This document shows positions 1 through 64,000 of a stretch of 64,000 nt of DNA, piece after piece (within the stretch, counting starts at the first letter, position 1; each line of letters begins with the position of its first letter). Source of the stretch: Kribbella pratensis. GTDB lineage: Bacteria; Actinomycetota; Actinomycetes; Propionibacteriales; Kribbellaceae. The notes beneath the pieces were generated by a model. That model saw nothing but the letters and a program-made list of their open reading frames with translations. It had not been told where the DNA came from and made no database searches. The DNA lies in assembly GCF_004366075.1 (NCBI RefSeq), contig NZ_SODU01000004.1:678839-742838 (forward strand). Reading direction: 5' to 3'. A program made the position numbers and the translations under genes.

Positions 1-1
1 G

Positions 2-240
2 TTCTGCGACTACCGGACGAACGCCGCCATCTACCCGGCCTGGCAAGCGCGGCTGCGCCGTGACCAGCCCAGAACACTGATCTTCTGGGGGCAGGGCGAC
101 ATCTTCTTCATCTCCCGGATCCAGTCCGACGCAGGTATGGCGGCCGGTAAAGGCCGAGGCTCGGACCCGACACAGAATCTGCGAAGGCCTCGACTGAACT
201 CGTCGCGTTCCTCGCGTTTCTCCCCGTCCGCCGAGGCTGC
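2..240 (+). pseudogene. alpha/beta hydrolase fragment, truncated
   Basis: The frame starting at base 2 reads FCDYRTNAAIYPAWQ and then TLIFWGQGDIFF, the end of the core of an alpha/beta hydrolase, where a beta strand is followed by the loop that carries the acidic residue. After about base 115 the similarity stops. The reading continues through unrelated sequence into the convergent sigma-factor gene. The C-terminal part with the catalytic His expected in this family (usually a GHF-like motif) is absent. The upstream part is outside the window, so a complete gene cannot be excluded there, but the 3' end is lost. Family assignment is from memory of the motif. Confidence 0.5.
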
Positions 241-909
241 TCACGCGATCTGTTGCTCCGCCAGGTAGCCGGCTTCGACCAGAGCGGTCCGCAGCTTGCG
301 GCGGGCGTCGAACATCATCTTGTAGATCGCGTTGTGCGTCGCTCCGAGCTGATCGGCGAGCACGTCCGTGGGCATTCCGTTCAGCACAAGAGCAACAAAG
401 ACAACCCGTTGCTTCGCCGTCAGCTTCTCGTCGACGGCGCGATGCACGGCGTTCATCAGATCCCGGCTCTCCGCATGCGACTCAGGTTCGATGCCGAGTC
501 GTGCCGGAAGACGCTCCCAGTCCTCGTCGTCGAACGCGACGGCCGCCCGCTGCCAGAAATGCCGGTTGATCTTCGCGGCTACGTCGAAGATCACGAACTT
601 GTACGCCCATGTGGTGAACTTGCAGTCGCCCCGGAACGTGCCGACCTTCCCGCAGATCGTCAGGAGGGCATCCGCGGCCGCCTGGTGCGCGATGTCGTCC
701 AACTCCGGGCCGGCGAGCCGCAGTCGGGCTGCACGCCGCGCGACCTCCGACCTTGCCGCCCGCAGGAGAACGTCGTACAAGCGACGACTCGCGACTTCAC
801 GCTGATCTCCGCACCCGCTCAGGTCGCGGACCCAGACCTGGTTCTCTCCCGCGACCTCTGGAGAGACGACCCGCACCTGCGTCAACGACTCGGAACTCTC
901 TCTCTTCAC
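241..909 (-). CDS. ECF-type RNA polymerase sigma factor
   Basis: A protein of 222 residues from a GTG start at 909, which has GGGAG six bases upstream. The open frame runs further up to 1017, but that extension lacks a comparable ribosome binding site. Region 2 is seen in ELDDIAHQAAADALLTI and TFRGDCKFTTWAYKF, which correspond to core-polymerase and -10 recognition helices. Region 4 is seen near the C-terminus as LTAKQRVVFVALVLNGM followed by an HTH ending NAIYKMMFDARRKLR. It should direct polymerase to stress or envelope promoters. A small ZAS-like protein that could be its anti-sigma factor lies 2.4 kb upstream on the same strand, at 3325-3558, not next to it as is usual. Confidence 0.85.
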   Translation of the reverse strand: MKRESSESLTQVRVVSPEVAGENQVWVRDLSGCGDQREVASRRLYDVLLRAARSEVARRAARLRLAGPELDDIAHQAAADALLTICGKVGTFRGDCKFTTWAYKFVIFDVAAKINRHFWQRAAVAFDDEDWERLPARLGIEPESHAESRDLMNAVHRAVDEKLTAKQRVVFVALVLNGMPTDVLADQLGATHNAIYKMMFDARRKLRTALVEAGYLAEQQIA

Positions 910-1087
910 TGGAATCTCCCGCGACCAACGCACTGTAACAACTACAGGTCCGGCACGTCCGCGCCGACCGATGAACCGATGACATGGACGATACAGTCCA
1001 TTCGTAGCTCCGTCCAATCATCACAACCGCTAAGCCCAACAGACGAATGCAGGTCCATCTGCCATCGCGGAACTGGTCTATATCGTC

Positions 1088-1708
1088 CTATTCAATCACA
1101 GCGTCATGAGGGAGTCGTAGATCCAGTCCGGCCAACGGACCCCCCGGCTGCTGCAAGGCGCTGCCCGTCGACAGGCTCCCCAGGTCGACCGCGGCGTATC
1201 CGATGTCGTCGATGAGGGAGCTGACCGCCGACCGGGCCTCCGCGTCGTCGCCGGACAGGAACATGACCCGCCGCCCGGCCGCGCTCGCGGGCGGCAGTGC
1301 GAGTACTGACGCCGGCAACGTGCAGAACGCCTTGACCACCCTGGCCCCAGCGGCGGAAGCCTGGACGACCTCGCTCGAGCTGAGCCCGCCAAGGTCGTGC
1401 GGTTGCGGCAGACGAAGGTGGCTCGCCTGTGCCGTGGCGTCGACGAGGATCCGACCGTGCCACGGCGGCAACTGCTCGACTAACGGGACGACCATGTGCC
1501 ACGGAACCGCGAGGACCACGAGGTCCGCGGCCGCGACAGCACTCGTCTCAAGGGCACTCGCCTTCGGGCCGAGGTTTTCCACCACCGAGTCCAGGGTTAC
1601 CGGACTGCGGCTGTTGCACAGTACGACGTGCCGCCCCGAGGCGACGACATGTGCAGCCAGGGCTCGTCCCACCGCACCGGAGCCCACGATGCCGATCGGC
1701 GCTGCCAT
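1088..1708 (-). CDS. NADPH-dependent F420 reductase-like (NPR) oxidoreductase
   Basis: 206 residues, cytosolic. The N-terminus IGIVGSGAVGRALAAHV is a Rossmann GxGxxG dinucleotide-binding loop, and DLVVLAVPW is the typical end of the next strand in the COG2085 family (F420H2:NADP+ reductase-like and related dehydrogenases). GARVVKAFCTLPA matches the family position normally reading VVKAFN. The substrate cannot be read from sequence; NADP or coenzyme F420 hydride transfer is the family role. AGGTGG precedes the ATG by six bases. It lies between the sigma-factor gene and a hypothetical gene, all on the minus strand. Confidence 0.75.
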   Translation of the reverse strand: MAAPIGIVGSGAVGRALAAHVVASGRHVVLCNSRSPVTLDSVVENLGPKASALETSAVAAADLVVLAVPWHMVVPLVEQLPPWHGRILVDATAQASHLRLPQPHDLGGLSSSEVVQASAAGARVVKAFCTLPASVLALPPASAAGRRVMFLSGDDAEARSAVSSLIDDIGYAAVDLGSLSTGSALQQPGGPLAGLDLRLPHDAVIE

Positions 1709-1738
1709 CGATGACCACCTGCCCCTTGGTCGCGGACG

Positions 1739-2068
1739 CTATTCGTAGTGGCCTTCGAACGTCACGCCATCGTTGAGCCCGGTGAACCTGAGCCCGACGA
1801 TCCGTGCGCCATCGACCATCCAGCGCAGCGCATAGCAGGCTCGATAGGACGGCGGCCAGAACGAGCAGAACCTGCCCTGGTCGTCGACATACCACTCGCC
1901 GGCGCTGTCGCCGCCGCGTTCGGTATAGGTCGTCTTGCCGTCGCTCGCGAAGATCTGAGTTGCTCCGTCGCCGTACACCAACCGGCCGGCAGTCACCGCC
2001 TTCGGGATATCGGCAGCCGCAACCGCCGCGCCGTCCTCGGCCTGAATCCCCTGTAATACGTCACTCAT
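1739..2068 (-). CDS. hypothetical protein, 109 aa
   Basis: Not recognised. The chosen ATG at 2068 has GGAAGG nine bases upstream. An earlier ATG at 2077 is too close to that site, and the open frame up to 2188 lacks support. The protein has a mixed N-terminal helix and then an apparently beta-rich half with aromatic and Cys residues (FCSFWPPSYRACYALRW), ending GVTFEGHYE. There is no signal peptide or membrane segment. It may be a small stress-associated beta-sheet domain, but that is only a guess from composition. Confidence 0.55.
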   Translation of the reverse strand: MSDVLQGIQAEDGAAVAAADIPKAVTAGRLVYGDGATQIFASDGKTTYTERGGDSAGEWYVDDQGRFCSFWPPSYRACYALRWMVDGARIVGLRFTGLNDGVTFEGHYE

Positions 2069-2157
2069 CGCGCCCATCGCCTTCCATCCTCGACTTGCCT
2101 TCGATGCATTGGTGGCCACCGACGCACGCAGGCTTACTGCGCGAAGAGCACAGCATT

Positions 2158-2194
2158 GAGGGCGTGCCCATCGCTCAGCGATGGACACGCCCTC
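2158..2194. terminator. hairpin terminator downstream of msrA
   Basis: Arms GAGGGCGTG...CCATCGC and GCGATGG...CACGCCCTC pair over about 16 of 17 positions around a tiny loop. The hairpin sits just past the msrA stop codon on the minus strand. There is no T tract, as is common for actinobacterial terminators. Confidence 0.7.
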
Positions 2195-2205
2195 GGGTCA
2201 GACAC

Positions 2206-2754
2206 TCAGGCGGTGGCGCGGCGTGGAAGGACCCAGTTCGGACGTGCGAAGTGGCAGGTATACCCGGCCGGGTACTTGATCAGGTAGTCCTGGTGCTCGG
2301 GCTCGGCCTCCCAGAACGGGCCCGCGGGCTCGATCGTCGTCACCGCCTTGCCCGGCCACAGCCCTGACGCGTCGACGTCGGCGATCGTGTCGCGGGCCAC
2401 CTTCTCCTGCTCCGGCGTGAGCGGAAAGATCGCCGAACGGTAGCTGGTGCCGATGTCGTTGCCCTGCCGGTTCAGCGTCGACGGGTCGTGGATCTGGAAG
2501 AAGAACGCCAGGATGTCGCGGTACGTCGTCCGCGCCGGGTCGAAAACGATCTCGACCGCCTCTGCGTGCCCGGGATGATTGCGGTACGTCGCGTGATCGT
2601 TCTGGCCGCCGGTGTACCCGACACGCGTGTCGAGCACGCCGGGCTGCCGGCGGATCAGATCCTCCATACCCCAGAAACACCCGCCGGCGAGAACCGCGGT
2701 CTCGATGCCCGGCCTGCGGGTGATCTCGCCGCTGTCCTGAATTCCGCTGGTCAT
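2206..2754 (-). CDS. msrA: peptide methionine sulfoxide reductase MsrA
   Basis: 182 residues. It reduces methionine-S-sulfoxide in proteins. The active-site motif GCFWG is at residues 25-29 with catalytic Cys26, followed by [12 protein letters not shown] and the conserved [11 protein letters not shown] and [14 protein letters not shown] blocks of the family. No recycling CGC motif is evident near the C-terminus (it ends WVLPRRATA), so the resolving mechanism is unclear. Its ATG overlaps the stop of msrB by four bases (ATGA), so the two are translationally coupled. The longer open frame upstream lies inside msrB and is ignored. Confidence 0.95.
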
Positions 2755-3221
2755 GATGCGCGCTCCTGCGTACTGGTGGCCTCGAACAGTGACCGGTACT
2801 CGCCGTACCCCTGCGCCTCGAGCTCTGCGACCGGGACGAAGCGCAGCGCGGCGGAGTTCATGCAGTACCGCTGACCGCCGGCGTTGACCGGACCGTCGTC
2901 GAACACGTGGCCGAGGTGGCTGCCGGCGCCGGTGGACAGGGCCTCCGTGCGGATCATCCCGTACGACCTGTCGGTCTCCGTACGGACGGCATCCGCCGAG
3001 ATCGGCCTGGTGAAGCTCGGCCACCCGGTGCCGCTGTCGTACTTGTCGGTCGACGAGAACAGCGGCTGTCCGGAGACAACATCCACGTAGATCCCGGCCT
3101 CGTGGTTGTCCCAGTACTCGTTCCGGAACGCAGGCTCGGTGCCGCCTTCCTGAGTGACGCGGAACTGATGGTCGGTGAGGCGGCTGAGCGCCTCCGAAGT
3201 CTTCCGGTAGTCGTGAGACAC
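2751..3221 (-). CDS. msrB: peptide methionine-R-sulfoxide reductase MsrB
   Basis: 156 residues from a GTG start with AAGGAG five bases upstream. It shows the family signature [11 protein letters not shown], then [11 protein letters not shown] and [11 protein letters not shown] with catalytic Cys120. The two CxxC zinc motifs found in many MsrB proteins are absent ([13 protein letters not shown] where CxxC would lie), so this is the zinc-free form. It is complementary to MsrA, reducing the R epimer. It is the first gene of the pair and is preceded by a 103-base gap after the small ZAS-like gene. Confidence 0.95.
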
Positions 3222-3324
3222 GATTTCTCCTTGTCTGACGCCGCTGGCTGCGCCGTCACCATGTACAACACCATGGGCGATCGATTTGGTCCCGAGTTCC
3301 GCAGGAGCCACCGTGACCGCGATC

Positions 3325-3558
3325 TCAGTCCGGAGGAAGTTCAGCTTCCTGTACGGCGGCCAGCAGTCCGTCGACATCCTCCGCACAGGCTTCACAGGCG
3401 GCCAGGTGCGCGGCCACGCCCGGATAGTGCTGGGCGGCGTCGACACCTGCCGCAAGCAGCTCGGCGTACAGGTGCATGACAGCCATCGCCTCATCGCACC
3501 CCACGTCACGCGGGTCAGTCGCCAGAAACCGCTCGATCCTCTCCCGCGACCCAGTCAT
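3325..3558 (-). CDS. small zinc-finger protein, possible anti-sigma factor
   Basis: 77 residues. The last third contains [19 protein letters not shown], an H-x3-C-x2-C arrangement like the zinc anti-sigma (ZAS / zf-HC2) fold, and an earlier Cys in [14 protein letters not shown]. There is no transmembrane helix, so it would be soluble and could be redox-responsive. It is upstream of msrB on the same strand. The likely partner sigma factor is at 241-909. The functional link is inferred from the motif and from such small proteins usually accompanying ECF sigma genes. Confidence 0.6.
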
Positions 3559-3744
3559 GACCTTTCACCTCTATCCATCTGTGACCAGCAGCCCATTCTG
3601 ATAACCGTTAGTGGTCGTGCGGCTCGGAATCTTACGCCCTGCACCGAACTCGACCTGCGTGGTAAGACGTCGAGGGTGTGGTGCCGCCGACACATGTGAA
3701 CAGAAAGTTCGGTGTAAGCGACAGCTGGATACAAGGAAGTGCCG

Positions 3745-4101
3745 GCTGAGGGCAATTGTGGTGACGGACGAGAGTGCGGGGACGGGGGGATGACGCTGGC
3801 CGAGCGTCCCCGGCCGACGCCGGCGATCAACGACGTGGTCGTCGAGATCCACGCCTCGGGCTACGTTCCGACCGAGCTGACGTGGCCGTCGACCTGGACC
3901 GATCGCGCCGACCGCAACCGGACACCGTCGGTCCCGGGGCACGAGCTGGCCTGGTGGATCAGTTTCGGCCGCCAGGCCCGCAGTGGTCAGCTCGAGTGCA
4001 GGAACCTCATGATCGCCTGCGGCAGGTGCATGGCCATCTCGTCTGCGGTCGGGTCGGGCGGGGTCTGGATCGTCATCTGGCACCTTCCAGGTCGGGGGTG
4101 A
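3745..4101 (+). pseudogene. NADP-dependent zinc-type oxidoreductase remnant
   Basis: Starting at a CTG at 3745 with AAGGAA seven bases upstream, one frame reads RAIVVTDESAGTGG and then stops. One base out of phase the reading continues MTLAERPRPTPAINDVVVEI and HASGYVPTELTWPSTWTDRA up to PGHELA at about 3951. This is the N-terminal domain of an MDR-family NADP-dependent oxidoreductase. The phase change falls in a run of six G at 3784-3789; a seventh G would restore the frame. After PGHELA the similarity ends, so the gene is both frameshifted and 3'-truncated. Confidence 0.7.
3987..4076 (-). CDS. possible 29-aa peptide or N-terminal gene fragment
   Basis: A short frame, MTIQTPPDPTADEMAMHLP onward to HSS, begins at an ATG with GGAAGG six bases upstream, a better ribosome binding site than chance usually gives. 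It ends inside the oxidoreductase remnant on the other strand. It may be the surviving start of a regulator whose remainder was deleted, as helix-rich starts of this kind occur in MarR-like proteins, or a chance frame. No function can be assigned. Confidence 0.25.
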   Translation of the reverse strand: MTIQTPPDPTADEMAMHLPQAIMRFLHSS

Positions 4102-4125
4102 AGAGCAGGTTGTCGTAAGTCAGGA

Positions 4126-4383
4126 CTACGCCAACGGGAGGATCGGGTGCGTCATTCCCGGCGCATCGAGGCAGTACATGCCGCGCCGTTCACTGAGCAT
4201 CAGCAAGATCGTGTCGCAGTCCCTGCACCGAGCCACCGTGCCAGGCCCGGACGCGTACACCGCCATCTCGGCCACCACACCGGTCTTCCCGCAACCGGTG
4301 CACTGGTATCCCATGGTCGTCAGGTCTCGCGCGAAAAGATCATGCATGACGCCCGCTATCGCGTTGCCGTCGAGAGGTTGCAT
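4126..4383 (-). CDS. DUF6510-like zinc-ribbon protein
   Basis: 85 residues from an ATG at 4383 with AGGAGG nine bases upstream; a GTG at 4392 in frame is too close to that site. The start LDGNAIAGVMHDLF and two CxxC knuckles (CTGCG and CRDC) separated by about 25 residues form a zinc ribbon. This family usually sits beside a sulfite-oxidase-like molybdoenzyme and a ferredoxin reductase, exactly as here. Its ATG lies five bases past the original stop of the reductase frame (4389-4391). Function unknown; it may serve the neighbouring redox pair. Confidence 0.75.
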   Translation of the reverse strand: MQPLDGNAIAGVMHDLFARDLTTMGYQCTGCGKTGVVAEMAVYASGPGTVARCRDCDTILLMLSERRGMYCLDAPGMTHPILPLA

Positions 4384-4388
4384 TGTCC

Positions 4389-5067
4389 TCACCCTCCTGT
4401 CCCGCCGAAGCGTTCGGTCCGGATCCGTCCCGGGTCATGCCCCAAAGCAACCATGCCTGCAGCCGGCCAGGAGTGCCGGGTCGATGCGTCCGCGGTAGCC
4501 ACGCCAGTCGTCCGGAGCCTCGCGAGTCAAGGTGACCGACACATCGACGAGGTCGTCGGCAGCCAGCTTGATGAGTTCCTCACGGTAGATCAACAACTCC
4601 AGCGACCGCGCCGAGCACAGCAGCCGGACAGGCACCCGGCTCCCGCTCGCGCGGTGATGCCGCAGCATCGACCGAAAGGGCACCAGTCCTGATCCGCCGG
4701 CGACCAGGAACAACGGTCCACCGAGTTCGTTGTCCCAGGCAAAGTATCCGCCGACCGGGCCCCGCAACTCGATTTCGTCGCCTGGCCGCAACTCGTCCAC
4801 CAGGTACGGCGACACCTCACCGTCGTCGAGTCGCTCCACTGTGAGCGACACGTACGCGTCCTCAGGCGCCGACCCGATCGAATAGCTTCGCTCGGTCTGA
4901 TACCCGTCGGGTGCCGTCAGCCGTACGTCGACGTGCTGGCCGGCGCGGTGCCCGGGCCAATCCTGGATGGCAACGGCGATGGTCGTCACCCGCGGAGTCT
5001 CGACGGTCTTCGAGACCACCGTCCCGGTCTGCCACGTCAGTCGCCTTGGTAGCGCTGCTCTTTCCAC
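4389..5067 (-). pseudogene. ferredoxin--NADP(H) reductase-like flavoprotein with internal deletion/frameshift
   Basis: From a GTG at 5067 (GGAG four bases upstream, overlapping the end of the previous gene) the frame encodes an FNR-type FAD domain (RSYSIGS binds FAD) and the start of the NAD(P) domain (LFLVAGGSGLVPFRSML). It reads through to a stop at 4435 after GRIDPALLAGCRHG. In another frame immediately after, MVALGHDPGRIRTERFGG ends at 4389, which is the expected C-terminus of the family. About 25-35 codons, including the CGPT-type nicotinamide motif, are missing at the junction near 4450. The 210-residue product, if made, would lack the end of the NAD(P)H site. Confidence 0.75.
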
Positions 5068-5633
5068 GGGTCTCCATAGTTGTGATAGCCGAACATCTCC
5101 CAGAACCCGGGCTGATCCGCTTGGCGTAGCTCCAGGCCACGGATCCATTTCGCGCTCTTCCAGAAGTACAGGTGCGGCACGAGAAGGCGTGCCGGCCCAC
5201 CGTGTTCCGGGTCGAGCGGCTGTCCGTCGTACTCGTCGACGACCCAAGCCTTTCCACCCCGCAGGTCCGCCAGTGGGACGTTGGTCGTGTAGCCGCCGTC
5301 GCAGAACGCCAACGCATGGGACGCCTGGGTCGGCGCCGCATCGAGCAAGGTGTCGAGCGAGACGCCCGACCAGGTCGTGTCCAGCTTCGTCCACTTCGTC
5401 ACACAATGGATGTCGACGGTGATGTTCTCGTGCGGCAACGCCCGGAACGCCTGCCACGACCAGGAGACCGGCCGGTTCACGAGTCCACGGACCGTGAAGT
5501 CCCACGTGTCCAGTGGCGTGTACGGAGTCGGCCCGGCCGACAACACCGGAAAGTCCCGGGTCACGTACTGCCCAGGCGGAACCCGCGCCGAATCCGTAGG
5601 ACGCCGCCCGACGAACCCTCTGCTGACAGCCAT
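5037..5633 (-). CDS. sulfite-oxidase-like molybdopterin oxidoreductase
   Basis: 198 residues with the oxidoreductase molybdopterin-binding fold. HCVTKWTKLDTTWSGV carries Cys77, the expected ligand of the molybdenum, and the protein ends FGYHNYGDPWKEQRY as is usual for the small MsrP-like/YedY-like group without a haem domain. No Tat signal is visible, so it is probably cytosolic, in contrast to MsrP. It is coupled to dps upstream (TGATG overlap at 5633) and overlaps the flavoprotein gene downstream, which probably supplied electrons. With that partner damaged, its electron source is uncertain. Substrate unknown; sulfoxide or sulfite chemistry is plausible next to msrAB. Confidence 0.85.
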   Translation of the reverse strand: MAVSRGFVGRRPTDSARVPPGQYVTRDFPVLSAGPTPYTPLDTWDFTVRGLVNRPVSWSWQAFRALPHENITVDIHCVTKWTKLDTTWSGVSLDTLLDAAPTQASHALAFCDGGYTTNVPLADLRGGKAWVVDEYDGQPLDPEHGGPARLLVPHLYFWKSAKWIRGLELRQADQPGFWEMFGYHNYGDPWKEQRYQGD

Positions 5634-6130
5634 CAGGCCTTCTCACCGAGCTGCGCACGCAGCATCCACTGGTGCTTCTCGAGCATCCCGACAACCCTGA
5701 CCAGTACGTCCTGCGTGACCAGGTCCGCCGCACCGACCGATCCCAGCCGCTCACGAATCCGCTCGGAGACGGCCGCGACCCGCCGACCCAGCTCCCAGAC
5801 GACCGCATGATCAGCCAGCGACCGCACCGCGACAGGCTCGACACGCGACCCCGCCGCAACCGCCGAACTCTGCCCGTCAGGAACGACTCCCAACGTCACC
5901 GCGCGTTCAGCAACAACGTCCGCTAGCTCGCGCCAGTCCCCGACCAGCTCGTCGAGGAACACATGCACACCATGCGCAGCCGCCCCCACCACACTCCAGT
6001 GCAACTGTTTGCCGATGAGCGACAGATCGATCAGGTCCTGCAGCACGACCTGCAGCTCCCCACCGACTGCCGCCCGCTCGTTCGGATTGTCCAGCGGCGG
6101 CAACTGCACCGAGTTCGCAACAGATTCCAT
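5633..6130 (-). CDS. dps: Dps-family ferritin-like DNA-binding protein
   Basis: About 165 residues from the second of two close ATG codons, which has GGGGAGG seven bases upstream. The Dps ferroxidase pattern is seen in LSLIGKQLHWSVVGAAAHGV (His), LDELVGDWRELAD and VAERAVTLG (acidic ligands). Dps dodecamers oxidise and store iron using peroxide and bind the nucleoid under stress. It is first in a coupled set with the molybdoenzyme, flavoprotein and DUF6510 gene, suggesting joint oxidative-stress expression. Confidence 0.88.
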   Translation of the reverse strand: MESVANSVQLPPLDNPNERAAVGGELQVVLQDLIDLSLIGKQLHWSVVGAAAHGVHVFLDELVGDWRELADVVAERAVTLGVVPDGQSSAVAAGSRVEPVAVRSLADHAVVWELGRRVAAVSERIRERLGSVGAADLVTQDVLVRVVGMLEKHQWMLRAQLGEKA

Positions 6131-6203
6131 AGACATACCTCCCCAGTGTCACGACCACCACCGGACCTTTCCTCGGCAGCCGGACAATCCTCCTCGGGAG
6201 CCG

Positions 6204-6551
6204 TCAGAACCCAGCCGGGCGCTCGCCCGCCACGAGCTGGTAGGAGTCGGTGACGAGCTGCTTCACCAGTTTCTCGTCGACCGTGTCCCCGCCTTCCACA
6301 GTGATCCAGTGCTTCTTGTTCATGTGATAGCCGGGGGTGATGTCCGCGTACTGCCCACGGAGGGCCACAGCCTTGTCCGGATCAGCTTTCAGGATCATGA
6401 CAGGGCGCCCCGGCAAGTCCGTCATGAGCATGAAGACCTTGCCGCGGACCTTGTATAGATCCCAGTTGGGGTCGAGACGATGCTCCACGTCGGCCCCGGG
6501 CAGGTTCACGGCGAGGTCGTTTGCGATCCCCTGCAGCTCCAGCGTGTCCAC
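6204..6551 (-). CDS. MmcQ/YjbR family protein
   Basis: 115 residues from a GTG at 6551 with GGAG nine bases upstream; the longer open frame lacks support. It has the compact CyaY-like YjbR fold, with the usual KVFMLM strand, PVMILKADPDKAVALR and the C-terminal YHMNKKHWITVEGG block. Members are small proteins of unclear function, sometimes called DNA-binding. It stands alone on the minus strand, divergent from the plus-strand operon that begins at 6738. Confidence 0.85.
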   Translation of the reverse strand: MDTLELQGIANDLAVNLPGADVEHRLDPNWDLYKVRGKVFMLMTDLPGRPVMILKADPDKAVALRGQYADITPGYHMNKKHWITVEGGDTVDEKLVKQLVTDSYQLVAGERPAGF

Positions 6552-6737
6552 GGCAATCAACTCCGTTCTCGATACGAATGGCCAGGAATCGTAGGCGTCC
6601 TCCTCTGGTGGCGAGATCGGTGTGGATCTTTCGGCTACCCGGAGAGAAGCGGATTGGCCGGCCGTGCGGCGGTAAGAACCAGCGCGGGCCAGACACCAAC
6701 CACTCGCACCACCCACCCCATCGGAGGTTGATTCGCT

Positions 6738-7277
6738 GTGTCACGACTGACTACCCCCTCTCTGGATGACGTTCCTGCAGGCGCGCGGCAGATCCTGGAC
6801 GAGGTTGCTGCGCAGCTCGGATTCGTCCCGGAGATGTTCCGGACGATCGCGTCGAACCCGACCGTCCTAGAGGCCGTCACGAGCTTGCAAGGCACGATGA
6901 GCCGCGTTCTGGACGCCCGGACCCGGCACAGCATCGCTCTGGCCGTTTCTCAAGCCAACGAGTGCAATTACTGCCTGGCCATACACACGTACACGTCGTC
7001 CGAGTTCGGCGGTATGTCGAGCGAAGACATCGACCTCGCCCGCGCCGGGAACGCCGTTGATCCCAAGCGCGCCGCGGCGGCTCGCTTCGCTCGACACGTC
7101 GTCGAGAGTCGCGGACAGGTCAGCGACGCCGACCTCGCAGTTGTCCGGGACGCCGGGTACAGCGACCCAGAGATCCTGGCGATCGTCACGGTCGCGGTGC
7201 AGGCCCTGCTCACCAACTTCATCAACAACGTCAATCAGACCGACGTCGACATCCCCGCCGTCAACGCGGCCGGCTGA
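6738..7277 (+). CDS. carboxymuconolactone decarboxylase / AhpD-like peroxidase-related protein
   Basis: 179 residues from a GTG with GGAGG ten bases upstream. The CMD core has the redox motif ECNYCLAIH, with Cys76, Cys79 and His83 as in AhpD-type alkylhydroperoxidases that relay electrons through a CxxC disulfide. It begins an operon with the ICL/PEP-mutase-like gene six bases downstream and the nitroreductase. A role in peroxide removal fits the neighbourhood, though the natural reductant is unknown. Confidence 0.88.
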   Translation: MSRLTTPSLDDVPAGARQILDEVAAQLGFVPEMFRTIASNPTVLEAVTSLQGTMSRVLDARTRHSIALAVSQANECNYCLAIHTYTSSEFGGMSSEDIDLARAGNAVDPKRAAAARFARHVVESRGQVSDADLAVVRDAGYSDPEILAIVTVAVQALLTNFINNVNQTDVDIPAVNAAG

Positions 7278-7283
7278 CGCGAC

Positions 7284-8153
7284 ATGCCCGGATCCGAACT
7301 GTATGAGCAATTCATGGCACTGCACAGCCGCGACGGTGGCCTCGTCATGCCGAACGCCTGGGACGGACTGTCAGCGTTACTGCTGGCCGACGCCGGCTTC
7401 GAGGCGATCGCGACGTCGTCCGTAGCGCTCGCCGCCACCCTCGGCAGGCCCGACGGACGGCACCAGATCACCCGCGACGATCATCTCGAGCACGCCGGAC
7501 TGCTCGGCCGGCTGACCGGGCTGCCCGTCAACGGCGATTTCGAGGACGGGTACGGCGAGACTCCCGACGATGTCGCGGCGACGGTCGAAGCCGCGGTCGA
7601 GTACGGCCTGGCCGGCATCGGGATCGAGGACACCTCGGGCAACCCCGGCCGACCGATCCGGGACTTCGACGAAGCCGTCGAACGCGTACGTAGCGCCGTC
7701 GACGCGGCCAAGGGACGGATCGTCGTCACCGGCCGAACTGACAACTTCATCCAGGGCCGGCCCGATCTCGACGACACGATCCGGCGCCTGACGGCCTTCG
7801 CCGAGGCGGGCGCGGATGTGCTGTACGCCCCGTACCCACCTGACCTCGACGCGCTCGACAAGATCATCACCGCAGTCGCGCCGACACCGGTGAACGTACT
7901 CGTGTCACCGTCGGACAAGGTCCTGTCCGTCGCCGACCTGCAGAAGGCCGGGGTCAAACGGATCAGCCTGGGTCCGTGGCTGTACGTCCACGCGATGGGG
8001 GCACTCGAAGAAGCCACCAAGGCTCTCGTCGCGGGCGACCTGGCCTCGGCCGCGACCGGCATCAGTTTCGAGCGCGTCGGCGAACTACTTGCCCGCGGCA
8101 AGAACCAGACGAAAACCAAACCAGCCATTGATCGCAAGAAGGAAGCAGATTGA
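7284..8153 (+). CDS. isocitrate lyase/PEP mutase family enzyme
   Basis: 289 residues, a TIM barrel of the ICL/PEPM superfamily. LVMPNAWDGLSALLLADAGF and NGDFEDGYGE (metal-binding acidic cluster near residues 75-83) are typical, and GIGIEDTSG gives another metal-site segment. The Cys of true isocitrate lyases is not evident, which fits the oxaloacetate-hydrolase/2-methylisocitrate-lyase-like branch with C-C or C-P lyase chemistry on 2-oxo acids. The Lys-rich tail (KNQTKTKPAIDRKKEAD) is unusual. It is translated between the AhpD-like gene and the nitroreductase. Confidence 0.85.
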   Translation: MPGSELYEQFMALHSRDGGLVMPNAWDGLSALLLADAGFEAIATSSVALAATLGRPDGRHQITRDDHLEHAGLLGRLTGLPVNGDFEDGYGETPDDVAATVEAAVEYGLAGIGIEDTSGNPGRPIRDFDEAVERVRSAVDAAKGRIVVTGRTDNFIQGRPDLDDTIRRLTAFAEAGADVLYAPYPPDLDALDKIITAVAPTPVNVLVSPSDKVLSVADLQKAGVKRISLGPWLYVHAMGALEEATKALVAGDLASAATGISFERVGELLARGKNQTKTKPAIDRKKEAD

Positions 8154-8154
8154 C

Positions 8155-8802
8155 ATGGATCTCGACAAGCTCATGGGCAAGCACCTCACCAGGTACTTCG
8201 ACCCTAGTAGGACGATCCCAGAAGAAACTCTTCAGCAGCTGTTGAAGTTCCTGCGCTCGGCGCCCACGTCGACCAACATTCAGCCGAACCACTTCTACGT
8301 GCTCGCCACGGACGAAGGCAAGCAGCGGCTGGCGGACAACCTGGGCGCACGCTTCCAGGACAACGCCGAGAAGATCCTGAACTCCTCGCACACCATCATC
8401 GTCACCACCCGGGCAGACCTGCCCGAGAGCCACGTCGAGGCGGTCTTCACCAAAGAGCGAGCCGACGGCCGGTTCCCCGACCAGGGAAAGCAGGAGCTGT
8501 GGGAGTCAATGACCCGCGACTTCCTCAGCCTGCGCAACTACGGCTACAAGGACGTGAACCACTGGATGGAGAAACAGACCTACATGGTTGTGGGTCTGAC
8601 CATGATGGCCGCTGCCGAACTCGGCGTCGAAGCCACACCGCTCGAGGGGTTCGACCCGACCAGCGTCGACAAGGCATTCAAGATCCGGGAAACCGGGCAT
8701 GCCACGACCGTACTGCTGGCACTCGGCTACCCCGACCCCGCGAAGCAGTACACCAACCCGATCTCGCGCTTCGACGCCGACCAGCTGTTCACCTTCGTCT
8801 GA
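8155..8802 (+). CDS. NfsB-like nitroreductase (FMN)
   Basis: 215 residues. The ATG lies one base after the previous stop, with AAGGAA about eleven bases upstream. The FMN nitroreductase fold shows RSAPTSTNIQPNHFYVL (FMN phosphate loop), a helical middle, and GVEATPLEGFDPTSVDKAF near the flavin edge, as in NfsB/dihydropteridine-reductase-like enzymes. It reduces nitro or quinone compounds with NAD(P)H. It is last in the three-gene operon. Confidence 0.88.
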   Translation: MDLDKLMGKHLTRYFDPSRTIPEETLQQLLKFLRSAPTSTNIQPNHFYVLATDEGKQRLADNLGARFQDNAEKILNSSHTIIVTTRADLPESHVEAVFTKERADGRFPDQGKQELWESMTRDFLSLRNYGYKDVNHWMEKQTYMVVGLTMMAAAELGVEATPLEGFDPTSVDKAFKIRETGHATTVLLALGYPDPAKQYTNPISRFDADQLFTFV

Positions 8803-9160
8803 CCACCGGCAGGATCGGAACGGCTGCATGCCACCGCGCTGAGGTTCCCCTGGTCACCAACCTCGCTGAACGAGACGCGCACCGACGGACATCACAGCGT
8901 GCGGACGTGAACAACCGCGTATCTGTGGCGTCGCCGGTGACACAGCGGGACGGCTGGACACTGACCAGATGGACAAGCAGGCCATTCGTCAGAGAGGCAC
9001 GGCTCGGTGGAAGACTCTCCCCGGTGATTACCCCGGTCCGCCGGGACAGAACTCTCCAGATGGCGTTCCTGTCGGCAGCCAGAGCCTGGCGCAACTCACC
9101 AGAGCGACCGCCGGCCGCCCTATCGCTCGATCCGACCCGCTCGGCGTCATCGGCGGCGGC
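8803..9160. other. non-coding stretch before the resolvase
   Basis: About 358 bases with no frame that resembles a known protein. The open frame from 8969 that runs into the resolvase lacks a ribosome binding site and family similarity. Recombination (res-like) sites often lie just upstream of serine resolvase genes, but I could not identify clear inverted-repeat subsites by eye. Confidence 0.4.
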
Positions 9161-10036
9161 ATGCTGCTCGGCTACGCCGGGGTCTCGACCCGGGAACAGA
9201 ACCTGCACCGCCAGCTCGACGCGCTTACCGCGGCCGGCTGCGACCGGATCTGGCAGGAGAAGCTCAGCGGCAAGAACGCCGACCGGCCCGAGCTGCAGGA
9301 CTGCCTCGCGTTCGCGCGACCCAACGACGTCGTCACCGTCACCGAGCTGTGGCGCCTCGGCCGCAACTTCCAGGACCTGATCCAAATCGTCAGCGGGCTC
9401 CATCAGCGCGAGATCGGCTTCAAGTCGTTGCACGAGGCCCTCGACACCACCACCCCGGGCGGCCGGATGATCTTCCACATCTTCGCCGCGCTCGGCGAGT
9501 TCATCCGGGAGATGATCGTCCAGGGCACCCGCGAAGGTCTCGACGCCGCCAAGGCTCGCGGCACCAGACTCGGCCGACCGCCGGCGATGACCTCGGAGCA
9601 GGTCCAGCACGCGCGCGATCTGCTCGGCAACCCCGACAACACCGTGTCCTCGATCGCCCGGCTGCTCGGCGTCAGCCGCGCCACCATCTACAAGTACGTC
9701 CCCGAGCTCCGCTTCCCCGCTGTGCCCGGTGCGTCCGCTCCGCTTGAGCTGTCCACGGCCGCGGTACGGCGGATCGGCCGTTGCCGATGCCGCGCCCGCC
9801 ACGTGAGGACGCCTGCCCGACCTGCGGGCACCGCCCCTCAAGCAAGCACGAGCTCAAGCTGCACCGCGAGAGCCTCGAAACCCTCTGGCTCCTCCCTGAC
9901 CCGGACCAGTCCGCCACAGCGGTCGTGGAGCGCTGGCACTGCGAACGCTGCCAGCCCCACCAGGCCCACATCATCATGTGCGGTCTGTGCAGCTCGATGG
10001 TGGTGCTCGGCAACGAACTCGCAGTCGGCGGCCTGA
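9161..10036 (+). CDS. serine recombinase (resolvase/invertase), probably impaired
   Basis: From ATG 9161 the protein starts MLLGYAGVSTREQNLHRQ, the catalytic start of Tn3/gamma-delta-type resolvases, with Ser9 as nucleophile. The Arg two residues before the Ser in YARVS is Gly here, and the Asp of the LDRLGR motif is Trp (ELWRLGR). The EFIREMIVQGTREGL helix and a C-terminal HTH (SSIARLLGVSRATIYKYVP) are intact. After the HTH the frame stays open for about 110 residues of low-complexity Arg/Ser-rich sequence overlapping the next gene, which suggests loss of the natural stop by a late frameshift; the true end is probably near 9720-9800. Confidence 0.7.
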   Translation: MLLGYAGVSTREQNLHRQLDALTAAGCDRIWQEKLSGKNADRPELQDCLAFARPNDVVTVTELWRLGRNFQDLIQIVSGLHQREIGFKSLHEALDTTTPGGRMIFHIFAALGEFIREMIVQGTREGLDAAKARGTRLGRPPAMTSEQVQHARDLLGNPDNTVSSIARLLGVSRATIYKYVPELRFPAVPGASAPLELSTAAVRRIGRCRCRARHVRTPARPAGTAPQASTSSSCTARASKPSGSSLTRTSPPQRSWSAGTANAASPTRPTSSCAVCAARWWCSATNSQSAA

Positions 10037-10125
10037 CGCAGACCCCACGTGCCGCCGTACGGTGGCTCGTTGGACATGGCTGGACTCAAGCGAACACCCA
10101 GTGGATCTGTGGAGACCACTCCTAG
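9787..10125 (+). CDS. zinc-finger protein accompanying the resolvase
   Basis: 112 residues from ATG 9787 (a TTG at 9781 is an alternative). Cys/His clusters CPTCGH, HCERC and MCGLC suggest two zinc sites, and the strongly GC-rich third codon positions show that this frame, not the overlapping resolvase extension, is the coding one. The C-terminus is VRWLVGHGWTQANTQWICGDH. The decayed resolvase at about 20 kb is followed by a similar start (CTG CCG ATG), so the pair seems to travel together. It may be an accessory DNA-binding factor; function unknown. Confidence 0.65.
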   Translation: MPRPPREDACPTCGHRPSSKHELKLHRESLETLWLLPDPDQSATAVVERWHCERCQPHQAHIIMCGLCSSMVVLGNELAVGGLTQTPRAAVRWLVGHGWTQANTQWICGDHS

Positions 10126-10181
10126 AGTGTTGACGAGGATGATCCGAGCTGTCGTGCTGGGCCTCCGCAGATCGTGCCGTG

Positions 10182-10218
10182 CAAGCACCCGGGACGGGGA
10201 CCCCGTCCCGGGTGCTTG
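10182..10218. terminator. perfect 18-bp hairpin
   Basis: Arms CAAGCACCCGGGACGGGG and its exact complement are separated by a single base. It lies between the zinc-finger gene (plus) and the small membrane protein (minus), so it probably terminates transcription from both sides. Confidence 0.75.
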
Positions 10219-10258
10219 ACGACGATCGGGCTCGAATCACTGTGACGCTAGGGAGCGC

Positions 10259-10456
10259 CTACTTGTCGCCGGGAGCGCGGCGAGCTGCAAGCAGCTGGTA
10301 GACGCCGATCAGGAGCTGAACTGCTCCGACACCAACAATCGGCAATGCCGATACGCCGAGGATTGGAACATTGTTGGCGAGCAGCACCACACCGATGACG
10401 ATCATGGCAGCGCCAACCACGACGCCCTGCCAGGCTCGAGCGTTGCGGCCGGTCAT
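10259..10456 (-). CDS. small two-helix membrane protein, 65 aa
   Basis: Starts MTGRNARAWQG and then has two hydrophobic segments (VVVGAAMIVIGVVLLANNV and ILGVSALPIVGVGAVQLLIG) separated by a short turn, ending in a basic tail. GAGAGG precedes the ATG by seven bases. Not assigned to a family; such hairpin membrane proteins are common in actinobacteria. It lies just downstream of another small gene on the same strand. Confidence 0.6.
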   Translation of the reverse strand: MTGRNARAWQGVVVGAAMIVIGVVLLANNVPILGVSALPIVGVGAVQLLIGVYQLLAARRAPGDK

Positions 10457-10467
10457 CTCGCAGCCTC

Positions 10468-10698
10468 TCAATCTGTGGGCCCATCGTACTTGTCCGGGTA
10501 AGGAGGGTCCTTTGGATGCTCGAAGTCGTCGTAGCACCTCTTCGTCGCGCCCAGGATGATGCCGCCAGAGATGGGTGCGTTGATCATCGGCGGGAGGAGG
10601 CGGATGAGGAGGTTGTAGAGAATCCCCACTTCGGCTCCGAAGCGGTCGCATGGGGTGATGTCGTACGTCTTGAACCCCCGGCCGCCGCTGCGGTACAT
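10468..10698 (-). CDS. hypothetical protein, 76 aa
   Basis: Begins MYRSGGRGFKTYDITPCD, has a hydrophobic middle (VGILYNLLIRLLPPMINAP) and a charged Pro/Tyr-rich end (HPKDPPYPDKYDG). The ribosome binding site is weak (AGG six bases upstream). The frame continues upstream with Trp/Lys-rich codons (PRKWKWRISKWRG) into the end of the lyase gene, so this may be the tail of something once longer. Unrecognised; low confidence. Confidence 0.4.
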   Translation of the reverse strand: MYRSGGRGFKTYDITPCDRFGAEVGILYNLLIRLLPPMINAPISGGIILGATKRCYDDFEHPKDPPYPDKYDGPTD

Positions 10699-10762
10699 GA
10701 CGGACCTGTAGCCCCGCCACTTTGAAATGCGCCACTTCCACTTGCGCGGGTTTCGGGGCGAA

Positions 10763-13700
10763 TCAGGTGTCGTGCTTGATGTCGCCGTAGAGTTCGACCT
10801 CGGAGAGGTTGCCGAACCAGCTTGTGGCGTTGTAGATGCGCAGGTACCGGTAACGGTTCTCGCCTGAGCTGGGCTGGTCGCTCCACGTGTTGGCGACAGC
10901 GCCGGCGAGTGGCTTGGTCAGGTCGGTCCAGGTCTGGCCGTCGTTGGACCCTTGCATGACCGCGCCGTTGGCGCGCTGCGGGTGGCTGGCCCGCGGAAGG
11001 ACCAGCACCTCCTCGGGCCGTACAGAGGCGTGGGCGCCGAAGTCGAGGACGTAGTACGCGCCTGGTCCACTGTTCAGGTCGGCGTACGTGTCGGCGTCGC
11101 GGTCGAACAGCAGGTAGCCGACCTCGTCGGCGCCCAGTCCGGTGCCCGGCCATTGTTTGTCGGAGGCGGTGACGGTGGCGAGCTTGGCCACGTCGATGAA
11201 GTGTGCTGGGTCGCCCGCGATGTAGAGCTTCGATCCGTCGGTGGTTCCGTACGCCGTCGGACCGGCCTTGCCCGCGACGTCGAGGTAGTCGACCGCGACC
11301 TGGATGTCACCGGGTGGCGCGTTGTCGAGTTTGACGGATGCGGTCCAGTTGACGCCGTCCCCTGAGGTCGCCTTCGTGGTCACACCTTGGGCGGTGACGG
11401 TGACCTGCTGGATCGGCTGTTTCGCGGTGACGGAGACGTCGACGGTGTCGCCGGTCATGATCTTGCCAGCGATGGCCTGTGCGGACGTGATCGAGGTCGA
11501 CTTCACCAGGTTGCCGATCTCGTGCCGTTCGCCGTAGATGTGGAACTCGGTCATCTCGAACAGGTTGCGGACGATGCCGTAGAGCACGTCCGGCAGGGGT
11601 TTGAGCAGCTGGACCTTGAGGTAACGGAATTGTTGGTCCCGCAGCGCCGGGTCGACGTCGAGGGTGTTGAAGTCCTGGGTGAACCGGGTGACGCCGGGGG
11701 TCAGCCGGGTCCAGGTCCTGCCGTCGTTCGAGCCGAAGACGGCGGAGTTCGCGAGCCGGTCGGCGAAGATGTTGCTCTGGAATCCGAAGCGGGTCGCCGA
11801 GACCCGGAAGTCCGGCCCGAAGTCGAAGGTGTGGGAGAGGTTGACGGCCTGGGGGTACGACGTACCCGACTGGTTGTCGCCGTCGACGAGATTGCCGATG
11901 TTGGCCCCGGCCGTGGAGTTGACCACGAGCGAGGGATAGTCGAGGCTGCCGTCCACGGCTGTGCGCGGGGAGACGAGGGCGAGGCCGTCGACCGCTGTCA
12001 CGAGGTGGGCCAGCGCCGCAAGGTACTTGTCGTTCGTACCCTTCTTGCCCAAGTCCTGTGCGGTCGTGAGCGCCTGGTCGAAGGTGGCCTTGGTGTCGGA
12101 GACGTACATGGCGCCCGCGTCGTGGCCCAGCTCGGCGAGTGTGAGCGCATCGGTGCGGTTATGGGCCGCGGCGAGTACGACGTGGTGGCTGGCCACCGTG
12201 GTGCCGTCGGAGACCGCCACTGCGATGGTGGTGGAGCCGGCTGCGGCGGCGGTCCAGGTCAGCTGCCCGGTGGAGGTGTCGAGGCTTGCTCCCGGGGGTA
12301 GCCCCTGCGCGGTGTAGGCGAGGTTGCCGGTGCCGGTGTAGTGCGCGGAGAGGTCGGCCGTCGCGGTCGCGCCCTTCCAGTTCACGATGCGCGCGGTCGA
12401 CGTGTCGTCGAAGGTCGGTGAGGTCGGTCCGGCGGCGGCGTTGGTGTCGATGTGATCGATGTCGATCGTCGCCCCGCCGCCGGTCGCCTGGACGAACAGC
12501 ATGTCCCCGATCGAGCGGGGGTACGTCACGTAGCGCCACTGGCCGCCGGTGTCCGGCACAAGGATCGTGCGATCGTCGTGCCGGTCGATCCGCAGCCGTA
12601 CCTCGCCGTTGGTGCGGACCCGGAAGGCGAGCAGTTGCTTGCTGGCCGAGCCGCTGAGGTAGGCGATCTCGGAGCCGTGGCCCGCGGTCGACATCCGCAC
12701 GTATCCGGTGGTGCCATCGGTTCTGCGCTCGACGTCGCCGGAGAGACGGGTGTACTTGTTCTCGACCTCGAGGATCGTAGGGCTGTCGGGCAGCGGCGGG
12801 ACGGTTTGCCCGGCCGCGGCTGCCGGCGCGAACAGCCAGGAGTCGCCGCCGCCGTCCACGTTGTCCCAGGCGTTGTTGCGGCTGCCGCCGTAGTAGAACA
12901 GCGGACCGTTGCGCTTGGCGTACGCCTCGGCGAGGTACGGCGCGAGCTTCGTGACGTCCTCGCCGCGGGTGAACGCGTAGTAGTAATAGATGTCCCAGAA
13001 GCTCGCGGTGTTGTAGCGCCCGCGGTAGCCGTTCGAGATGTGGTTGTACGTGTCGCGGATCGTGCCGTCAGGCGAGATGGCGTAGGCCATCGGAGTCCAC
13101 GGGGTGTCGTAGCCGAGCATGAATCGCCAGAAGTAGTCGGCGGCGGCAACGATCCGGTCGTTCAGGAATTCGTAGGGGCCGACTGCGTTCGGGGCGTCGG
13201 AGACGGTGCCGGCGACGGGGTCGACCTTCGTCCCTTGCGCCAGCAGCATGCGGGAAATGATCGCGGCGTTGGTGAGGTCGCCGCCACCGTGGGCCTGGTC
13301 GCGTCCCATCTCCGCGTGCTGGACGTGGGGGTCCTTGATCGGCTTGCCGGTGGCGTCGTCGGTGTCGACCCATCGGAACAGCCGCGCGATCGACCCGTTG
13401 AAGCCCTGGTCTTTCGCGGTCGCGTTGACGGTGAACCATTCGACCGAGCGCTTGTAGAGCGCGGTGTCGTCCATGAAGATCGCGCCGGCCATCGCGCCCA
13501 TGAGCGGGTAGCTGTGCTGGTTCATGAAGTGGTTGTTGTCGTTCTGGAAGGTCTCGATGACCGGGACGACGAGGTTGTCGGTGAACGCCCGCGTGTCGGC
13601 GTCGGTCCAGGGGTACGCCTCGTCGGAGCACGAGCTGTAGCGCAGCAGCTCGGCCGCGGACACCATCCGGTTGAGTGGGATGCCGGTGTGGATGTGCGAG

Positions 13701-14218
13701 TCGGTGAAGTACTCGTACTTCGCGGGGTCCATCTGCTCCCAGATGCGGATGATGTCGAGCGCGTTCTTGCGGTACACCTCCTCACCGGTGAGCACGTAGA
13801 GGATCGCCTGCGTGTACGACTTCAGGCCGTCGGCGATGAAGCGGCCGTTGAATCCCTGGCTGTTGAACGCGTCCGAGGCGGGCTTGGTCGGGTCGGTGCT
13901 GCTCCGGTTCGACGAGGTCACGCCGGTACCGGCGGCTGACGACTGCTGTATGGCGCGGAACGACGAGGTCCAGGGCTCGGCGCCCGCGGCGATCTGCCGG
14001 AGGGCGTTCTCGAGGATCGGCTGGGTCAGGCCGACGCCGGGGTGGACGAACCCCTGCGCACTCGTGGTGGACCGGAACGTCACGGCACACGTGCCCAGGT
14101 CCTGCGCGGCGGCCGGTCTGGCTGCAGCGAAGAGCAGTCCGGCGACGAGCACGAGGACTGCGGCGAACGCGGAGAAGCGTCGAGCCTGGCCGCCTGTGGC
14201 GGTTGGAGTCGGATTCAC
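10763..14218 (-). CDS. secreted multidomain polysaccharide lyase (alginate-lyase fold) with discoidin domains
   Basis: 1151 residues from a GTG with AGAGG eight bases upstream. A Sec signal peptide (RRFSAFAAVLVLVAGLLFAA, cleavage near AAAQ) is followed by an alpha/alpha-barrel lyase domain at about 70-420. DGLKSYTQAILYVLTGEEVY and the catalytic-type NNHFMNQHSY near residue 228 match the alginate-lyase superfamily, which cleaves uronate-containing glycans by beta-elimination. Then come a beta-rich carbohydrate-binding-like region, a putative Ig-like He_PIG segment (GLPPGASLDTSTGQLTW), a discoidin (F5/8 C) domain near 790-910, a linker, and a second one at the C-terminus. Divergent from the sugar ABC operon at 14469, with shared operators; presumably releases its substrate. 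Confidence 0.85.
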   Translation of the reverse strand: MNPTPTATGGQARRFSAFAAVLVLVAGLLFAAARPAAAQDLGTCAVTFRSTTSAQGFVHPGVGLTQPILENALRQIAAGAEPWTSSFRAIQQSSAAGTGVTSSNRSSTDPTKPASDAFNSQGFNGRFIADGLKSYTQAILYVLTGEEVYRKNALDIIRIWEQMDPAKYEYFTDSHIHTGIPLNRMVSAAELLRYSSCSDEAYPWTDADTRAFTDNLVVPVIETFQNDNNHFMNQHSYPLMGAMAGAIFMDDTALYKRSVEWFTVNATAKDQGFNGSIARLFRWVDTDDATGKPIKDPHVQHAEMGRDQAHGGGDLTNAAIISRMLLAQGTKVDPVAGTVSDAPNAVGPYEFLNDRIVAAADYFWRFMLGYDTPWTPMAYAISPDGTIRDTYNHISNGYRGRYNTASFWDIYYYYAFTRGEDVTKLAPYLAEAYAKRNGPLFYYGGSRNNAWDNVDGGGDSWLFAPAAAAGQTVPPLPDSPTILEVENKYTRLSGDVERRTDGTTGYVRMSTAGHGSEIAYLSGSASKQLLAFRVRTNGEVRLRIDRHDDRTILVPDTGGQWRYVTYPRSIGDMLFVQATGGGATIDIDHIDTNAAAGPTSPTFDDTSTARIVNWKGATATADLSAHYTGTGNLAYTAQGLPPGASLDTSTGQLTWTAAAAGSTTIAVAVSDGTTVASHHVVLAAAHNRTDALTLAELGHDAGAMYVSDTKATFDQALTTAQDLGKKGTNDKYLAALAHLVTAVDGLALVSPRTAVDGSLDYPSLVVNSTAGANIGNLVDGDNQSGTSYPQAVNLSHTFDFGPDFRVSATRFGFQSNIFADRLANSAVFGSNDGRTWTRLTPGVTRFTQDFNTLDVDPALRDQQFRYLKVQLLKPLPDVLYGIVRNLFEMTEFHIYGERHEIGNLVKSTSITSAQAIAGKIMTGDTVDVSVTAKQPIQQVTVTAQGVTTKATSGDGVNWTASVKLDNAPPGDIQVAVDYLDVAGKAGPTAYGTTDGSKLYIAGDPAHFIDVAKLATVTASDKQWPGTGLGADEVGYLLFDRDADTYADLNSGPGAYYVLDFGAHASVRPEEVLVLPRASHPQRANGAVMQGSNDGQTWTDLTKPLAGAVANTWSDQPSSGENRYRYLRIYNATSWFGNLSEVELYGDIKHDT

Positions 14219-14312
14219 AGGGAGCACCTCTTCCTTGGGCGGAGGAATTCGAAGGAGGACTTCGGTGACTGGCGGGAGCGCTGCGGCGAGCGCGACGATC
14301 AGGCCCGAACCA

Positions 14313-14328
14313 TAGTTACCGATTTCTA
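14313..14328. promoter_or_regulatory. LacI-type operator, lyase side
   Basis: TAGTTACCGATTTCTA, an imperfect palindrome centred on CG, as LacI-family operators are. It is the inverted counterpart of the site at 14402 (20 of 21 flanking bases agree on opposite strands). It lies about 95 bases upstream of the lyase start. Confidence 0.65.
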
Positions 14329-14368
14329 CGCTAGGCAACATCCAGATCAGCGGCAAGCCCACGAGCCC

Positions 14369-14397
14369 TTGACGATATGGACTTTCGTCTCTTAGCT
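14369..14397 (+). promoter_or_regulatory. predicted promoter of the sugar ABC operon
   Basis: TTGACG at 14369, 17-base spacer, TTAGCT at 14392. The operator at 14402 covers the expected start of transcription, which fits repression. Confidence 0.45.
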
Positions 14398-14401
14398 TTC
14401 G

Positions 14402-14417
14402 TAGAAATCGATAACTA
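14402..14417. promoter_or_regulatory. LacI-type operator, ABC-operon side
   Basis: TAGAAATCGATAACTA, palindromic as TAG..ATCGAT..CTA. It is 89 bases centre to centre from the matching site at 14313. The LacI protein encoded at 18776, last gene of the operon, is the natural candidate binder. Confidence 0.65.
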
Positions 14418-14468
14418 TGGCAGCTGCCGCTACCTGTTGATTCCCTAGCTCACCCTGGAGATACGCGC

Positions 14469-15791
14469 ATGCCCAGAATCAGTCGTCGCGCCACGTTGGC
14501 CGGCCTGGCCCTGTGCCTGACCGCCACCATGGCGGCCTGCAGCAGCGGCCCCGGCAGTGACACCGGTAAGGCCGGCTCCTCCGGCCCGGTCGAGATCGAG
14601 TACTGGGCCTGGGGGGACGCCCAGCCCGTGGTGGACAAGTTCAACGCGACCCACCAGGACATCAAGGTCAAGTTCGTCAAGCAGGCCGACCTCACCACCA
14701 CGGCGACCGGATTGCGCAACGCGGTAGCGGCCGGGAGTGGTGTCCCCTGTCTGGCCCAGAACTTCGGCGATGTGCCGGCCCTACTGGCGGAGGGCCTGCT
14801 CGCCGATGTGACGGACTACGTGAAGCCGGCGGAGAGTCAATTCGCCCCGGCGGCCCTGCCCGGTGCACAAGTCCAGGGCAAGTACTACGGCATCCCGACC
14901 GGCAGCGGGCCGACGTTCATGATGATCAACCGCGCGGTCTACGACAAGTACGGCGTACCGGTGCCGAAGACCTGGGACGACGTCATCACTGCGGGGAAGA
15001 CCCTCAAGCCCCACGGCGTACAGGTGATGAACCTCGCCGGTGAGGACCCGAGCACGCTGGTCAACCTGGTGATTCAGGCCGGAGGCAGTTGGTACTCCGT
15101 CGACGGCGACGCGTGGAAGGTCGACTTCCTGTCTCCGAAGTCTGTTGCCGCCGCCAACATTCTCCAGCAGCTGGTCGACAACAATCTCGTCGCCAACCAG
15201 ACATATCAGGACCGGCCCGCCCTGATCGCTTACTTCGACCAGGGCAAGATGGTCTCGCTGCCGACCTCCACCTGGCAGCTGACCAACTACGAGCTGAACT
15301 TCAAGAAGTCCGTCGGAAACTGGGAGCCGGTCGACCTGCCGCAGTACGCCGATGCCGCGAAGTTCGCCACGCCGGCACACGGTGGTGCGCTGCTCGTGCC
15401 CAAGGGGTGTGCGCACCTCGAGGAGGCCAGCGAGGTCGGCATCTGGATGACCACCACCAAGGACGCCGTCGACGCCAGCTTCGACAAGGCCACCGGGTCG
15501 TACGCGTGGCCGGGTGCGCTGCCGGACCCGTCGCCGTGGATCGACTCCTCGGTGCCCCTGAAGCTGTTCGGCAACCACCGGTCGGAGGCCAAGTCGGTCA
15601 TCCTCAAGGCCTCGCACTCCGGCGTCGACAACTGGCTGGTCGGCCCGAACTACACGGGCGTCTTCAAGGAACTGCAGGACCAGTGGGCCCAGGCAGTCAC
15701 GAAGAAGATCACCTTCCAGCAGCTCCTCGAGAACATGCAGAAGTTCACCGTCGACGATCTGAAGGCCAAGGGCATCAACGTCGCAAGCTGA
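14469..15791 (+). CDS. sugar ABC transporter substrate-binding lipoprotein (CUT1)
   Basis: 440 residues. A signal with lipobox (LTATMAAC) anchors it to the membrane. The mature part begins with EIEYWAWGDAQPVVDKFNATH, typical of family 1 extracellular sugar-binding proteins, with aromatic residues spread along the cleft. It captures an oligosaccharide for the two permeases that follow. GGAG lies eight bases before the ATG. Divergence from the lyase suggests uronate-bearing oligosaccharides as ligand; this is inference. Confidence 0.9.
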   Translation: MPRISRRATLAGLALCLTATMAACSSGPGSDTGKAGSSGPVEIEYWAWGDAQPVVDKFNATHQDIKVKFVKQADLTTTATGLRNAVAAGSGVPCLAQNFGDVPALLAEGLLADVTDYVKPAESQFAPAALPGAQVQGKYYGIPTGSGPTFMMINRAVYDKYGVPVPKTWDDVITAGKTLKPHGVQVMNLAGEDPSTLVNLVIQAGGSWYSVDGDAWKVDFLSPKSVAAANILQQLVDNNLVANQTYQDRPALIAYFDQGKMVSLPTSTWQLTNYELNFKKSVGNWEPVDLPQYADAAKFATPAHGGALLVPKGCAHLEEASEVGIWMTTTKDAVDASFDKATGSYAWPGALPDPSPWIDSSVPLKLFGNHRSEAKSVILKASHSGVDNWLVGPNYTGVFKELQDQWAQAVTKKITFQQLLENMQKFTVDDLKAKGINVAS

Positions 15792-15820
15792 CCACCGACG
15801 ATCGAGTTGGAGGGGTGCGG

Positions 15821-16780
15821 ATGTCCCTGGACCAGTTGCAGAAACCACAGGTAACGACCACGACGACCGAACCGGCCCGATCCCCGGGCCGGCAGTGGCG
15901 CCGAACGATGGCGCTCAAGGGCGCGTCCTTCACCGTGCCGTTCTTCGCCGGATTCGTCCTCTTCACCGTCGTACCGGTGATCCTTGCCCTCAGCAAAAGT
16001 CTCTACACAGCGAAGAGCTCCGGTCTCGGCTTCGGCGCCAAGACCGTGAGCTTCAGCGGCCTCGAGAACTTCTCCCGCGTCCTCCACGACCAGAAGTTCT
16101 GGGGCAGCCTGTGGCGGGTCGCGCTGTTCGCAGTGATCGTGATCCCGCTGATCCAGTTCTTCAGCCTGACGCTGGCCCTGCTCCTCGACTCGGTCCGCAG
16201 ACGGTACGCCGGTCGGCTGCGGATCGCGATGCTCGTGCCGTACATGACCCCGGGCATCGTTGCGACGCTGATCTGGATCTATCTCTACAGTCCCGCCGTC
16301 GGACCGCTGACACCGTTCTTCAAGCTGTTCGGGATCGACGCCAACTTCTACGGCAGCGGGATGATCTGGGTGTCCGTCGGCAACCTGATGGCGTGGGGAG
16401 CCATCGGCTTCAACATGCTGATCGTGTACGGCGCTTTGCAGGCCGTGCCGCGCGACATCTTCGACAGCGCCCGCGTCGACGGCGCGTCCGAGTGGCGCAT
16501 CGCCTGGTCGATCAAGGTGCCGTACGTACGGCGTTCCCTGGTACTGGTCAGCATTCTCGGCATCATCGGGACCCTGCAGATCTTCAGCGAGCCGCTGCTG
16601 TTCCGCTCGATGACGCCAGAGACCGTCACCAAAGACTTCACCCCGATCATGACCATCTACAACCAGGCGTTCGCCATCGGCGACTTCAACTACGCCGCCG
16701 CGCTGTCGATCATGCTCGCGCTCGTGGTCGGCCTGGTCTCCGCAGTCTTCTACAAGCTGACGAACAGGGCTCCCGTATGA
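15821..16780 (+). CDS. sugar ABC transporter permease, MalF type
   Basis: 319 residues from ATG 15821 with GGAGG upstream. Six hydrophobic segments follow a cytosolic N-terminus, and the EAA loop reads FDSARVDGASEWRIAWSIKVP, which docks the ATPase. It overlaps the next permease by four bases (ATGA). No ATPase gene is in the operon; CUT1 systems in actinobacteria commonly share an MsiK-type ATPase encoded elsewhere. Confidence 0.92.
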   Translation: MSLDQLQKPQVTTTTTEPARSPGRQWRRTMALKGASFTVPFFAGFVLFTVVPVILALSKSLYTAKSSGLGFGAKTVSFSGLENFSRVLHDQKFWGSLWRVALFAVIVIPLIQFFSLTLALLLDSVRRRYAGRLRIAMLVPYMTPGIVATLIWIYLYSPAVGPLTPFFKLFGIDANFYGSGMIWVSVGNLMAWGAIGFNMLIVYGALQAVPRDIFDSARVDGASEWRIAWSIKVPYVRRSLVLVSILGIIGTLQIFSEPLLFRSMTPETVTKDFTPIMTIYNQAFAIGDFNYAAALSIMLALVVGLVSAVFYKLTNRAPV

Positions 16781-17673
16781 GCACGACCGCACCGGCCAGG
16801 CGCCGGCACGACGACGACCTGCCGGCCGGGCACCATCCGTCCCGCCTGTCCAGAACCTTGGTGTGGACAGGCCTCGTCCTGTTCCTGATCTACTCCGTCT
16901 CGCCGATCTGGTTCCTGATCGTCTCCGCGACCAAGAGCCAGAGTGATCTCTACACCACGAACGGCTTGTGGTTCGCCGACTTCCATCTGTTCGACAACGC
17001 CCGCCAGCTCTTCACCTACCACGACGGCATCTTCCTGCGCTGGATGGCGAATACCCTCCTCTACGGTGTCGTCGGCACCGTCGGCATGACCGTCATCTGC
17101 GTCGCCTGCGGCTACGCACTAGCCATGTACCAGTTCCGCGGCCGCGGCATCCTGATGGGCTGCATCATCGCCTCGTTCCTGATTCCCGGTGCGTTGCTGA
17201 CGATTCCGTCGTTCCTGCTGTACTCACGGCTGCACATCGTCGACACCCCGTGGGCGATCATCGTCCCGCACTTCTTCAGCGCGTTCTCCGTCTACCTCGC
17301 CAAGGTGTACGCCGAAGGCGCCATCCCTCCCGAGCTCATCGAGGCGGCCCGCGTGGACGGCGCCGGCGAGTACCGCGCCTTCTTCACCATCGGAGCAAGG
17401 CTGATGACCACCGGCTCGGCGACCATCTTCCTGCTCGGCTTCGTCGGCTCCTGGAACTCGTTCTTCGGACCACTGGTGTTCCTGCGCGGCGAACAGAAGT
17501 GGACCATCATGCTCGGCCTGTACTCCTGGCTGAACGTCAAGGTCGACCAGTCCGTCGACCTGACCGGACTGGTCATCGTCGGATCGATCGTCTCGCTCAT
17601 CCCGATCGTCGCCCTGATGCTGGCCATGCAACGGTACTGGCGCTCCGGCATCACCCTCGGCAGCCTGAAATAG
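16777..17673 (+). CDS. sugar ABC transporter permease, MalG type
   Basis: 298 residues. Six membrane segments, and the EAA loop reads ELIEAARVDGAGEYRAFFTIG. A basic N-terminus with RRRHDDDLPAGHHPSR precedes the first helix. It pairs with the preceding MalF-like subunit. The C-terminus ends with RSGITLGSLK, as is standard for this family. Confidence 0.92.
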   Translation: MSTTAPARRRHDDDLPAGHHPSRLSRTLVWTGLVLFLIYSVSPIWFLIVSATKSQSDLYTTNGLWFADFHLFDNARQLFTYHDGIFLRWMANTLLYGVVGTVGMTVICVACGYALAMYQFRGRGILMGCIIASFLIPGALLTIPSFLLYSRLHIVDTPWAIIVPHFFSAFSVYLAKVYAEGAIPPELIEAARVDGAGEYRAFFTIGARLMTTGSATIFLLGFVGSWNSFFGPLVFLRGEQKWTIMLGLYSWLNVKVDQSVDLTGLVIVGSIVSLIPIVALMLAMQRYWRSGITLGSLK

Positions 17674-17725
17674 CCCTGGCCACCCAACCCCAGTCAATGT
17701 TTCGATCCCCTGAACGGAGGAGCCC

Positions 17726-18733
17726 GTGGCCGACCGCCCTGCGGCACTTTTCGCCCTCGGTGCGCACCATCTGCCGGACCTGTACCCGCCACGGTCAATC
17801 CACCGGCTGCAACAACTCGTGCGAATCGATCAGACCCTCGTCGCCGAGCGGTTCGACACCCCTGCGACAAGGGCCGCGCTGGCCTCGACCGAGTTCCTGA
17901 TCACCGGCTGGGGATCCCCGCCGATCACGACGGCAGTGCTCGACGCGGCGCCGCAACTGCGGGCGATCCTCCACACCGCCGGCTCGGTCAAGGCCCACCT
18001 TGCCCCGGCCTGCTGGGAGCGCGGTCTGGCCATCACCTCGGCCGCCGCGGCGAACGCCGTACCTGTCGCCGAGTACACGCTCGCGGCCATCCTCTTCGCG
18101 GGCAAGGACGTCTTCCGCCTGCGCGACCGGTACCACGCGACCAGGCATTTCACCGTGGCCCAAGTGCAGGCAGGAGTGGGCAACTACGGCCGTACGGTCG
18201 GCGTGATCGGCGCCTCGAGGATAGGTCGGCGGGTCATCGAACTGCTCCGCCCGTTCGACCTCGAGGTGTGCCTGTTCGACCCGTACGTCGACACCGCCAT
18301 CGCTGCCGGGCTCGGCGCACGACTGGTCGACCTGGACACGCTGATGCGCACCTGCGACATCGTCACCGTGCATGCCCCCGCGAACTCGCAGACCCACCAG
18401 CTTGTCGGAGCTGACCAGCTCGCGCTGATGCGGGACGGCGCGACCCTGATCAACACCGCACGCGGCGAACTCGTCGACACCGATGCCTTGATCAACCATC
18501 TCGAGGCCGGACGACTGTACGCCGTACTCGATGTAACCGATCCCGAGCCGCTGCCGACCGTCTCCACGCTCTGGAAGCTGCCCAACGTCTTCCTGACACC
18601 GCACATCGCCGGCTCACACGGCAACGAACTGGCGCGGATGGGCGATTGCATCATCGACGAACTCGAACGCATCCTCAGCGGCCGACCGTTCGAGCACGCG
18701 ATCGTGGCCTCCGATCTGGACCGGGTCGCCTAA
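17726..18733 (+). CDS. D-2-hydroxyacid dehydrogenase
   Basis: 335 residues from a GTG with GGAGG upstream. The NAD domain has GVIGASRIGRRV, then the catalytic Arg (INTARGELVD, Arg246), an acidic residue in VLDVTDPEPL and the His of TPHIAGSHGNE (His293). It reduces or oxidises a 2-hydroxy/2-oxo acid. Placed between the transporter and its regulator, it may process an acidic sugar product, for example a uronate derivative; this is inference. Confidence 0.88.
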   Translation: MADRPAALFALGAHHLPDLYPPRSIHRLQQLVRIDQTLVAERFDTPATRAALASTEFLITGWGSPPITTAVLDAAPQLRAILHTAGSVKAHLAPACWERGLAITSAAAANAVPVAEYTLAAILFAGKDVFRLRDRYHATRHFTVAQVQAGVGNYGRTVGVIGASRIGRRVIELLRPFDLEVCLFDPYVDTAIAAGLGARLVDLDTLMRTCDIVTVHAPANSQTHQLVGADQLALMRDGATLINTARGELVDTDALINHLEAGRLYAVLDVTDPEPLPTVSTLWKLPNVFLTPHIAGSHGNELARMGDCIIDELERILSGRPFEHAIVASDLDRVA

Positions 18734-18775
18734 TCTAGGAGTTGACCACGTCCAGCACGCGTCGAAGGGAGCCAG

Positions 18776-19858
18776 GTGACACGCCAACCGTCGTCCGGGG
18801 ACCGCCCGACCGTCAAGGATGTCGCCGCGTCGTCGGGGGTCTCCGCCACCACGGTGTCTCGGGTGCTCGCCGGCAACTACCCCGTATCGACCGCAACTCG
18901 CGCGCGCGTGATGAAGGCCGTCCGCGAACTGGACTATGTCATCAACGCCCAGGCGCGGGCACTGGGTGGCGGCGGCACAAAGACCGTGGCCTTCATCGTC
19001 CATGACCTGGTCGGCCCTGCGTTCGCGTACGTCGGTCAAGGCGTCGAGCAGCAGGCCACCGCCGAGGGCCGGCTGTGCCTGGTCTGCACCACCCATGGCG
19101 ATCCCGAACGCGAGCTGGAACTCATCGAGCTCATGCGGGAGCAGCAGGCCGAGGCGGTGGTCCTGGTCGGCGGCGGCAGCAACAGCCGCAGCTACGTCGA
19201 GCGGATAACTCAGATCGCCCGGGCGCTGGACAAGTCCGGCTCCCGCCTGGTTCTCTGCGGCCGGCCGCCGCTAAGCCCCGAGGTGCCCGCGACAGTGGTC
19301 GAGTACGACAACGAAGGCGGCGCCTACGCCATCACCAGCTACCTGATCTCCCTTGGTCACCGTGACATCGCCTTCCTGGGTGCGGGCGAACCGGGGCACA
19401 CCACCGTCGACGGACGCCTCCGCGGGTTCGAGCGCGCTCACGAGGCACACCACCTCCCGATGACGCCGCAGCGAACCCGCGCGATCACCTTCGACCGCGA
19501 GTCCGGCTACCAGGCCACCCGCGATCTGCTGGCCCGCGGCGAGAAGTTCACCGCCATCTTCGCCGCGACCGACGTCGTGGCCAGCGGCGTGCTGGTCGCA
19601 CTGCGAGAAGCCGGCCTCCGGGTGCCGGACGACGTCTCAGTCGTCGGGTACGACGACATCCCGCTGGCCAGAGACCTCACACCGGAGCTGACCACAGTCC
19701 ACGTGGACCACGAGGAGCTCGGCCGCACCGCCGTACGCTACGCCCTCAACCGCGACCGGCACGCCATGAGCCAACACACCGTGATCGGCACCCACGTAGT
19801 CATCCGCAACTCCACCGGCCCAGCTCCCAAGCCGGCCAGGACGCGTCCGGGGAAGTAG
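18776..19858 (+). CDS. LacI-family transcriptional regulator
   Basis: 360 residues from a GTG, with AAGGGAG just upstream. The N-terminal HTH is TVKDVAASSGVSATTVSRVL with the hinge helix further on (INAQARALGGGGT), followed by a periplasmic-binding-like sensor domain ending DDVSVVGYDDIPLARDLTPE. It closes the sugar operon and probably binds the paired operators at 14313 and 14402, releasing on binding the transported sugar. Confidence 0.9.
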   Translation: MTRQPSSGDRPTVKDVAASSGVSATTVSRVLAGNYPVSTATRARVMKAVRELDYVINAQARALGGGGTKTVAFIVHDLVGPAFAYVGQGVEQQATAEGRLCLVCTTHGDPERELELIELMREQQAEAVVLVGGGSNSRSYVERITQIARALDKSGSRLVLCGRPPLSPEVPATVVEYDNEGGAYAITSYLISLGHRDIAFLGAGEPGHTTVDGRLRGFERAHEAHHLPMTPQRTRAITFDRESGYQATRDLLARGEKFTAIFAATDVVASGVLVALREAGLRVPDDVSVVGYDDIPLARDLTPELTTVHVDHEELGRTAVRYALNRDRHAMSQHTVIGTHVVIRNSTGPAPKPARTRPGK

Positions 19859-19861
19859 AAG

Positions 19862-19880
19862 GCCCGCCAGTTCTGCGGGC
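19862..19880. terminator. hairpin terminator after the LacI gene
   Basis: GCCCGC and GCGGGC pair around a seven-base loop, four bases after the stop codon. Short stem and no T tract. Confidence 0.5.
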
Positions 19881-19885
19881 TCAGG

Positions 19886-20340
19886 TCGTGACGACCAAGC
19901 GGTTCTTGCGGCGATGGGAGGCTGCACGTGCACACTTCTGGACGAGGGAGAGGTTGGCGGCGCTGCCTAGCAAAGGCGACGCCCACGAGCCCGATGCCGA
20001 CCTGGTGTTTCATATCTTCGCCGCGCTCGCCGAATTCGTCCGCGAGCTCATCATGGAAGGCATGCACAAGGGCCTGGCTGCGCCAGGGCGCGGAGCACAC
20101 GGCTCGGCCGGCACCCAGCGATGACACCCGACCAGGTGCGCCCGACCCGAACGCTCCCCGCGGAGGCCGATGACTCCGTGAGCTCAGGCGCCAACTGGTC
20201 GACGTCTGCCCCTCGACGATGTACAAGTACGTCCCCGAACTCCGCCTCCGCCGTCTCCGGCGCATCAGCTCCGCTCGGGCTCCTCGCGATGCCGACACCC
20301 GGCGGTACGGTGGACGGAAACGCTGCCGATGAACCCTGCC
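19886..20340 (+). pseudogene. decayed serine resolvase
   Basis: Pieces in different frames match the resolvase at 9161: FHIFAALAEFVRELIMEG (plus-strand frame from 19888), then MTPDQVRPTRTL in another frame, then YKYVPELRLRRL near 20222. The N-terminal catalytic part with the nucleophilic Ser is missing. The DNA after the HTH still resembles the region behind the first copy, including the CTG CCG ATG start of the companion zinc-finger gene, but identity is only moderate, so the two loci diverged long ago. Confidence 0.7.
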
Positions 20341-20642
20341 AGGCCTCGCATCGACGGCATCCGCACGGGCGTTGATCATCCGAGTTCAGTGCACCAAGTC
20401 TCTCTTCACTGGCGGGTCGGCGCTGGAGTTATAGAGGTCTTGGTTCGTTGGATGAGCGTCGGTAGGAGCTGTTGCATGGTCGGATCGATTCGCCGCGGGT
20501 TGTGCGCACTGCCGCATGGAACCCCGTGCTAGAAGGAACACGCGTGCGTGCGCTGCCCGATGCTGCACGTCGACCCCCGGATGCTGCCGACGAACTGTTC
20601 AGGGTCGCGCGGAACAGCTGCCGGCAATGGGGTCGGCCAGGG
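20341..20642. other. stretch without a recognisable gene
   Basis: Short frames only. Around 20541-20600 one frame reads CPMLHVDPRML, faintly like part of a recombinase, but too short to call. Nothing else is seen. Confidence 0.4.
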
Positions 20643-21154
20643 TCAGGTGTGGAGTGTGCGGTTGTCGACCAGTTCCTGGGCGATGTCGCGCAGTTTGCGG
20701 TTGGAGTTCTGCGAGGCCCGCCTGAGTACCTCGAAAGCCTTGTCGCTGTCGAGGTCGTGACGCTCCATCAGAATGCCCATCGCTTGTCCACCAGCTTTCG
20801 GGCATCGATGGCGTACGCCAGATTCTCGTCTCTGCGGGCGGTCGCGATCGCGACGGAGGCGTGACGGGCGAGGATGTGTGCGACCGCGACGTCATCGACG
20901 GTGAACCCGTCGGGTTTGTCGCTGGAGAGACTGAGAACCGCCTGAGGGCTGCTGGCCACGACCACGGGCAGGTGGACAGCGCTGCGGATCCCGGCCGACT
21001 GGACCTGCTCGGCCCAGCGCGGCGACCACCGAGACTCGGCGATCCTCGCATCGCTCGACGCCACGATCTCAGGGCGCCCCTCACCCGTGACCAGCGCGAC
21101 CGAGGCATATCTACACCCGACCGCATGCAGAACGAACTGGACGACCTCTTGCAC
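20643..21154 (-). pseudogene. GAF-ANTAR regulator with a one-base frameshift
   Basis: From GTG 21154 a GAF sensor domain is read (VVQFVLHAVGCRYASVALVT to HILARHASVAIATARRDEN). The frame then stops after LVDKRWAF. One base out of phase the C-terminal ANTAR RNA-binding domain continues: MGILMERHDLDSDKAF and then VLRRASQNSNRKLRDIAQEL, ending at 20643. Inserting one G on the minus strand at about 20783 gives VDKAMGILMERHD, the family sequence. The N-terminus also seems short, with a stop just upstream. ANTAR proteins normally act as antiterminators; this one is probably inactive unless the base is a sequencing error. Confidence 0.75.
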
Positions 21155-21206
21155 GGTCTGGTGTGCAGCGGGTGAGCAGGCCTATGACTGTGTCTCAGCC
21201 GCCAGC

Positions 21207-22079
21207 TCAATTTCGACGGTCCGGTGCCGATTGAGAACTGCCAGAGCGGCGGCGGTAGGCGCCCGGTGACATGCCGCACAAGCGGTTGAAGGTGGCGTAG
21301 AAGCCGCTCTGTGAGCCGAACCCGGCCTCGACGGCGATGGCCGCGGTGGTGGCATTCGTGGTGAGGAGCAGACGTTGCGCCTCGGCGACGCGACACTGCG
21401 TCAAGTACGCGCCGAGTGTGGTGCCGGTGACCCGGCGGAACAGGGTCATCGCGTAGTTCGGGTGCAGGTGCGCGGCCGTGGCGACCTCCGCGGCGGTGAT
21501 CGGATCATGGAAGTGGGCCATCGCGTATCTCGCCATGAGAGCGGCGTGGCGAACGCCGTCGTCGGTACCGTCCCACTCCACAGACGGCAGGTCCGTGCCG
21601 CGAACGCTGTGCAGCAGCCGCCGGATGTGCGCCTGGATCTCCAGCATCGCGATTCGGCGCCGCTCGACGGATCCAGTGGCGAGATCTTCGGTCCATCGGT
21701 CGAAGGCGGACAGGTCCAGCACCCCGGCTGCTTCCATCGGGGCAACCACCGGACGCCCGCCGAGCAGTCGGGCGAGGCCCGCGTCGGGCAGACTCCAGCC
21801 GAGCACCGTCCGCACGGGGACGTGAGCCCAACCGACGTGGGCGCGCGACATGTCCGCCGGACTGTCCAGTAACCGATGCGGCATCGCAGCCCAGAACAGG
21901 CCGACCTCGCCGGGACGGATCTCGGCGAGCGTTCCGCCGAACAGGTAGCGCAGCGGCGCGTCGGTCACCACGTTGAGCTCGATGTCGTCGTGGCAGTGCG
22001 CCTGCCGCATCGTCGGTGCCGGCCCGGTGAGACACCAGAGCTCGGGCGTGTGCAGCACGAGCGCGGCCGGATAAGACAT
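21207..22079 (-). CDS. AraC-family transcriptional regulator
   Basis: 290 residues. An N-terminal cupin-like ligand domain (HCHDDIELNVVTDAPLRYLF) is followed by two HTH motifs at the C-terminus (AEVATAAHLHPNYAMTLFRRV and TAAIAVEAGFGSQSGFYATF). It is divergent from the GH4 glycosidase at 22179 and likely activates it when an alpha-galactoside or similar sugar is present. Its first 40 codons and promoter are duplicated in damaged form at 33823-33988. Confidence 0.9.
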   Translation of the reverse strand: MSYPAALVLHTPELWCLTGPAPTMRQAHCHDDIELNVVTDAPLRYLFGGTLAEIRPGEVGLFWAAMPHRLLDSPADMSRAHVGWAHVPVRTVLGWSLPDAGLARLLGGRPVVAPMEAAGVLDLSAFDRWTEDLATGSVERRRIAMLEIQAHIRRLLHSVRGTDLPSVEWDGTDDGVRHAALMARYAMAHFHDPITAAEVATAAHLHPNYAMTLFRRVTGTTLGAYLTQCRVAEAQRLLLTTNATTAAIAVEAGFGSQSGFYATFNRLCGMSPGAYRRRSGSSQSAPDRRN

Positions 22080-22117
22080 CGAGGACCTTAGTTTTCAGGA
22101 ACTTCGGCGTAATCGTC
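22041..22117. repeat. AraC promoter/start repeat, original copy
   Basis: The segment covering the start of the AraC gene and 38 bases upstream recurs in inverted orientation at 33823-33899 with two visible mismatches. Confidence 0.85.
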
Positions 22118-22178
22118 CAGAAGAACTCTAGTTCACTCAGCTCTTAATGTGAAGGCGTTCACCGACGAAGGGACCACG

Positions 22179-23534
22179 ATGGCGAAAATTGCAATCATCG
22201 GCGCGGGCGGGTACGTCTTTCCCTTCCGCCTGATCGGCGATCTGCTCAGCTTTCCTGCCCTGCAGAACAGCACGCTCGCCCTGATGGACATCGATGCCGA
22301 GCGGCTCGAGCGAACTGCGACAGCGGCCCGTGAGCTGATCGAGCACCACGGGCTACCGGCCGCGGTACTCGAAACCACCGACCGCAAGGAGGCCCTGGAT
22401 GCCGCTGACTACGTGATCATCACGTTCCAAGTCGGTGGCGTCGATGCGTACCGGCACGACGTCGAGATTCCCCGCAGGTACGGGATCGACCAGACGGTCG
22501 GCGACACCGTCGGGCCCGGTGGGGTGTTCCGCTTCCTGCGGTCTGTTCCGGCATACCGGGAACTGGCCTCCGATATCCACGCTCTCTGTCCAGGAGCGCA
22601 GGTGATCAACTACGCCAACCCGATGGCGATGGCGACCTGGTACCTGACCAGCCTGGGACTGCGGCCGGTCGGTCTGTGCCACAGCGTCCAGGGCACGACC
22701 CGCATGCTCGCCCGGGAGCTCGACATTCCCTACGGCGAGGTGCGCTATCTGTCCGCCGGGATCAACCACCAGGCCTGGATCCTCGACTTCCGCCGCGGCA
22801 ACCAGGACCTCTACCCCGATCTGCGACGGCGGATGCAACGCCACCTCAACTGGCAGGACACCACCGGGCTCGCCGACGACGACGGTGACCACAGTGGCGT
22901 CGACCGGGGCGTGTCCACGTACGAGGGCGGCATCGAACGCGTCCGTACCTCGATCATGGACGCGTTCGGCTACTTCCACACCGAGTCCAGCCACCACGCG
23001 TCGGAGTATCTGCCGTACTTCCGCAAGAACCCTGAGCTGGTGCGTGACTTCGTGCCGGTGCGCTGGGACTACTACGAGATCTGCCGCGACCACGACGAGG
23101 ACGAGAAGATCATCACGGCCCTGGCCGAGCTCAAGGACGAACTCGCACCTTCGGTCGAGTACGGCGCCGTCATCGTCAACAGCATGGAGACGAACCGGCC
23201 CGGCGTGATCTACGGCAATGTCGAGAACCGCGAAATCATCCCCAATCTTCCCGAGGGATCCTGCGTAGAGGTTCCCTGCCTGGTGGACGGCAACGGCATC
23301 CAGCCGATCGCCGTGGGACCGCTCCCGCCCCAGTGCGCGGCGGTGAACCGCACCAACGTGAACGTGCAGGAACTCGCCGTTCAGGCCGCCCTGACCGGCA
23401 ACCGCGAACACGTCTACCAAGCCGTCATGTTGGACCCCCTCACGGGCGCCCAGCTCACCCTCCAGCAGATCCGCACCATGGTCGACGAACTGTTCGAGGC
23501 TCACGCACCCCTCCTTCCCAGCGAATTGCTGTAA
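22179..23534 (+). CDS. GH4 glycosidase (alpha-galactosidase/alpha-glucosidase type)
   Basis: 451 residues from ATG 22179 with AAGGGA upstream; an earlier in-frame start has no such site. Family 4 enzymes bind NAD+ and Mn2+ and cleave by redox-assisted elimination. Seen here: IAIIGAGGYVF (NAD loop), NYANPM at about 144-149, and metal ligands Cys167 (GLCHS) and His197 (GINHQAW). There is no signal peptide, so it acts on imported sugar. The specificity (alpha-galactoside versus alpha-glucoside or glucuronide) cannot be settled by eye; the CHSVQ context favours alpha-galactosidase. Confidence 0.9.
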   Translation: MAKIAIIGAGGYVFPFRLIGDLLSFPALQNSTLALMDIDAERLERTATAARELIEHHGLPAAVLETTDRKEALDAADYVIITFQVGGVDAYRHDVEIPRRYGIDQTVGDTVGPGGVFRFLRSVPAYRELASDIHALCPGAQVINYANPMAMATWYLTSLGLRPVGLCHSVQGTTRMLARELDIPYGEVRYLSAGINHQAWILDFRRGNQDLYPDLRRRMQRHLNWQDTTGLADDDGDHSGVDRGVSTYEGGIERVRTSIMDAFGYFHTESSHHASEYLPYFRKNPELVRDFVPVRWDYYEICRDHDEDEKIITALAELKDELAPSVEYGAVIVNSMETNRPGVIYGNVENREIIPNLPEGSCVEVPCLVDGNGIQPIAVGPLPPQCAAVNRTNVNVQELAVQAALTGNREHVYQAVMLDPLTGAQLTLQQIRTMVDELFEAHAPLLPSELL

Positions 23535-23595
23535 CGGACGGAGTCAGCCTGCGCAGTCGCAAACAGTCAGGGGTTCAGCCGACCTGCCGCGCAGC

Positions 23596-23633
23596 TCAGA
23601 GGCAAGCGCCTAACGCGCTGGCCTTGCCTCTGA
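23596..23633. terminator. hairpin terminator after GH4
   Basis: Perfect 11-base arms TCAGAGGCAAG and CTTGCCTCTGA flank a 16-base loop that can pair further (GCGC on both sides). It lies 62 bases past the GH4 stop. Confidence 0.8.
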
Positions 23634-23639
23634 GTCAGC

Positions 23640-24096
23640 CTGTCCTGCTGTCCACGCAGCGGGGGCGGTCGGGATCAGGTGAGTTCCGCTGGGTTCCGTA
23701 GGCGAGGTAGGAGCGGATCGCCAGGATTGCGCCGGCACGGGCCCACTCGGTGAACTCGAACGGTTCGACGTCCATGGTGACCGGTCCGTTGGCCGGGTTG
23801 CGGTATTGGCTGATCGCGGCGTCGCATCCGGATCGCCGTCGCGGGCGAGGGCGACGGCGGCCTCGTAGTCCAGGCAGCCGGTCTCGCCCCGCCCGGCTCC
23901 TGGTATCCACCACGCTCGTGCTGACCGCCGCTCGTCTTGACCGCCGCGCCGCTGGTAGCGGTCGCGCAACCCGGCGACTATGGCGCTGTTGGTGAGGTAG
24001 GCGCTGACGCAGCCGCGCCTGCCGCCGCTGCAGCGGCGGCGCGCGTCGGGGTCGATCAAGAGGTGATCAAGACGCCCGGCCCGACCATGCGCCCCG
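23640..24096. other. degenerate coding remnants
   Basis: On the minus strand, pieces of an apparently once-coding frame remain: LDYEAAVALARDGDPDA, then one frame away AISQYRNPANGPVTMDVEPF and TEWARAGAILAIRSYLAYG ending at 23638. A frameshift near 23825 separates them. The family is not recognised. No intact gene is seen. Confidence 0.35.
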
Positions 24097-24194
24097 GTGA
24101 CCAACACCGCCGACGCCCCCAACATCGAAGTCCTCATCCCGATCACCACCCTGCTCGGGATGGACGATGACCCCTGCGAACTCACCGGCTACGG
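24097..24194 (+). pseudogene. DUF222/HNH-endonuclease fragment
   Basis: The frame VTNTADAPNIEVLIPITTLL then GMDDDPCELTGYG matches the central part of DUF222 (13E12-type) HNH nuclease-like proteins, in which the text IEVLIPITTLLG is characteristic. Both ends are lost: upstream the frame is broken at about 24096 and downstream it runs directly into an alpha/beta hydrolase fragment. Confidence 0.55.
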
Positions 24195-24200
24195 GCGCCG

Positions 24201-24675
24201 CTGGCCGACTTTCTGGGCAGGACACACTTCGTAGTAGTCCTGGCCACTCACCTCGATTCCAAGACCGTCGGGCTGCCTGGGGACGATCTGACCCCGTTCG
24301 CCTTCGAGAACTTTCCGTGGCTGCGCAACCCGAGCTTCGCCGAGCTCACCGCCCCGGCTCTCGTGGTCTCCGGAGACCACGGCACGCTGCCCCTCACCGT
24401 GCGCGGATCCGACTGGACCACCGACCCGTACTTCCTCAGCCCGGTCGCCGAAAGTCTGCTCACCCTGTACGACGCGAGGCACTTCCTCGGCGGGATCTCG
24501 GGCTACCAGGTTCACCGAAACAATCGACGAGAACCCACAACGGGTCTCGCTGGTCCAGCAAGTCACCTCGGCCTACCTGCGCCAGGTTCTCGGTATCGAG
24601 GACGCGAGCTGGACCGCCGAACAGAAGGATCTTGCCGACAGCAACGACCCGCTCGGGCGCATCGAGTCCAAATGA
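24201..24675 (+). pseudogene. alpha/beta hydrolase, 5'-truncated and frameshifted
   Basis: One frame reads LADFLGRTHFVVVLATHLDS then FENFPWLRNPSFAELTAPAL, VVSGDHGTLPLTVRGSDW and HFLGGISGYQ, the C-terminal half of an alpha/beta hydrolase with its acidic and His residues. At about 24510 the frame slips by one and continues FTETIDENPQRVSLVQQVTS to DPLGRIESK, stop 24673-24675. The N-terminal half with the nucleophilic Ser is absent. Confidence 0.7.
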
Positions 24676-24685
24676 CCCTCGTCCG

Positions 24686-25789
24686 TCAGAGACCCAATGG
24701 CGCGGTGTGCCAGGCCGTCCTTGGATCCCAGGACTTCAGGACCGCGAGGATGCGATCGTCGGTCTCCGCGGAGATCGCCTCCGCCTGGGACTCTTCGAGG
24801 ATGTCAGCGATCTGAACACGCGATCCGGTGGCCGCTGAACGCACCGCCGACTCGACCATCGCGACGCTCATGAGATTCGATCGCGCCTCTGACTGTGGCG
24901 GTTCGCCCGTACGCACGGCTCGGACGAACTCGACCAACGAGCCGGCGATCTGTTCGGGGTCGTCGGCCACCACCGCCGGCAGCGCCTCACCCGAGGCGAG
25001 TTCGGCGACGGGCGGGATGTCCCCGTCCCAGACCGCCGTACCGCCGGATGCGCTGGCCCGCCACCGGCTGTTCCAGGACGTTTCCAGGCCCAGGGCGCAC
25101 CAGCTGCCGGTGAACGTGAAGCGGGTGCCGTCAGCGAACCGAAAGATCGCGGACGCCGCCGCGTTGCCGTCGAACCAGCTCCACGACGGGTTGTACGACT
25201 CGCAGTACACCGACACCGGCTCCGACCCGATCAGCTTGCGGGACAGGTCGAACTGGTGGATCGCCATGTCGACCAGGAGCGGCTCGGCCATCCGCTCCCG
25301 GAACCCGCCGAAATGCGGAGCCTTGAAGAACTCGCACGACAGCGACCCGATCGGGCCGAGCTCCGCGAGCTGCCGGCCGAAGGCCGCCCCCAGGCGAAGG
25401 TATCGGCGCGATTGCGAAACCATGAGCAACCTGCCGGCGGCTTCGGCGGCCGCGATCATCCTCAGGCACTCCCGAACTGTCTCGGCCTGCGGTTTCTCGC
25501 AGAGCACCGGCAGGCCGTACGACAGGGCAGAGATGCTGACCAGGGGATGCGCGGCGGGGACGGTGACGTCGATGACCGCATCAGCTTCCGAGCGGTCGAC
25601 GAGCTCCTCCAAAGACGCGGCGACCGGTACGTCGGCGTACCCGTGCTCGTCAGCCGCAACCCGGGCCCGGTCGAGGTCGAGATCGACGAGGCCGGCCAGG
25701 ACGACGTCCGGGTTGTCGGAGATCGTCCGGAGCCAGACACCGCCCATTCCGCCGGCGCCGACCTGCAGCAGTCGCAAGGGTTCAGGCAT
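24686..25789 (-). CDS. Gfo/Idh/MocA family sugar oxidoreductase
   Basis: 367 residues from ATG 25789 with GGAG seven bases upstream, overlapping the ThuA gene by eight bases. The NAD(P) loop is [14 protein letters not shown] and the family Lys motif is CEKPQAE (EKP). A GFO/IDH C-terminal beta sheet follows, containing [16 protein letters not shown] with the catalytic-type His. Such enzymes oxidise the hydroxyl of sugars, inositols or their glycosides. Last gene of ABC cluster A. Confidence 0.9.
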
Positions 25790-26552
25790 CGGCAGGCTCC
25801 TCGATGGGTCCGGTGTACCCATGTCCGTTGAAGAAGTCGCCGGTCTCGTAGCGCAGCAGCGTCGGCACCGCGCGCTCGGGCCGGTCGGAACGGGCCCAGG
25901 CGACGCCGTTCGCAATCACCTTACGCACGTCCTTGTGGTGATACACCGGGTAGTCCTGGTCACCGGGCGAGAAGTAGAAGATCTTCCCGTGCCCGCGGCG
26001 GAACGTGCAGCCGGAGCGGAACACCTCACCGCCGGAGAACGACGACACGAAGACCAGTTCGTCCGGGACCGGGATGTCGAAGAACTCGCCGTACATCTCC
26101 TGCTGGTCGATCACGATCGGGTGCGGGACGCCCTGCGCGATCGGGTGGGTCGGGGCGACCGTCCAGACCAGTTCGCGGTCCCGCTCGCTGCGCCAGCGCA
26201 GGGTGCACGTCGTACCCATCAGCTTGCCGAAGATCTTCGACCAGTGCCCGGAGTGCAGCACGATCAGACCCATCCCGGCCAGCACGTGCTGGTACACGCG
26301 GTCGACGACCTTGTCCTCGACCTCGCCGTGCGCGGCGTGGCCCCACCAGACCAGTACGTCGGTTTCCGCCAGCACCTCCTCGGTCAGACCGTGCTCGGGC
26401 TCGTCGAGGGTGGTCGTGGTGACAGTCGCCTCGAGGTTCTCGCGGATCCCGGCGGCGATGGTCTCGTGCATGCCGTCGGGATAGATCTCCCGGACATGCG
26501 GCTCCACCTGCTCGTGCCGGTTCTCGCCCCAGACAAGTACACGAATCGTCAT
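25782..26552 (-). CDS. ThuA domain protein
   Basis: 256 residues. Class I glutamine-amidotransferase-like fold of the ThuA family: [10 protein letters not shown] at the start, [12 protein letters not shown], and [19 protein letters not shown] in the position of the nucleophile elbow, with Ser where other families have Cys. ThuA proteins take part in disaccharide catabolism (trehalose or 3-keto sugars) and are often paired with Gfo/Idh enzymes, as here, which suggests handling of a 3-keto-glycoside from the transported substrate. Confidence 0.88.
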
Positions 26553-26581
26553 AGTGTTCTTCCGTCAGATCGATGTCCGGG

Positions 26582-28690
26582 CTATGCCCAGAACCAGGTT
26601 TCGGGGTCGTAGGCGGCCGGTACGGGGTGGTGCCAGTCGTTCACCAGCCCGCCATTGCCGGTCTGTTCCTTCGTAGGGACGTTCCGCAGGCCCTCCTTGA
26701 CGAGCACCACCTGCGGATAGTTCGCGACCGAGCCGATAAAGAACGGACCGTGCTCGAGATGGATCTTCACCATCTGCCAGAGAAGGCTGTCCCGCTTCAC
26801 TGCGTCCGTCTCGACCCGTACCTTCCCGGCGAGCTCCCACAGCCGGGCGATCGGCCCACCAGGCTCCGGCTCCGCCCGAGGCGGCTTGCGCTTGTACGGG
26901 TCCACGTCGAGTTGCTGCTTCTCTGCCGCGGTGCCCCGCAGGCTGTAGAACGCCCCTTGCAGCGGCGCCCAGCGAGACGGCTCCATCGGCATCAGCCACA
27001 CCATGTCGGCTGCCATGGTGACCGTGCTCGCTTCCCACTCCGTCTTACTGATCCCCTGGCCCTGCTCCCACCGGTCCTCATAGCTGGCGGCCGGCACCGG
27101 GTTCAGCCGGCTTGCGATGCCGATCGCATCCCAGTGCTTCTTCAGCAAGTGATTCTTCTGCAGCGTCTCGCCACCTGGGGCGGAGTCGGCGGGGTAGTCG
27201 AGATCGATCACCAGTTTTCCGCCGTCGGGCATCTCGCGCTTGCCGTCGCCGTCCTTGTCCACGACGCCCAACTCGTCGAGCATCTTCTTGGCCAACTCCG
27301 GGTCGTAGCGGACGAAGGAGTCCCGCCACTTCTGGTACATCGACGGACCCTCCCCGCGGGTCAGCTCCAGCGTCTTCGGGCCGTACCCACCGGTGGTCAG
27401 CTCGCCCGAGTCGAAGTAGACAGCCTTCCGTACATCAGCACGGTTGAACGCATAGGACAACGCCTGCCGAAACTTCGGCTCACGGATCAGAGCCCGCATC
27501 TTCGGCTCGTAGTAGTCCTGGTTGAAGAAGAACATCGACCCTGTGCCGGAGCCGCTGTCCCACAGATGCAACTGGTACTTGGTCTTGGCGACGTTGCGTT
27601 TCAGCGGCGCCACGTCGGCCAGCGTCATACCGACGAACGGACCGTGCACGTAGTCGTACGAGCCGTTGTGAATCTTCAGCCGACGGGTCTCCGTCTGGGC
27701 GACCACCTCGAAGGACAAGGTATCGAGGTACGGCAACTGATTGCCCTGCTGGTCGACGACCCAGTAGTAGGGATTGCGCTTCCAAGTCGATGAACGGCCT
27801 TGGTGGTACTCCGCGAGTTGCCACCCGTTCATCGTCGGCGACTTCGGATTGGTCGTGAAGTCGCGCATCTGGTCGAACTTGGTCGTCCAGTCCTTCCCGA
27901 CATTGCGGTTGTAGCGGGGGTGATAGGCCTTCAGGTAGTGCTTGGGTTCCATCCAGCCGGCACCGAGTCCACGCTTGACCCAGTTGGCCAGCAGCTCTGG
28001 CAGCATCGGGCTGGGCGCGTCGAACGTCATCACGATCGTGTACTCGTCGGGCGCGGTGACCTTCGCGATAGTCCCGGTGCCCGACCGCGCCTCGTCAGGT
28101 ATGCCTTCGGCGTATTCCTCGTTGAGGACCATGTCCTCCCACCAGAACATGACGTCCTCAGTCGTCCAGGGCTGCCCGTCGGACCACTTCAGCCCCTTGC
28201 GGAAATGCAAGGTCCAGACCGTGTAGCCCGGGTTCGACTCCCAGCTTTCCACCAGACCGGGCGCGATGTCCCTGCCGTCGTTGATCCAACGTAGCGGCGA
28301 ATGGCCGTAGAAGTACTCCTTGGGCGCGTACGTCACGTCGTCGGTGCTCGGCAGGTTGAGCTTGCCGCCGTACTTGCCCGACTGCAGCCAGCGGTGCGGA
28401 ACCACGTAAGGCCGCTTGGGCAGACGCTGTGCCACAGGCGGCAGCGAGCCCGCCTGGACCAGCCTGGCCAGCTCGGGGGACTCCCCCAGCCGTGCGGGGA
28501 CGGCCAACGGCTTCGCTTCAGAGCCTTTGCGGGCCAGATCCACCTTCGATCCGTTGCCGCTACCGCTCGAGGTGTTCGGACCAGGCGTGCAGGCCTGTAC
28601 TGCGAGTACTCCCGCCGCGACGGCGGCACCGCGCAGCAACGTACGGCGGGAGGTTCCTGCCGTACCAACAGCGCTCTCAATCTTGTCCAT
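26582..28690 (-). CDS. ABC transporter substrate-binding lipoprotein, family 5, cluster A
   Basis: 702 residues. A signal with SRRTLLRG (Tat-like) and lipobox AVQAC, followed by a mature Ser/Gly-rich linker. The family 5 (OppA/DppA) fold shows GLVESWESNPGYTVWTLHFR, KGLKWSDGQPWTTEDV and NRADVRKAV. The extra length over about 550 residues matches members that bind oligosaccharides, such as beta-glucan or xylan products, and nearby glycosidases support that. GGAG is five bases before the ATG. A counterpart is at 38527. Confidence 0.92.
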   Translation of the reverse strand: MDKIESAVGTAGTSRRTLLRGAAVAAGVLAVQACTPGPNTSSGSGNGSKVDLARKGSEAKPLAVPARLGESPELARLVQAGSLPPVAQRLPKRPYVVPHRWLQSGKYGGKLNLPSTDDVTYAPKEYFYGHSPLRWINDGRDIAPGLVESWESNPGYTVWTLHFRKGLKWSDGQPWTTEDVMFWWEDMVLNEEYAEGIPDEARSGTGTIAKVTAPDEYTIVMTFDAPSPMLPELLANWVKRGLGAGWMEPKHYLKAYHPRYNRNVGKDWTTKFDQMRDFTTNPKSPTMNGWQLAEYHQGRSSTWKRNPYYWVVDQQGNQLPYLDTLSFEVVAQTETRRLKIHNGSYDYVHGPFVGMTLADVAPLKRNVAKTKYQLHLWDSGSGTGSMFFFNQDYYEPKMRALIREPKFRQALSYAFNRADVRKAVYFDSGELTTGGYGPKTLELTRGEGPSMYQKWRDSFVRYDPELAKKMLDELGVVDKDGDGKREMPDGGKLVIDLDYPADSAPGGETLQKNHLLKKHWDAIGIASRLNPVPAASYEDRWEQGQGISKTEWEASTVTMAADMVWLMPMEPSRWAPLQGAFYSLRGTAAEKQQLDVDPYKRKPPRAEPEPGGPIARLWELAGKVRVETDAVKRDSLLWQMVKIHLEHGPFFIGSVANYPQVVLVKEGLRNVPTKEQTGNGGLVNDWHHPVPAAYDPETWFWA

Positions 28691-28762
28691 CAGGTCTCCA
28701 AACTGGCTTCACGAATCGTCGATTCAATTCGACTGCAATGACGAGAATGCGCGAGGAGCGCG

Positions 28763-29290
28763 CTACGAACAGGCCCTCTCGGTCGAGAACCACAGATCCT
28801 GCGCCAGGTTGAACGTCGCGAAGGAGTAGTTGCCCATCGGGCTCCAGTACTCGTATTCCTGGCGTGACTCCCCCTGATAGACGAGCACGATCTGCCAGGT
28901 ATCGACGTACACCACCCACACCCGTCGCTGACGGACCGCGTCGTCGTCCGAGAAGGTGTACAGCCGCTCCAAACGCACCAAGTTGCCCACGGCATCGTCA
29001 TGCGACTCGAGCACCTCGCAAGAGTTCAGTCGAGCAAGCCCTTCGGCCATGCCAGAACTCAGTAGGTCGAGATCCTCGGCTACGACGGACTCGGGCAATC
29101 GGTTCGCCCAGGCCGCGAGGTAGGTCTGCGGCGCCGAGGCCTCCGGAGAGAACAGCGCGCCCTCCTGGCCGTCGGGCAACTCGAACGTGTTCCAGGTCGA
29201 CGGGTAGCGGAATGCGAATCGTCCGAGCGGATCCTGGTAGATCGACACCCCCCGGAACCGCGGCGGGCTCTCCCGCCTCTGTCCGATCAC
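28763..29290 (-). CDS. conserved accessory protein of the ABC cluster, cluster A copy
   Basis: 175 residues from a GTG overlapping the stop of the ATPase gene (GTGA). It contains a single compact domain ([56 protein letters not shown]) with the alternating pattern of a PsbP/Mog1-like alpha-beta sandwich. No signal peptide or membrane helix is seen. The paralogue at 45052 occupies the same position after the second ATPase gene in cluster B. Function unknown; see the findings. Confidence 0.75.
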
Positions 29291-30414
29291 GACATCGCCC
29301 CCTGAGTACCGTGTGGGGCCACATCGGCAGGCGGCCTCGAATTCCTGCTCGCCGCCGCTCGCACCGCCTCCTCCGCCGAAATCACGGGAACGTCCGGCAG
29401 CGGTTCGGCGCCTTTCAGCTCGAGCGAGTCGGCGAGGTGGCAGGCCGCCAACTGACCGCCACCAAGATCTCGCAGCTGCGGCACCTCCGTCCTGCATCGA
29501 TCCTGCGCGTACTTGCACCGCGGATGGAAGTGACATCCGTGCGGCGGGTTGGCCGGCGAGGGCACGTCGCCGGTGAGCAGCGTCGGCCTGGTCCTCTTGC
29601 GCGGGTCCGGTTTTGGCAGCGCCGACAGGAGCGCTTCGGTGTACGGCATCTTCGGGCTGTAGAACAGCTGGTCCGTGGTACCGACCTCGACGACCTTGCC
29701 CAGGTACATCACCGCTACTCGATCGGCGATGTGTTCGACCACCGACAGGTCATGCGAAACGAACAGGTATGTCAGATCGAACTGCGCCTGGAGACTCTCC
29801 AGCAGATTCAGCACCTGTGCCTGCACGGAGACGTCCAGCGCCGACACCGGTTCATCGCAGACGATCAGTTTGGGGTTCAGCGCCAACGCCCGCGCGATGC
29901 CGATCCGCTGCCGCTGACCACCTGAGAACGCGTGGGGGTAACGGCTGGCGTGCTCGGGCCGTAACCCGACAACGGTCAGCAGTTCGGCGACCCGGTCGCG
30001 CAGTTCGCGTCCATGATGAGTCCGGTTGATCACCATCGGCTCGGCGATGATCCGGCCGACCGTCATCCGCGCGTCGAGCGAGGAGAACGGGTCCTGGAAG
30101 ATGATCTGCATCTCCGGACGCAGCCGCTTCAGCTGCTGGCGGTCCGCAGTCCCGATGTTGACCGGGCCCAGCTCTTCGTGATGATAGACAACCTCGCCAC
30201 CGGTCGGCTCCTCCAGGCGCAGGACGGTCCGGCCCGTCGTACTCTTGCCGCAGCCACTCTCACCTACCAGTCCGAACGTCTCACCGCGATTGATGGTGAA
30301 GTCGACGCCATCGACGGCCTTGACCTGACCGACGACCCGGCGAAGCAGGCCGTTCTTGACCGGGAAGTGCTTCTTCAAGCCGGTGACCTCGAGCAGCGGA
30401 TCAGGCATCGTCAT
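29287..30414 (-). CDS. ABC transporter ATP-binding protein (DppF/OppF type), cluster A
   Basis: 375 residues. Walker [11 protein letters not shown]-loop [12 protein letters not shown], signature [18 protein letters not shown], Walker [13 protein letters not shown], and H-loop [10 protein letters not shown]. The Cys-containing tail ([16 protein letters not shown]) is the usual oligopeptide-transporter C-terminal domain that may bind an Fe-S cluster. ATG overlaps the preceding ATPase gene (ATGA at 30411). Confidence 0.93.
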
Positions 30415-31514
30415 TCCTCCTCTTCACGCTCGGACACCGTGTCGACTGCGACGTCGAGAGGGGTGCACCCTGGATAGAGATGGCAGCGCACACCGTGTCC
30501 GTCGACCCCGCCTTCGACCGGCGCCTCGATCGGCACCACCGTGTCGCACACGCCCTTCATCGCGCTCGGACATCGCGGATGGAACGGGCAGCCCGGCACG
30601 GTCGAATACGGATCCGGGACGCCGCCCTTCATCGACTCCAACGGCTGTCCGCGCCCGACACCTATCCGTGGTATCGAACGGAGCAAGGAGATCGTGTACG
30701 GGTGCTTCGGGTTGTAGAACAGGTCGTCGACAGGCGCCCGCTCGACGACCCGGCCGAGATACATGACGACCACGTCGTCGCACAGCTGGGCCACGACGCC
30801 CATCGAGTGAGTGATGAACATGATCGACATGCCGGACTCGGCCTGCAGGTCACGCATCAGTTGCAGGATCTGCGCTTCGGTCGTCACGTCCAGCGCCGTC
30901 GTCGGTTCATCGGCGATCAGCAGTGTCGGCGTACACGACAAGGCCATCGCGATCATCGCGCGCTGACGCATACCGCCGGACAGCTGGTGCGGGTAGGTTC
31001 GCGCCACCTGTTCCGGGTTGGGCATTCCGACTCGGCGCAGCACCTCGACGGCCCGCCGCCGCGCTTCGTCCTTGTCTCGCGTCTGGTGCAGCCGGACTGC
31101 TTCCTCGATCTGGTCTCCGATGGTGTAGACCGGGTTGAGCGAGGTCATCGGCTCCTGGAAGATCATCGAGATCTCCTTGCCCCGAATGGACCGCATCTCC
31201 CGGCCCTGCGGATCCAGCGAGGTCAGGTCGACAGCATCCGGCTGCGACCGGAACAGGATTCGGCCCTTGCTGATCGTGCCGGCCTTCTCGACGATCTGAA
31301 GGATCGCGCGAGCCGTCACGCTCTTGCCGCAACCGCTCTCCCCGACGATGCCGAGGACCCTGCCTCGCGGCACGTCGAAGTTCACGCCGTTGAGTGCGTT
31401 CACCTTGCCCAGCGGTGTCTTGAACTCGACGTGCAGGTTCTGCACGCTGACGACAGCGTCGGCCGGTGTCCGCGCGCCGGGGACGGTCGCGGTGGGTATC
31501 GAGGTCGGCGTCAT
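30411..31514 (-). CDS. ABC transporter ATP-binding protein (DppD/OppD type), cluster A
   Basis: 367 residues. Walker [17 protein letters not shown]-loop [15 protein letters not shown], signature [15 protein letters not shown], Walker [16 protein letters not shown]. The C-terminal Cys motif [15 protein letters not shown] is conserved in the oligopeptide family. AAGGAG is eight bases upstream of the ATG. Partner of the following ATPase in a heterodimeric importer. Confidence 0.93.
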
Positions 31515-31580
31515 CCTGTGTACTCCTTGCCTCAGGCTCCTGGTCTGCGTCGTACGAGAGCGCTCGGTTGCCGCTGCGGC

Positions 31581-32693
31581 TTATCCGTAGGGATCCACGG
31601 CGTCCCGGATGCCGTCACCGAGCAGCTGGAAACAGGTGACGGCGACGATGACCGCGAACGCCGGAATCAAGAGCCACGGGTACGACGTCACGACGTTGAC
31701 GTCCTGCGCGTCCTGCAGCAGCACTCCCCAACTGATCGCCGGGTCCTGCATGCCGATGCCGAGGAACGAGAGCGACGTCTCCGCGACGATTCCCATCGGG
31801 ATCGCCAGCATCGTGACCGCGACGATGTGGCTCAGCGAGTTCGGGATCATGTGGGTGCGAATGATGCGCGCGTGGCCACTGCCGGCCGCCCGCGCCGCCT
31901 TCACGTAGTCGGCTCCGGCGTACGACATCACCTTCGCGCGCAGTGCCCGGGCCAAGCCGGCCCATCCGACCAGCGACAGGATGACCGACATGAAGAAGTA
32001 GCGCTCGGGTACCGACATGTCGCGGGGCAGGATCGCCGCCAGCGTCGCCCAGAGCGGTAGTGTCGGAACCGATGAGACGATCTCGATGACGCGCTGGATC
32101 ACCGTGTCGGTGATCCCGGCGAAGTAGCCCGAGATCGTGCCGATGATCACCGCCAGGACGGTCGCGATCGCCGTCCCGAACAGACCGATGCTCAGTGAGA
32201 CCTGTGCGCCTTTCACCGTACGCGCGAAGACGTCGCGCCCGGAGGAATCGCCGCCCCAGATCAGCACCTTGCCGCTGCCCGGTGTGAACAGGTGGCGGTC
32301 GGTCTCGATCAGGCCGAACAGCTTGTAGTTCCAGCCCTTGCCGAACAGGTGCAGCCGATCCGGGTGCTCGCAGTCGGAGGTGTAGACGTACTCGAAGTCC
32401 TTGATCTCCTGCCGCAGCGCACACATCGCCGGTCCGCCGCTCCACACGATCCGCGTCGGCACCGCGAACTTGGCGCTGGTGTCGACCGCCGCCGGATCGT
32501 TCGGCGCCACGAAGGGAGCGAACAATGCGACCAGGTACAGGAACAGCAGGACGATCCCACCGCCGACCGCGAGCTTGCTCTGCCGGAAGCGGCGAATCAT
32601 CAAGCGGGTTTGAGAAATTTCGGCGACATCAGCGCCCTTCTCGGCCGGCGCGCTCACGTCCGAATCGGTCGAGATTACTCCGAGGCTTGCCAT
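31581..32693 (-). CDS. ABC transporter permease (DppC type), cluster A
   Basis: 370 residues from ATG 32693 (AAAGG upstream). After the first membrane helix (VGGGIVLLFLYLVALFAPFV) comes an extracytoplasmic insert of about 100 residues (WSGGPAMC, later SDCEHPD) before the five remaining helices. The EAA loop is YVKAARAAGSGHARIIRTHM. The insert, with two Cys, is shared with the cluster B permease and resembles those in oligosaccharide-type Opp systems. Ends DGIRDAVDPYG. Confidence 0.92.
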   Translation of the reverse strand: MASLGVISTDSDVSAPAEKGADVAEISQTRLMIRRFRQSKLAVGGGIVLLFLYLVALFAPFVAPNDPAAVDTSAKFAVPTRIVWSGGPAMCALRQEIKDFEYVYTSDCEHPDRLHLFGKGWNYKLFGLIETDRHLFTPGSGKVLIWGGDSSGRDVFARTVKGAQVSLSIGLFGTAIATVLAVIIGTISGYFAGITDTVIQRVIEIVSSVPTLPLWATLAAILPRDMSVPERYFFMSVILSLVGWAGLARALRAKVMSYAGADYVKAARAAGSGHARIIRTHMIPNSLSHIVAVTMLAIPMGIVAETSLSFLGIGMQDPAISWGVLLQDAQDVNVVTSYPWLLIPAFAVIVAVTCFQLLGDGIRDAVDPYG

Positions 32694-32703
32694 CACACGC
32701 CTT

Positions 32704-33690
32704 TCAGTCCACCGCGCGAACGCGTGGGTCGAGCCAGCCCAGTGCGAGGTCCGCCAGCAGGTTGCCGACAATCAGCAACCCGGACAGCACCACCAGCAAC
32801 GACGCCGAGAGATAGAGATCCTGCTCGGTCAGTGATGTGAGGAACAGCGGCCCGATCGTCGGCAGGTTCAGTACTACGCTGACGATCGCCTCGCCCCCGA
32901 TCAGTGCCGGCAGCACGCCCCCGAGGGCCATCACCAACGGATGGAAAGCGTTGCGCACGGCATGCTTCCAGATCACCCGGCGTTCGATCACACCTTTGGC
33001 GCGAGCCGTCTGGATGTACTGCTGGTTCAGTACGTCGAGCAGGTTGGCCCGCATCACCCTGGTCAGTCCCGCGGTGCCGCCGGCGGCGATGATCACCATC
33101 GGCACCCAGGCATGGCTGAGCAGATCGGTGAACTTGCCGAAACTCCACGGTGCATTCACATAGTCGCGCGAGAACAGGCCGCCGACGTCGAGGTTCAGCC
33201 ATCGTGACGCGATCACCAGGATGATCAAGGCCAGCAAGAACTCGGGGATCGCGACGCCGATGAACTGCACCGAGGTGACGAGATTGTCCGGCAGGCTGTA
33301 GCGATGGGTCGCTGAGTAGACCCCCACGGGTATCGCGAGCAGCCAGGCGATCATGAGGGCTCCGAAGCTCAGCATGATCGAGTAGCCCAGACGTCCCGAA
33401 ATCAGGTCGGCGACCTCCTCCTTCTGGCTGAACGAGTAGCCGAGATCGCCCCGGGCAAAGCCGCCGGCCCACTTCCAGTACTGCGTGACGAAGGAATCGT
33501 TGAGGCCGTAGCGAGCCTCGAGGGCCGTGATCTGCTCCTGAGGAACAGTGCCTCCGCGCGACTGCAGCTGCTGGATCTCAGCCGTCAACGCATTCCCCGG
33601 CGGCGCCTGCACCATGAGGAAGCTGGCGACCGAGATGATGAACAGGGTGATCACCCCGTAGAGCAACCTGCGGATGATGAAACCGATCAT
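32704..33690 (-). CDS. ABC transporter permease (DppB type), cluster A
   Basis: 328 residues with six hydrophobic segments. The start MIGFIIRRLLYGVITLFII is the standard first helix, LTAEIQQLQSRGGTVPQEQITALEARYG is the periplasmic loop of the family, and the EAA loop is YIQTARAKGVIERRVIWKHAVRN. It is first in the cluster A operon and follows the predicted promoter and operator at 33747-33808. Confidence 0.92.
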   Translation of the reverse strand: MIGFIIRRLLYGVITLFIISVASFLMVQAPPGNALTAEIQQLQSRGGTVPQEQITALEARYGLNDSFVTQYWKWAGGFARGDLGYSFSQKEEVADLISGRLGYSIMLSFGALMIAWLLAIPVGVYSATHRYSLPDNLVTSVQFIGVAIPEFLLALIILVIASRWLNLDVGGLFSRDYVNAPWSFGKFTDLLSHAWVPMVIIAAGGTAGLTRVMRANLLDVLNQQYIQTARAKGVIERRVIWKHAVRNAFHPLVMALGGVLPALIGGEAIVSVVLNLPTIGPLFLTSLTEQDLYLSASLLVVLSGLLIVGNLLADLALGWLDPRVRAVD

Positions 33691-33746
33691 GGCGGGTCTC
33701 CCGGCAGCAGCTTGAGTCCGTCAGATTTCGAGCGAATCGCGTGTCA

Positions 33747-33760
33747 TCGAAGCGCTTCGA
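33747..33760. promoter_or_regulatory. operator palindrome before cluster A
   Basis: TCGAAGCGCTTCGA, a perfect 14-base palindrome with central GC. The identical sequence lies before the GH3 gene at 38149. It is 57 bases upstream of the permease start. LacI-type operators have this form. Confidence 0.75.
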
Positions 33761-33778
33761 CGCGTTAACCGTGCCGAG

Positions 33779-33808
33779 AGATTAGGACCCCCGACCTGCG
33801 CGGTTCAA
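33779..33808 (-). promoter_or_regulatory. predicted promoter of cluster A
   Basis: On the minus strand TTGAAC (33808-33803), 18-base spacer, TAATCT (33784-33779), with the 33747 operator 18 bases past the -10. Moderate match only. Confidence 0.4.
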
Positions 33809-33822
33809 GAGTTCGGCCTCCA

Positions 33823-33988
33823 GACGATTACGCCGAAGTTCCTGAAAACTAAGGTCCTCGATGTCTTATCCGGCCGCGGTCGTGCTGCACTCGCCCGAGA
33901 CGACATCGAGCTCAACGTGGTGACCGACGCGCCGCTGCGCTACCTGTTCGGCGGAACGGTGCTCGGCTGGAGTCTGCCCGACGCGGGC
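33823..33988 (+). pseudogene. truncated duplicate of the AraC gene and its promoter
   Basis: 38 bases of promoter followed by ATG 33861 and the first 13 codons of the AraC gene (MSYPAAVVLHSPE) are nearly identical to 22041-22117. Two deletions then join distant parts: a second block at 33900-33957 equals 21930-21988 and a third at 33958-33988 equals about 21777-21806. The junctions leave the frame broken. The high identity implies a recent duplication. Confidence 0.85.
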
Positions 33989-33992
33989 GGCT

Positions 33993-34322
33993 GGCGTCGC
34001 GCCGAGCACTGTCTCTTATGTACTCACAGGCAAGCGGTCGGTCTCCCCCGCGACCCAGCGGCGCGTCCAAGCTGCGATCGACGAACTCGGCTTCATGCCT
34101 CATGCCGGTGCGCGGACGCTCCGCGCATCCCGACCGAACGTCCTGGCGCTGTCCGAGCCCGCATTGACGAGCGCGACGTACCACGCTGAAGTAGGTCAGT
34201 TCATCTATCACCTCAGCCGCGCGCGAGCCGGACCAAACATCCACTGCCGTCGACCACGACAACGCGCCGCTGACCAGCGCGACCAGCCTGCCGAGCAGGC
34301 TCACCCACTACCGACGCGGTGA
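33993..34322 (+). pseudogene. LacI-family regulator remnant
   Basis: The frame GVAPSTVSYVLTGKRSVSPA then TQRRVQAAIDELGFMPHAGA is the second half of a LacI HTH and the hinge helix, directly fused to the AraC remnant at about 33990. After ASRPNVLALSEPA the sequence no longer matches the sensor domain, and the frame ends at 34322. The start of the HTH and almost the whole ligand domain are gone. It may have been the repressor of the TCGAAGCGCTTCGA sites. Confidence 0.7.
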
Positions 34323-34349
34323 TCACGGGTCAGCTACTCGACCGCATTG

Positions 34350-35090
34350 TCAGGCCGGGCTCAGCGTCGGCTCGAGGCGGACCAGTCCCTCGGGCAGCGC
34401 GTCGGCCCATTCAGCCATCTCAGCGGTGACCCGGAACATCCTCGCCGCGATGAACGGCTGAGCCTGCTCATCCGAGCCGGTGCCGAAGGATTCCAGGCGC
34501 CAGTCTCGCCCATTGGCGTGCAGGACGTCGTACACCTCGTCGATCTGAGCGCGGGTGAACCGGCTGGGCACCACGCATAACTGTCGTGGCAGTTTCGGCG
34601 ACAACCGCCGGATCACCGCGTCCACATCGGTGGCAGCGACGACCAACACTTCCTGGTCCGGGGAGGGACGGAAGATCGCCAGGTTGACGATCGGTCCGGA
34701 CGACTCGCGGTCGCGGAGGTCAACGTCCAGCTCGACCACGCCGTGCCGCCAGCCACCGGGCGGCGGCGGGCACGGCGGGTCCCTCCGAGCTGCACGCGCC
34801 TCCCGAGCAGGGATCTCCGCCGACAGCACCTCGACCTCGATGCTCTCGTCGCCCCAGATCCCAACCACCGAGACGTAGCCCAGACCTCGGTTCGCTGCGA
34901 TGCCGGCAGCGACTGCCTCGCCATCTGCCCCGATCAACCGAACCGACCGATCCGACTTCCAACCCGGGGCTTTCCACGTCAAATCATGCACGCGGGCCAG
35001 GTCCAACCAATCACCGTCCGTCCGGGCCACGAACCGGCCCCAAGTCCGAACCCTGTCCCCCACCCCGAACACCAAATCCCTCGCCGCCAT
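34350..35090 (-). CDS. hypothetical protein, 246 aa
   Basis: Not recognised. It begins MAARDLVFGVGDRVRTWGRF with a small barrel-like first part (VRTWGRFVARTDGDWLDLAR, WKSDRSVRLIGADGEAV), a Pro-rich turn near 105-115 (CPPPPGG), then a strand-rich part (GVVELDVDLRDRESSG, VLVVAATDVDAVIRRL), and an end with a helix pair (RAQIDEVYDVLHANGRDWRL). No signal, metal motif or membrane helix. It lies alone between remnants and the GH3 gene. Confidence 0.6.
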   Translation of the reverse strand: MAARDLVFGVGDRVRTWGRFVARTDGDWLDLARVHDLTWKAPGWKSDRSVRLIGADGEAVAAGIAANRGLGYVSVVGIWGDESIEVEVLSAEIPAREARAARRDPPCPPPPGGWRHGVVELDVDLRDRESSGPIVNLAIFRPSPDQEVLVVAATDVDAVIRRLSPKLPRQLCVVPSRFTRAQIDEVYDVLHANGRDWRLESFGTGSDEQAQPFIAARMFRVTAEMAEWADALPEGLVRLEPTLSPA

Positions 35091-35136
35091 AACTACATTC
35101 CACCGCTGGCCGGCTTGAACGACCTGACGCTCGGTT

Positions 35137-35167
35137 CCGGGTCGGGCACCGGCCTTGCCCGACCCGG
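35137..35167. terminator. hairpin terminator after GH3
   Basis: CCGGGTCGGGC and GCCCGACCCGG form an 11-base stem eight bases past the GH3 stop on the minus strand. Confidence 0.7.
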
Positions 35168-35174
35168 GAGTGAC

Positions 35175-38126
35175 CTACCTGATGGTCAGGTCGCGGATGT
35201 TCGTGCCGGCGCCGGTGAAGACCAGATAGACGTCGCGGACACCGCGGGTCAACCGTGGGTTGAGCTGGGTCGTCGTCGCGGCCCAGGTGTAGCGGTCGCC
35301 GGTGGGCGGGATGGTGAGCGTGCCTGCGAGGGGCCCCGTCGGGCCGCCAAGGCGGATCTCCACCTTCGCGGTTCCTTCCGAAGCTCGCGATACGGAGGCT
35401 TCCAGTCGAGCTGCGCCACTGCCCAGTTGGACATCCTGGAAAGAGATCCAGTCGCCTGCTGACGTCTTGCCGACTGCGTCGCCGCGCACCTTGGCGGCGT
35501 CGATGAGCTCGATACCCGAGTAGTCGTCGAAATCCGCGGCCGCCGTACGCCTGCTCAGATCCCGTGGCGGGATCACCTCACCACGAACCGCCACCGTCGT
35601 ACGGGCCCTGATGTCGGCCGAAGAGCTGCCCACCTGCACGTCCTGGACAGCCGACTCGACCACCCACTTGTTCCGGGTCACGTCCCAGAAAGCCAGGTCA
35701 CTCGCCTTCACGTCGAAGGAGACAGTACGACGTTGGCCGGGCGCGAAGGCCAGCCGCTGGAACCCACGAAGCGTCTTGACCGGCTGGGCTACCCGCGAGG
35801 TGCGCTGAGAGGTGTAGAGCTGGACGACCTCCTCGCTCGCGGTCCGGCTGGTGTTGGTTACATCGACGCTGACCTTGAGCCGTCCGTTCGCCGCGACGAC
35901 GGGTGAGTCCACCCGCAGTCCGGAGTACCGGAAGGTGCCATAGGTCAGGCCATGGCCGAACGGGTAGAGCGGAGTCGCCCGGTGGTACTGATAGGTCCAG
36001 CCGGCCTTGATCACGTCGAAGTCGAGCGGATCCGGCAGCTCCTTGTCCGTCCGGTACCACGTCTGCGGGAGCCGGCCCGACGGCGAGTAGTCCCCGAACA
36101 GCACGTCCGCGAGAGCGCGGCCTGTCTCCTGGCCAGCGTGCGATGTCCAGAGGACCCCCTGTGCCTTTGACCAGTCCCCCGTCAACGGATAGCTGCTCTC
36201 CAGCACCACGATGGTCCGGGGATTGGCAGCAGTGACGGCCTTCACGATCGCCTGCTGGCCGGCGGCGAGGGCGGTGTCCTGACGATCGTCGTCCTCGCGT
36301 CCGTTGATGAACGGAGTACTGCCGACGACCACTACCGCCGTGTCCGCCTTCTTCGCGGCCTCCACCGCTGCGGCCGTCCCGCTGACGAGGATCTCTCGCG
36401 CGAACTGCGCCGCTGTGTCCTGGGTCGCCGCGCCGATTGCCAGCTTCCCGTCGGCCTGCAGCACGATGTACTGGTTGGGGCCGTTCCACGGCTCCTTGAC
36501 CTCGTTGCCGCGGTACCGCAGCACGTAGTTGCCATTGGCAAGTTCCTCCAGGCCGAACTGCTGCTGCACGAACCAGCCGTTGGGCTTGTCCTGGTCGTTC
36601 ACCAACCCGTTCCCGCTCCGCGAGACGTACTTGCCGTTGGCAGCCGAGCGCAGGGCGAGGGTGCCGCCACCCCAGTCGAAGACATCCAGCGACTGAGCCG
36701 CTCCCGCCGTCGCCGCGTCGGCGGTCAGGGGACCACCGCCGGCACCGGCCGGCGCGGTCACATACTTGCCGGTGGCAATGGAACGGAGTGCGATCCGATC
36801 CACACCTTCGGTCGCGGTGACTGTGCTGCCGGCGCCGAGTCGTTCGGCGATACCGGCCCGCGGGGTGATCCGGTACGGCATGGTGCCCGAGTACCAGTCC
36901 TCATAGACGGTGTCGGCCAACGGACCGATCACCGCGACGTCCTTGGTCCTGGCCGAATCGAGCGGCAAGGTCTGGTGCTTGTTCTCGAGCAGTACGAGTT
37001 GCTTGCGGGCGGCTTCGCGGGCGAGTGCTCTGTGAGCCTGGCTGTCGATGCTGTCCGGCCCGATCTTCTCGTACGGGTTCCGCCCGGCCGGGTCGAACTC
37101 GCCCAGCCGGAAGCGGATCGACAGCAAGTGCTCGACCGGCTTGTCGATGTCCGCTTCGGTGAGCAGGCCCTTGGCCAGCGCTTCCTTCACCGCGGCGACG
37201 GTCGGACCGCCGTTGGTGTCGTTCTCGGTGAAACTGTCGAGGCCTGCCTTGATCGCCGCGGCAGCGCCCTCTGCAGCGGTCGGGTAGTACTGCTGCAGAC
37301 CACTGACGTTGCCTGCGCCCGAGGCGTCGCCGACGATCATCAGATCGTCGGCTGACCAGGAGCGCACCGTCTCTCCGAGTTCGGGTGACACGTGGGTCGG
37401 CCTGCCATTCAGAAGGTTGTACGACGCCATCACGCCGGTGGCGGCCCCCGCGGTAAGGGCCGGCTGGAACGCCTTGTACTCGTACTCGTGCAGCACTCGG
37501 GGCCGGACACTCGCCGACACGCGGGCACGGTCCGTCTCGACGTTGTACGAGGCGAAGTGCTTCAGCGTCGGAGCCGTCTTGAGATAGCGCGGGTCGTCGC
37601 CTTCCAGGCCGCGGCCGTACGCCGTCGCGATCTCACTCGTCAGCAAAGGATCCTCGGCGTAGCCCTCCTCGTTACGACCCCACCTCGGGTCACGCAACTG
37701 GTTCACCACCGGCGCCCACAGGTTCAGCCCGTTCTTCGCCGGGTCGAGCTTGTTGAAGGCCCTCGCCTCATCTCCGACCGCTGAACCGACCCGCCTGATC
37801 AGGTTCGGGTCCCAGGTGCTGCCGAGCCCGACAGCCTGGGGGAAGACAGTCGCCTTTCCCAGCCAGGCAACCCCGTGCAGCGCCTCGGTACCGGTCTTGA
37901 AGGAAGCGATGCCCAGTCTCGGTATCGCGGGCTGGTACTGGTGCAGCAGCGAGATCTTCTCGTCCAGCGTCAGGCGGCTGGTCAGGTCGTCCAACCGGAC
38001 TTTCAGCGGCAGGTCGGGATTCCGGAACTCCGGAAGGGGCTCGGCCCGCGCGGACTGCCCCACCAGGAACGCGGGGACGAGCAGCAGCGCCGCGAGGGCG
38101 CCCCGGACTCGATGGCGATAGGTCAT
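35175..38126 (-). CDS. secreted GH3 beta-glycosidase with fascin-like insertion and C-terminal CBM
   Basis: 983 residues. Signal peptide RGALAALLLVPAFLVGQSARA. GH3 N-domain with LKHFASYN (residues 187-194) and nucleophile Asp267 in MIVGDASG, then the C-domain with TWYRTDKELP. At about 440-560 two repeats RIALRSIATGKYV and TLALRSAANGKYV mark a fascin-like beta-trefoil, absent from the minimal family. An FnIII-like domain (TNTSRTASEEVVQLY) and a CBM6-like C-terminal domain (GDWISFQDVQLGSGAARLEA) follow. It likely frees beta-linked glucose or xylose outside the cell for cluster A or B to import. Confidence 0.9.
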   Translation of the reverse strand: MTYRHRVRGALAALLLVPAFLVGQSARAEPLPEFRNPDLPLKVRLDDLTSRLTLDEKISLLHQYQPAIPRLGIASFKTGTEALHGVAWLGKATVFPQAVGLGSTWDPNLIRRVGSAVGDEARAFNKLDPAKNGLNLWAPVVNQLRDPRWGRNEEGYAEDPLLTSEIATAYGRGLEGDDPRYLKTAPTLKHFASYNVETDRARVSASVRPRVLHEYEYKAFQPALTAGAATGVMASYNLLNGRPTHVSPELGETVRSWSADDLMIVGDASGAGNVSGLQQYYPTAAEGAAAAIKAGLDSFTENDTNGGPTVAAVKEALAKGLLTEADIDKPVEHLLSIRFRLGEFDPAGRNPYEKIGPDSIDSQAHRALAREAARKQLVLLENKHQTLPLDSARTKDVAVIGPLADTVYEDWYSGTMPYRITPRAGIAERLGAGSTVTATEGVDRIALRSIATGKYVTAPAGAGGGPLTADAATAGAAQSLDVFDWGGGTLALRSAANGKYVSRSGNGLVNDQDKPNGWFVQQQFGLEELANGNYVLRYRGNEVKEPWNGPNQYIVLQADGKLAIGAATQDTAAQFAREILVSGTAAAVEAAKKADTAVVVVGSTPFINGREDDDRQDTALAAGQQAIVKAVTAANPRTIVVLESSYPLTGDWSKAQGVLWTSHAGQETGRALADVLFGDYSPSGRLPQTWYRTDKELPDPLDFDVIKAGWTYQYHRATPLYPFGHGLTYGTFRYSGLRVDSPVVAANGRLKVSVDVTNTSRTASEEVVQLYTSQRTSRVAQPVKTLRGFQRLAFAPGQRRTVSFDVKASDLAFWDVTRNKWVVESAVQDVQVGSSSADIRARTTVAVRGEVIPPRDLSRRTAAADFDDYSGIELIDAAKVRGDAVGKTSAGDWISFQDVQLGSGAARLEASVSRASEGTAKVEIRLGGPTGPLAGTLTIPPTGDRYTWAATTTQLNPRLTRGVRDVYLVFTGAGTNIRDLTIR

Positions 38127-38148
38127 GGCGGTTCCCTTTCGGCGGTTA

Positions 38149-38162
38149 TCGAAGCGCTTCGA
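38149..38162. promoter_or_regulatory. operator palindrome before GH3
   Basis: TCGAAGCGCTTCGA, identical to the site at 33747. It overlaps the end of the -10 element and the expected start site of the GH3 promoter. Confidence 0.75.
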
Positions 38163-38190
38163 CTATCGAGTGAAGAAGCCGGGCCGTCAA
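38162..38190 (-). promoter_or_regulatory. predicted GH3 promoter
   Basis: On the minus strand TTGACG (38190-38185), 17-base spacer, GATAGT (38167-38162). Good sigma-A-like match. Confidence 0.55.
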
Positions 38191-38364
38191 GAGCGTGCAA
38201 CCCTGGTTGCCCATCACGGGCGCTCGCTGCGGCCGCAATCCCCACGCGCGGCAGACTCGGCCTGCGGGAGTCCCCGACTCGCTGGCTTCTGTGGACCGCG
38301 GGCGTTGCTGCACGCGGACCTCCCTGCGTGGCTGCGCTGGACCGACCTCCATCGGAACTCAGTG

Positions 38365-38376
38365 GTGATCGATCAC
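38365..38376. promoter_or_regulatory. upstream operator of cluster B
   Basis: GTGATCGATCAC, a perfect palindrome 34 bases upstream of the second site at 38399, and upstream of the -35 element. It may be a second binding site of the LacI encoded at 45579. Confidence 0.65.
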
Positions 38377-38386
38377 AGTTTGCGTA

Positions 38387-38416
38387 TTGACCCAAAAGGT
38401 GAACGATCACTACTCT
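38387..38416 (+). promoter_or_regulatory. predicted cluster B promoter
   Basis: TTGACC at 38387, 18-base spacer, TACTCT at 38411. The operator at 38399 fills the spacer and abuts the -10, as at 46694. Confidence 0.55.
38399..38410. promoter_or_regulatory. spacer operator of cluster B
   Basis: GTGAACGATCAC, differing at one position from the GH43 operator GTGAACGTTCAC. It ends directly before the -10. Confidence 0.7.
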
Positions 38417-38526
38417 CAACACGACCGGCCGCGGTTAGCGCTTTCCCAGCGCAGATCGCCCCCAGTGCGGACCCATACCACCACTTGCGTCTCGCCCCGA
38501 CGCCCTTAAGTCCAGGGAGTTCGTCC

Positions 38527-40647
38527 ATGAGTCAGATCAGTCGACGCCACTTGCTGCGCACCGCTGCCGCAGCCGCCGGCGGCGCGATGCTCGTCGGCTG
38601 TACGAGCGGCCGCTCCGACCAGCCCGCCTCGACCTCCGCCGGCGGGGGCTCGGACAAGAAGGGCGACGCGACCGAGGCACTGAAGCGGCCGGCTCAGCTT
38701 CAGGAGTCGCCCGCGCTGGAGGGCAAGAATCTGCCGCCTGTCGAGCAGCGCGTCCCCACGAATCCCTACGTCATCCCTCACCGCTGGACGGGTGACGGCA
38801 AGTACGGGGGGAAGCTGAACATGCTCGCGTTCGGCAGCACAGGCGCTGCGAACGCCAACTCGATCGCGGAGTTCTTCTACGGCAACTCGCCGCTGCGTTT
38901 CCTCAACGACGGCCTGAATGTCGGCCCAGGACTGGCCGATCGATGGAGCTCCAACAAGGACACGTCTGAGTGGACCGTGCACTTCCGCGAGGGCCTCAAA
39001 TGGTCCGACGGCACCCCCTTCACCGTGGACGACGTCCTCTTCTGGTGGGAGGACATGGTCCTCCCTGGCCACAACGCGCAGACGCCGCCGCCGTCGAACA
39101 TCTCGGGCAAGGGCACCCCGGTGAAGATGACCAAGGTGGACGACCAGACGCTGAAGTTCAGCTGGGACACCCCGCAGCCACTCTTCCCCGAGCAGCTGGC
39201 CACCTACGTCAACGGAGGCCTGGGCAAGAACGGCCCCACCTGGGTGCTGCCCAAGCACTACCTGAAGCAGTACCACCCGAAGTACAACCCGAAGGTATCC
39301 AAGGACTGGGACACGCCCGGCGGTTTGTGGGAACAGAAGGCCGATTGGAAGCGCAACCCCGAGTGCCCCACGCTCGCCGGGTACCGGTGCAAGTCTTTCG
39401 ACAACAACACCGGGATCGTTCTCGAGCGCAACCCGTACTACTGGGTCGTCAACACCAACGGTGACCAACTGCCCTACATCGACGAGATCAGCTTCTCGAT
39501 GCAGACCAACGCCGAGGCGCTCAAGCTCAAGATCCAGCAGGGCTCGGTCGACTACTGCCAAGGCTTCTTCAACCAGCTCAGCCTCGCCGACGTGTCGACA
39601 CTCTCGCGGAACAAGGACAGCGGGCACTACGACATTCTGCTGTGGAACAGCGGAGACGGCACCGGCTCGATCTTCTTCTTCAACTACGACTACGTGGCCA
39701 AGGACGAAAAGTACGGCAAGCTCATCCGCGACAAGCGCTTCCGCCAGGCCGTCTCGCTCGGCTGGGACCGCAAGGCCACCCGCAAGAGCCTGTACTTCGA
39801 CCAAGGCGAGCTCACCACCGGAACCATTGGGCCTGGTACTGCCGAGTTCCATGCGCAGCCCGACGGCGAGAAGCTGTACCAGCAATGGCGCGATTCCTAC
39901 CTCGGGCCCGATCCCGAGAAGGCGAAAGCACTGCTGGCAGAGATCGGCTTGAAGGACACCGATGGCGACGGCTACGTGGAGTTCCCCGACGGCGCGCCCC
40001 TGACGATCCAGGTCCCCTACTCGGCCGACATCGCCAAACCGGAGGCCGACAAGGACGAGCAACTCGTCGCTGACATGAAGAAGATCGGGCTGCGGATGAA
40101 GCGCGTTCCCGTGTCACCGGCCGCCTTCGGCGACCAGTGGACGAGCGGGCAGCTGATGTCGCACACCAACTGGGGCAACGCGAATGGCACGTCGATCATG
40201 GTGGTCCGGAACTGGCTGGTCCCGGTGAACACCCAGTACTGGGCGCCGCTCGAGGCCGCCTGGTACGCCAACAGCGCGAGCGGCAAGAACAAGGAGGAGC
40301 TGGACCTCGCGCCGATCAAGCGGCATCCAGCGCGCATGGAGCCCGAGCCCGGCGACCCGGTGGCGAAGCTCACCACCCTGTACAAGCAGGCCAAGGTCGA
40401 GGCCGATCCGGTCAAGCGCAACCAGCTGGTGTGGCAGATGTTCAAGATCCACATCGAAGACGGGCCGTTCTTCATGGGTTCGACAGCCAATTTTCCCGAG
40501 GTGATCGTGAAGAACCGCGATCTTGCCAATGTCCCGGTCACGAAGAACCTCGCCCTCGGCGGCATCACCGGTCCATGGCACATCCCGGCACCGGCCACCT
40601 ACGACCCCGAGTGCTGGTACTGGACGAACCCGGAGAAGCACTCGTGA
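38527..40647 (+). CDS. ABC transporter substrate-binding lipoprotein, family 5, cluster B
   Basis: 706 residues. Start MSQISRRHLLRTAAAAAGGA with twin Arg, and lipobox LVGC. The mature domain is family 5, with EWTVHFREGLKWSDGTPFTV, GDQLPYIDEISF and KRFRQAVSLGWDRKATRKSL. It is closely related to the cluster A protein at 26582 along its length, including an extended C-terminus (KRHPARMEPEPGDPVAK). AGGGAG is seven bases before the ATG. Predicted to bind an oligosaccharide. Confidence 0.93.
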   Translation: MSQISRRHLLRTAAAAAGGAMLVGCTSGRSDQPASTSAGGGSDKKGDATEALKRPAQLQESPALEGKNLPPVEQRVPTNPYVIPHRWTGDGKYGGKLNMLAFGSTGAANANSIAEFFYGNSPLRFLNDGLNVGPGLADRWSSNKDTSEWTVHFREGLKWSDGTPFTVDDVLFWWEDMVLPGHNAQTPPPSNISGKGTPVKMTKVDDQTLKFSWDTPQPLFPEQLATYVNGGLGKNGPTWVLPKHYLKQYHPKYNPKVSKDWDTPGGLWEQKADWKRNPECPTLAGYRCKSFDNNTGIVLERNPYYWVVNTNGDQLPYIDEISFSMQTNAEALKLKIQQGSVDYCQGFFNQLSLADVSTLSRNKDSGHYDILLWNSGDGTGSIFFFNYDYVAKDEKYGKLIRDKRFRQAVSLGWDRKATRKSLYFDQGELTTGTIGPGTAEFHAQPDGEKLYQQWRDSYLGPDPEKAKALLAEIGLKDTDGDGYVEFPDGAPLTIQVPYSADIAKPEADKDEQLVADMKKIGLRMKRVPVSPAAFGDQWTSGQLMSHTNWGNANGTSIMVVRNWLVPVNTQYWAPLEAAWYANSASGKNKEELDLAPIKRHPARMEPEPGDPVAKLTTLYKQAKVEADPVKRNQLVWQMFKIHIEDGPFFMGSTANFPEVIVKNRDLANVPVTKNLALGGITGPWHIPAPATYDPECWYWTNPEKHS

Positions 40648-40690
40648 GCGCATCCTGTGCTCGGCATGCCGTTGTCCCCGGGAGGGCCGC

Positions 40691-41677
40691 ATGCTGAGCG
40701 TGGTCGCTCGCCGTGGTCTGTACATGTTGGTGACGCTCGCCGTCGTGTCCGTACTCAGTTTCGCCATCATCGCCGCTCCACCCGGCAGTGCGCTGTCGCA
40801 GAAGATTTCTCAGCTGCAGTCGCAAGGCGGCGAGGTGACCGAGGCGCAGATCGTCGCACTGAAGGAGCAGTACGGCGTCGACGACTCCTGGTTCACCCAG
40901 TACGGGAAGTGGATCACCGGATTTTGGCACGGCGACTTCGGGTTCTCCTTCACCCTCAACGAACCCGTCAGTTCCGTGATCTGGAGCCGACTCGCACTGT
41001 CCGTGCTGCTCAGCATCGGCGCATTGCTCATTGCCTGGGGCCTGTCGATCCCACTCGGGGTCTACTCCGCCACCCATCGGCATACGCTGCCCGACAGCGT
41101 CATCACCGTGATCCAGTTCATTGGCGTCGCCATCCCAGAGTTCCTCTTCGCACTCGTCGTCATGAGCCTTGCAGCCCATTACCTCGGCACCGACGTCGGC
41201 GGACTCTTCTCCAACGATTACGCAGATGCTCCGTGGGGCTGGGGCAAGTTCGTCGATCTGCTCGGACATCTGTGGGTTCCGCTCATTGTGATCGCGGCCG
41301 GATCGACTGCCTGGCTGACCCGCGTCATGCGCGCCAATCTGCTCGACGTCCTCAACAACCAGTACGTGCAGACCGCGCGTGCCAAGGGGGTGGCAGAGCG
41401 CCAGGTGATCTGGAAACACGCGGTGCGCAACTCGCTGCACCCGCTGGTGATGACCTTCGGTACGACGTTCCCGGTGCTGATCTCCGGCGAAGCGATCGTG
41501 TCGATCGTCCTGAACCTGCCGACGATCGGGCCGCTGCTGGTCAACTCCTTGCTGAACAAGGACATGTACGTCGCGGGCACCATCCTGCTCCTGCTCTCGG
41601 CGCTGCTGGTGATCGGCAACTTCGTCGCCGACCTCCTGCTCACCGTGGTCGACCCGCGCATCCGGTTCGGAGAGTGA
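40691..41677 (+). CDS. ABC transporter permease (DppB type), cluster B
   Basis: 328 residues, same length as the cluster A permease. First helix YMLVTLAVVSVLSFAIIAA, periplasmic loop with QLQSQGGEVTEAQIVALKEQ, and EAA loop YVQTARAKGVAERQVIWKHA. Ribosome binding site GGGAGG precedes ATG 40691. It follows the binding-protein gene by 43 bases. Confidence 0.93.
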   Translation: MLSVVARRGLYMLVTLAVVSVLSFAIIAAPPGSALSQKISQLQSQGGEVTEAQIVALKEQYGVDDSWFTQYGKWITGFWHGDFGFSFTLNEPVSSVIWSRLALSVLLSIGALLIAWGLSIPLGVYSATHRHTLPDSVITVIQFIGVAIPEFLFALVVMSLAAHYLGTDVGGLFSNDYADAPWGWGKFVDLLGHLWVPLIVIAAGSTAWLTRVMRANLLDVLNNQYVQTARAKGVAERQVIWKHAVRNSLHPLVMTFGTTFPVLISGEAIVSIVLNLPTIGPLLVNSLLNKDMYVAGTILLLLSALLVIGNFVADLLLTVVDPRIRFGE

Positions 41678-41683
41678 TCGGAC

Positions 41684-42808
41684 ATGACAACCACCCCAGC
41701 TCCGGTCATTGAGACGTCTCCCCCTTCGGCACCCGCCGACGCCGGCAGCGGCGCGGCCACCCTGCCGCAGTGGCGCCTCATGGCGCGCCGCTTCCGCAAG
41801 AACCGCCTCGCCGTGGCCAGTGCAATCGTCCTCGTAGTGCTCTATGCGTGCGCGATCCTGGCCCCATTCCTGTCTCCTAACTCCTACGACCAGCAGGACG
41901 CCGACCTGAAGAACGCGTCCCCAACTTCGATCACCTGGTCCGGCGGACCAGCGATCTGCAGCCGCCAGCAGCAGTTGGATACCGAGACGTTCAGCTACAA
42001 ATACCGCAGCGACTGTGGGCAGTCCGTACCTCTGCGATTCTTCGGCGAGGGGTACCACTACAAGCTGTTCGGTCTGATCCCGACCAACCGGCACCTGGTG
42101 ACGGTGGACAAGCCCAACACATTGCTGCTCTGGGGCGCGGACAGCGCCGGCCGGGACGTCTTCGCCCGTTCGATGCAGGGCGCCCGGGTGTCGCTCACCA
42201 TCGGCCTGCTCGGTGTTGCCGTAGGCACCTTCCTCGGCGCGACGGTGGGCACGATATCGGGGTACTTCCGCGGAGCCGTCGACACCGTGCTGCAGAGGTT
42301 CATCGAACTGTTGACGTCGCTGCCGACGCTGCCGCTGTGGCTGGCGCTGGCCGCGATCCTGCCCCAGGACATGTCTGTCACCGGCCGGTACTTCCTGATC
42401 ACCCTCATCCTGTCACTGGTCGGCTGGGCAGGCCTGGCGCGGCAGATTCGCGGCAAGGTGATGTCGTACGCGGCCAGCGACTATGTCGCCGCCGCTCGCA
42501 TCGCCGGCTCCTCCAGCGCCCGGATCGTCTTCCGGCATCTGATACCGAACGCATCCAGTCACATCGTCGCCACGGCGATGCTGGCCGTCCCGGCCACGAT
42601 CATCTCCGAGACGTCGCTGTCGTTCCTTGGTGTCGGCATGTTGCCACCCGCGGTCAGTTGGGGGGTTCTGCTCTCGGACGCGCAGAGCGTCTCGACGGTG
42701 CAGCAGTACCCGTGGCTGCTGATCCCGGCCGCCTTGGTGGTGATCGCGGTGATTTGCTTCCAGCTGATCGGTGACGGGCTGCGCGACGCCGTCGATCCCT
42801 ACGGATAA
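41684..42808 (+). CDS. ABC transporter permease (DppC type), cluster B
   Basis: 374 residues. Cytosolic N-tail with Pro/Ala-rich stretch, first helix LAVASAIVLVVLYACAILAP, an extracytoplasmic insert with WSGGPAICSRQQ and RSDCGQS, then five helices and EAA loop YVAAARIAGSSSARIVFRHL. Ends DGLRDAVDPYG. The two Cys of the insert match those of the cluster A permease. Confidence 0.92.
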   Translation: MTTTPAPVIETSPPSAPADAGSGAATLPQWRLMARRFRKNRLAVASAIVLVVLYACAILAPFLSPNSYDQQDADLKNASPTSITWSGGPAICSRQQQLDTETFSYKYRSDCGQSVPLRFFGEGYHYKLFGLIPTNRHLVTVDKPNTLLLWGADSAGRDVFARSMQGARVSLTIGLLGVAVGTFLGATVGTISGYFRGAVDTVLQRFIELLTSLPTLPLWLALAAILPQDMSVTGRYFLITLILSLVGWAGLARQIRGKVMSYAASDYVAAARIAGSSSARIVFRHLIPNASSHIVATAMLAVPATIISETSLSFLGVGMLPPAVSWGVLLSDAQSVSTVQQYPWLLIPAALVVIAVICFQLIGDGLRDAVDPYG

Positions 42809-42875
42809 GGGGATGCCGACGAGAATCCGAACGAACGAAGCCCGACGGACCCCAACGGAGCCGGAGAACCTCACG

Positions 42876-43970
42876 ATGAGTCAGTTGTACGCGGCAGGCG
42901 ACGACGTACACGCCACCGCCCGACACGAGGAGTCGCACCTCGACAGCAGTCCGGTGCTGTCGGTCTGTGATCTGGAGGTACAGTTCCCCACGCCACTCGG
43001 CCTGGTACGTGCCCTGAATGGTGTGACGTTCGACGTCCCGCGGGGCAAGGTACTGGGGATCGTTGGCGAGTCCGGCTGCGGCAAGAGCGTGACGGCTCGG
43101 GCGGTCCTGCAGATCATCGAGAAGCCGGGGCGCATCACCGGCGGCAGCATCACACTGCGCGGTGAGAGCGAGACGACCGAGATCACCGGACTCGGACCGG
43201 ACAGCAAGCGCATGCGTGCGTTGCGCGGCAGCGAGATCGCGATGATCTTCCAGGAACCGATGAGCTCGCTAAATCCGGTGTACACCATCGGCGCGCAGAT
43301 CGCCGAGGCCGTACTCATCCATCAGACACCCGACCGCGACGAAGCGCTGCGGCGCGCCGTCGACATGTTGCGCCAGGTGGGCATGCCACACCCAGAGGCG
43401 GCCGCGGCGTCCTATCCGCACCAACTGTCCGGCGGCATGCGGCAGCGCGCCATGATCGCCATGGCGCTTTCCTGCAATCCGACACTGCTCATTGCCGACG
43501 AGCCGACCACCGCCCTCGACGTCACGACCGAGGCGCAGATCCTCGAACTGATCCGCAACCTGCGCGACCGGGCCGGCATGTCGATCATGTTCATCACCCA
43601 CAGCATGGGGGTGGTCGCCCAACTGTGCGACGAAGTGATCGTCATGTATCTGGGACGGATCGTGGAACGTGGCAGCGTCGACGACCTCTTTTACGACGCC
43701 AAGCATCCCTACACCCGCGCGCTGCTCCGCTCGATACCCCGTATCGGCGGCAACCGCAAAGCTCCGCTGGAGGTGATCGAGGGCTCCGTGCCCGATCCGC
43801 ACCACCGGCTGGCCGGTTGCCCGTTCCATCCGGGATGCCCGAAGGCGATCCCCGGTCGCTGCGACACAACCGTGCCGGCGCCGAGCACCGCAGGACCGGG
43901 ACACACAGTGCAGTGCCACCTCTACCAGGCCGACGAGATCGGACACCCCGAGCGGGCGGAGAACGTATGA
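42876..43970 (+). CDS. ABC transporter ATP-binding protein (DppD type), cluster B
   Basis: 364 residues from ATG 42876 (GGAG nine bases upstream). Walker [17 protein letters not shown]-loop [15 protein letters not shown], signature [15 protein letters not shown], Walker [16 protein letters not shown], and the Cys tail [15 protein letters not shown]. It overlaps the next ATPase by four bases (ATGA). Confidence 0.93.
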
Positions 43971-45001
43971 ACGAGCCACTCCTCGAAGTCGCCGGATTAC
44001 GAAAGTACTTCCCCGTGCGCGGCGGTTTCCTACGCCGTCCCGTCGGCGAGATCAAGGCGGTTGACGGGGTCGATCTCACGGTGAACCGGGGTGAGACCGT
44101 CGCCTTGGTCGGCGAGTCCGGCTGTGGCAAATCCACGACCGGCCGGACGATCGTCCGGCTGGAAGAGCCGACCGCCGGCGAGGTCGTGTTCCACCACCCC
44201 GAACGCGGTCCCCTGCACTTGGAGTCCGCCAACTCCCGTACGCTGCGTGCAGTTCGCCCCCACCTCCAGATGATCTTCCAGGATCCGTTCGCCTCCCTCG
44301 ACTCCCGGATGACTGTCAGCAGCATCATCGCCGAACCGCTCGTCATCAATAAGACAGCGACCGGGCAACGGCTGAAGGACCGCGTCGCGGAGCTGCTGTC
44401 CCTGGTCGGCCTGCGTCCCGAGCACGCGAACCGCTACCCGCATGCCTTCTCCGGCGGCCAGCGTCAGCGCATCGGGATCGCGCGGGCGATCGCTCTCAAC
44501 CCGGACCTGATCGTTTGCGACGAGGCAGTGTCTGCCCTCGACTTGTCCGTGCAGGCACAGATCCTCAACCTCCTGGAGGAGCTGCAGCGCCGGCTGGGCA
44601 TCGCCTATCTCTTCATCAGCCACGATCTGTCGGCCGTCGATCATATCGCCGACCGGGTGGTGGTGATGTACGTCGGGCAGATCGTGGAGAGCGGCCCGGT
44701 CGAGCAGCTGTACAACGCGCCGAAGCACCCATACACCGAAGCGCTGCTGGCCGCAGTGCCACAGCCCGACCCCCGGGTGCGAACCCGTCCTAAAATTCTG
44801 ACCGGCGACGTGCCCAGCCCTGCGAATCCGCCCAGCGGCTGCACGTTCCACCCACGCTGCCCCTACGCTCAGCCGATCTGTGCCGCGGAGACCCCGCCGC
44901 TGCTGCAGGTCGGCGAGGGTCGCGCCTCGGCCTGCCATTTCGCAGACACGCTGCCGCTCACGGGCGCCGTCGCGGCAATGTCACCGCCCGCCGGTTTGTG
45001 A
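43967..45001 (+). CDS. ABC transporter ATP-binding protein (DppF type), cluster B
   Basis: 344 residues. Walker [17 protein letters not shown]-loop FQDPFASLDSRM, signature [18 protein letters not shown]. Walker B reads LIVCDEAVSALD, with Ala where almost all members, including the cluster A protein, have Pro after the catalytic Glu. The Glu itself is kept. C-terminal Cys motif CTFHPRCPYAQPIC. Likely still active. Confidence 0.92.
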   Translation: MNEPLLEVAGLRKYFPVRGGFLRRPVGEIKAVDGVDLTVNRGETVALVGESGCGKSTTGRTIVRLEEPTAGEVVFHHPERGPLHLESANSRTLRAVRPHLQMIFQDPFASLDSRMTVSSIIAEPLVINKTATGQRLKDRVAELLSLVGLRPEHANRYPHAFSGGQRQRIGIARAIALNPDLIVCDEAVSALDLSVQAQILNLLEELQRRLGIAYLFISHDLSAVDHIADRVVVMYVGQIVESGPVEQLYNAPKHPYTEALLAAVPQPDPRVRTRPKILTGDVPSPANPPSGCTFHPRCPYAQPICAAETPPLLQVGEGRASACHFADTLPLTGAVAAMSPPAGL

Positions 45002-45051
45002 CGTTCGGCAAGCGTTCCCGTAATCATCAGTGGGCGTATGACAGGAGTGCC

Positions 45052-45582
45052 ATGTCCGACGACGCACCGCAGTTCACCGGCATTACCCGCTACCACGACC
45101 CCGGAGGCCGATTCTCCTTCCGCTACCCCTGGGACTGGTCGACCGAGAGCCTTGATGAGGGCCGGGATGGAGTAATGCTCACGCCCGAGGCGAATGACCC
45201 GGGCACGTATGTTGCCGCCTGGGTCAGCAGGCTGCCGACCGTTGTGAGCGCCGACGATCTGCCAGAGCTACGAGACGCCTTCGACTCCGGTCTGGGCAGC
45301 CTGCCCGAACTGCATGTCCTTGAGGCCCACGAAGACGCGGTGGGTGGGGCGGTGACAGTGACGCGCGCCGTCATGTTTCGCGACGCTGAACACATCCGGC
45401 AGCGCTGTATCCGGTCGCTCTGGGCCGGCGAGACTCAACTGATCTTCGTGTATCAAGGCGCAACGCCTCGTGCGTACGAGTACTGGCTCTCGATGGGCAA
45501 TTACTGCTGGGCCACGCTCGAGCTCGCCGAAGAGATTTGGTACAGCGCAGATCCGGAGCTGAGCCGATCGCGGCAGTCTTAA
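45052..45582 (+). CDS. conserved accessory protein of the ABC cluster, cluster B copy
   Basis: 176 residues from ATG 45052 with AGGAG seven bases upstream. Same domain as the gene at 28763: FTGITRYHDPGGRFSFRYPW, TPEANDPGTYVAAWVSRLP, LEAHEDAVGG, LIFVYQGATPRAYEYWLSMG, NYCWATLELAEEIWY. The first strand pattern DPxGRFxFRYP and the MGNYxxAT end are the strongest shared blocks. No signal peptide. Its stop overlaps the convergent LacI gene by four bases. Unknown function; position suggests it serves the transporter or its substrate. Confidence 0.75.
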   Translation: MSDDAPQFTGITRYHDPGGRFSFRYPWDWSTESLDEGRDGVMLTPEANDPGTYVAAWVSRLPTVVSADDLPELRDAFDSGLGSLPELHVLEAHEDAVGGAVTVTRAVMFRDAEHIRQRCIRSLWAGETQLIFVYQGATPRAYEYWLSMGNYCWATLELAEEIWYSADPELSRSRQS

Positions 45583-46619
45583 CGTGACCCGACAGGCGAA
45601 GAGTCCGTGCTCTGGCGCGGCGGTGCGGTCGACTCGCGCCAAATGACCTCCGCCACCGGGCCGCTCCAGGGCTCGAGCTCGGGCCCGCCGACGGCTTTGA
45701 TGAGCCGCAGCGCCGCATTACGCCCCACTCCCTCCAGGTTGATGCGGACGGTAGTGAGCGACGGAGGAAGGAACCGGCACAGCTCGTTGTCGTCCCACCC
45801 GGTCACGCTGAGGTCACCGGGCACGTCCAGGCCGCGTTCGTATGCACCACGCACCACCCCGGAGGCGACCACGTCATTTGCGGCAATCACCGCCGTGGGT
45901 AGCCGGTCGGCGTCCAGCTGCAGGATGGCCTCCACTCCGGACTCGCCTGACCAGTCACCGTCTGACACCCCGACCGACTCGAGTCCGAACCGGTCGATGG
46001 CCTCGAGGTAGGCAACTTTGCGAGCCCGGGCCGACGCGAACGCTTGGTCGCCGGCGACGTGCAGGAACCGCCGGTGGCCGAGGTTGGCGAGGCGTTCGAT
46101 CAGCTCGGTGACCGGCGTTGCGTCGGTGAGCTCACCGATGCTCCGCATGGCATCGTCGAACTCAGGCGTGACGACGACGGCGGCACCACTCGGCAAGTTG
46201 TGCCCGTTGCCCGCCGCCATCGGCGTCAGCGACAGCACTCCATCCACCTGTCCGGACCCAGCGAGTTCGAGGACACGCTCAGTCAGCGTCGCGGCGGAGC
46301 CCTCGACGCTGACGACCTCGACCACGCGTCCTGCCTCGTGGGCTGCGGCAAGGGCGCCGGACAGCAGGCGCGCCTGATTGTAGGTGGTGACGGGCATGAC
46401 GACGGCGAGTCGGCCGGTACGCCGGGTACGCATCGAGCGGGCCATGAGGTTGGGCCGGTAGCCGAGCTCCTCGACGGCAACATCGATGCGCTCGAGTGTC
46501 GCGGGGCGCAGGCCCTGGCGTGACTTCAGATATCGCGAGACGGTCTGGTGAGAGACGCCGGCCAGACGAGCCACCTCCTTGATGGTGGGTCGCCTGGTCG
46601 GTGCGGAGTATTCAGTCAT
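45579..46619 (-). CDS. LacI-family regulator of cluster B/GH43
   Basis: 346 residues. HTH TIKEVARLAGVSHQTVSRYL, hinge RPNLMARSMRTRRTGRLAV, sensor domain ending in the standard GDLSVTGWDDNELCRFLPPS. GAGGGG precedes the ATG by eight bases. It is divergent from the GH43 gene, and the operator at 46694 is in that intergenic region; the same operator type precedes cluster B, so it most likely represses both. Confidence 0.9.
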   Translation of the reverse strand: MTEYSAPTRRPTIKEVARLAGVSHQTVSRYLKSRQGLRPATLERIDVAVEELGYRPNLMARSMRTRRTGRLAVVMPVTTYNQARLLSGALAAAHEAGRVVEVVSVEGSAATLTERVLELAGSGQVDGVLSLTPMAAGNGHNLPSGAAVVVTPEFDDAMRSIGELTDATPVTELIERLANLGHRRFLHVAGDQAFASARARKVAYLEAIDRFGLESVGVSDGDWSGESGVEAILQLDADRLPTAVIAANDVVASGVVRGAYERGLDVPGDLSVTGWDDNELCRFLPPSLTTVRINLEGVGRNAALRLIKAVGGPELEPWSGPVAEVIWRESTAPPRQSTDSSPVGSR

Positions 46620-46681
46620 GGATAGGTCCCCTCGTGCCTGAGTGCACCCTATTGCCCTACGTGAAAAAGTTCATTACGGTC

Positions 46682-46711
46682 GTGACAGCCAAAGTGAACG
46701 TTCACTATTCT
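46682..46711 (+). promoter_or_regulatory. predicted GH43 promoter
   Basis: GTGACA at 46682, 18-base spacer containing the operator, TATTCT at 46706. The start of transcription would fall near 46718, giving a very short leader before GGGAG and ATG 46731. Confidence 0.55.
46694..46705. promoter_or_regulatory. spacer operator of the GH43 promoter
   Basis: GTGAACGTTCAC, perfect palindrome (AGTGAACGTTCACT over 14 bases), between -35 and -10 and abutting the -10. Confidence 0.75.
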
Positions 46712-46730
46712 GTACCACGGGGGAGCCTCC

Positions 46731-47759
46731 ATGCCAGATCCGTCACCGCCCGCCTCAGCGACAGTCGAAGGCGAACCATTCGACGGCTATCTGTTCGCAT
46801 ACTTCACTGGAGAGGACAAACACGACGGCGAGCAGATCTACTTCGCCGCCACACGCAGCCAGGACCCGCGGCTCTGGGACACGCTGAACGGCGGACAACC
46901 GGTTCTCACTTCCACGCACGGCGAGAGGGGTTTGCGCGACCCGTTCCTTCTGCGTGCGTCCTCCGGTGACCGGTTCTTCCTGCTCGCCACGGACTTGCGA
47001 ATCTTCGGGAGTGCTGGGTGGCGCGCCGCCAAACGCGTCGGAAGCCTGTGCATCGAGGTATGGGAGTCGTCCGATTTGGTGAATTGGTCGTCGCAACGCC
47101 ACATTCAGGTCTCCCCTGACACCGCCGGCTGCACATGGGCACCGAAGGCACACTTCGACCCGCGACGCGGCGCCTATGTCGTGTATTGGGCGTCGCGGCT
47201 GTATGCCGAAGGCGACACGGACCGCGTCGAGGAGACCCACGAGCGCATGCTCTACGCCACAACCCGCGACTTCCGAACGTTCAGTCCTCCGCAGATCTGG
47301 CACGACCCAGGGCATCCTGTGCTCGATGCCACGGTGGTCTTGGACTGCACCACCTACTACCGGTTCACCAAGGATGCACGGGCCCGTGGCTGGTCTGAAC
47401 CCTGCGGCTCGTTCATCACGCAAGAGAAGTCCACGCGGTTCACCGGCGCCGAGTGGGAACTGGTCGCCGAGTCTGTCGGACGTGGTGACGCCACGCGCCC
47501 TGGCGTCAGCGAAGGCGAGGGGCCGACCGTCTTCCGTTCCAACACGGAACAGAAGTGGTACCTGCTCGTCGATGAGTTCCGCGGCCGGGGCTATGTGCCG
47601 TTCGAGACTTCTGATCTGGCTGGCGGGGTATGGCGCCACGCCGACGGATTTCTGCTGCCGCAGGGCGCTCGACACGGAAGCGTCCTGCCGATCACGCGAA
47701 CTGAACTGGAGCGAGTACGCGCACACTACGGCGCAGACAATGCCCCACTAGGCAGGTGA
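46731..47759 (+). CDS. GH43-like beta-xylosidase/arabinofuranosidase, cytosolic
   Basis: 342 residues. Five-bladed beta-propeller features: GYLFAYFTGEDKHDGEQIYF at the start, RDPFLLRASSGDRFFLLATD (blade with catalytic-type Asp), CTWAPKAHFDPRRGAYVVYW, and YYRFTKDARA. There is no signal peptide, so the substrate would be imported oligosaccharides, presumably by cluster B. The specificity (xylose, arabinose or galactose) is not visible. Ribosome site GGGAG five bases upstream. Confidence 0.82.
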   Translation: MPDPSPPASATVEGEPFDGYLFAYFTGEDKHDGEQIYFAATRSQDPRLWDTLNGGQPVLTSTHGERGLRDPFLLRASSGDRFFLLATDLRIFGSAGWRAAKRVGSLCIEVWESSDLVNWSSQRHIQVSPDTAGCTWAPKAHFDPRRGAYVVYWASRLYAEGDTDRVEETHERMLYATTRDFRTFSPPQIWHDPGHPVLDATVVLDCTTYYRFTKDARARGWSEPCGSFITQEKSTRFTGAEWELVAESVGRGDATRPGVSEGEGPTVFRSNTEQKWYLLVDEFRGRGYVPFETSDLAGGVWRHADGFLLPQGARHGSVLPITRTELERVRAHYGADNAPLGR

Positions 47760-47761
47760 GG

Positions 47762-48043
47762 CTATGCCTGCGGTTGCGTCGCGAGTCGCCGTACGACGGC
47801 TGCGTCGCCCGCGTCCAGAACGAGTGAGTCTCCGGCCTCGACCGCGCGGCCCGAGAGGAACTCGATGCCCGCACGGTCAAGCGTGCACTCTGCCTTCGTG
47901 GTGCCGTGGTTGAGGAAGAACAGACAGGTGTCTCGCTCGGTGACCTCGACCTCGCTTGGCACCTGGTGGACGGGACGCACACCGGCACGGTCAAGCACCA
48001 CGGTCACGACGGTCACCATGGTCGCCAATCCCTCGTCGTCCAC
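47762..48043 (-). pseudogene. GH42 beta-galactosidase C-terminal remnant
   Basis: The frame DEGLATMVTVVTVVLDRAGV, then RPVHQVPSEVEVTERDTCLF, FLNHGTTKAECTLD and RAVEAGDSLVLDAGDAAVVR is the beta-sandwich C-domain typical of GH42 enzymes. The TIM barrel and trimerisation domain upstream are missing, since the frame fades before 48043 and the DNA past it is unrelated. Convergent with the GH43 gene. Confidence 0.7.
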
Positions 48044-48281
48044 TTGTGAGCACGACGAAGGCCGCGATCCCCTTGCGAGTAAGGGTTTCGCTCATCGTTG
48101 ACACAGCATGGTCAACCCCAGCTGGAAATCAGCTGGTTCGGGTTCGGCAGTCACGTTGAGGACGGTCCGTCGATCAGCCGCGGCCTCCTGGATCGGCTCG
48201 AACACGCGCAGCTGCAAGCGCAGAAGTCTTGCGCGCTCAAACGTTGAACTCGGTCTGTGTTTGCGGGCCGAGGAGGCACAG
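48044..48281. other. stretch without a gene, remnant junction
   Basis: Between the GH42 remnant and the integrase remnant. No recognisable frame or RNA gene; attachment-site repeats were not identified. Confidence 0.4.
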
Positions 48282-48832
48282 GTGGCGTTTGCGAAGGATC
48301 AGTGGACGAGGGCTGTCAAGCAGTCCGATGGGAAGATCAAGCGGGAGCGGGACAAAGATCGTGAGGACTATCGCGATCCGAACGCTCGACGGCGACGTCC
48401 AGGAGCATGACCTGATCTTCAGTTGGCCAGACGGTCGACACCTCAACGCGCGTCTTCATCACGAGCTCGTGTGGAAGCCCGCGCTTGCAGCGGTCGGCGT
48501 GATCCCGCCGCCATACAAGGACAACCGTGGCCGCCGGCGCTTCAAGACCGACCGTACGACCAGGCTGCACGCGCTCCGTCACTACTTCGCCAGCATCACG
48601 CTCGCGGAAGGGGGTCAACATCAAGGAGCTTTCCGAGTACCTCGGGCATCACGATCCAGGATTCACGCTGCAGATGTACACGCACCTGCTGCCGTCGTCC
48701 TACGACCGTGCTCGGCAGGCGGTGGATCGTCGGCTGGAGCGACTTGCTCGGCGGCTGACGGAGCAGTCACGGAGCAGGGACGACCAGGGCCCGGATCTCG
48801 ACGACATCGATCGAGGTCCCGGCCTGCTCTGA
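48282..48832 (+). pseudogene. tyrosine recombinase (phage integrase) with internal deletion and frameshift
   Basis: AGGAGG and a GTG at 48282 begin AFAKDQWTRAVKQSDGKIKR, an integrase N-terminus. By about 48370 the reading has jumped, in another frame, to the catalytic domain (HLNARLHHELVWKPALAAV and LHALRHYFASITLAEG). A one-base slip near 48613 separates VNIKELSEYLGHHDPGFTL and QMYTHLLPSSYDRARQAV, which hold the last His and the nucleophilic Tyr. Most of the N-terminal and central domains are deleted. Ends at the hairpin at 48823. Confidence 0.75.
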
Positions 48833-48849
48833 GAGGAAGTCAGAGCAGG
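48823..48849. terminator. hairpin terminator
   Basis: CCTGCTCTGA and TCAGAGCAGG pair perfectly over ten bases with a seven-base loop. It includes the stop codon of the integrase remnant and faces the end of the acyl-CoA dehydrogenase gene at 48872. Confidence 0.75.
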
Positions 48850-48871
48850 CGGGAAGCCGTTGCGAACAAGG

Positions 48872-50086
48872 CTATTTGAGCTCGGCGGACGTCTTGCCCA
48901 ACAGCCGGCGAGCGACGATCAGTTGCTGGAGTTGCTGGGTGCCTTCGAAGATGTCGAGGATTTTGCTGTCTCGGGACCATTTTTCGAGGAGGTGGTGTTC
49001 GGAGTAGCCGAGGGAGCCGGTCAGTTCTACGCAGCGGAGGGTGATGTCGTTGGCGGCGCGCCCGGCTTTGGCTTTGGCCATGGAGGCCTGGAGGGAGTTG
49101 GGTTGGCCGTTGTCGGCCATCCAGGCGGCCTGGAGGGTGAGGAGGTAGGCGGCTTCCCAGTCGGCTTCCATGGCGAGGTACGTCGCGGCCGCGGCGGACT
49201 GCAGGTGGACGGGGCGGTCGTAGTCGATCTGCACTCCGGCGTCCGACAGCAACTCGCGGGTGAGTTCCAGGGACGCGCGGGCGCAGCCGACAGCCATCGC
49301 GGCGACGAGCGGGCGGGTGTTGTCGAAGGTCTGCATGACCCCGGCGAAGCCCTTGTCGATGTCCGCGGATCCCAGCAGATTCTCGCGCGGGACGCGACAG
49401 TTCTCGAAGCGGATCGTCGCGGTGTCGGAGGCGCGGATGCCGAGCTTGTGTTCCAGTCGTTCGACGGTCATGCCGGGCGTGTCCTTCATGACCACGAACG
49501 ACTTGATCGCGGCCCGGCCGAGCGACTTGTCGAGCGTCGCCCAGACGACGACCGCGTCGCAGCGGCCGCCGGCGGTGACGAAGATCTTCTCGCCGTCGAG
49601 CACGTAGTCGTCACCGTCGAGCCGCGCGGTGGTCCGGATGCCTGCCGAGTCCGAGCCGCATCCCGGTTCGGTGATCGCCATCGCGGCCCACACGCCGTCG
49701 AAGCGCCGCAGCTGTTCGTCCGACGCGACGGACGCGATCGCCGAGTTGCCGAGGCCCTGGCGCGGCATCGACAGCAGCAGCCCGACGTCACCCCAGCACA
49801 TCTCCATGATCGACAGCACCGACGACAGGTTCGACCCGTTCGCGACGCCGTCCACGATGCCGTCCGAGGCGGCAGCGGTACGCCGTACGCCGGAGGCACC
49901 CGCGCCGGAACCGGTGCCCGAGGCACCTAATCCGTCGACCATCGCGGCGAGCATGTCCAGCTCGACCGGGTACTCGTGCTCGGCCAGGTCGTAGCGGCGC
50001 GAGTTCGGGCGCAGCATCTCGGCCGCGACCTGGTGCGCCTGGTTGACGAAGGCCCTGAACTTGCGAGGAGTCTCGAGGTTGATCAT
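48872..50086 (-). CDS. acyl-CoA dehydrogenase, catalytic subunit
   Basis: 404 residues from ATG 50086 (TGATG overlap with the gene upstream). FAD-binding middle domain with WAAMAITEPGCGSDSAGIRT and C-domain ending LDIFEGTQQLQQLIVARRLL, where Glu of EGT is in the position of the catalytic base. It oxidises an acyl-CoA to the enoyl-CoA and passes electrons to ETF. The directly upstream dehydrogenase lacks an obvious base, so the two may form a mixed enzyme like actinobacterial steroid-chain FadE pairs. Confidence 0.88.
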   Translation of the reverse strand: MINLETPRKFRAFVNQAHQVAAEMLRPNSRRYDLAEHEYPVELDMLAAMVDGLGASGTGSGAGASGVRRTAAASDGIVDGVANGSNLSSVLSIMEMCWGDVGLLLSMPRQGLGNSAIASVASDEQLRRFDGVWAAMAITEPGCGSDSAGIRTTARLDGDDYVLDGEKIFVTAGGRCDAVVVWATLDKSLGRAAIKSFVVMKDTPGMTVERLEHKLGIRASDTATIRFENCRVPRENLLGSADIDKGFAGVMQTFDNTRPLVAAMAVGCARASLELTRELLSDAGVQIDYDRPVHLQSAAAATYLAMEADWEAAYLLTLQAAWMADNGQPNSLQASMAKAKAGRAANDITLRCVELTGSLGYSEHHLLEKWSRDSKILDIFEGTQQLQQLIVARRLLGKTSAELK

Positions 50087-51390
50087 CAGACCAGCACCGC
50101 ACCTTCCATCACGCCGATCGCCCGCAGGTCGCGGTACCACCGCTCCACCGGATGCTCCTTCACGAACCCGTGCCCGCCGAGCAGCTGTACGCCGTCGGTC
50201 CCGATCTGCATGCCCTTCTCGGTGCACAACCGGCGCGCCAACGCCACCTCCCGGGCAAAGGGGAGGCGTTGGGAGGCCCGCGATCCGGCCCGGTACGTCA
50301 CCAGCTTCATGCCCTCGAGTTCGATCCCGATGTTCGCGACCATGAACGCCACCGACTGCCGATGGCTGATCGGCTCGCCGAAGGCTGTCCGTTCGTTGAC
50401 GTACGGCGTGACGTAGTCGAGCACCGCCCGCGCCGTACCCAGCGACAGCGCGCACCACCCGAGCCGCGACAACCGCACGCACTCGGCATAGTCCTCCACC
50501 GATCCGAGCGGGACCGCCGGAACGTCAGCGAGAATCACGCGACTCAGCGACGCGGCCCGCAGACCCATCGACGGCTCGGCCTCGATCGTGACACCGGGAT
50601 GATCCGGCTCGACCACGAACAACCGCGGCCCGGCGTCGGTCTGCGCGCCGATGACGAACAGCTCCGCCTCGGCGGCCCGCGGAACCAACGACTTCACGCC
50701 GTTCAGCAGCCCGCCGGTGCACCGCGTCTGCAGCTCGAAGGGATCGAACAACGGCCGCGGCTCGAGCAGCGCCAGCGCCGCCGCCGGTACGGACGACCCG
50801 GTGAAGGCCGGCAGGTACGTCGCCTGCTGCGTCTCGTCGCCCCACAGCGAGATCGCCGTACTCACCGCGGACGGCGCCAGACACGCCACTGCCTGCCCCA
50901 GGTCACCGTACGCAAGTGCCTCGGCGACCAGTACGCCGGTCATCGCGGATCGCTCGGTGACGATGCCGCCGAGCTCCTCCGGGACCTCGATCAGGCTCAG
51001 CCCGAGCTCTGCCGACGACTCCAGTACCTCGGGGTCCGTGGTGCACGCGGTGTCCGCGGCGGCGGCAGCGGGACGCAGTACGTCGGCGGCGAACGAGCGC
51101 ACGACGTCGACCATCATCTGCTGGTCCTCGGTCGGCGTCAGGTCGAACCGCCCGGTCCCCTTCGCCGCGGGCAGCCGGGACGGCGCGGCCAGCTTCGAGG
51201 CCGCCGAGAAACGCCGGGACAGCGCGCCCGCCGTCCGGAAACCGGTCTTGGTCGCCTCGAACACCGCCCGCTCGGCCGGTTTGCGCAGCCCGAGCCGGTC
51301 GATCGCCCGCCACTGGGCCAGCCGGTTCAGCAGGGCGACCCCGACCCCGATCGCGTCCCGCCGCCCACGCGTCCGCTCCTCGATGCTCAT
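50086..51390 (-). CDS. acyl-CoA dehydrogenase-like partner subunit
   Basis: 434 residues from ATG 51390. An N-terminal extension of about 80 residues (RRFSAASKLAAPSRLPAAKG) precedes the dehydrogenase fold. The middle domain is divergent, without the ITEPxxGSD motif, and the C-terminus reads LRAIGVMEGAVLV without an EGT-type base. The helix QLLGGHGFVKEHPVERWYRD is conserved. Probably a non-catalytic or half-site partner of the next gene, inferred from the missing motifs and coupling. Confidence 0.8.
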   Translation of the reverse strand: MSIEERTRGRRDAIGVGVALLNRLAQWRAIDRLGLRKPAERAVFEATKTGFRTAGALSRRFSAASKLAAPSRLPAAKGTGRFDLTPTEDQQMMVDVVRSFAADVLRPAAAAADTACTTDPEVLESSAELGLSLIEVPEELGGIVTERSAMTGVLVAEALAYGDLGQAVACLAPSAVSTAISLWGDETQQATYLPAFTGSSVPAAALALLEPRPLFDPFELQTRCTGGLLNGVKSLVPRAAEAELFVIGAQTDAGPRLFVVEPDHPGVTIEAEPSMGLRAASLSRVILADVPAVPLGSVEDYAECVRLSRLGWCALSLGTARAVLDYVTPYVNERTAFGEPISHRQSVAFMVANIGIELEGMKLVTYRAGSRASQRLPFAREVALARRLCTEKGMQIGTDGVQLLGGHGFVKEHPVERWYRDLRAIGVMEGAVLV

Positions 51391-51409
51391 GCCGCTACTG
51401 TAAACCGAA

Positions 51410-51443
51410 GTTACAACCCAGGTCACGCTTTACCCGTTGTAAC
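51410..51443. promoter_or_regulatory. inverted repeat in the divergent LacI/dehydrogenase region
   Basis: GTTACAAC (51410-51417) and GTTGTAAC (51436-51443) are exact complements separated by 18 bases. It lies between the divergent starts at 51390 and 51476, so a regulator of either gene may bind. Arms of eight bases only. Confidence 0.45.
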
Positions 51444-51475
51444 CTGACGAACCCAGGCTCAGAAGGAGTGCAGCG

Positions 51476-52462
51476 GTGGCGGTCAGCATGTCCGACGTGG
51501 CCCGGCACGCGGGCGTCTCGCAGCGGACCGTCTCGAACGTGGTGAACAACTACGTCCACGTCTCCCCCGCGACCCGGGCACGGGTCCAGGCCAGCCTCGA
51601 CGCCCTCGGCTACCGCCCGAACACGGCTGCCCGCAGGCTGCGCAGCGGCCGGACCGGCACCGTGACGCTGGCCGTCCCGACCTTTCGCGAGCGGTACTTC
51701 GCAGACCTCGCCGAGGCGGTCGTTTCCGCCGCGAGACAGCGCTCCACGACCGTTCTCGTCGAGACCACCGGCGGGCGCCACGAGACCGAACTCGAGCTGC
51801 TCCGGGGCGGCGGCGAGATCCTCACCGACGGCGTGATCATGAGTGCGGTCTCCCTCGGCCGCACCGATCAGCGCAGTACGCACCCGGTGGTCCTGATCGG
51901 CGACCGCGAGCCGGGCAGCGCGATCGACCACGTCGGCATCAAGAACCGCGAGGCCGCCCAGGCCGCCGTCACCCATCTCCTCGACACCGGCCGCCGGCGG
52001 ATCCTCCTGCTCGGCGCGAAGCACGGACCCAGGCGCTCGTACCAACTGCGCAGGCAGGGCTACCAGGCGGCCTTGAAGAAATACGGAATCGAACCCGAGC
52101 CGGCGCTGGTCGTCGAGTGCGACTGGACTACCGCGGCGGCTGCCGACGCCGTCACCGCGCTGCTCGCCGAGAAAGCGCTCCCCGACGGGGTCTTCGCGAT
52201 GAACGATTCCGCCGCGCTCGGTGCCCTCCGCGCCCTGGTCCGCGCCGGAATCGACGTACCGGGTCAGGTCTCGGTGATCGGCTTCGACGACATCGTCGAG
52301 GCGGGTCTGTCCACACCGTCGCTCAGCACGGTCGCACCGCTGCTCGACGACATCGCGAGCATGGCGCTCGACCTGCTCGAGGAACAGCTGGACGAGGATC
52401 ACGTCCCGCAGCACCGGATGGCCGGCTACGAGCTCCGCGTCCGGGAGAGCACCGGCCGCTGA
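51476..52462 (+). CDS. LacI-family transcriptional regulator
   Basis: 328 residues from a GTG with AAGGAG seven bases upstream. HTH SMSDVARHAGVSQRTVSNVV, hinge YRPNTAARRLRSGRTGTVTL, and a sensor domain with GQVSVIGFDDIVEAGLSTPS. It lies just before the dehydrogenase operon at 52523, whose promoter carries a palindrome at 52497; a local repressor is the natural reading. Confidence 0.92.
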   Translation: MAVSMSDVARHAGVSQRTVSNVVNNYVHVSPATRARVQASLDALGYRPNTAARRLRSGRTGTVTLAVPTFRERYFADLAEAVVSAARQRSTTVLVETTGGRHETELELLRGGGEILTDGVIMSAVSLGRTDQRSTHPVVLIGDREPGSAIDHVGIKNREAAQAAVTHLLDTGRRRILLLGAKHGPRRSYQLRRQGYQAALKKYGIEPEPALVVECDWTTAAAADAVTALLAEKALPDGVFAMNDSAALGALRALVRAGIDVPGQVSVIGFDDIVEAGLSTPSLSTVAPLLDDIASMALDLLEEQLDEDHVPQHRMAGYELRVRESTGR

Positions 52463-52484
52463 CACAACGCTCACCGGCAACCCC

Positions 52485-52514
52485 TTGTGGGCAGGATTTG
52501 CTACGTAGTAAATT
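52485..52514 (+). promoter_or_regulatory. predicted promoter, probably leaderless transcript
   Basis: TTGTGG at 52485, 18-base spacer, TAAATT at 52509. Only eight bases separate the -10 from ATG 52523, and no ribosome binding site precedes that ATG, so transcription likely starts at or next to the start codon. Confidence 0.55.
52497..52512. promoter_or_regulatory. operator palindrome in the dehydrogenase promoter
   Basis: TTTGCTACGTAGTAAA, palindromic apart from one position in each half (core CTACGTAG). It lies between -35 and -10, the position for repression by the LacI encoded just upstream. Confidence 0.6.
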
Positions 52515-52522
52515 CCGGCAGC

Positions 52523-53524
52523 ATGACGCGTACCGCCCTCGCCCCCAAGTTCACCGGGGCCGGCACCATCGAGTTCGCGGACCACGAGTACCCGGACCCC
52601 GGACCCGGGCAGCTCCTCCTCGCCGTCCAGGCCAACGCCCTCTGCGGCACCGACCGCCACCAGTACTACGACGGCTCGTCAGTCGTCCCCGGACACGAAG
52701 CCGCCGGCACCGTCCTGCAGACCGGGGACGGCACCACCACACCCGTCGGCACCCGCGGCGCCGTCTTCCTGATGGACTTCTGCGGCGAATGCCGAAGCTG
52801 CAAGTACGACGCGACCAACCAGTGCCTCGCCAAGCGTGCCGACATGGGCTTCACCCAGGACGGCGGCTACGGCCCCTACGAACTGGTCCACGAGTCCAAC
52901 TTCTTCCCGATCACCGACGACATCGAAATCGGCAACGCGACGATGCTGCTCGACGTGATGGGCACCAGCAGCCACGCCCTCGGTCGCGCAGCGCTGGTCC
53001 GGCAGGACGTCGAGAGCGTCTACATCGCCGGCGCCGGACCGATCGGGCTCGGGCTGACCGTGATGAGCAAGCTGAAGTACGACGTACCGGTGTACATCTC
53101 CGACTTCTCCCGCTGGCGGCTCGAGTTCGCGGAGTCGTTCGGCGCGATCCCGTTGCTCGCCGACGATCTCACCGCGGCCGGCCACCCTGACCTCGCGTTC
53201 GACGCGTCCGGCAAGGAGTCCGCCCGCCGCGCGGCGCTCGACATCCTCAGCCCGCGCGGCGCCCTGATATGCGTCGGCCACGGCGAATCGGTCACGCTCG
53301 ACGTGTCCGGCGACCTGATCAGCCCCGAGCGTGCTGTCCTCGGCAGCGAGTACTTCCGGTACGACGAGATGCCCGGCAACCTCGCGCTCCTCCAGGATCA
53401 TCAGGAGCTCATCGGACGCGTGATCAGCCACCGCTTCCCGGTCGCGGACATCGCCGAGGCGTTCCGCCTGTTCATGGCCGGCGAAACGGGCAAGGTCGTA
53501 GTCACCCAGGACGGTGCCTCGTGA
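52523..53524 (+). CDS. zinc-dependent alcohol/polyol dehydrogenase (MDR)
   Basis: 333 residues. GroES-like catalytic domain with NALCGTDRHQYYDGSSVVPG and HEAAGTV (zinc ligands Cys, His, Glu), structural-zinc Cys cluster (FCGECRSCKYDATNQC), and a Rossmann part SVYIAGAGPIGLGLTVM. It probably oxidises a sugar or polyol with NAD(P). The stop overlaps the GTG of the next gene by four bases (GTGA). No ribosome binding site, consistent with a leaderless start. Confidence 0.88.
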   Translation: MTRTALAPKFTGAGTIEFADHEYPDPGPGQLLLAVQANALCGTDRHQYYDGSSVVPGHEAAGTVLQTGDGTTTPVGTRGAVFLMDFCGECRSCKYDATNQCLAKRADMGFTQDGGYGPYELVHESNFFPITDDIEIGNATMLLDVMGTSSHALGRAALVRQDVESVYIAGAGPIGLGLTVMSKLKYDVPVYISDFSRWRLEFAESFGAIPLLADDLTAAGHPDLAFDASGKESARRAALDILSPRGALICVGHGESVTLDVSGDLISPERAVLGSEYFRYDEMPGNLALLQDHQELIGRVISHRFPVADIAEAFRLFMAGETGKVVVTQDGAS

Positions 53525-54486
53525 GGGTCGCGGTGGTCGGCGCCGGCGGCTGGGGCGAGCACCACGCGCGCATCTTCTCCCGGCGCGAGGACACCGACCT
53601 GGTGGCGGTCTGCGGCCGCACACCGGCCCGCACCCAGGCACGGGCCGCGATGTACGGCGCGACGCCGTACACCGATCTCGACGAGATGCTGCGCACCGAG
53701 CGCCCCGAACTCATCACGGTGTGCCTGCCGAACGAGGACCACTACGACGTCACGCTGAAGCTCGTGCGTACCGGCGTACCGCTGCTGGTCGAGAAGCCGC
53801 TCGTCTTCGACCTCGCCGAGGCGGACACGCTAATCTCCGAAGCCGGCGACCGGTTCTTCGCGATCAACTTCAACCACCGGTACGCCGAACCGGTACGACG
53901 CGCGAAGGCCCTGACCGACGCGGGCGAACTGGGCGACCTGATCTTCGCAACCTGGCGCTTCGGCGGCGAAGCGAACTACGGCCGGTCGCCGCACGCCAAT
54001 CTGATCGAGACCCAGTGCCACGGCTTCGACATGCTCGAACACCTCGTCGGCCCGATCTCCGCGGTCTCCGCGCACCTGACCGACAAGACGTACGGCGCGT
54101 TCAGCACGCTCGCGCTCGCGGTCGACTTCGAGAACCGCGCGGTCGGCACGATGCTCGGCACCTACGACTCGTCGTACGCCTACCCCGACACGCAACGCAT
54201 CGAGATCAACGGCACGAAAGGCCGCCTCGTCATCCACGACACCGTCCGCGCGCTGACGTTCTCCAAGGCCGGCGACCCGGTCGAGCAGCGCTGGCATTCG
54301 ACGTACTTCGACGACGAGGCCCGCAACTTCGGGGGCACCTTCGACCGCCACGTCGACGCGCTGCTGACCGCACTCCGCGCCGGCGACCAACCACCCGTCC
54401 ACGCCCGCGCCGGCCGACGGGCCCTCGCCCTAGCCCACGCCGCCATCCAATCCCACGAGACCGGCCGCCGGGTCAGAGTCACCTGA
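53521..54486 (+). CDS. Gfo/Idh/MocA family oxidoreductase
   Basis: 321 residues from a GTG overlapping the previous stop. NAD loop VAVVGAGGWGEHHARIF, family Lys in LLVEKPLVFD, and the second domain with NLIETQCHGFDMLEHLVGP, which includes the expected His and Asp. It is coupled with the MDR dehydrogenase, suggesting two-step oxidation of a cyclitol or sugar under control of the LacI protein at 51476. Confidence 0.9.
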   Translation: MRVAVVGAGGWGEHHARIFSRREDTDLVAVCGRTPARTQARAAMYGATPYTDLDEMLRTERPELITVCLPNEDHYDVTLKLVRTGVPLLVEKPLVFDLAEADTLISEAGDRFFAINFNHRYAEPVRRAKALTDAGELGDLIFATWRFGGEANYGRSPHANLIETQCHGFDMLEHLVGPISAVSAHLTDKTYGAFSTLALAVDFENRAVGTMLGTYDSSYAYPDTQRIEINGTKGRLVIHDTVRALTFSKAGDPVEQRWHSTYFDDEARNFGGTFDRHVDALLTALRAGDQPPVHARAGRRALALAHAAIQSHETGRRVRVT

Positions 54487-54504
54487 CATCAGTACGATCC
54501 GTTC

Positions 54505-55569
54505 ATGGACCGGACCGACGCACTCGTCGAGCGGATCTTCCGGAACGCCGGAGCCGCGCTCGAGCTCTACTCCATCTACCTCGGCGAACGCCTGGGCCTG
54601 TACCGGTCGCTCGCTGCGCAAGGCCCGGCGACGTCGGTCGAGCTGGCCGAACGCACCGGCACCAACGAGCGCTACATCCGCGAATGGCTGGAGCACCACG
54701 CAGCCAGCGGACTCGTCGACGTCGACGACGTCACCGCTGCTCCCACCGTACGGCGCTACACCCTGCCGCCCGAGCACGTGCCTGTGCTCGCTGATCCGGA
54801 CCACGTCGACTACCACGGCTACAAGGGAGTCGAGCTCGCCCGAGCGGCCCGAATGCTGCCCGACCTCGTCGAGGCGTACCGCACCGGTGACGCGCCGCCG
54901 CACCAGCCGTGGGAGCCAGAAGGACGGGCGGAGTTCAACAGGCCGACGTACCTGAACCTCCTCGGCAAACAGTGGCTGCCCGCCATTCCCGAGATCGACG
55001 AGCGACTCCGCGCCGACCCACCGGCCCGGGTCGCCGACTTCGCCTGCGGCACCGGCTGGTCGTCGATCGCGATGGCCCGGGCCTATCCGCGCATCACTGT
55101 GCACGGTCTCGACCTCGACGAGGACGCCATCGCCGCAGCAACCCGGCATGCACTCGAGGCCGGACTGAGTGACCGCGTCACCTACTCGGTCGCGAACGCC
55201 TCCGACGCCTCACAGAGCGGCCGGTTCGACCTGGTCACGGTCCTGGAGGCCCTGCACGACATACCGCGACCCGTCGACGCGCTGCGGAGCGCGCGGCAGC
55301 TGCTGGCGCCAGGCGGTTCGGTGCTGATCCTCGACGAACTGGTCGAGGACGAGTTCACCGCCCCGGCCTCGGAGCTCGAGCGGTACCACTACGGCTGGAG
55401 CCTGATGTCCTGCCTGCCGGATGCGATGGGCGATCCGGAGTCGGCCGCGACCGGTGCGGTGATGCGGCCGGCGACACTCCGCCGGTACGCCACCGAGGCA
55501 GGATTCCGGGAGGTGCAGATCCTCCCGTTCCACACCTCGCTGTTCCGCTTCTACCGACTCATCCCGTGA
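54505..55569 (+). CDS. SAM-dependent methyltransferase with winged-helix N-domain
   Basis: 354 residues. The N-terminal part (VELAERTGTNERYIREWLEH) resembles a winged-helix dimerisation domain as in O-methyltransferases, and the C-domain has the SAM loop VADFACGTGWSSIAMARAYP, then VHGLDLDEDAIAAA and DLVTVLEALHDIPRPVDALR. Substrate unknown. It is 18 bases after the Gfo/Idh gene and converges with the sigma-factor gene, overlapping its end by 11 bases. Confidence 0.85.
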   Translation: MDRTDALVERIFRNAGAALELYSIYLGERLGLYRSLAAQGPATSVELAERTGTNERYIREWLEHHAASGLVDVDDVTAAPTVRRYTLPPEHVPVLADPDHVDYHGYKGVELARAARMLPDLVEAYRTGDAPPHQPWEPEGRAEFNRPTYLNLLGKQWLPAIPEIDERLRADPPARVADFACGTGWSSIAMARAYPRITVHGLDLDEDAIAAATRHALEAGLSDRVTYSVANASDASQSGRFDLVTVLEALHDIPRPVDALRSARQLLAPGGSVLILDELVEDEFTAPASELERYHYGWSLMSCLPDAMGDPESAATGAVMRPATLRRYATEAGFREVQILPFHTSLFRFYRLIP

Positions 55570-56803
55570 GCGCGTCGGCCTTCGCCTGTAGGTAGCGCTG
55601 TTCCGGGAGGCTCGTCGTACGGCGGGCTGCGGCCAGATAATGCTCGTGCGCCTTGGCCGGGTCCCCCGCGCGCTCGTACAGGTGCGCGCGGACCGCGTCC
55701 AGCCGATGGGTCTCGGTGATGTTCTTGTCGTCCTCGAGGGTCGCCAGCAGGTCGAGACCCGCCTGGGGACCCTCGACCTGGGCGAGCGCGATCGCGCGGT
55801 TGAGCGTCACCATCGGGTTCGGCGCGAGCTTCTCGAGCAGCAGGTACAGCGCGAGGATCTGCCGCCAGTCGGTCTCGTCCGCGCTCGGCGCCTCCGCATG
55901 GACGGCGGCGATCGCGGCCTGCAACTGGTACGACCCGACCGCGCCCTGCTGCAGCGTGTGCAGGATCAGGTCGGCGCCTTCGGTGATCTGCGCGCGGTCC
56001 CACAACGACCGGTCCTGCTCGTCGATCGGCACCAGGCCGCCGTCCGCGGTCGTCCGCGCGGCCCGGCGCGAGTCGGTCAGCAGCATCAACGCCAGCAGGC
56101 CCGCGACCTCACCGCCGTCGGGCAGCGCGGCTCGCAGCATCCGCGTCAGCCGGATCGCTTCCGCCGTCAGCTCGACCCGTTGCAGGTCCTCGCCTGAGCT
56201 GGCCGTGTAGCCCTCGTTGAAGATCAGGTACAGCACCTGCAGTACGACGCGCAGCCGGTCCGCCCGCTCCGACTCGGGCGGCATCACGAACCGGCTGCCG
56301 GCCGCCTTGATGCTCTTCTTCGCCCGGCTGATCCGCGGCGCCATCGTCGCCTCCGGCACCATGAACGCGCGCGCGATCTCCGCGGTGGTCAGACCGCCGA
56401 CCGCCCGCAGCGTCAACGCGACCTGCGAGGCCGGCGTCACGGCTGGGTGGCAGCACAGGAACAGCAAGGTCAACGTGTCGTCGGTGTCCGGTGCCTCGTC
56501 CACATCGGCACCCGGCGAAACGAGCTCCTCGGGCCCGGCCATCGCCGCGACGTTGTCCTCGCGCCGCCGGCGCGCGTTCTCGCTCCGGAAGGCATCGGTG
56601 AGCCGCCGCGTCGCGACCGTGATCAGCCAGCCCCGCGGATTCGCCGGTACGCCGTCCACCGGCCACTGCGTCGCCGCCGCCAGCAACGCCTCCTGTACGG
56701 CGTCCTCACACAGGTCGAACTGCCCGTGCCGCCGAGCCAGAAAACCCAGCACCTGCGGCGCGAGCTCCCGCAGCAGCCCCTCCACACTCACCCGCTCGTC
56801 CAC
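55559..56803 (-). CDS. ECF sigma factor with C-terminal DUF6596/TPR-like extension
   Basis: 414 residues from a GTG with AGGGG upstream. Sigma regions 2 and 4 (RGWLITVATRRLTDAFRSEN and GLTTAEIARAFMVPEATMAP) in the first 170 residues, then about 240 residues of helical repeats (LYLIFNEGYTASSGEDLQRV, LALYLLLEKLAPNPMVTLNR). This build is typical of ECF42-type sigma factors, which usually neighbour a DGPF/YCII protein. None is next to it here. Confidence 0.88.
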   Translation of the reverse strand: MDERVSVEGLLRELAPQVLGFLARRHGQFDLCEDAVQEALLAAATQWPVDGVPANPRGWLITVATRRLTDAFRSENARRRREDNVAAMAGPEELVSPGADVDEAPDTDDTLTLLFLCCHPAVTPASQVALTLRAVGGLTTAEIARAFMVPEATMAPRISRAKKSIKAAGSRFVMPPESERADRLRVVLQVLYLIFNEGYTASSGEDLQRVELTAEAIRLTRMLRAALPDGGEVAGLLALMLLTDSRRAARTTADGGLVPIDEQDRSLWDRAQITEGADLILHTLQQGAVGSYQLQAAIAAVHAEAPSADETDWRQILALYLLLEKLAPNPMVTLNRAIALAQVEGPQAGLDLLATLEDDKNITETHRLDAVRAHLYERAGDPAKAHEHYLAAARRTTSLPEQRYLQAKADALTG

Positions 56804-56926
56804 CCCCTGTACCCTACGCGTCGATCTGCAGCACGACAGTACGTATACGCCCACTACGCCGGATCGGCGGACCCGCTGAGCGTGAGGGCCGCCGCGCCGA
56901 GCGGACACCTCCTGTCGAGCTGCCGA

Positions 56927-57334
56927 TCAGCTGAACGACCAGCCCGACCAGGCGTCGGCTCGGATCGCGATCACCGGGCCTTGCGGCGGGTCGGCGTCGT
57001 ACTGGGGGTACTTGGCCACCAGCAACTCGACCGCCGCCGGGTGCTCGGGCACCACGTGCGCGGACCCGTCGACCCGGACCCACCACAGGTGCGTCCAGTC
57101 CTCGTCGTACTCGTCCACCAGCACGGCGACCTGCTCGTGAGCGGCGATGTTCCGCAGCCGCTTCAGGGCGGTCGTCGACTTCGGCTTCTGATCGATCGCG
57201 ATGAACAGTTCGTCGCCATGGACGACGTACGTCACCGGCACAATGTGCGGTCGCAGGTCCACGCCCACAGTCGCCAGCCGCCCCACCCGAGCCGCCGCCA
57301 CCCGAGCCCTACATGCCCCTTCGTCAAGTCTCAC
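56927..57334 (-). CDS. PPOX-class F420-dependent oxidoreductase
   Basis: 135 residues from a GTG overlapping the previous stop (GTGA). Split beta-barrel fold of the flavin/deazaflavin reductase group: ARVGRLATVGVDLRPHIVPV with the Arg-rich loop, then KPKSTTALKRLRNIAAHEQV and VDEYDEDWTHLWWVRVDG. It probably uses coenzyme F420. Last gene of the long minus-strand operon. Substrate unknown. Confidence 0.85.
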   Translation of the reverse strand: MRLDEGACRARVAAARVGRLATVGVDLRPHIVPVTYVVHGDELFIAIDQKPKSTTALKRLRNIAAHEQVAVLVDEYDEDWTHLWWVRVDGSAHVVPEHPAAVELLVAKYPQYDADPPQGPVIAIRADAWSGWSFS

Positions 57335-58923
57335 CGTTGGAGGTGGCGGAGGGTGGCGGTGGGGAGTTTGCGGGTCAGGGGGCCCAGGAGGGAGGCGTCG
57401 CGGAGGGCGGTTCGGGCGGCCAGGTGGCCGCAGGCTCCGTGGACGCCGCCACCGGGATGGATGGCGGAGCTGCCCAGGTACAGGCCGTCGACGAAGGTGC
57501 GGGCGCTGCCGAGGCCGATCGTCGGGCGGAAGATCAGTTGCTGGTGGAGCTGCATCGTGCCGCCGCCGACCGCGCCGAGCCCGAGCGCGGCGTTCCCCGA
57601 CTCCAGCGTGGACGGACGCTGCAGATCGCGGTCGATGACCAGATCGCCGAAGCCGGGGGCGAACCGCTCGATCGCACGTTCCATCCGGCCGGCCAGCTTC
57701 TCCGCCGAGGCGTCGTCGGCGATGCCGCGCGGCAGGTGCGCGTACGCCCAGACGGCCTCGGTTCCGTCCGGCGACCGGGTCGGATCCGACTTCGTGGTCT
57801 GGCCGATCAACAGGAACGGCTGCGACGGCACCCGCCCGGTGTCGAGATCGGCGGACAGGTGCACGAGGTCGTCGGCCGTCCCGCCGAGATGCACCACGCC
57901 GGCCGACCGCGCCTCGGGAGCCAGCCACGGGATCGGGCCGTTCAGCCGGAAGTTCAGCTTGACCGTCGGGTAGTCCCACTCGAACCGGTCGTCCAGATCC
58001 CGCCGCAGCCCGCCCGGGATGAGGGCCTGCGGCAACAACTCGCCGTACAGCACCGGCGCGGAGGTGTCCGCGACGACGGCGCGTTCGACGAGCACGGTCT
58101 CGCCGGAGGCGGTGCGTACGGCGGTCACTCGGCCCGCGGACACCTCGAGACCGGTCACCGGCGTGCCCGGGACCAGCAACGCACCCGCGCGCTCGGCCCG
58201 TCGTACCATCGCGCCGGAGAACGCGGAGGATCCGCCGGCCACGACCGGGAAGCCGACGTCCTGAGCCAGCATCGCGAGCAGCCAGCCCATCGTCCCGCTG
58301 ACGGCGCCCGACAGCGGCGCGTCCGCGTGCAGCGAGTTCCCGGCGATGATCGCCGGGCCCTGCCGCCCGTCGAACAGCTCCTGGCCCATCCGGTGCATCG
58401 GCATCGCCATGAACCGCGCGAACCGCAGCAGCTCCCCCGCCGAACCGAGCTTCCGGGCCAGCTTCACCCCCGGCCCGATCGGCGGCCAGGTAGTGAGCAG
58501 CGCCTTCAGCAACGGCTCCCGGATCGACACGTACTGCTGATACAGGCGCACCCACGCGTCACCGTCGCCCGGGTGCTCGGCGCCGATCGACTTCGCGGTG
58601 TCCTCCGGATCCGGGTGGATCGCGGCCGCGGCACCGTCGGAGTCGAGCAGATGGACGAGCGGGAGCGGCGCATGCGCCCATTTCAGGCCGAACTTCTCGA
58701 GTTCCAGCGCCCGGAGCACCGGTGACGCGACCCCGAGCGGGTAGTTCGAACTGAAACGATCGCTGATCCAGCCGCCGTCCTCGGTCGAGCGGACAGCACC
58801 GCCGAACGTGTCGGCGGCTTCCAGCACCAGCACGTCCCAGCCGGCATCGGCGAGCGTGATCGCGCTCACCAGCCCGTTCGGCCCCGAACCGATCACCACG
58901 GCATCAACACTGCGCGGCAGCAT
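57331..58923 (-). CDS. phytoene-desaturase-like FAD oxidoreductase
   Basis: 530 residues. FAD loop VDAVVIGSGPNGLVSAITLA and VLVLEAADTFGGAVRS at the N-terminus, and a C-terminal FAD-contacting segment GLYLGSSAIHPGGGVHGACG. The fold covers carotenoid and retinol desaturases and other amine- or C-H oxidising enzymes, and the neighbourhood shows no carotenoid genes, so the substrate is open. It starts ten bases after the CitE-like gene. Confidence 0.87.
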   Translation of the reverse strand: MLPRSVDAVVIGSGPNGLVSAITLADAGWDVLVLEAADTFGGAVRSTEDGGWISDRFSSNYPLGVASPVLRALELEKFGLKWAHAPLPLVHLLDSDGAAAAIHPDPEDTAKSIGAEHPGDGDAWVRLYQQYVSIREPLLKALLTTWPPIGPGVKLARKLGSAGELLRFARFMAMPMHRMGQELFDGRQGPAIIAGNSLHADAPLSGAVSGTMGWLLAMLAQDVGFPVVAGGSSAFSGAMVRRAERAGALLVPGTPVTGLEVSAGRVTAVRTASGETVLVERAVVADTSAPVLYGELLPQALIPGGLRRDLDDRFEWDYPTVKLNFRLNGPIPWLAPEARSAGVVHLGGTADDLVHLSADLDTGRVPSQPFLLIGQTTKSDPTRSPDGTEAVWAYAHLPRGIADDASAEKLAGRMERAIERFAPGFGDLVIDRDLQRPSTLESGNAALGLGAVGGGTMQLHQQLIFRPTIGLGSARTFVDGLYLGSSAIHPGGGVHGACGHLAARTALRDASLLGPLTRKLPTATLRHLQR

Positions 58924-58932
58924 AACTTGAGC

Positions 58933-59760
58933 CTAACTTGACCGGGCTTCGATCTCTCGCATGAGGGTGGTGAGCTCGCGGGCGCGGCCGATCATGGCGG
59001 GGTCGACCATGCGCCCGTCGGGGAGCACGATCACGCCCCCGTGGGCGACGTCCGCCTTCTCGACGGCGGCCAGCAGCGCCTCCGCCTCGGCGACCTGGAG
59101 AGGCGACGGGGTGAACGCCTCGACGATCGTGGCGAGCTGCCGCGGGTGGATCGCCGTACGGCCGACGAATCCGAGCGCGCGGCCTTCCTCCGACGTACGC
59201 CGGAGACCGTCCAGGTCCTGCACGTTCGGGTAGACCGACATCATCGGGGCGCCGAGGCCCGCGGCCCGTGACGCCGACACGAGCCGGCCGCGCGCCCAGG
59301 CAAGACCCTCAGGGCCGTCCACCCCGAGCGCACTGGACAGGTCCGCCTCACCGAGCGCGACCGCGACGACGCGCGGGTCCGCGGTGGCGATCTCGAACGC
59401 GCGCTCGAGACCCAGCGGCGACTCGATCAGCGCGGTGATCCTTGCCGACGGCACCTTTTCCAGGACCGCCTGCACATCGGCCGCACTCTCGACCTTCGGC
59501 AACCGGATCCGCACCCCGGGTACGGCGGAGATCGCCGCCAGGTCGTCCGCGATCCACGGCGTGCCGAGCGCATTCACGCGGACCTCCACCGGCCCGTGGG
59601 AGTTCACCGCGATCCAGGCCACCGCCCAGCCGCGTGCGTCCGCCTTGTCGGCGACCGGTACCGCGTCCTCGAGATCGAACACCACCAGATCGGGGCCCGC
59701 GGCAACAGCCTTCGCGAACCGGTCCGGCCGGTTGGCCGGAACATACAGTGCCGTCAGCAC
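58933..59760 (-). CDS. HpcH/HpaI-family CoA ester lyase (CitE-like)
   Basis: 275 residues from a GTG just past the stop of the CaiB gene. TIM barrel with LTALYVPANRPDRFAKAVAA, DLVVFDLEDAVPVADKADAR (metal Asp/Glu), and ITALIESPLGLERAFEIATA. Members cleave citramalyl-CoA, malyl-CoA or similar. Paired with a CoA-transferase it would activate and split a C4-C6 hydroxy acid. Confidence 0.88.
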   Translation of the reverse strand: MLTALYVPANRPDRFAKAVAAGPDLVVFDLEDAVPVADKADARGWAVAWIAVNSHGPVEVRVNALGTPWIADDLAAISAVPGVRIRLPKVESAADVQAVLEKVPSARITALIESPLGLERAFEIATADPRVVAVALGEADLSSALGVDGPEGLAWARGRLVSASRAAGLGAPMMSVYPNVQDLDGLRRTSEEGRALGFVGRTAIHPRQLATIVEAFTPSPLQVAEAEALLAAVEKADVAHGGVIVLPDGRMVDPAMIGRARELTTLMREIEARSS

Positions 59761-59761
59761 T

Positions 59762-60949
59762 TCACACCACTCCAGCCGCGCGCAGGGCCGCCAGCTGATC
59801 CGGCGTGACACCGATCTCGGCGAGCACCTCGTCGGTGTTCGCGCCGTGCGGCCGGCCCGCCCACTTGATCGCCCCCGGCGACTCCGACAGCCGGAACAGC
59901 ACGTTCTGCATCTGCACCGGTCCGTCGAGCTCGTCGTCGTCCACGCTGACGATCGTCCCGAGCGCGGCGTACTGCGGATCGGTCATGATGCCGCGGATGT
60001 CGTGCACCGGCCCGACCGCGGCCTCGGCCTTCTCGAATTCCTCCATCACGAGCTCCAGCGGCCGCGCCGCGATCCACGAGCCGACCGCGTCGTCGAGTTC
60101 GTCGGCGTGCTGGGCCCGCTCCCGCCCGGTCGCGAACCACGGCTGCGCGACCAGGTCCGGGCGCCCGACCAGGGTCACCACCCGCTCGGCGATGCTCTGC
60201 GAGCTCGTCGACACGGCCACCCATCGGCCGTCAAGAGTCTTGTACACGTTCCGCGGGGCGTTGTTCGACGACCGGTTCCCGAGCCGCGGCTGCACGTACC
60301 CGGTCTGCTGGTACGCCGTGATGCCGCCGCCGAGCATCATCAGGATCGGTTCGATGATCGCCATGTCGATCACCTGCCCCGCCCCGGACCTATCGCGCTC
60401 GCGCAGCGCCACCAGGACGGCGTACGCCGTGGCGAGCGCGGTGATCCCGTCCGCGAGTCCGAACGGCGGCAGTGTCGGCGGCCCGTCCGGCTCGCCCGTG
60501 ACCGCCGCGAATCCACTCATCGCCTCGGCCAATGAGCCGAACCCGGGACGCCGCGACCACGGCCCGACCTGCCCGAACGCCGTCACCCGCGCGATCACCA
60601 GCCGCGGGTTCGCCTCGAGCAACACGTCGGGCCCGAGCCCCCACCGCTCCAGCGTGCCGGGCCGGAAGTTCTCGACGAGCACATCATGCGACTTGACCAG
60701 ATCGAGGAACACGTCCCGGCCGCGGGACAGGTCCAGCGTCGCGAGCCGCTTGTTCCGGCCGAGGGTCTTGAACCAGAGCCCGACGCCGTCCTTCGAGGCG
60801 CCGTGCGTGCGCGCGGCATCGGGCCGGGACGGGTGCTCGATCTTCGTGACGTCGGCGCCGAAGTCGCCGAGGAAGGTCGCCGCCAGCGGTCCCGCGAACA
60901 GCGTCGCCGCCTCCAGCACCTTCACCCCGTCGAGCGGAGCAGTTCTCAT
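59762..60949 (-). CDS. CaiB/BaiF-family CoA-transferase
   Basis: 395 residues. Start LDGVKVLEAATLFAGPLAAT, DFGADVTKIEHPSRPDAART, and the catalytic-type Asp region (ENFRPGTLERWGLGPD in family register). It moves CoA between carboxylic acids without covalent acyl exchange. ATG overlaps the stop of the upstream fusion gene by four bases (ATGA). Together with the CitE-like lyase it suggests a dicarboxylate- or branched-acid pathway. Confidence 0.9.
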   Translation of the reverse strand: MRTAPLDGVKVLEAATLFAGPLAATFLGDFGADVTKIEHPSRPDAARTHGASKDGVGLWFKTLGRNKRLATLDLSRGRDVFLDLVKSHDVLVENFRPGTLERWGLGPDVLLEANPRLVIARVTAFGQVGPWSRRPGFGSLAEAMSGFAAVTGEPDGPPTLPPFGLADGITALATAYAVLVALRERDRSGAGQVIDMAIIEPILMMLGGGITAYQQTGYVQPRLGNRSSNNAPRNVYKTLDGRWVAVSTSSQSIAERVVTLVGRPDLVAQPWFATGRERAQHADELDDAVGSWIAARPLELVMEEFEKAEAAVGPVHDIRGIMTDPQYAALGTIVSVDDDELDGPVQMQNVLFRLSESPGAIKWAGRPHGANTDEVLAEIGVTPDQLAALRAAGVV

Positions 60950-62934
60950 CCGGCGCACCTGAAGCCGATGTTCTCCGAGCGGTCGAGCCCGCCGCCGGTC
61001 AGCACCAGCTTGAAGCTGACGTCCGGCTCCTGCGGCCCGCCGTCGGCGTACCAGTCGGAGCCCTCGGCAACATAGTGCGAACCGCCCTTGAGAATGCAGA
61101 ACCGGCTGCGGCCGTCGCGGTGCTCGCTCTCGGTCAGGTTCCACACCAGCGGCTCGCGCCGGACGAATCCCTCTTCGAGAGCGGCGATCTGCCACTCGTC
61201 CTCGGTGGGCAGCCGGCCGCCCCGCCACGCGGCGTACGCCCGCGCGTCCGGCAGGTCGACATACGTCACCGGCTGATCCTCGGTCCCGGGAACGGGAGCA
61301 CCGTCGATCCAGTGCTGGAGGAACCGGTTCGCGATCAGCGGCCGATAGCCGGTCGCCTGCACAAAGGCCAAGTACTCCGCGTTGGTCACCTCAGCAACAG
61401 CCACCGCGACGCCTGGCAACGAGACCTCACGCTCGACCGTCTGCATGTCGTGCAGGCGAGGCGGCAGCGGCTTCCATTCCTCGACGTACGGCGCGGTGTC
61501 GTACAGCCCGGTCTCGCGTCGCCGGTGCCGCACGGTCAACGTCCGCTCCCCGGCCGGTACGTCGACCGTCGGGCCGATGTTCGCGTCACCGGACACCGGC
61601 TGCGGTGCGATCCGCTCGGCCGGACGCATCGGGAACGCGGACTCGTTGACATGCGCGCGCGGCATCGTGCCCAAGCGGCGGGCCGTCGCGCGGCACGAGG
61701 CGCCGGCCGTCGCGCCGACCCGGACGATCCCGGCCACGCCGCGCCCCGGCACGGTCAGGTGTACGCCGTCGTCGTCCGCGGTGATCGGCACACCCGAGGT
61801 CACGTCGTACCAGTCGCCGACCTGGTCCTCGGACCGCAGCACGATGCCGTCGAAGTCCTCGTCGTGGCGGTTGATCAGCGTCCAGAACGTGATGTCGGCC
61901 AGGTCGAACCGGGACCCGTAGACGCCGTGGTCGCGGGCCTTCTCCGGGATCTCCGGCGTCAGCTGGATCCAGTCGCCGTTGATCAGCACCGGCGCGAACG
62001 CCCGCTGGGCGGCGACCATCCGGCGCAGCGTCGCGCGGTCGCGGGCGTTCCAGCCGACCCACGCCGAGAACACCGACTCCCAGACCAGCATGCCGACGCC
62101 GTTCACCCAGGCGGACTGCAGCTCGTCGCTGTGGTCACGATTCCACCGGCGGGTGTGGTGCATCATGTGCCGGCGCTCGAACAGGTGCGCCCGCAGCACG
62201 CCCGGCGCGTGCGTGTCGGCGAACCACTGCGCCCATGACAGCGCGTGGTCGCTGATCCTTGCCATCGGCAACCGTGACTCGCCCTCCAGCGCGATCGCCG
62301 GGTTCGCCTGCCGGATCGCGCGGGTGAACTTCGGGTCGCCCTCCTTCAGGGTGTCCAGGAACACGCCGTCGACCGCGTAGTCCGTGACCAGGGTCGCGAA
62401 CTCGTCGGCGTCCGAGCGGTCCGCCCGGCGGGTGCCGACGTCCCACGGGTTGTAGTCGAAGAAGACCTTGAGCCCGAGCCGGTGCAGGTCGTCGATCAGC
62501 TCCCGCAGGCCGGGGACGTCGCGGTAGAAGTCGAACTGGTTGCGGTCGTCGATCCCGATCACCGGGTACGCGTGCCAGAGCACGATCGCGTCGTACCCGC
62601 CGAACTCGGTGACCCCGTGCTCGACGAACTTCTCCGGCGTGAACTTCCCGGTCTCGACGTCGTAGAGCAGGTCGTCCCAGAGCCAGACGAGCGCCACCGA
62701 GTACGCCGTCTGGGTCCACTCGCGACCGGGCTCGTCGTAGTGCGATCCGTCGTACCGGGTCCGTTCGATGGCGCCGAACCGCCATTCGGCCAGTTTCGCG
62801 CGCCACCGCGGCAGGTCGGCCGGGTCCTCCGGCGCGCCGAGGATCTTGGCGTCGTCCAGGAAGGACAGGTCGGTCCCGAGCCCCACATCGACCCGGGCAG
62901 GTCGATCGATGGGCCGCGGTTCGAGCGGATTCAC
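60946..62934 (-). CDS. glycosidase-like TIM barrel fused to a SUMF1/FGE-like domain
   Basis: 662 residues from a GTG overlapping the ribokinase stop. The N-terminal 400 residues look like a TIM-barrel glycosidase (LRELIDDLHRLGLKVFFDYN, TDYAVDGVFLDTLKEG, AIALEGESRLPMARIS) with acidic residues where a nucleophile and acid/base would be. A beta-sandwich linker follows. The last 160 residues match a SUMF1 fold (VTNAEYLAFVQATGYRPLIA, GRLPTEDEWQIAALEEG, CILKGGSHYVAEGSDWY, ENIGFRCAG). No signal peptide. The Cys pair used for formylglycine formation is not evident, so the domain may be structural or sugar-binding. Confidence 0.75.
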   Translation of the reverse strand: MNPLEPRPIDRPARVDVGLGTDLSFLDDAKILGAPEDPADLPRWRAKLAEWRFGAIERTRYDGSHYDEPGREWTQTAYSVALVWLWDDLLYDVETGKFTPEKFVEHGVTEFGGYDAIVLWHAYPVIGIDDRNQFDFYRDVPGLRELIDDLHRLGLKVFFDYNPWDVGTRRADRSDADEFATLVTDYAVDGVFLDTLKEGDPKFTRAIRQANPAIALEGESRLPMARISDHALSWAQWFADTHAPGVLRAHLFERRHMMHHTRRWNRDHSDELQSAWVNGVGMLVWESVFSAWVGWNARDRATLRRMVAAQRAFAPVLINGDWIQLTPEIPEKARDHGVYGSRFDLADITFWTLINRHDEDFDGIVLRSEDQVGDWYDVTSGVPITADDDGVHLTVPGRGVAGIVRVGATAGASCRATARRLGTMPRAHVNESAFPMRPAERIAPQPVSGDANIGPTVDVPAGERTLTVRHRRRETGLYDTAPYVEEWKPLPPRLHDMQTVEREVSLPGVAVAVAEVTNAEYLAFVQATGYRPLIANRFLQHWIDGAPVPGTEDQPVTYVDLPDARAYAAWRGGRLPTEDEWQIAALEEGFVRREPLVWNLTESEHRDGRSRFCILKGGSHYVAEGSDWYADGGPQEPDVSFKLVLTGGGLDRSENIGFRCAG

Positions 62935-63833
62935 AGGTACACCTCCGCATAACGCGCGTCGATTGCATCCCCGTGAGGCACCGAGGAAATCGCCCCCGCG
63001 GCCTGAACACTCAATGAAGCAGCAACGTTAGCGCGTCGGACCGCGTTCGTCAGGTCGCTTGCCGTGATCGCGTCGCTCGCTGACACGGCAGCCAACGTGG
63101 CGGCCAGCACCCCGCAGAACGTGTCTCCGGCCGCCGTGGTGTCGACCACGTCCACCGGTACGCCGGGAACCGTGATCTCGCGGTCACCGTTCAGGTCGCG
63201 CGTCAGGATCACCGCGCCGGCGCCGCCGAGAGTGACGACCGCGGCCGGCACCTTCTTCAGCAGCGCGGACCGGTCCGCCCCGGCGATCGCCTCGGCCTCG
63301 GTCTCGTTCACCACCAGCAGATCGACCTCGGCCAGCAGTTCGTCCGGCAGCTCGGCCGCCGGCGCCGCGTTCAGGATGAAGTAGGACGAGGCGGCCCCCG
63401 CGGCTGCGACGGTGCGGAACGGGATCTCCAATTGGGAAAGCACGACTTTCGCCTGTCCGACAGCGGCCACAGCGTCGGCCGACAGCGTCAGCTCGCCGTT
63501 GGCGCCGGGCGCGACCACGATCGAGTTCTCGCCGCTCTCCTCGACCGTGATGATCGCCGTACCGGTCGGGGCCTCGCTGGTCGTCGCCAGCGTCAGATCT
63601 ACGCCCTCGAGCGCCGCCCGCAGCAGCGCACCGCCTTCGTCGTCGCCCAGGGCGACGACCATCGCGGTCCGCGCACCGGCACGCGCCGACGCCACCGCCT
63701 GGTTCGCGCCCTTGCCTCCCGGGCCCCGCGTCATGGCTCCCGCCAGGACCGTTTCCCCCGGCCGTGGGATCCGCTGGACAGGCAGCACCAGGTCCACGTT
63801 CGCACTACCGACAACCACAACCTCAGGCTCCAC
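62931..63833 (-). CDS. rbsK: ribokinase (PfkB family)
   Basis: 300 residues from a GTG. N-terminal strand VVVGSANVDLVLPVQRIPRP, substrate loop RGPGGKGANQAVASARAGA, and the C-terminal phosphate loop VDTTAAGDTFCGVLAATLAA with catalytic Asp. It phosphorylates ribose or a related sugar or nucleoside. Coupled to the fusion gene by GTGA and overlapping the upstream hydrolase by three bases. Ribose specificity is the usual call and not proven. Confidence 0.85.
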   Translation of the reverse strand: MEPEVVVVGSANVDLVLPVQRIPRPGETVLAGAMTRGPGGKGANQAVASARAGARTAMVVALGDDEGGALLRAALEGVDLTLATTSEAPTGTAIITVEESGENSIVVAPGANGELTLSADAVAAVGQAKVVLSQLEIPFRTVAAAGAASSYFILNAAPAAELPDELLAEVDLLVVNETEAEAIAGADRSALLKKVPAAVVTLGGAGAVILTRDLNGDREITVPGVPVDVVDTTAAGDTFCGVLAATLAAVSASDAITASDLTNAVRRANVAASLSVQAAGAISSVPHGDAIDARYAEVYL

Positions 63834-64000
63834 CCCGGGCCACCTCCACAGTCCGCCGCGCCAGCTCGTCGATCGCGATCTGGTTCATCCCCGGGAGGCT
63901 GGTGGCCACCCGATTGTCCAGTGGTGCAGACCACTCTGCCGGAATCCCCCGCGTCGCGCCAAAAACCCCGCCCACCGTAGCGCCGGCCGAGTCGGTGTCC
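63823..64000 (-). CDS. ADP-ribosylglycohydrolase, C-terminal part (cut by window edge)
   Basis: The visible 58 codons read DTDSAGATVGGVFGATRGIP to LARRTVEVARGGA, with the DTDSAGA metal-binding motif that closes the ADP-ribosylglycohydrolase active site. The start is outside the window. It overlaps the ribokinase start by 11 bases, and release of ADP-ribose followed by ribokinase fits a nucleoside/ADP-ribose salvage role. Confidence 0.75.
   Translation of the reverse strand, partial: DTDSAGATVGGVFGATRGIPAEWSAPLDNRVATSLPGMNQIAIDELARRTVEVARGGA

Follow-up and report, generated by a model that had tools for sequence, protein, structure and literature searches.

Enzymes of glycoside hydrolase family GH13, such as those of the neopullulanase/TVA II type (1jf5, 1j0j), have a (beta/alpha)8 barrel that is followed by a beta-domain. 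They carry an Asp at beta4 and a Glu at beta5, the dyad layout of clan GH-H, together with a third catalytic Asp after beta7 and an Arg two places before the nucleophile. In the GH129 and GH29 barrels the nucleophile is an Asp on beta4; we know of no SUMF1 domain in either family. The SUMF1 fold itself is that of the formylglycine-generating enzymes (FGEs), which when active have two catalytic cysteines after a GGS motif. It is also found in SUMF2 (pFGE; 1y4j), a human FGE paralogue that stands alone and lacks the cysteine pair, and as the C-terminal domain of the sulfoxide and selenoxide synthases EgtB, SenA and OvsA, where its partner is an iron-binding DinB-type domain. In EgtB and SenA this partner carries a three-His iron site.

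The gene described here lies in a 64,000-nt stretch of the Kribbella pratensis genome (the window), within which all feature coordinates are given (Table 1). An earlier note on this DNA had read its product as a TIM-barrel glycosidase-like enzyme fused to a SUMF1-type domain, a reading now supported by a PF03781 match, an AlphaFold2 model and fold matches to both GH13 and SUMF2. We propose, with a probability of about 0.6, that the protein represents an undescribed family of glycoside hydrolase-like enzymes (no characterised family of this build was found in the Pfam, NCBIfam and PDB searches), in which a non-oxidising SUMF1-fold part binds the substrate or shapes its site, and that it belongs to a pathway for an acid-bearing glycoside. 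Should the barrel prove active, it would add a new family to the glycosidases and a new role to the SUMF1 fold. The note knew of no characterised protein with this build, and none was found in Pfam, NCBIfam or the PDB sequence and fold searches; neither the protein nor its operon is described in the titles and abstract openings listed by our literature searches.

Table 1. Positions of the two-domain gene, parts of its product and neighbouring genes in the window
Feature	Positions	Strand	Remarks
Two-domain protein gene	60946..62934	-	662 aa + stop; GTG start; intact, without internal stop
N-part, residues 1-440	61615..62934	-	Predicted GH13-like (beta/alpha)8 barrel + beta-domain
Barrel strands	Residues 79-84, 116-120, 156-161, 190-193, 215-219, 232-236, 259-261, 281-285		Strand numbering is ours
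Beta-domain of N-part	About residues 337-408		Predicted structure
Asp194, after beta4	62353..62355	-	Proposed nucleophile; invariant 83/83
Glu219, beta5 end	62278..62280	-	Proposed acid/base; invariant 83/83
C-part, residues 450-662	60949..61587	-	SUMF1/FGE fold without catalytic Cys pair
Loop, residues 471-495	61450..61524	-	Possible mobile lid
PfkB-family kinase, ribokinase-like	62931..63833	-	233 bits to TIGR02152, cut-off 299.65
ARH2, second ADP-ribosylglycohydrolase-fold gene	63823..64000	-	3' end; rest beyond window
CaiB/CoA-transferase family III	59762..60949	-	Start chosen by overlap
HpcH/HpaI/CitE-like C-C lyase	58933..59760	-	Start chosen by place after CaiB stop
FAD oxidoreductase, CrtO-like	57331..58923	-	101 of 1000 bits

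The fusion is a trait of a large family

A scan of species genomes gave at least 589 pattern stretches, and at least 567 stretches of the family were confirmed; since one gene may hold both search patterns, the genes may be fewer than 567. The best 80 GTDB loci of this list were compared, a choice that biases the sample to close relatives. The barrel and the SUMF1-like part lay within one open frame in all 80, and dN/dS values for seven Kribbella pairs were 0.11-0.23 for the N-part and 0.15-0.27 for the C-part. Together these results indicate that the fusion is more than chance. A frameshift or chimaera as its source was ruled out by the open frame, found at 80/80 loci.

Relatives with both parts were also present in one alphaproteobacterium (34% identity) and one bacteroidete (32% identity). 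The N-part was matched in 48 of 293 order-level genomes and 20 of 394 class-level genomes, in no case without the SUMF1 part. A large family, spread over three or more phyla, has the barrel and SUMF1 build as a common trait, which is therefore not special to the K. pratensis genome. When the N-part alignment was searched against 396 genomes of the phylum, only the own genome was matched (1/396; up to four candidates scored per genome); this sample contained none of the genomes that were positive in the 394-genome class search. On this result as it stands, the family would have a patchy distribution in the phylum. No phage relative was found.

The two parts were about equally conserved (mean column identity of 54% for the N-part and 52% for the C-part). 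An alignment of 83 sequences spanning three phyla, 81 of which were actinobacterial, had 67 invariant columns, with His256 as the only His among them. The barrel part contributed D115, D129, R131, Q133, D165, D175, D189, D194, E219, E253, R255, H256, R263, R298 and D299, and the SUMF1-like part E604, D607, R611, W628 and Y629. A smaller alignment, A2 (50 rows), comprised 49 of the 80 loci and the window protein, and alignments A3 and A4 comprised 49 of the 50 A2 rows, with locus L114 left out.

The gene is part of a constant operon

The stop of the upstream kinase overlaps the start of the two-domain gene by 4 bases (GTGA), and the start of the downstream CaiB gene overlaps its stop (ATGA); these overlaps, and a setting that is constant across the actinobacterial loci, agree with the note's placement of the gene in an operon. 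The actinobacterial operon consists of genes for LacI, ABC permeases, a binding protein, two ADP-ribosylglycohydrolase-fold enzymes (ARH1 and ARH2), usually the PfkB kinase, the two-domain protein, CaiB and the CitE-like lyase. Complete upstream sequence was available for 71 loci; at these, the permeases, binding protein and ARH2 were always found, LacI and ARH1 in 70 cases and the kinase in 62, with no kinase match by tblastn at the other nine. CaiB and CitE were found at 70 of 71 loci whose downstream sequence reached 4.5 kb or more. All of these counts are of tblastn matches that scored at least 50 bits and shared the gene's strand, at any place in the locus; a further LacI or ABC gene could thus be included.

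The second ARH metal motif was present in 76/76 and 78/79 matches, once extended. The CitE-like lyase reached 166.9 of 375 bits for RipC and 148.7 of 443.4 for CitE. The FAD oxidoreductase was on the strand of the two-domain gene at only 10 of the 80 loci. A smaller operon in Nocardiopsis coralli (locus L067) contained the permeases, binding protein, ARH2 and two-domain gene, with no match for LacI, ARH1, CaiB, CitE or the kinase.

The N-terminal barrel resembles GH13 enzymes

In the AlphaFold2 model the whole chain had a mean pLDDT of 88.9 and a pTM of 0.90, and this pTM argues for a fixed arrangement of the two predicted domains. The predicted barrel aligned with GH13 enzymes (1jf5; Z 19.2, 3.8 A, 333 residues); GlgE was also matched, the GH129 structure 8rzk ranked lower (Z 16.8 versus 19.2), and GH29 structures were among the Foldseek matches. 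The barrel followed by a beta-domain, the Asp after beta4, the Glu at the end of beta5 and a trace of region I are shared with GH13. The places of Asp194 and Glu219, the proposed catalytic pair, match the clan GH-H dyad.

Other results count against the glycoside hydrolase reading. Foldseek TM-scores to GH13 were modest (0.29-0.37, query-length normalised), and no glycoside hydrolase model of Pfam matched the protein, which sets it apart from GH129 and GH29 also; none of 14 scanned members matched PF00128 (GH13), even with E values up to 1 admitted. Unlike GH13 enzymes, the protein bears a SUMF1-fold domain and has Phe rather than Arg at residue 192, two places before the proposed nucleophile. 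By strand counting, no Asp seems to follow beta7, and the place would be taken by Arg262-Arg263. The N-part had no significant match in Pfam or among PDB sequences. Its profile gave four weak matches to the latter, the best being to a designed protein (E 0.0026), and none bore the name of a glycosidase, with phage tail spikes (E 0.4 and 1.2) as possible exceptions. Against six GH13 proteins from its own genome, hhalign in local mode aligned the beta3 region only (23 columns, E 0.0012, probability 19.8%), and nothing was aligned in global mode.

A barrel of this type might instead serve a GH13-superfamily-like transglycosidase, isomerase or phosphorylase whose substrate is a sugar, either imported or intracellular. 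Such reactions are known for GH13-type barrels, GlgE is among the fold matches, and the proposed dyad alone cannot separate hydrolysis from transfer; we nevertheless regard a non-hydrolase as unlikely, given the importer genes and breakdown-family enzymes of the operon and the smaller N. coralli operon, which suits breakdown more than synthesis.

The C-terminal domain has a SUMF1 fold without catalytic cysteines

PF03781 (FGE-sulfatase) matched residues 497-585 (E 3.9e-19; 69.7 bits versus a gathering cut-off of 23.3) and was the sole Pfam family matched in the protein. All 14 scanned members matched it within an E limit of 1, the best of them at 1.1e-20, and two further families appeared at chance level in one member each (E 0.21 and 0.24). 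The note had suggested a domain search and structure prediction as a check, and the C-part is indeed predicted to fold as SUMF1. Its best match within the whole model was SUMF2 (1y4j_B; Z 16.2, 3.0 A, 173 residues). When it was folded alone, 1y4j_B (Z 16.1, 3.2 A, 175 residues) tied with the FGEs (Z 15.1-15.7), and further matches were PvdO (Z 14.5), the TvpA-like variable protein 2y3c and Mtd (1yu0-1yu3). SUMF2 also topped the C-part matches in a profile search of PDB sequences; with a single-sequence query CalU17 came first.

The FGE cysteine pair, which the note could not see in this protein, was absent after the GGS motif from all 83 aligned sequences, and identity as an active FGE was rejected. 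A single Cys occurred within residues 616-641 in nine of the 83, and rows L101 and L160 had two neighbouring Cys at the far C-terminal end, away from the FGE place. Lack of the pair is shared with SUMF2; in contrast to SUMF2, this fold is joined to a barrel, its middle is shorter, and the invariant E604 and D607 have no acidic counterpart there in a profile alignment.

It is also conceivable that the SUMF1-fold part is the catalytic one, as an O2-using oxidase or sulfoxide-synthase-like enzyme, and that the barrel merely binds the substrate. The C-part does weakly match the curated SenA and EgtB models (49 and 46.1 bits), and PvdO, a SUMF1 fold that lacks the cysteine pair, has been assigned an oxidation. 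These scores are, however, far under the cut-offs of 420 and 360 bits, the cysteine pair is missing throughout, and a glycosidase-type barrel stands in place of the DinB-type domain of EgtB. A three-His iron site was rejected, as H259 and H260 vary and only one His is invariant. We consider an oxidase decidedly unlikely. The name 'SUMF1/EgtB/PvdO nonheme iron enzyme', given to relatives in two annotated plasmid records, implies such an oxidase and is without support from the sequence. A non-enzymatic sugar-binding or regulatory protein, with a barrel that has lost its activity and a lectin-like SUMF1 fold, would be in keeping with the binding-only role of this C-type-lectin fold elsewhere (2y3c, Mtd 1yu0-1yu3) and is highly improbable, since members from three phyla share, without variation, 15 charged or polar barrel residues, several of them just past strand ends.

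In the predicted structure, loop 471-495 is possibly a mobile lid; residues 474-488 had pLDDT values below 50. Thirteen of its 25 positions were invariant in the 81 actinobacterial rows. Only Glu474 was invariant in all 83 rows, which include the two non-actinobacterial relatives, and this counts slightly against the glycoside hydrolase-like reading with a substrate-shaping SUMF1 fold.

Proposed function and pathway

For that preferred reading, we infer catalysis and the residue roles as follows. The amylase-type barrel would cleave a glycosidic bond; a retaining mechanism is the most likely, in which Asp194 would be the nucleophile and Glu219 the acid/base. The SUMF1-fold domain would perform neither formylglycine nor iron chemistry; fixed against the barrel, it would help to bind the substrate or shape its site through the family-specific residues E604, D607, R611, W628 and Y629, perhaps with a contribution from loop 471-495, at least in actinobacteria.

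The step order and the chemical class of the substrate are likewise what we infer. In actinobacteria the enzyme would act in the cytoplasm on a compound imported by the ABC transporter; as the note had stated, no export signal was evident at the N-terminus (by-eye reading). Its partners would be the two ADP-ribosylglycohydrolase-fold enzymes. The released sugar would pass to the PfkB kinase, where present, and the acid part to CaiB for CoA activation and to the CitE-like lyase for C-C cleavage. A bolder version, which we offer tentatively and think rather doubtful, is a new glycoside hydrolase family whose amylase-type barrel has part of its active site formed by a cysteine-less FGE fold, and which would supply the key enzyme for a pathway not yet described. 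In it a 1,2-cis furanoside-acid conjugate would be imported and opened by the ADP-ribosylglycohydrolase-fold enzymes (or, in proteobacteria, by GH127), and the acid burnt by way of CoA transfer and the action of a CitE-type lyase.

Three narrower substrates were not chosen. The case for ribosides, which the note had named, comes only from neighbours that are ribokinase-like or have the ADP-ribosylglycohydrolase fold, and 9/71 loci gave no kinase match. Malate- or citramalate-type acids were considered on account of CaiB and CitE, whose scores are well below the curated cut-offs. Aceric acid of rhamnogalacturonan-II was considered for the GH127 neighbour in Sphingopyxis; the sole NCBIfam match of that neighbour is aceric acid hydrolase at 83.4 bits (cut-off 950), which on this score is superfamily kinship only.

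The gene is widespread, and its constant operon of furanosidase-type enzymes, kinase, CoA-transferase and C-C lyase suggests as target a natural glycoside whose identity and breakdown are not described in the titles and abstract openings listed; the operon provides a short list of proteins for finding it. The Sphingopyxis relative adjoins a kinase and CaiB as well as GH127, and the relative in Spirosoma adjoins GH28.

The two-domain protein and its predicted fold

The earlier note had described a barrel glycosidase-like protein fused to a SUMF1-type domain. This observation proved right, and its interpretation was supported to the extent of sequence and predicted structure. The gene lies in a genome of 8.39 Mb; at its 5' end it shares the bases GTGA with the stop of a PfkB-family kinase gene, and at its 3' end ATGA with the start of a CaiB-family CoA-transferase gene. 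Because of these overlaps the three genes are very likely co-translated. Among the matches listed, the ten nearest named relatives were all from Kribbella (82-95% identity). Purifying selection acts on the N-part (residues 1-440) and the C-part (residues 450-662) alike.

Coordinates of the gene under study and of neighbouring features
Sequence	Positions	Strand	Feature
Window	60946-62934	minus	Two-domain protein, 662 aa, GTG to TGA
Window	51476-54486	plus	Second LacI regulator, then zinc alcohol dehydrogenase-type gene; ORF resembling Gfo/Idh/MocA oxidoreductase (by eye)
L033 (own genome, G000:C4, directly past window end)	9978-12425	opposite to operon	PhoD-like phosphatase and F5/8 type C domain genes
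L125 (fetched locus)	11946-14075		Putative esterase with beta-propeller repeat; N-terminus secreted-looking (by eye)
L159 (Sphingopyxis)	8498-15959	other strand, adjoining homologue	Isocitrate lyase/PEP mutase-type protein, dehydrogenases, TonB receptor

The sole Pfam family in the protein was PF03781 (FGE-sulfatase, residues 497-585), which was also matched in all 14 family members scanned. In a whole-chain AlphaFold2 model built from 50 aligned sequences (pLDDT 88.9, pTM 0.90), the N-part formed an eight-stranded barrel followed by a beta-domain. Foldseek ranked GH13 alpha-amylases first for the model (E 6.3e-11, TM 0.34 by query length); with VIA-align, 333 residues of the barrel superposed on 1jf5 at 3.8 A (Z 19.2), while the match to GH129 had a lower Z of 16.8. 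The C-part fitted SUMF2 with Z 16.2 within the whole model and 16.1 when folded alone. In the latter form it scored 15.1-15.7 against FGEs, so that SUMF2 and FGE are tied as fold matches; values for SenA reached at most 15.5, for EgtB at most 14.7 and for PvdO 14.5.

Conserved residues and candidate active site

The window protein was aligned with homologues from 80 GTDB loci, the best of at least 567 confirmed stretches, and with one Sphingopyxis and one Spirosoma protein. Sixty-seven columns were invariant in these 83 sequences, including, in the N-part, D115, D129, R131, Q133, D165, D175, D189, D194, E219, E253, R255, H256, R263, R298 and D299. Position E217 was Gln in both outgroups, and H259 and H260 were not constant. 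In the model D194 directly follows beta4 and E219 ends beta5, positions that in GH13 enzymes belong to the nucleophile and the acid/base. The Arg that GH13 enzymes carry two residues ahead of the nucleophile is missing, and by strand counting beta7 is not followed by an Asp; by sequence, therefore, the protein is not a GH13 member.

Invariant C-part residues included E474, E604, D607, R611, W628 and Y629. Since Pro and Ala stand opposite E604 and D607 in SUMF2 (alignment read by eye), these two residues look family-specific. An active FGE was ruled out because the Cys pair after the GGS motif was found in none of the 83 sequences. EgtB and SenA were rejected on scores far below the cut-off, lack of a DinB-type domain and a single invariant His. 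Loop 471-495 was invariant at 13 positions across the 81 actinobacterial rows yet modelled at low confidence (residues 474-488 below pLDDT 50), as a lid might be; because the outgroups keep only E474 of this loop, such a role would be actinobacterial at best.

Distribution of the family

The protein belongs to a large, coherent family, and the searches found no characterised member; among open-licence PMC papers, the titles and abstract openings that came up gave no account of the build or operon. Across 84,980 species genomes scanned, at least 567 stretches were confirmed. Both parts were matched in 48 of 293 genomes of the order sample: besides the own genome, 37 belong to the same genus and 10 do not. 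Two more genomes matched in the SUMF1 part alone. The 20 unmatched genomes listed contained none of the genus, with 223 outside that list. Both parts were also matched in 20 of the 394 class-sample genomes, and the other matches listed were to the SUMF1 part only. With the N-part alignment as query, a method of uncertain sensitivity, the phylum sample yielded 1 of 396 genomes, the own genome. Two plasmid records from beyond the actinobacteria carried the full build, one of Sphingopyxis sp. FD7 at 34% identity and one of Spirosoma sp. KNUC1025 at 32%, both annotated as 'SUMF1/EgtB/PvdO family nonheme iron enzyme'. The N-terminus of the Spirosoma homologue resembles a signal peptide by eye, so this protein may be exported.

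Operon and proposed pathway

The typical order round the 80 loci, with members named from Pfam matches, was LacI, two ABC permeases, binding protein, two ADP-ribosylglycohydrolase-fold genes (ARH1, ARH2), PfkB kinase, window-protein gene, CaiB and CitE-like lyase. Among 71 upstream-complete loci, the permeases, binding protein and ARH2 were matched in all, LacI and ARH1 in 70 and the kinase in 62; where the downstream sequence ran to 4.5 kb or more (71 loci), CaiB and CitE were matched in 70. An outlier in several of these counts, Nocardiopsis coralli (L067), had the transporter genes, ARH2 and the homologue, and no match for LacI, ARH1, CaiB, CitE or kinase. The TDDT motif of ARH1 was kept in 76/76 and the EDDD motif of ARH2 in 78/79, as was the second D-x-D-S/T motif (76/76 and 78/79, respectively), and both enzymes thus look able to bind metals.

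Gene presence and order were observed; from family names we infer all chemical steps. The ABC transporter would import the substrate, whose glycosidic bonds would be attacked by the ARH-fold enzymes and the barrel; the freed sugar would pass to the PfkB kinase and the freed acid to CaiB and the CitE-like lyase. The most probable role of the SUMF1-like part is to bind or shape the substrate site.

In the own genome the PhoD-like and F5/8 type C genes interrupt the operon between ARH1 and ARH2. A PhoD match was so placed in L049, L050, L051 and L057; in the remaining Kribbella loci (L052-L056, L058) none stood at this place. Space for an extra gene between the homologue and CaiB was present in 7/80 loci, a gap of ~2.2 kb occurring, besides L125, in L098, L106, L108, L124, L126 and L127. 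In L125 the gene there is the putative esterase, a hint that the substrate contains an ester; the ORFs examined in L098 and L108 had no Pfam match.

Neighbourhoods outside actinobacteria

In Sphingopyxis the homologue had a ribokinase-like gene on one side and, on the other, a GH127-family gene followed by CaiB, and an isocitrate lyase/PEP mutase-type gene lay nearby on the other strand. Thus kinase, homologue and CaiB recur, whereas the furanosidase-type partner varies (ARH fold or GH127). ARH-fold and GH127 enzymes both act on 1,2-cis furanosides, and for this reason the substrate may contain a bond of that kind. The other-strand set in L159 may form the lower part of the proposed pathway. 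Spirosoma neighbours included GH28, PTE-family and beta-helix proteins. Elsewhere in the window, the plus-strand genes at 51476-54486 are, judged from sequence, a separate sugar operon.
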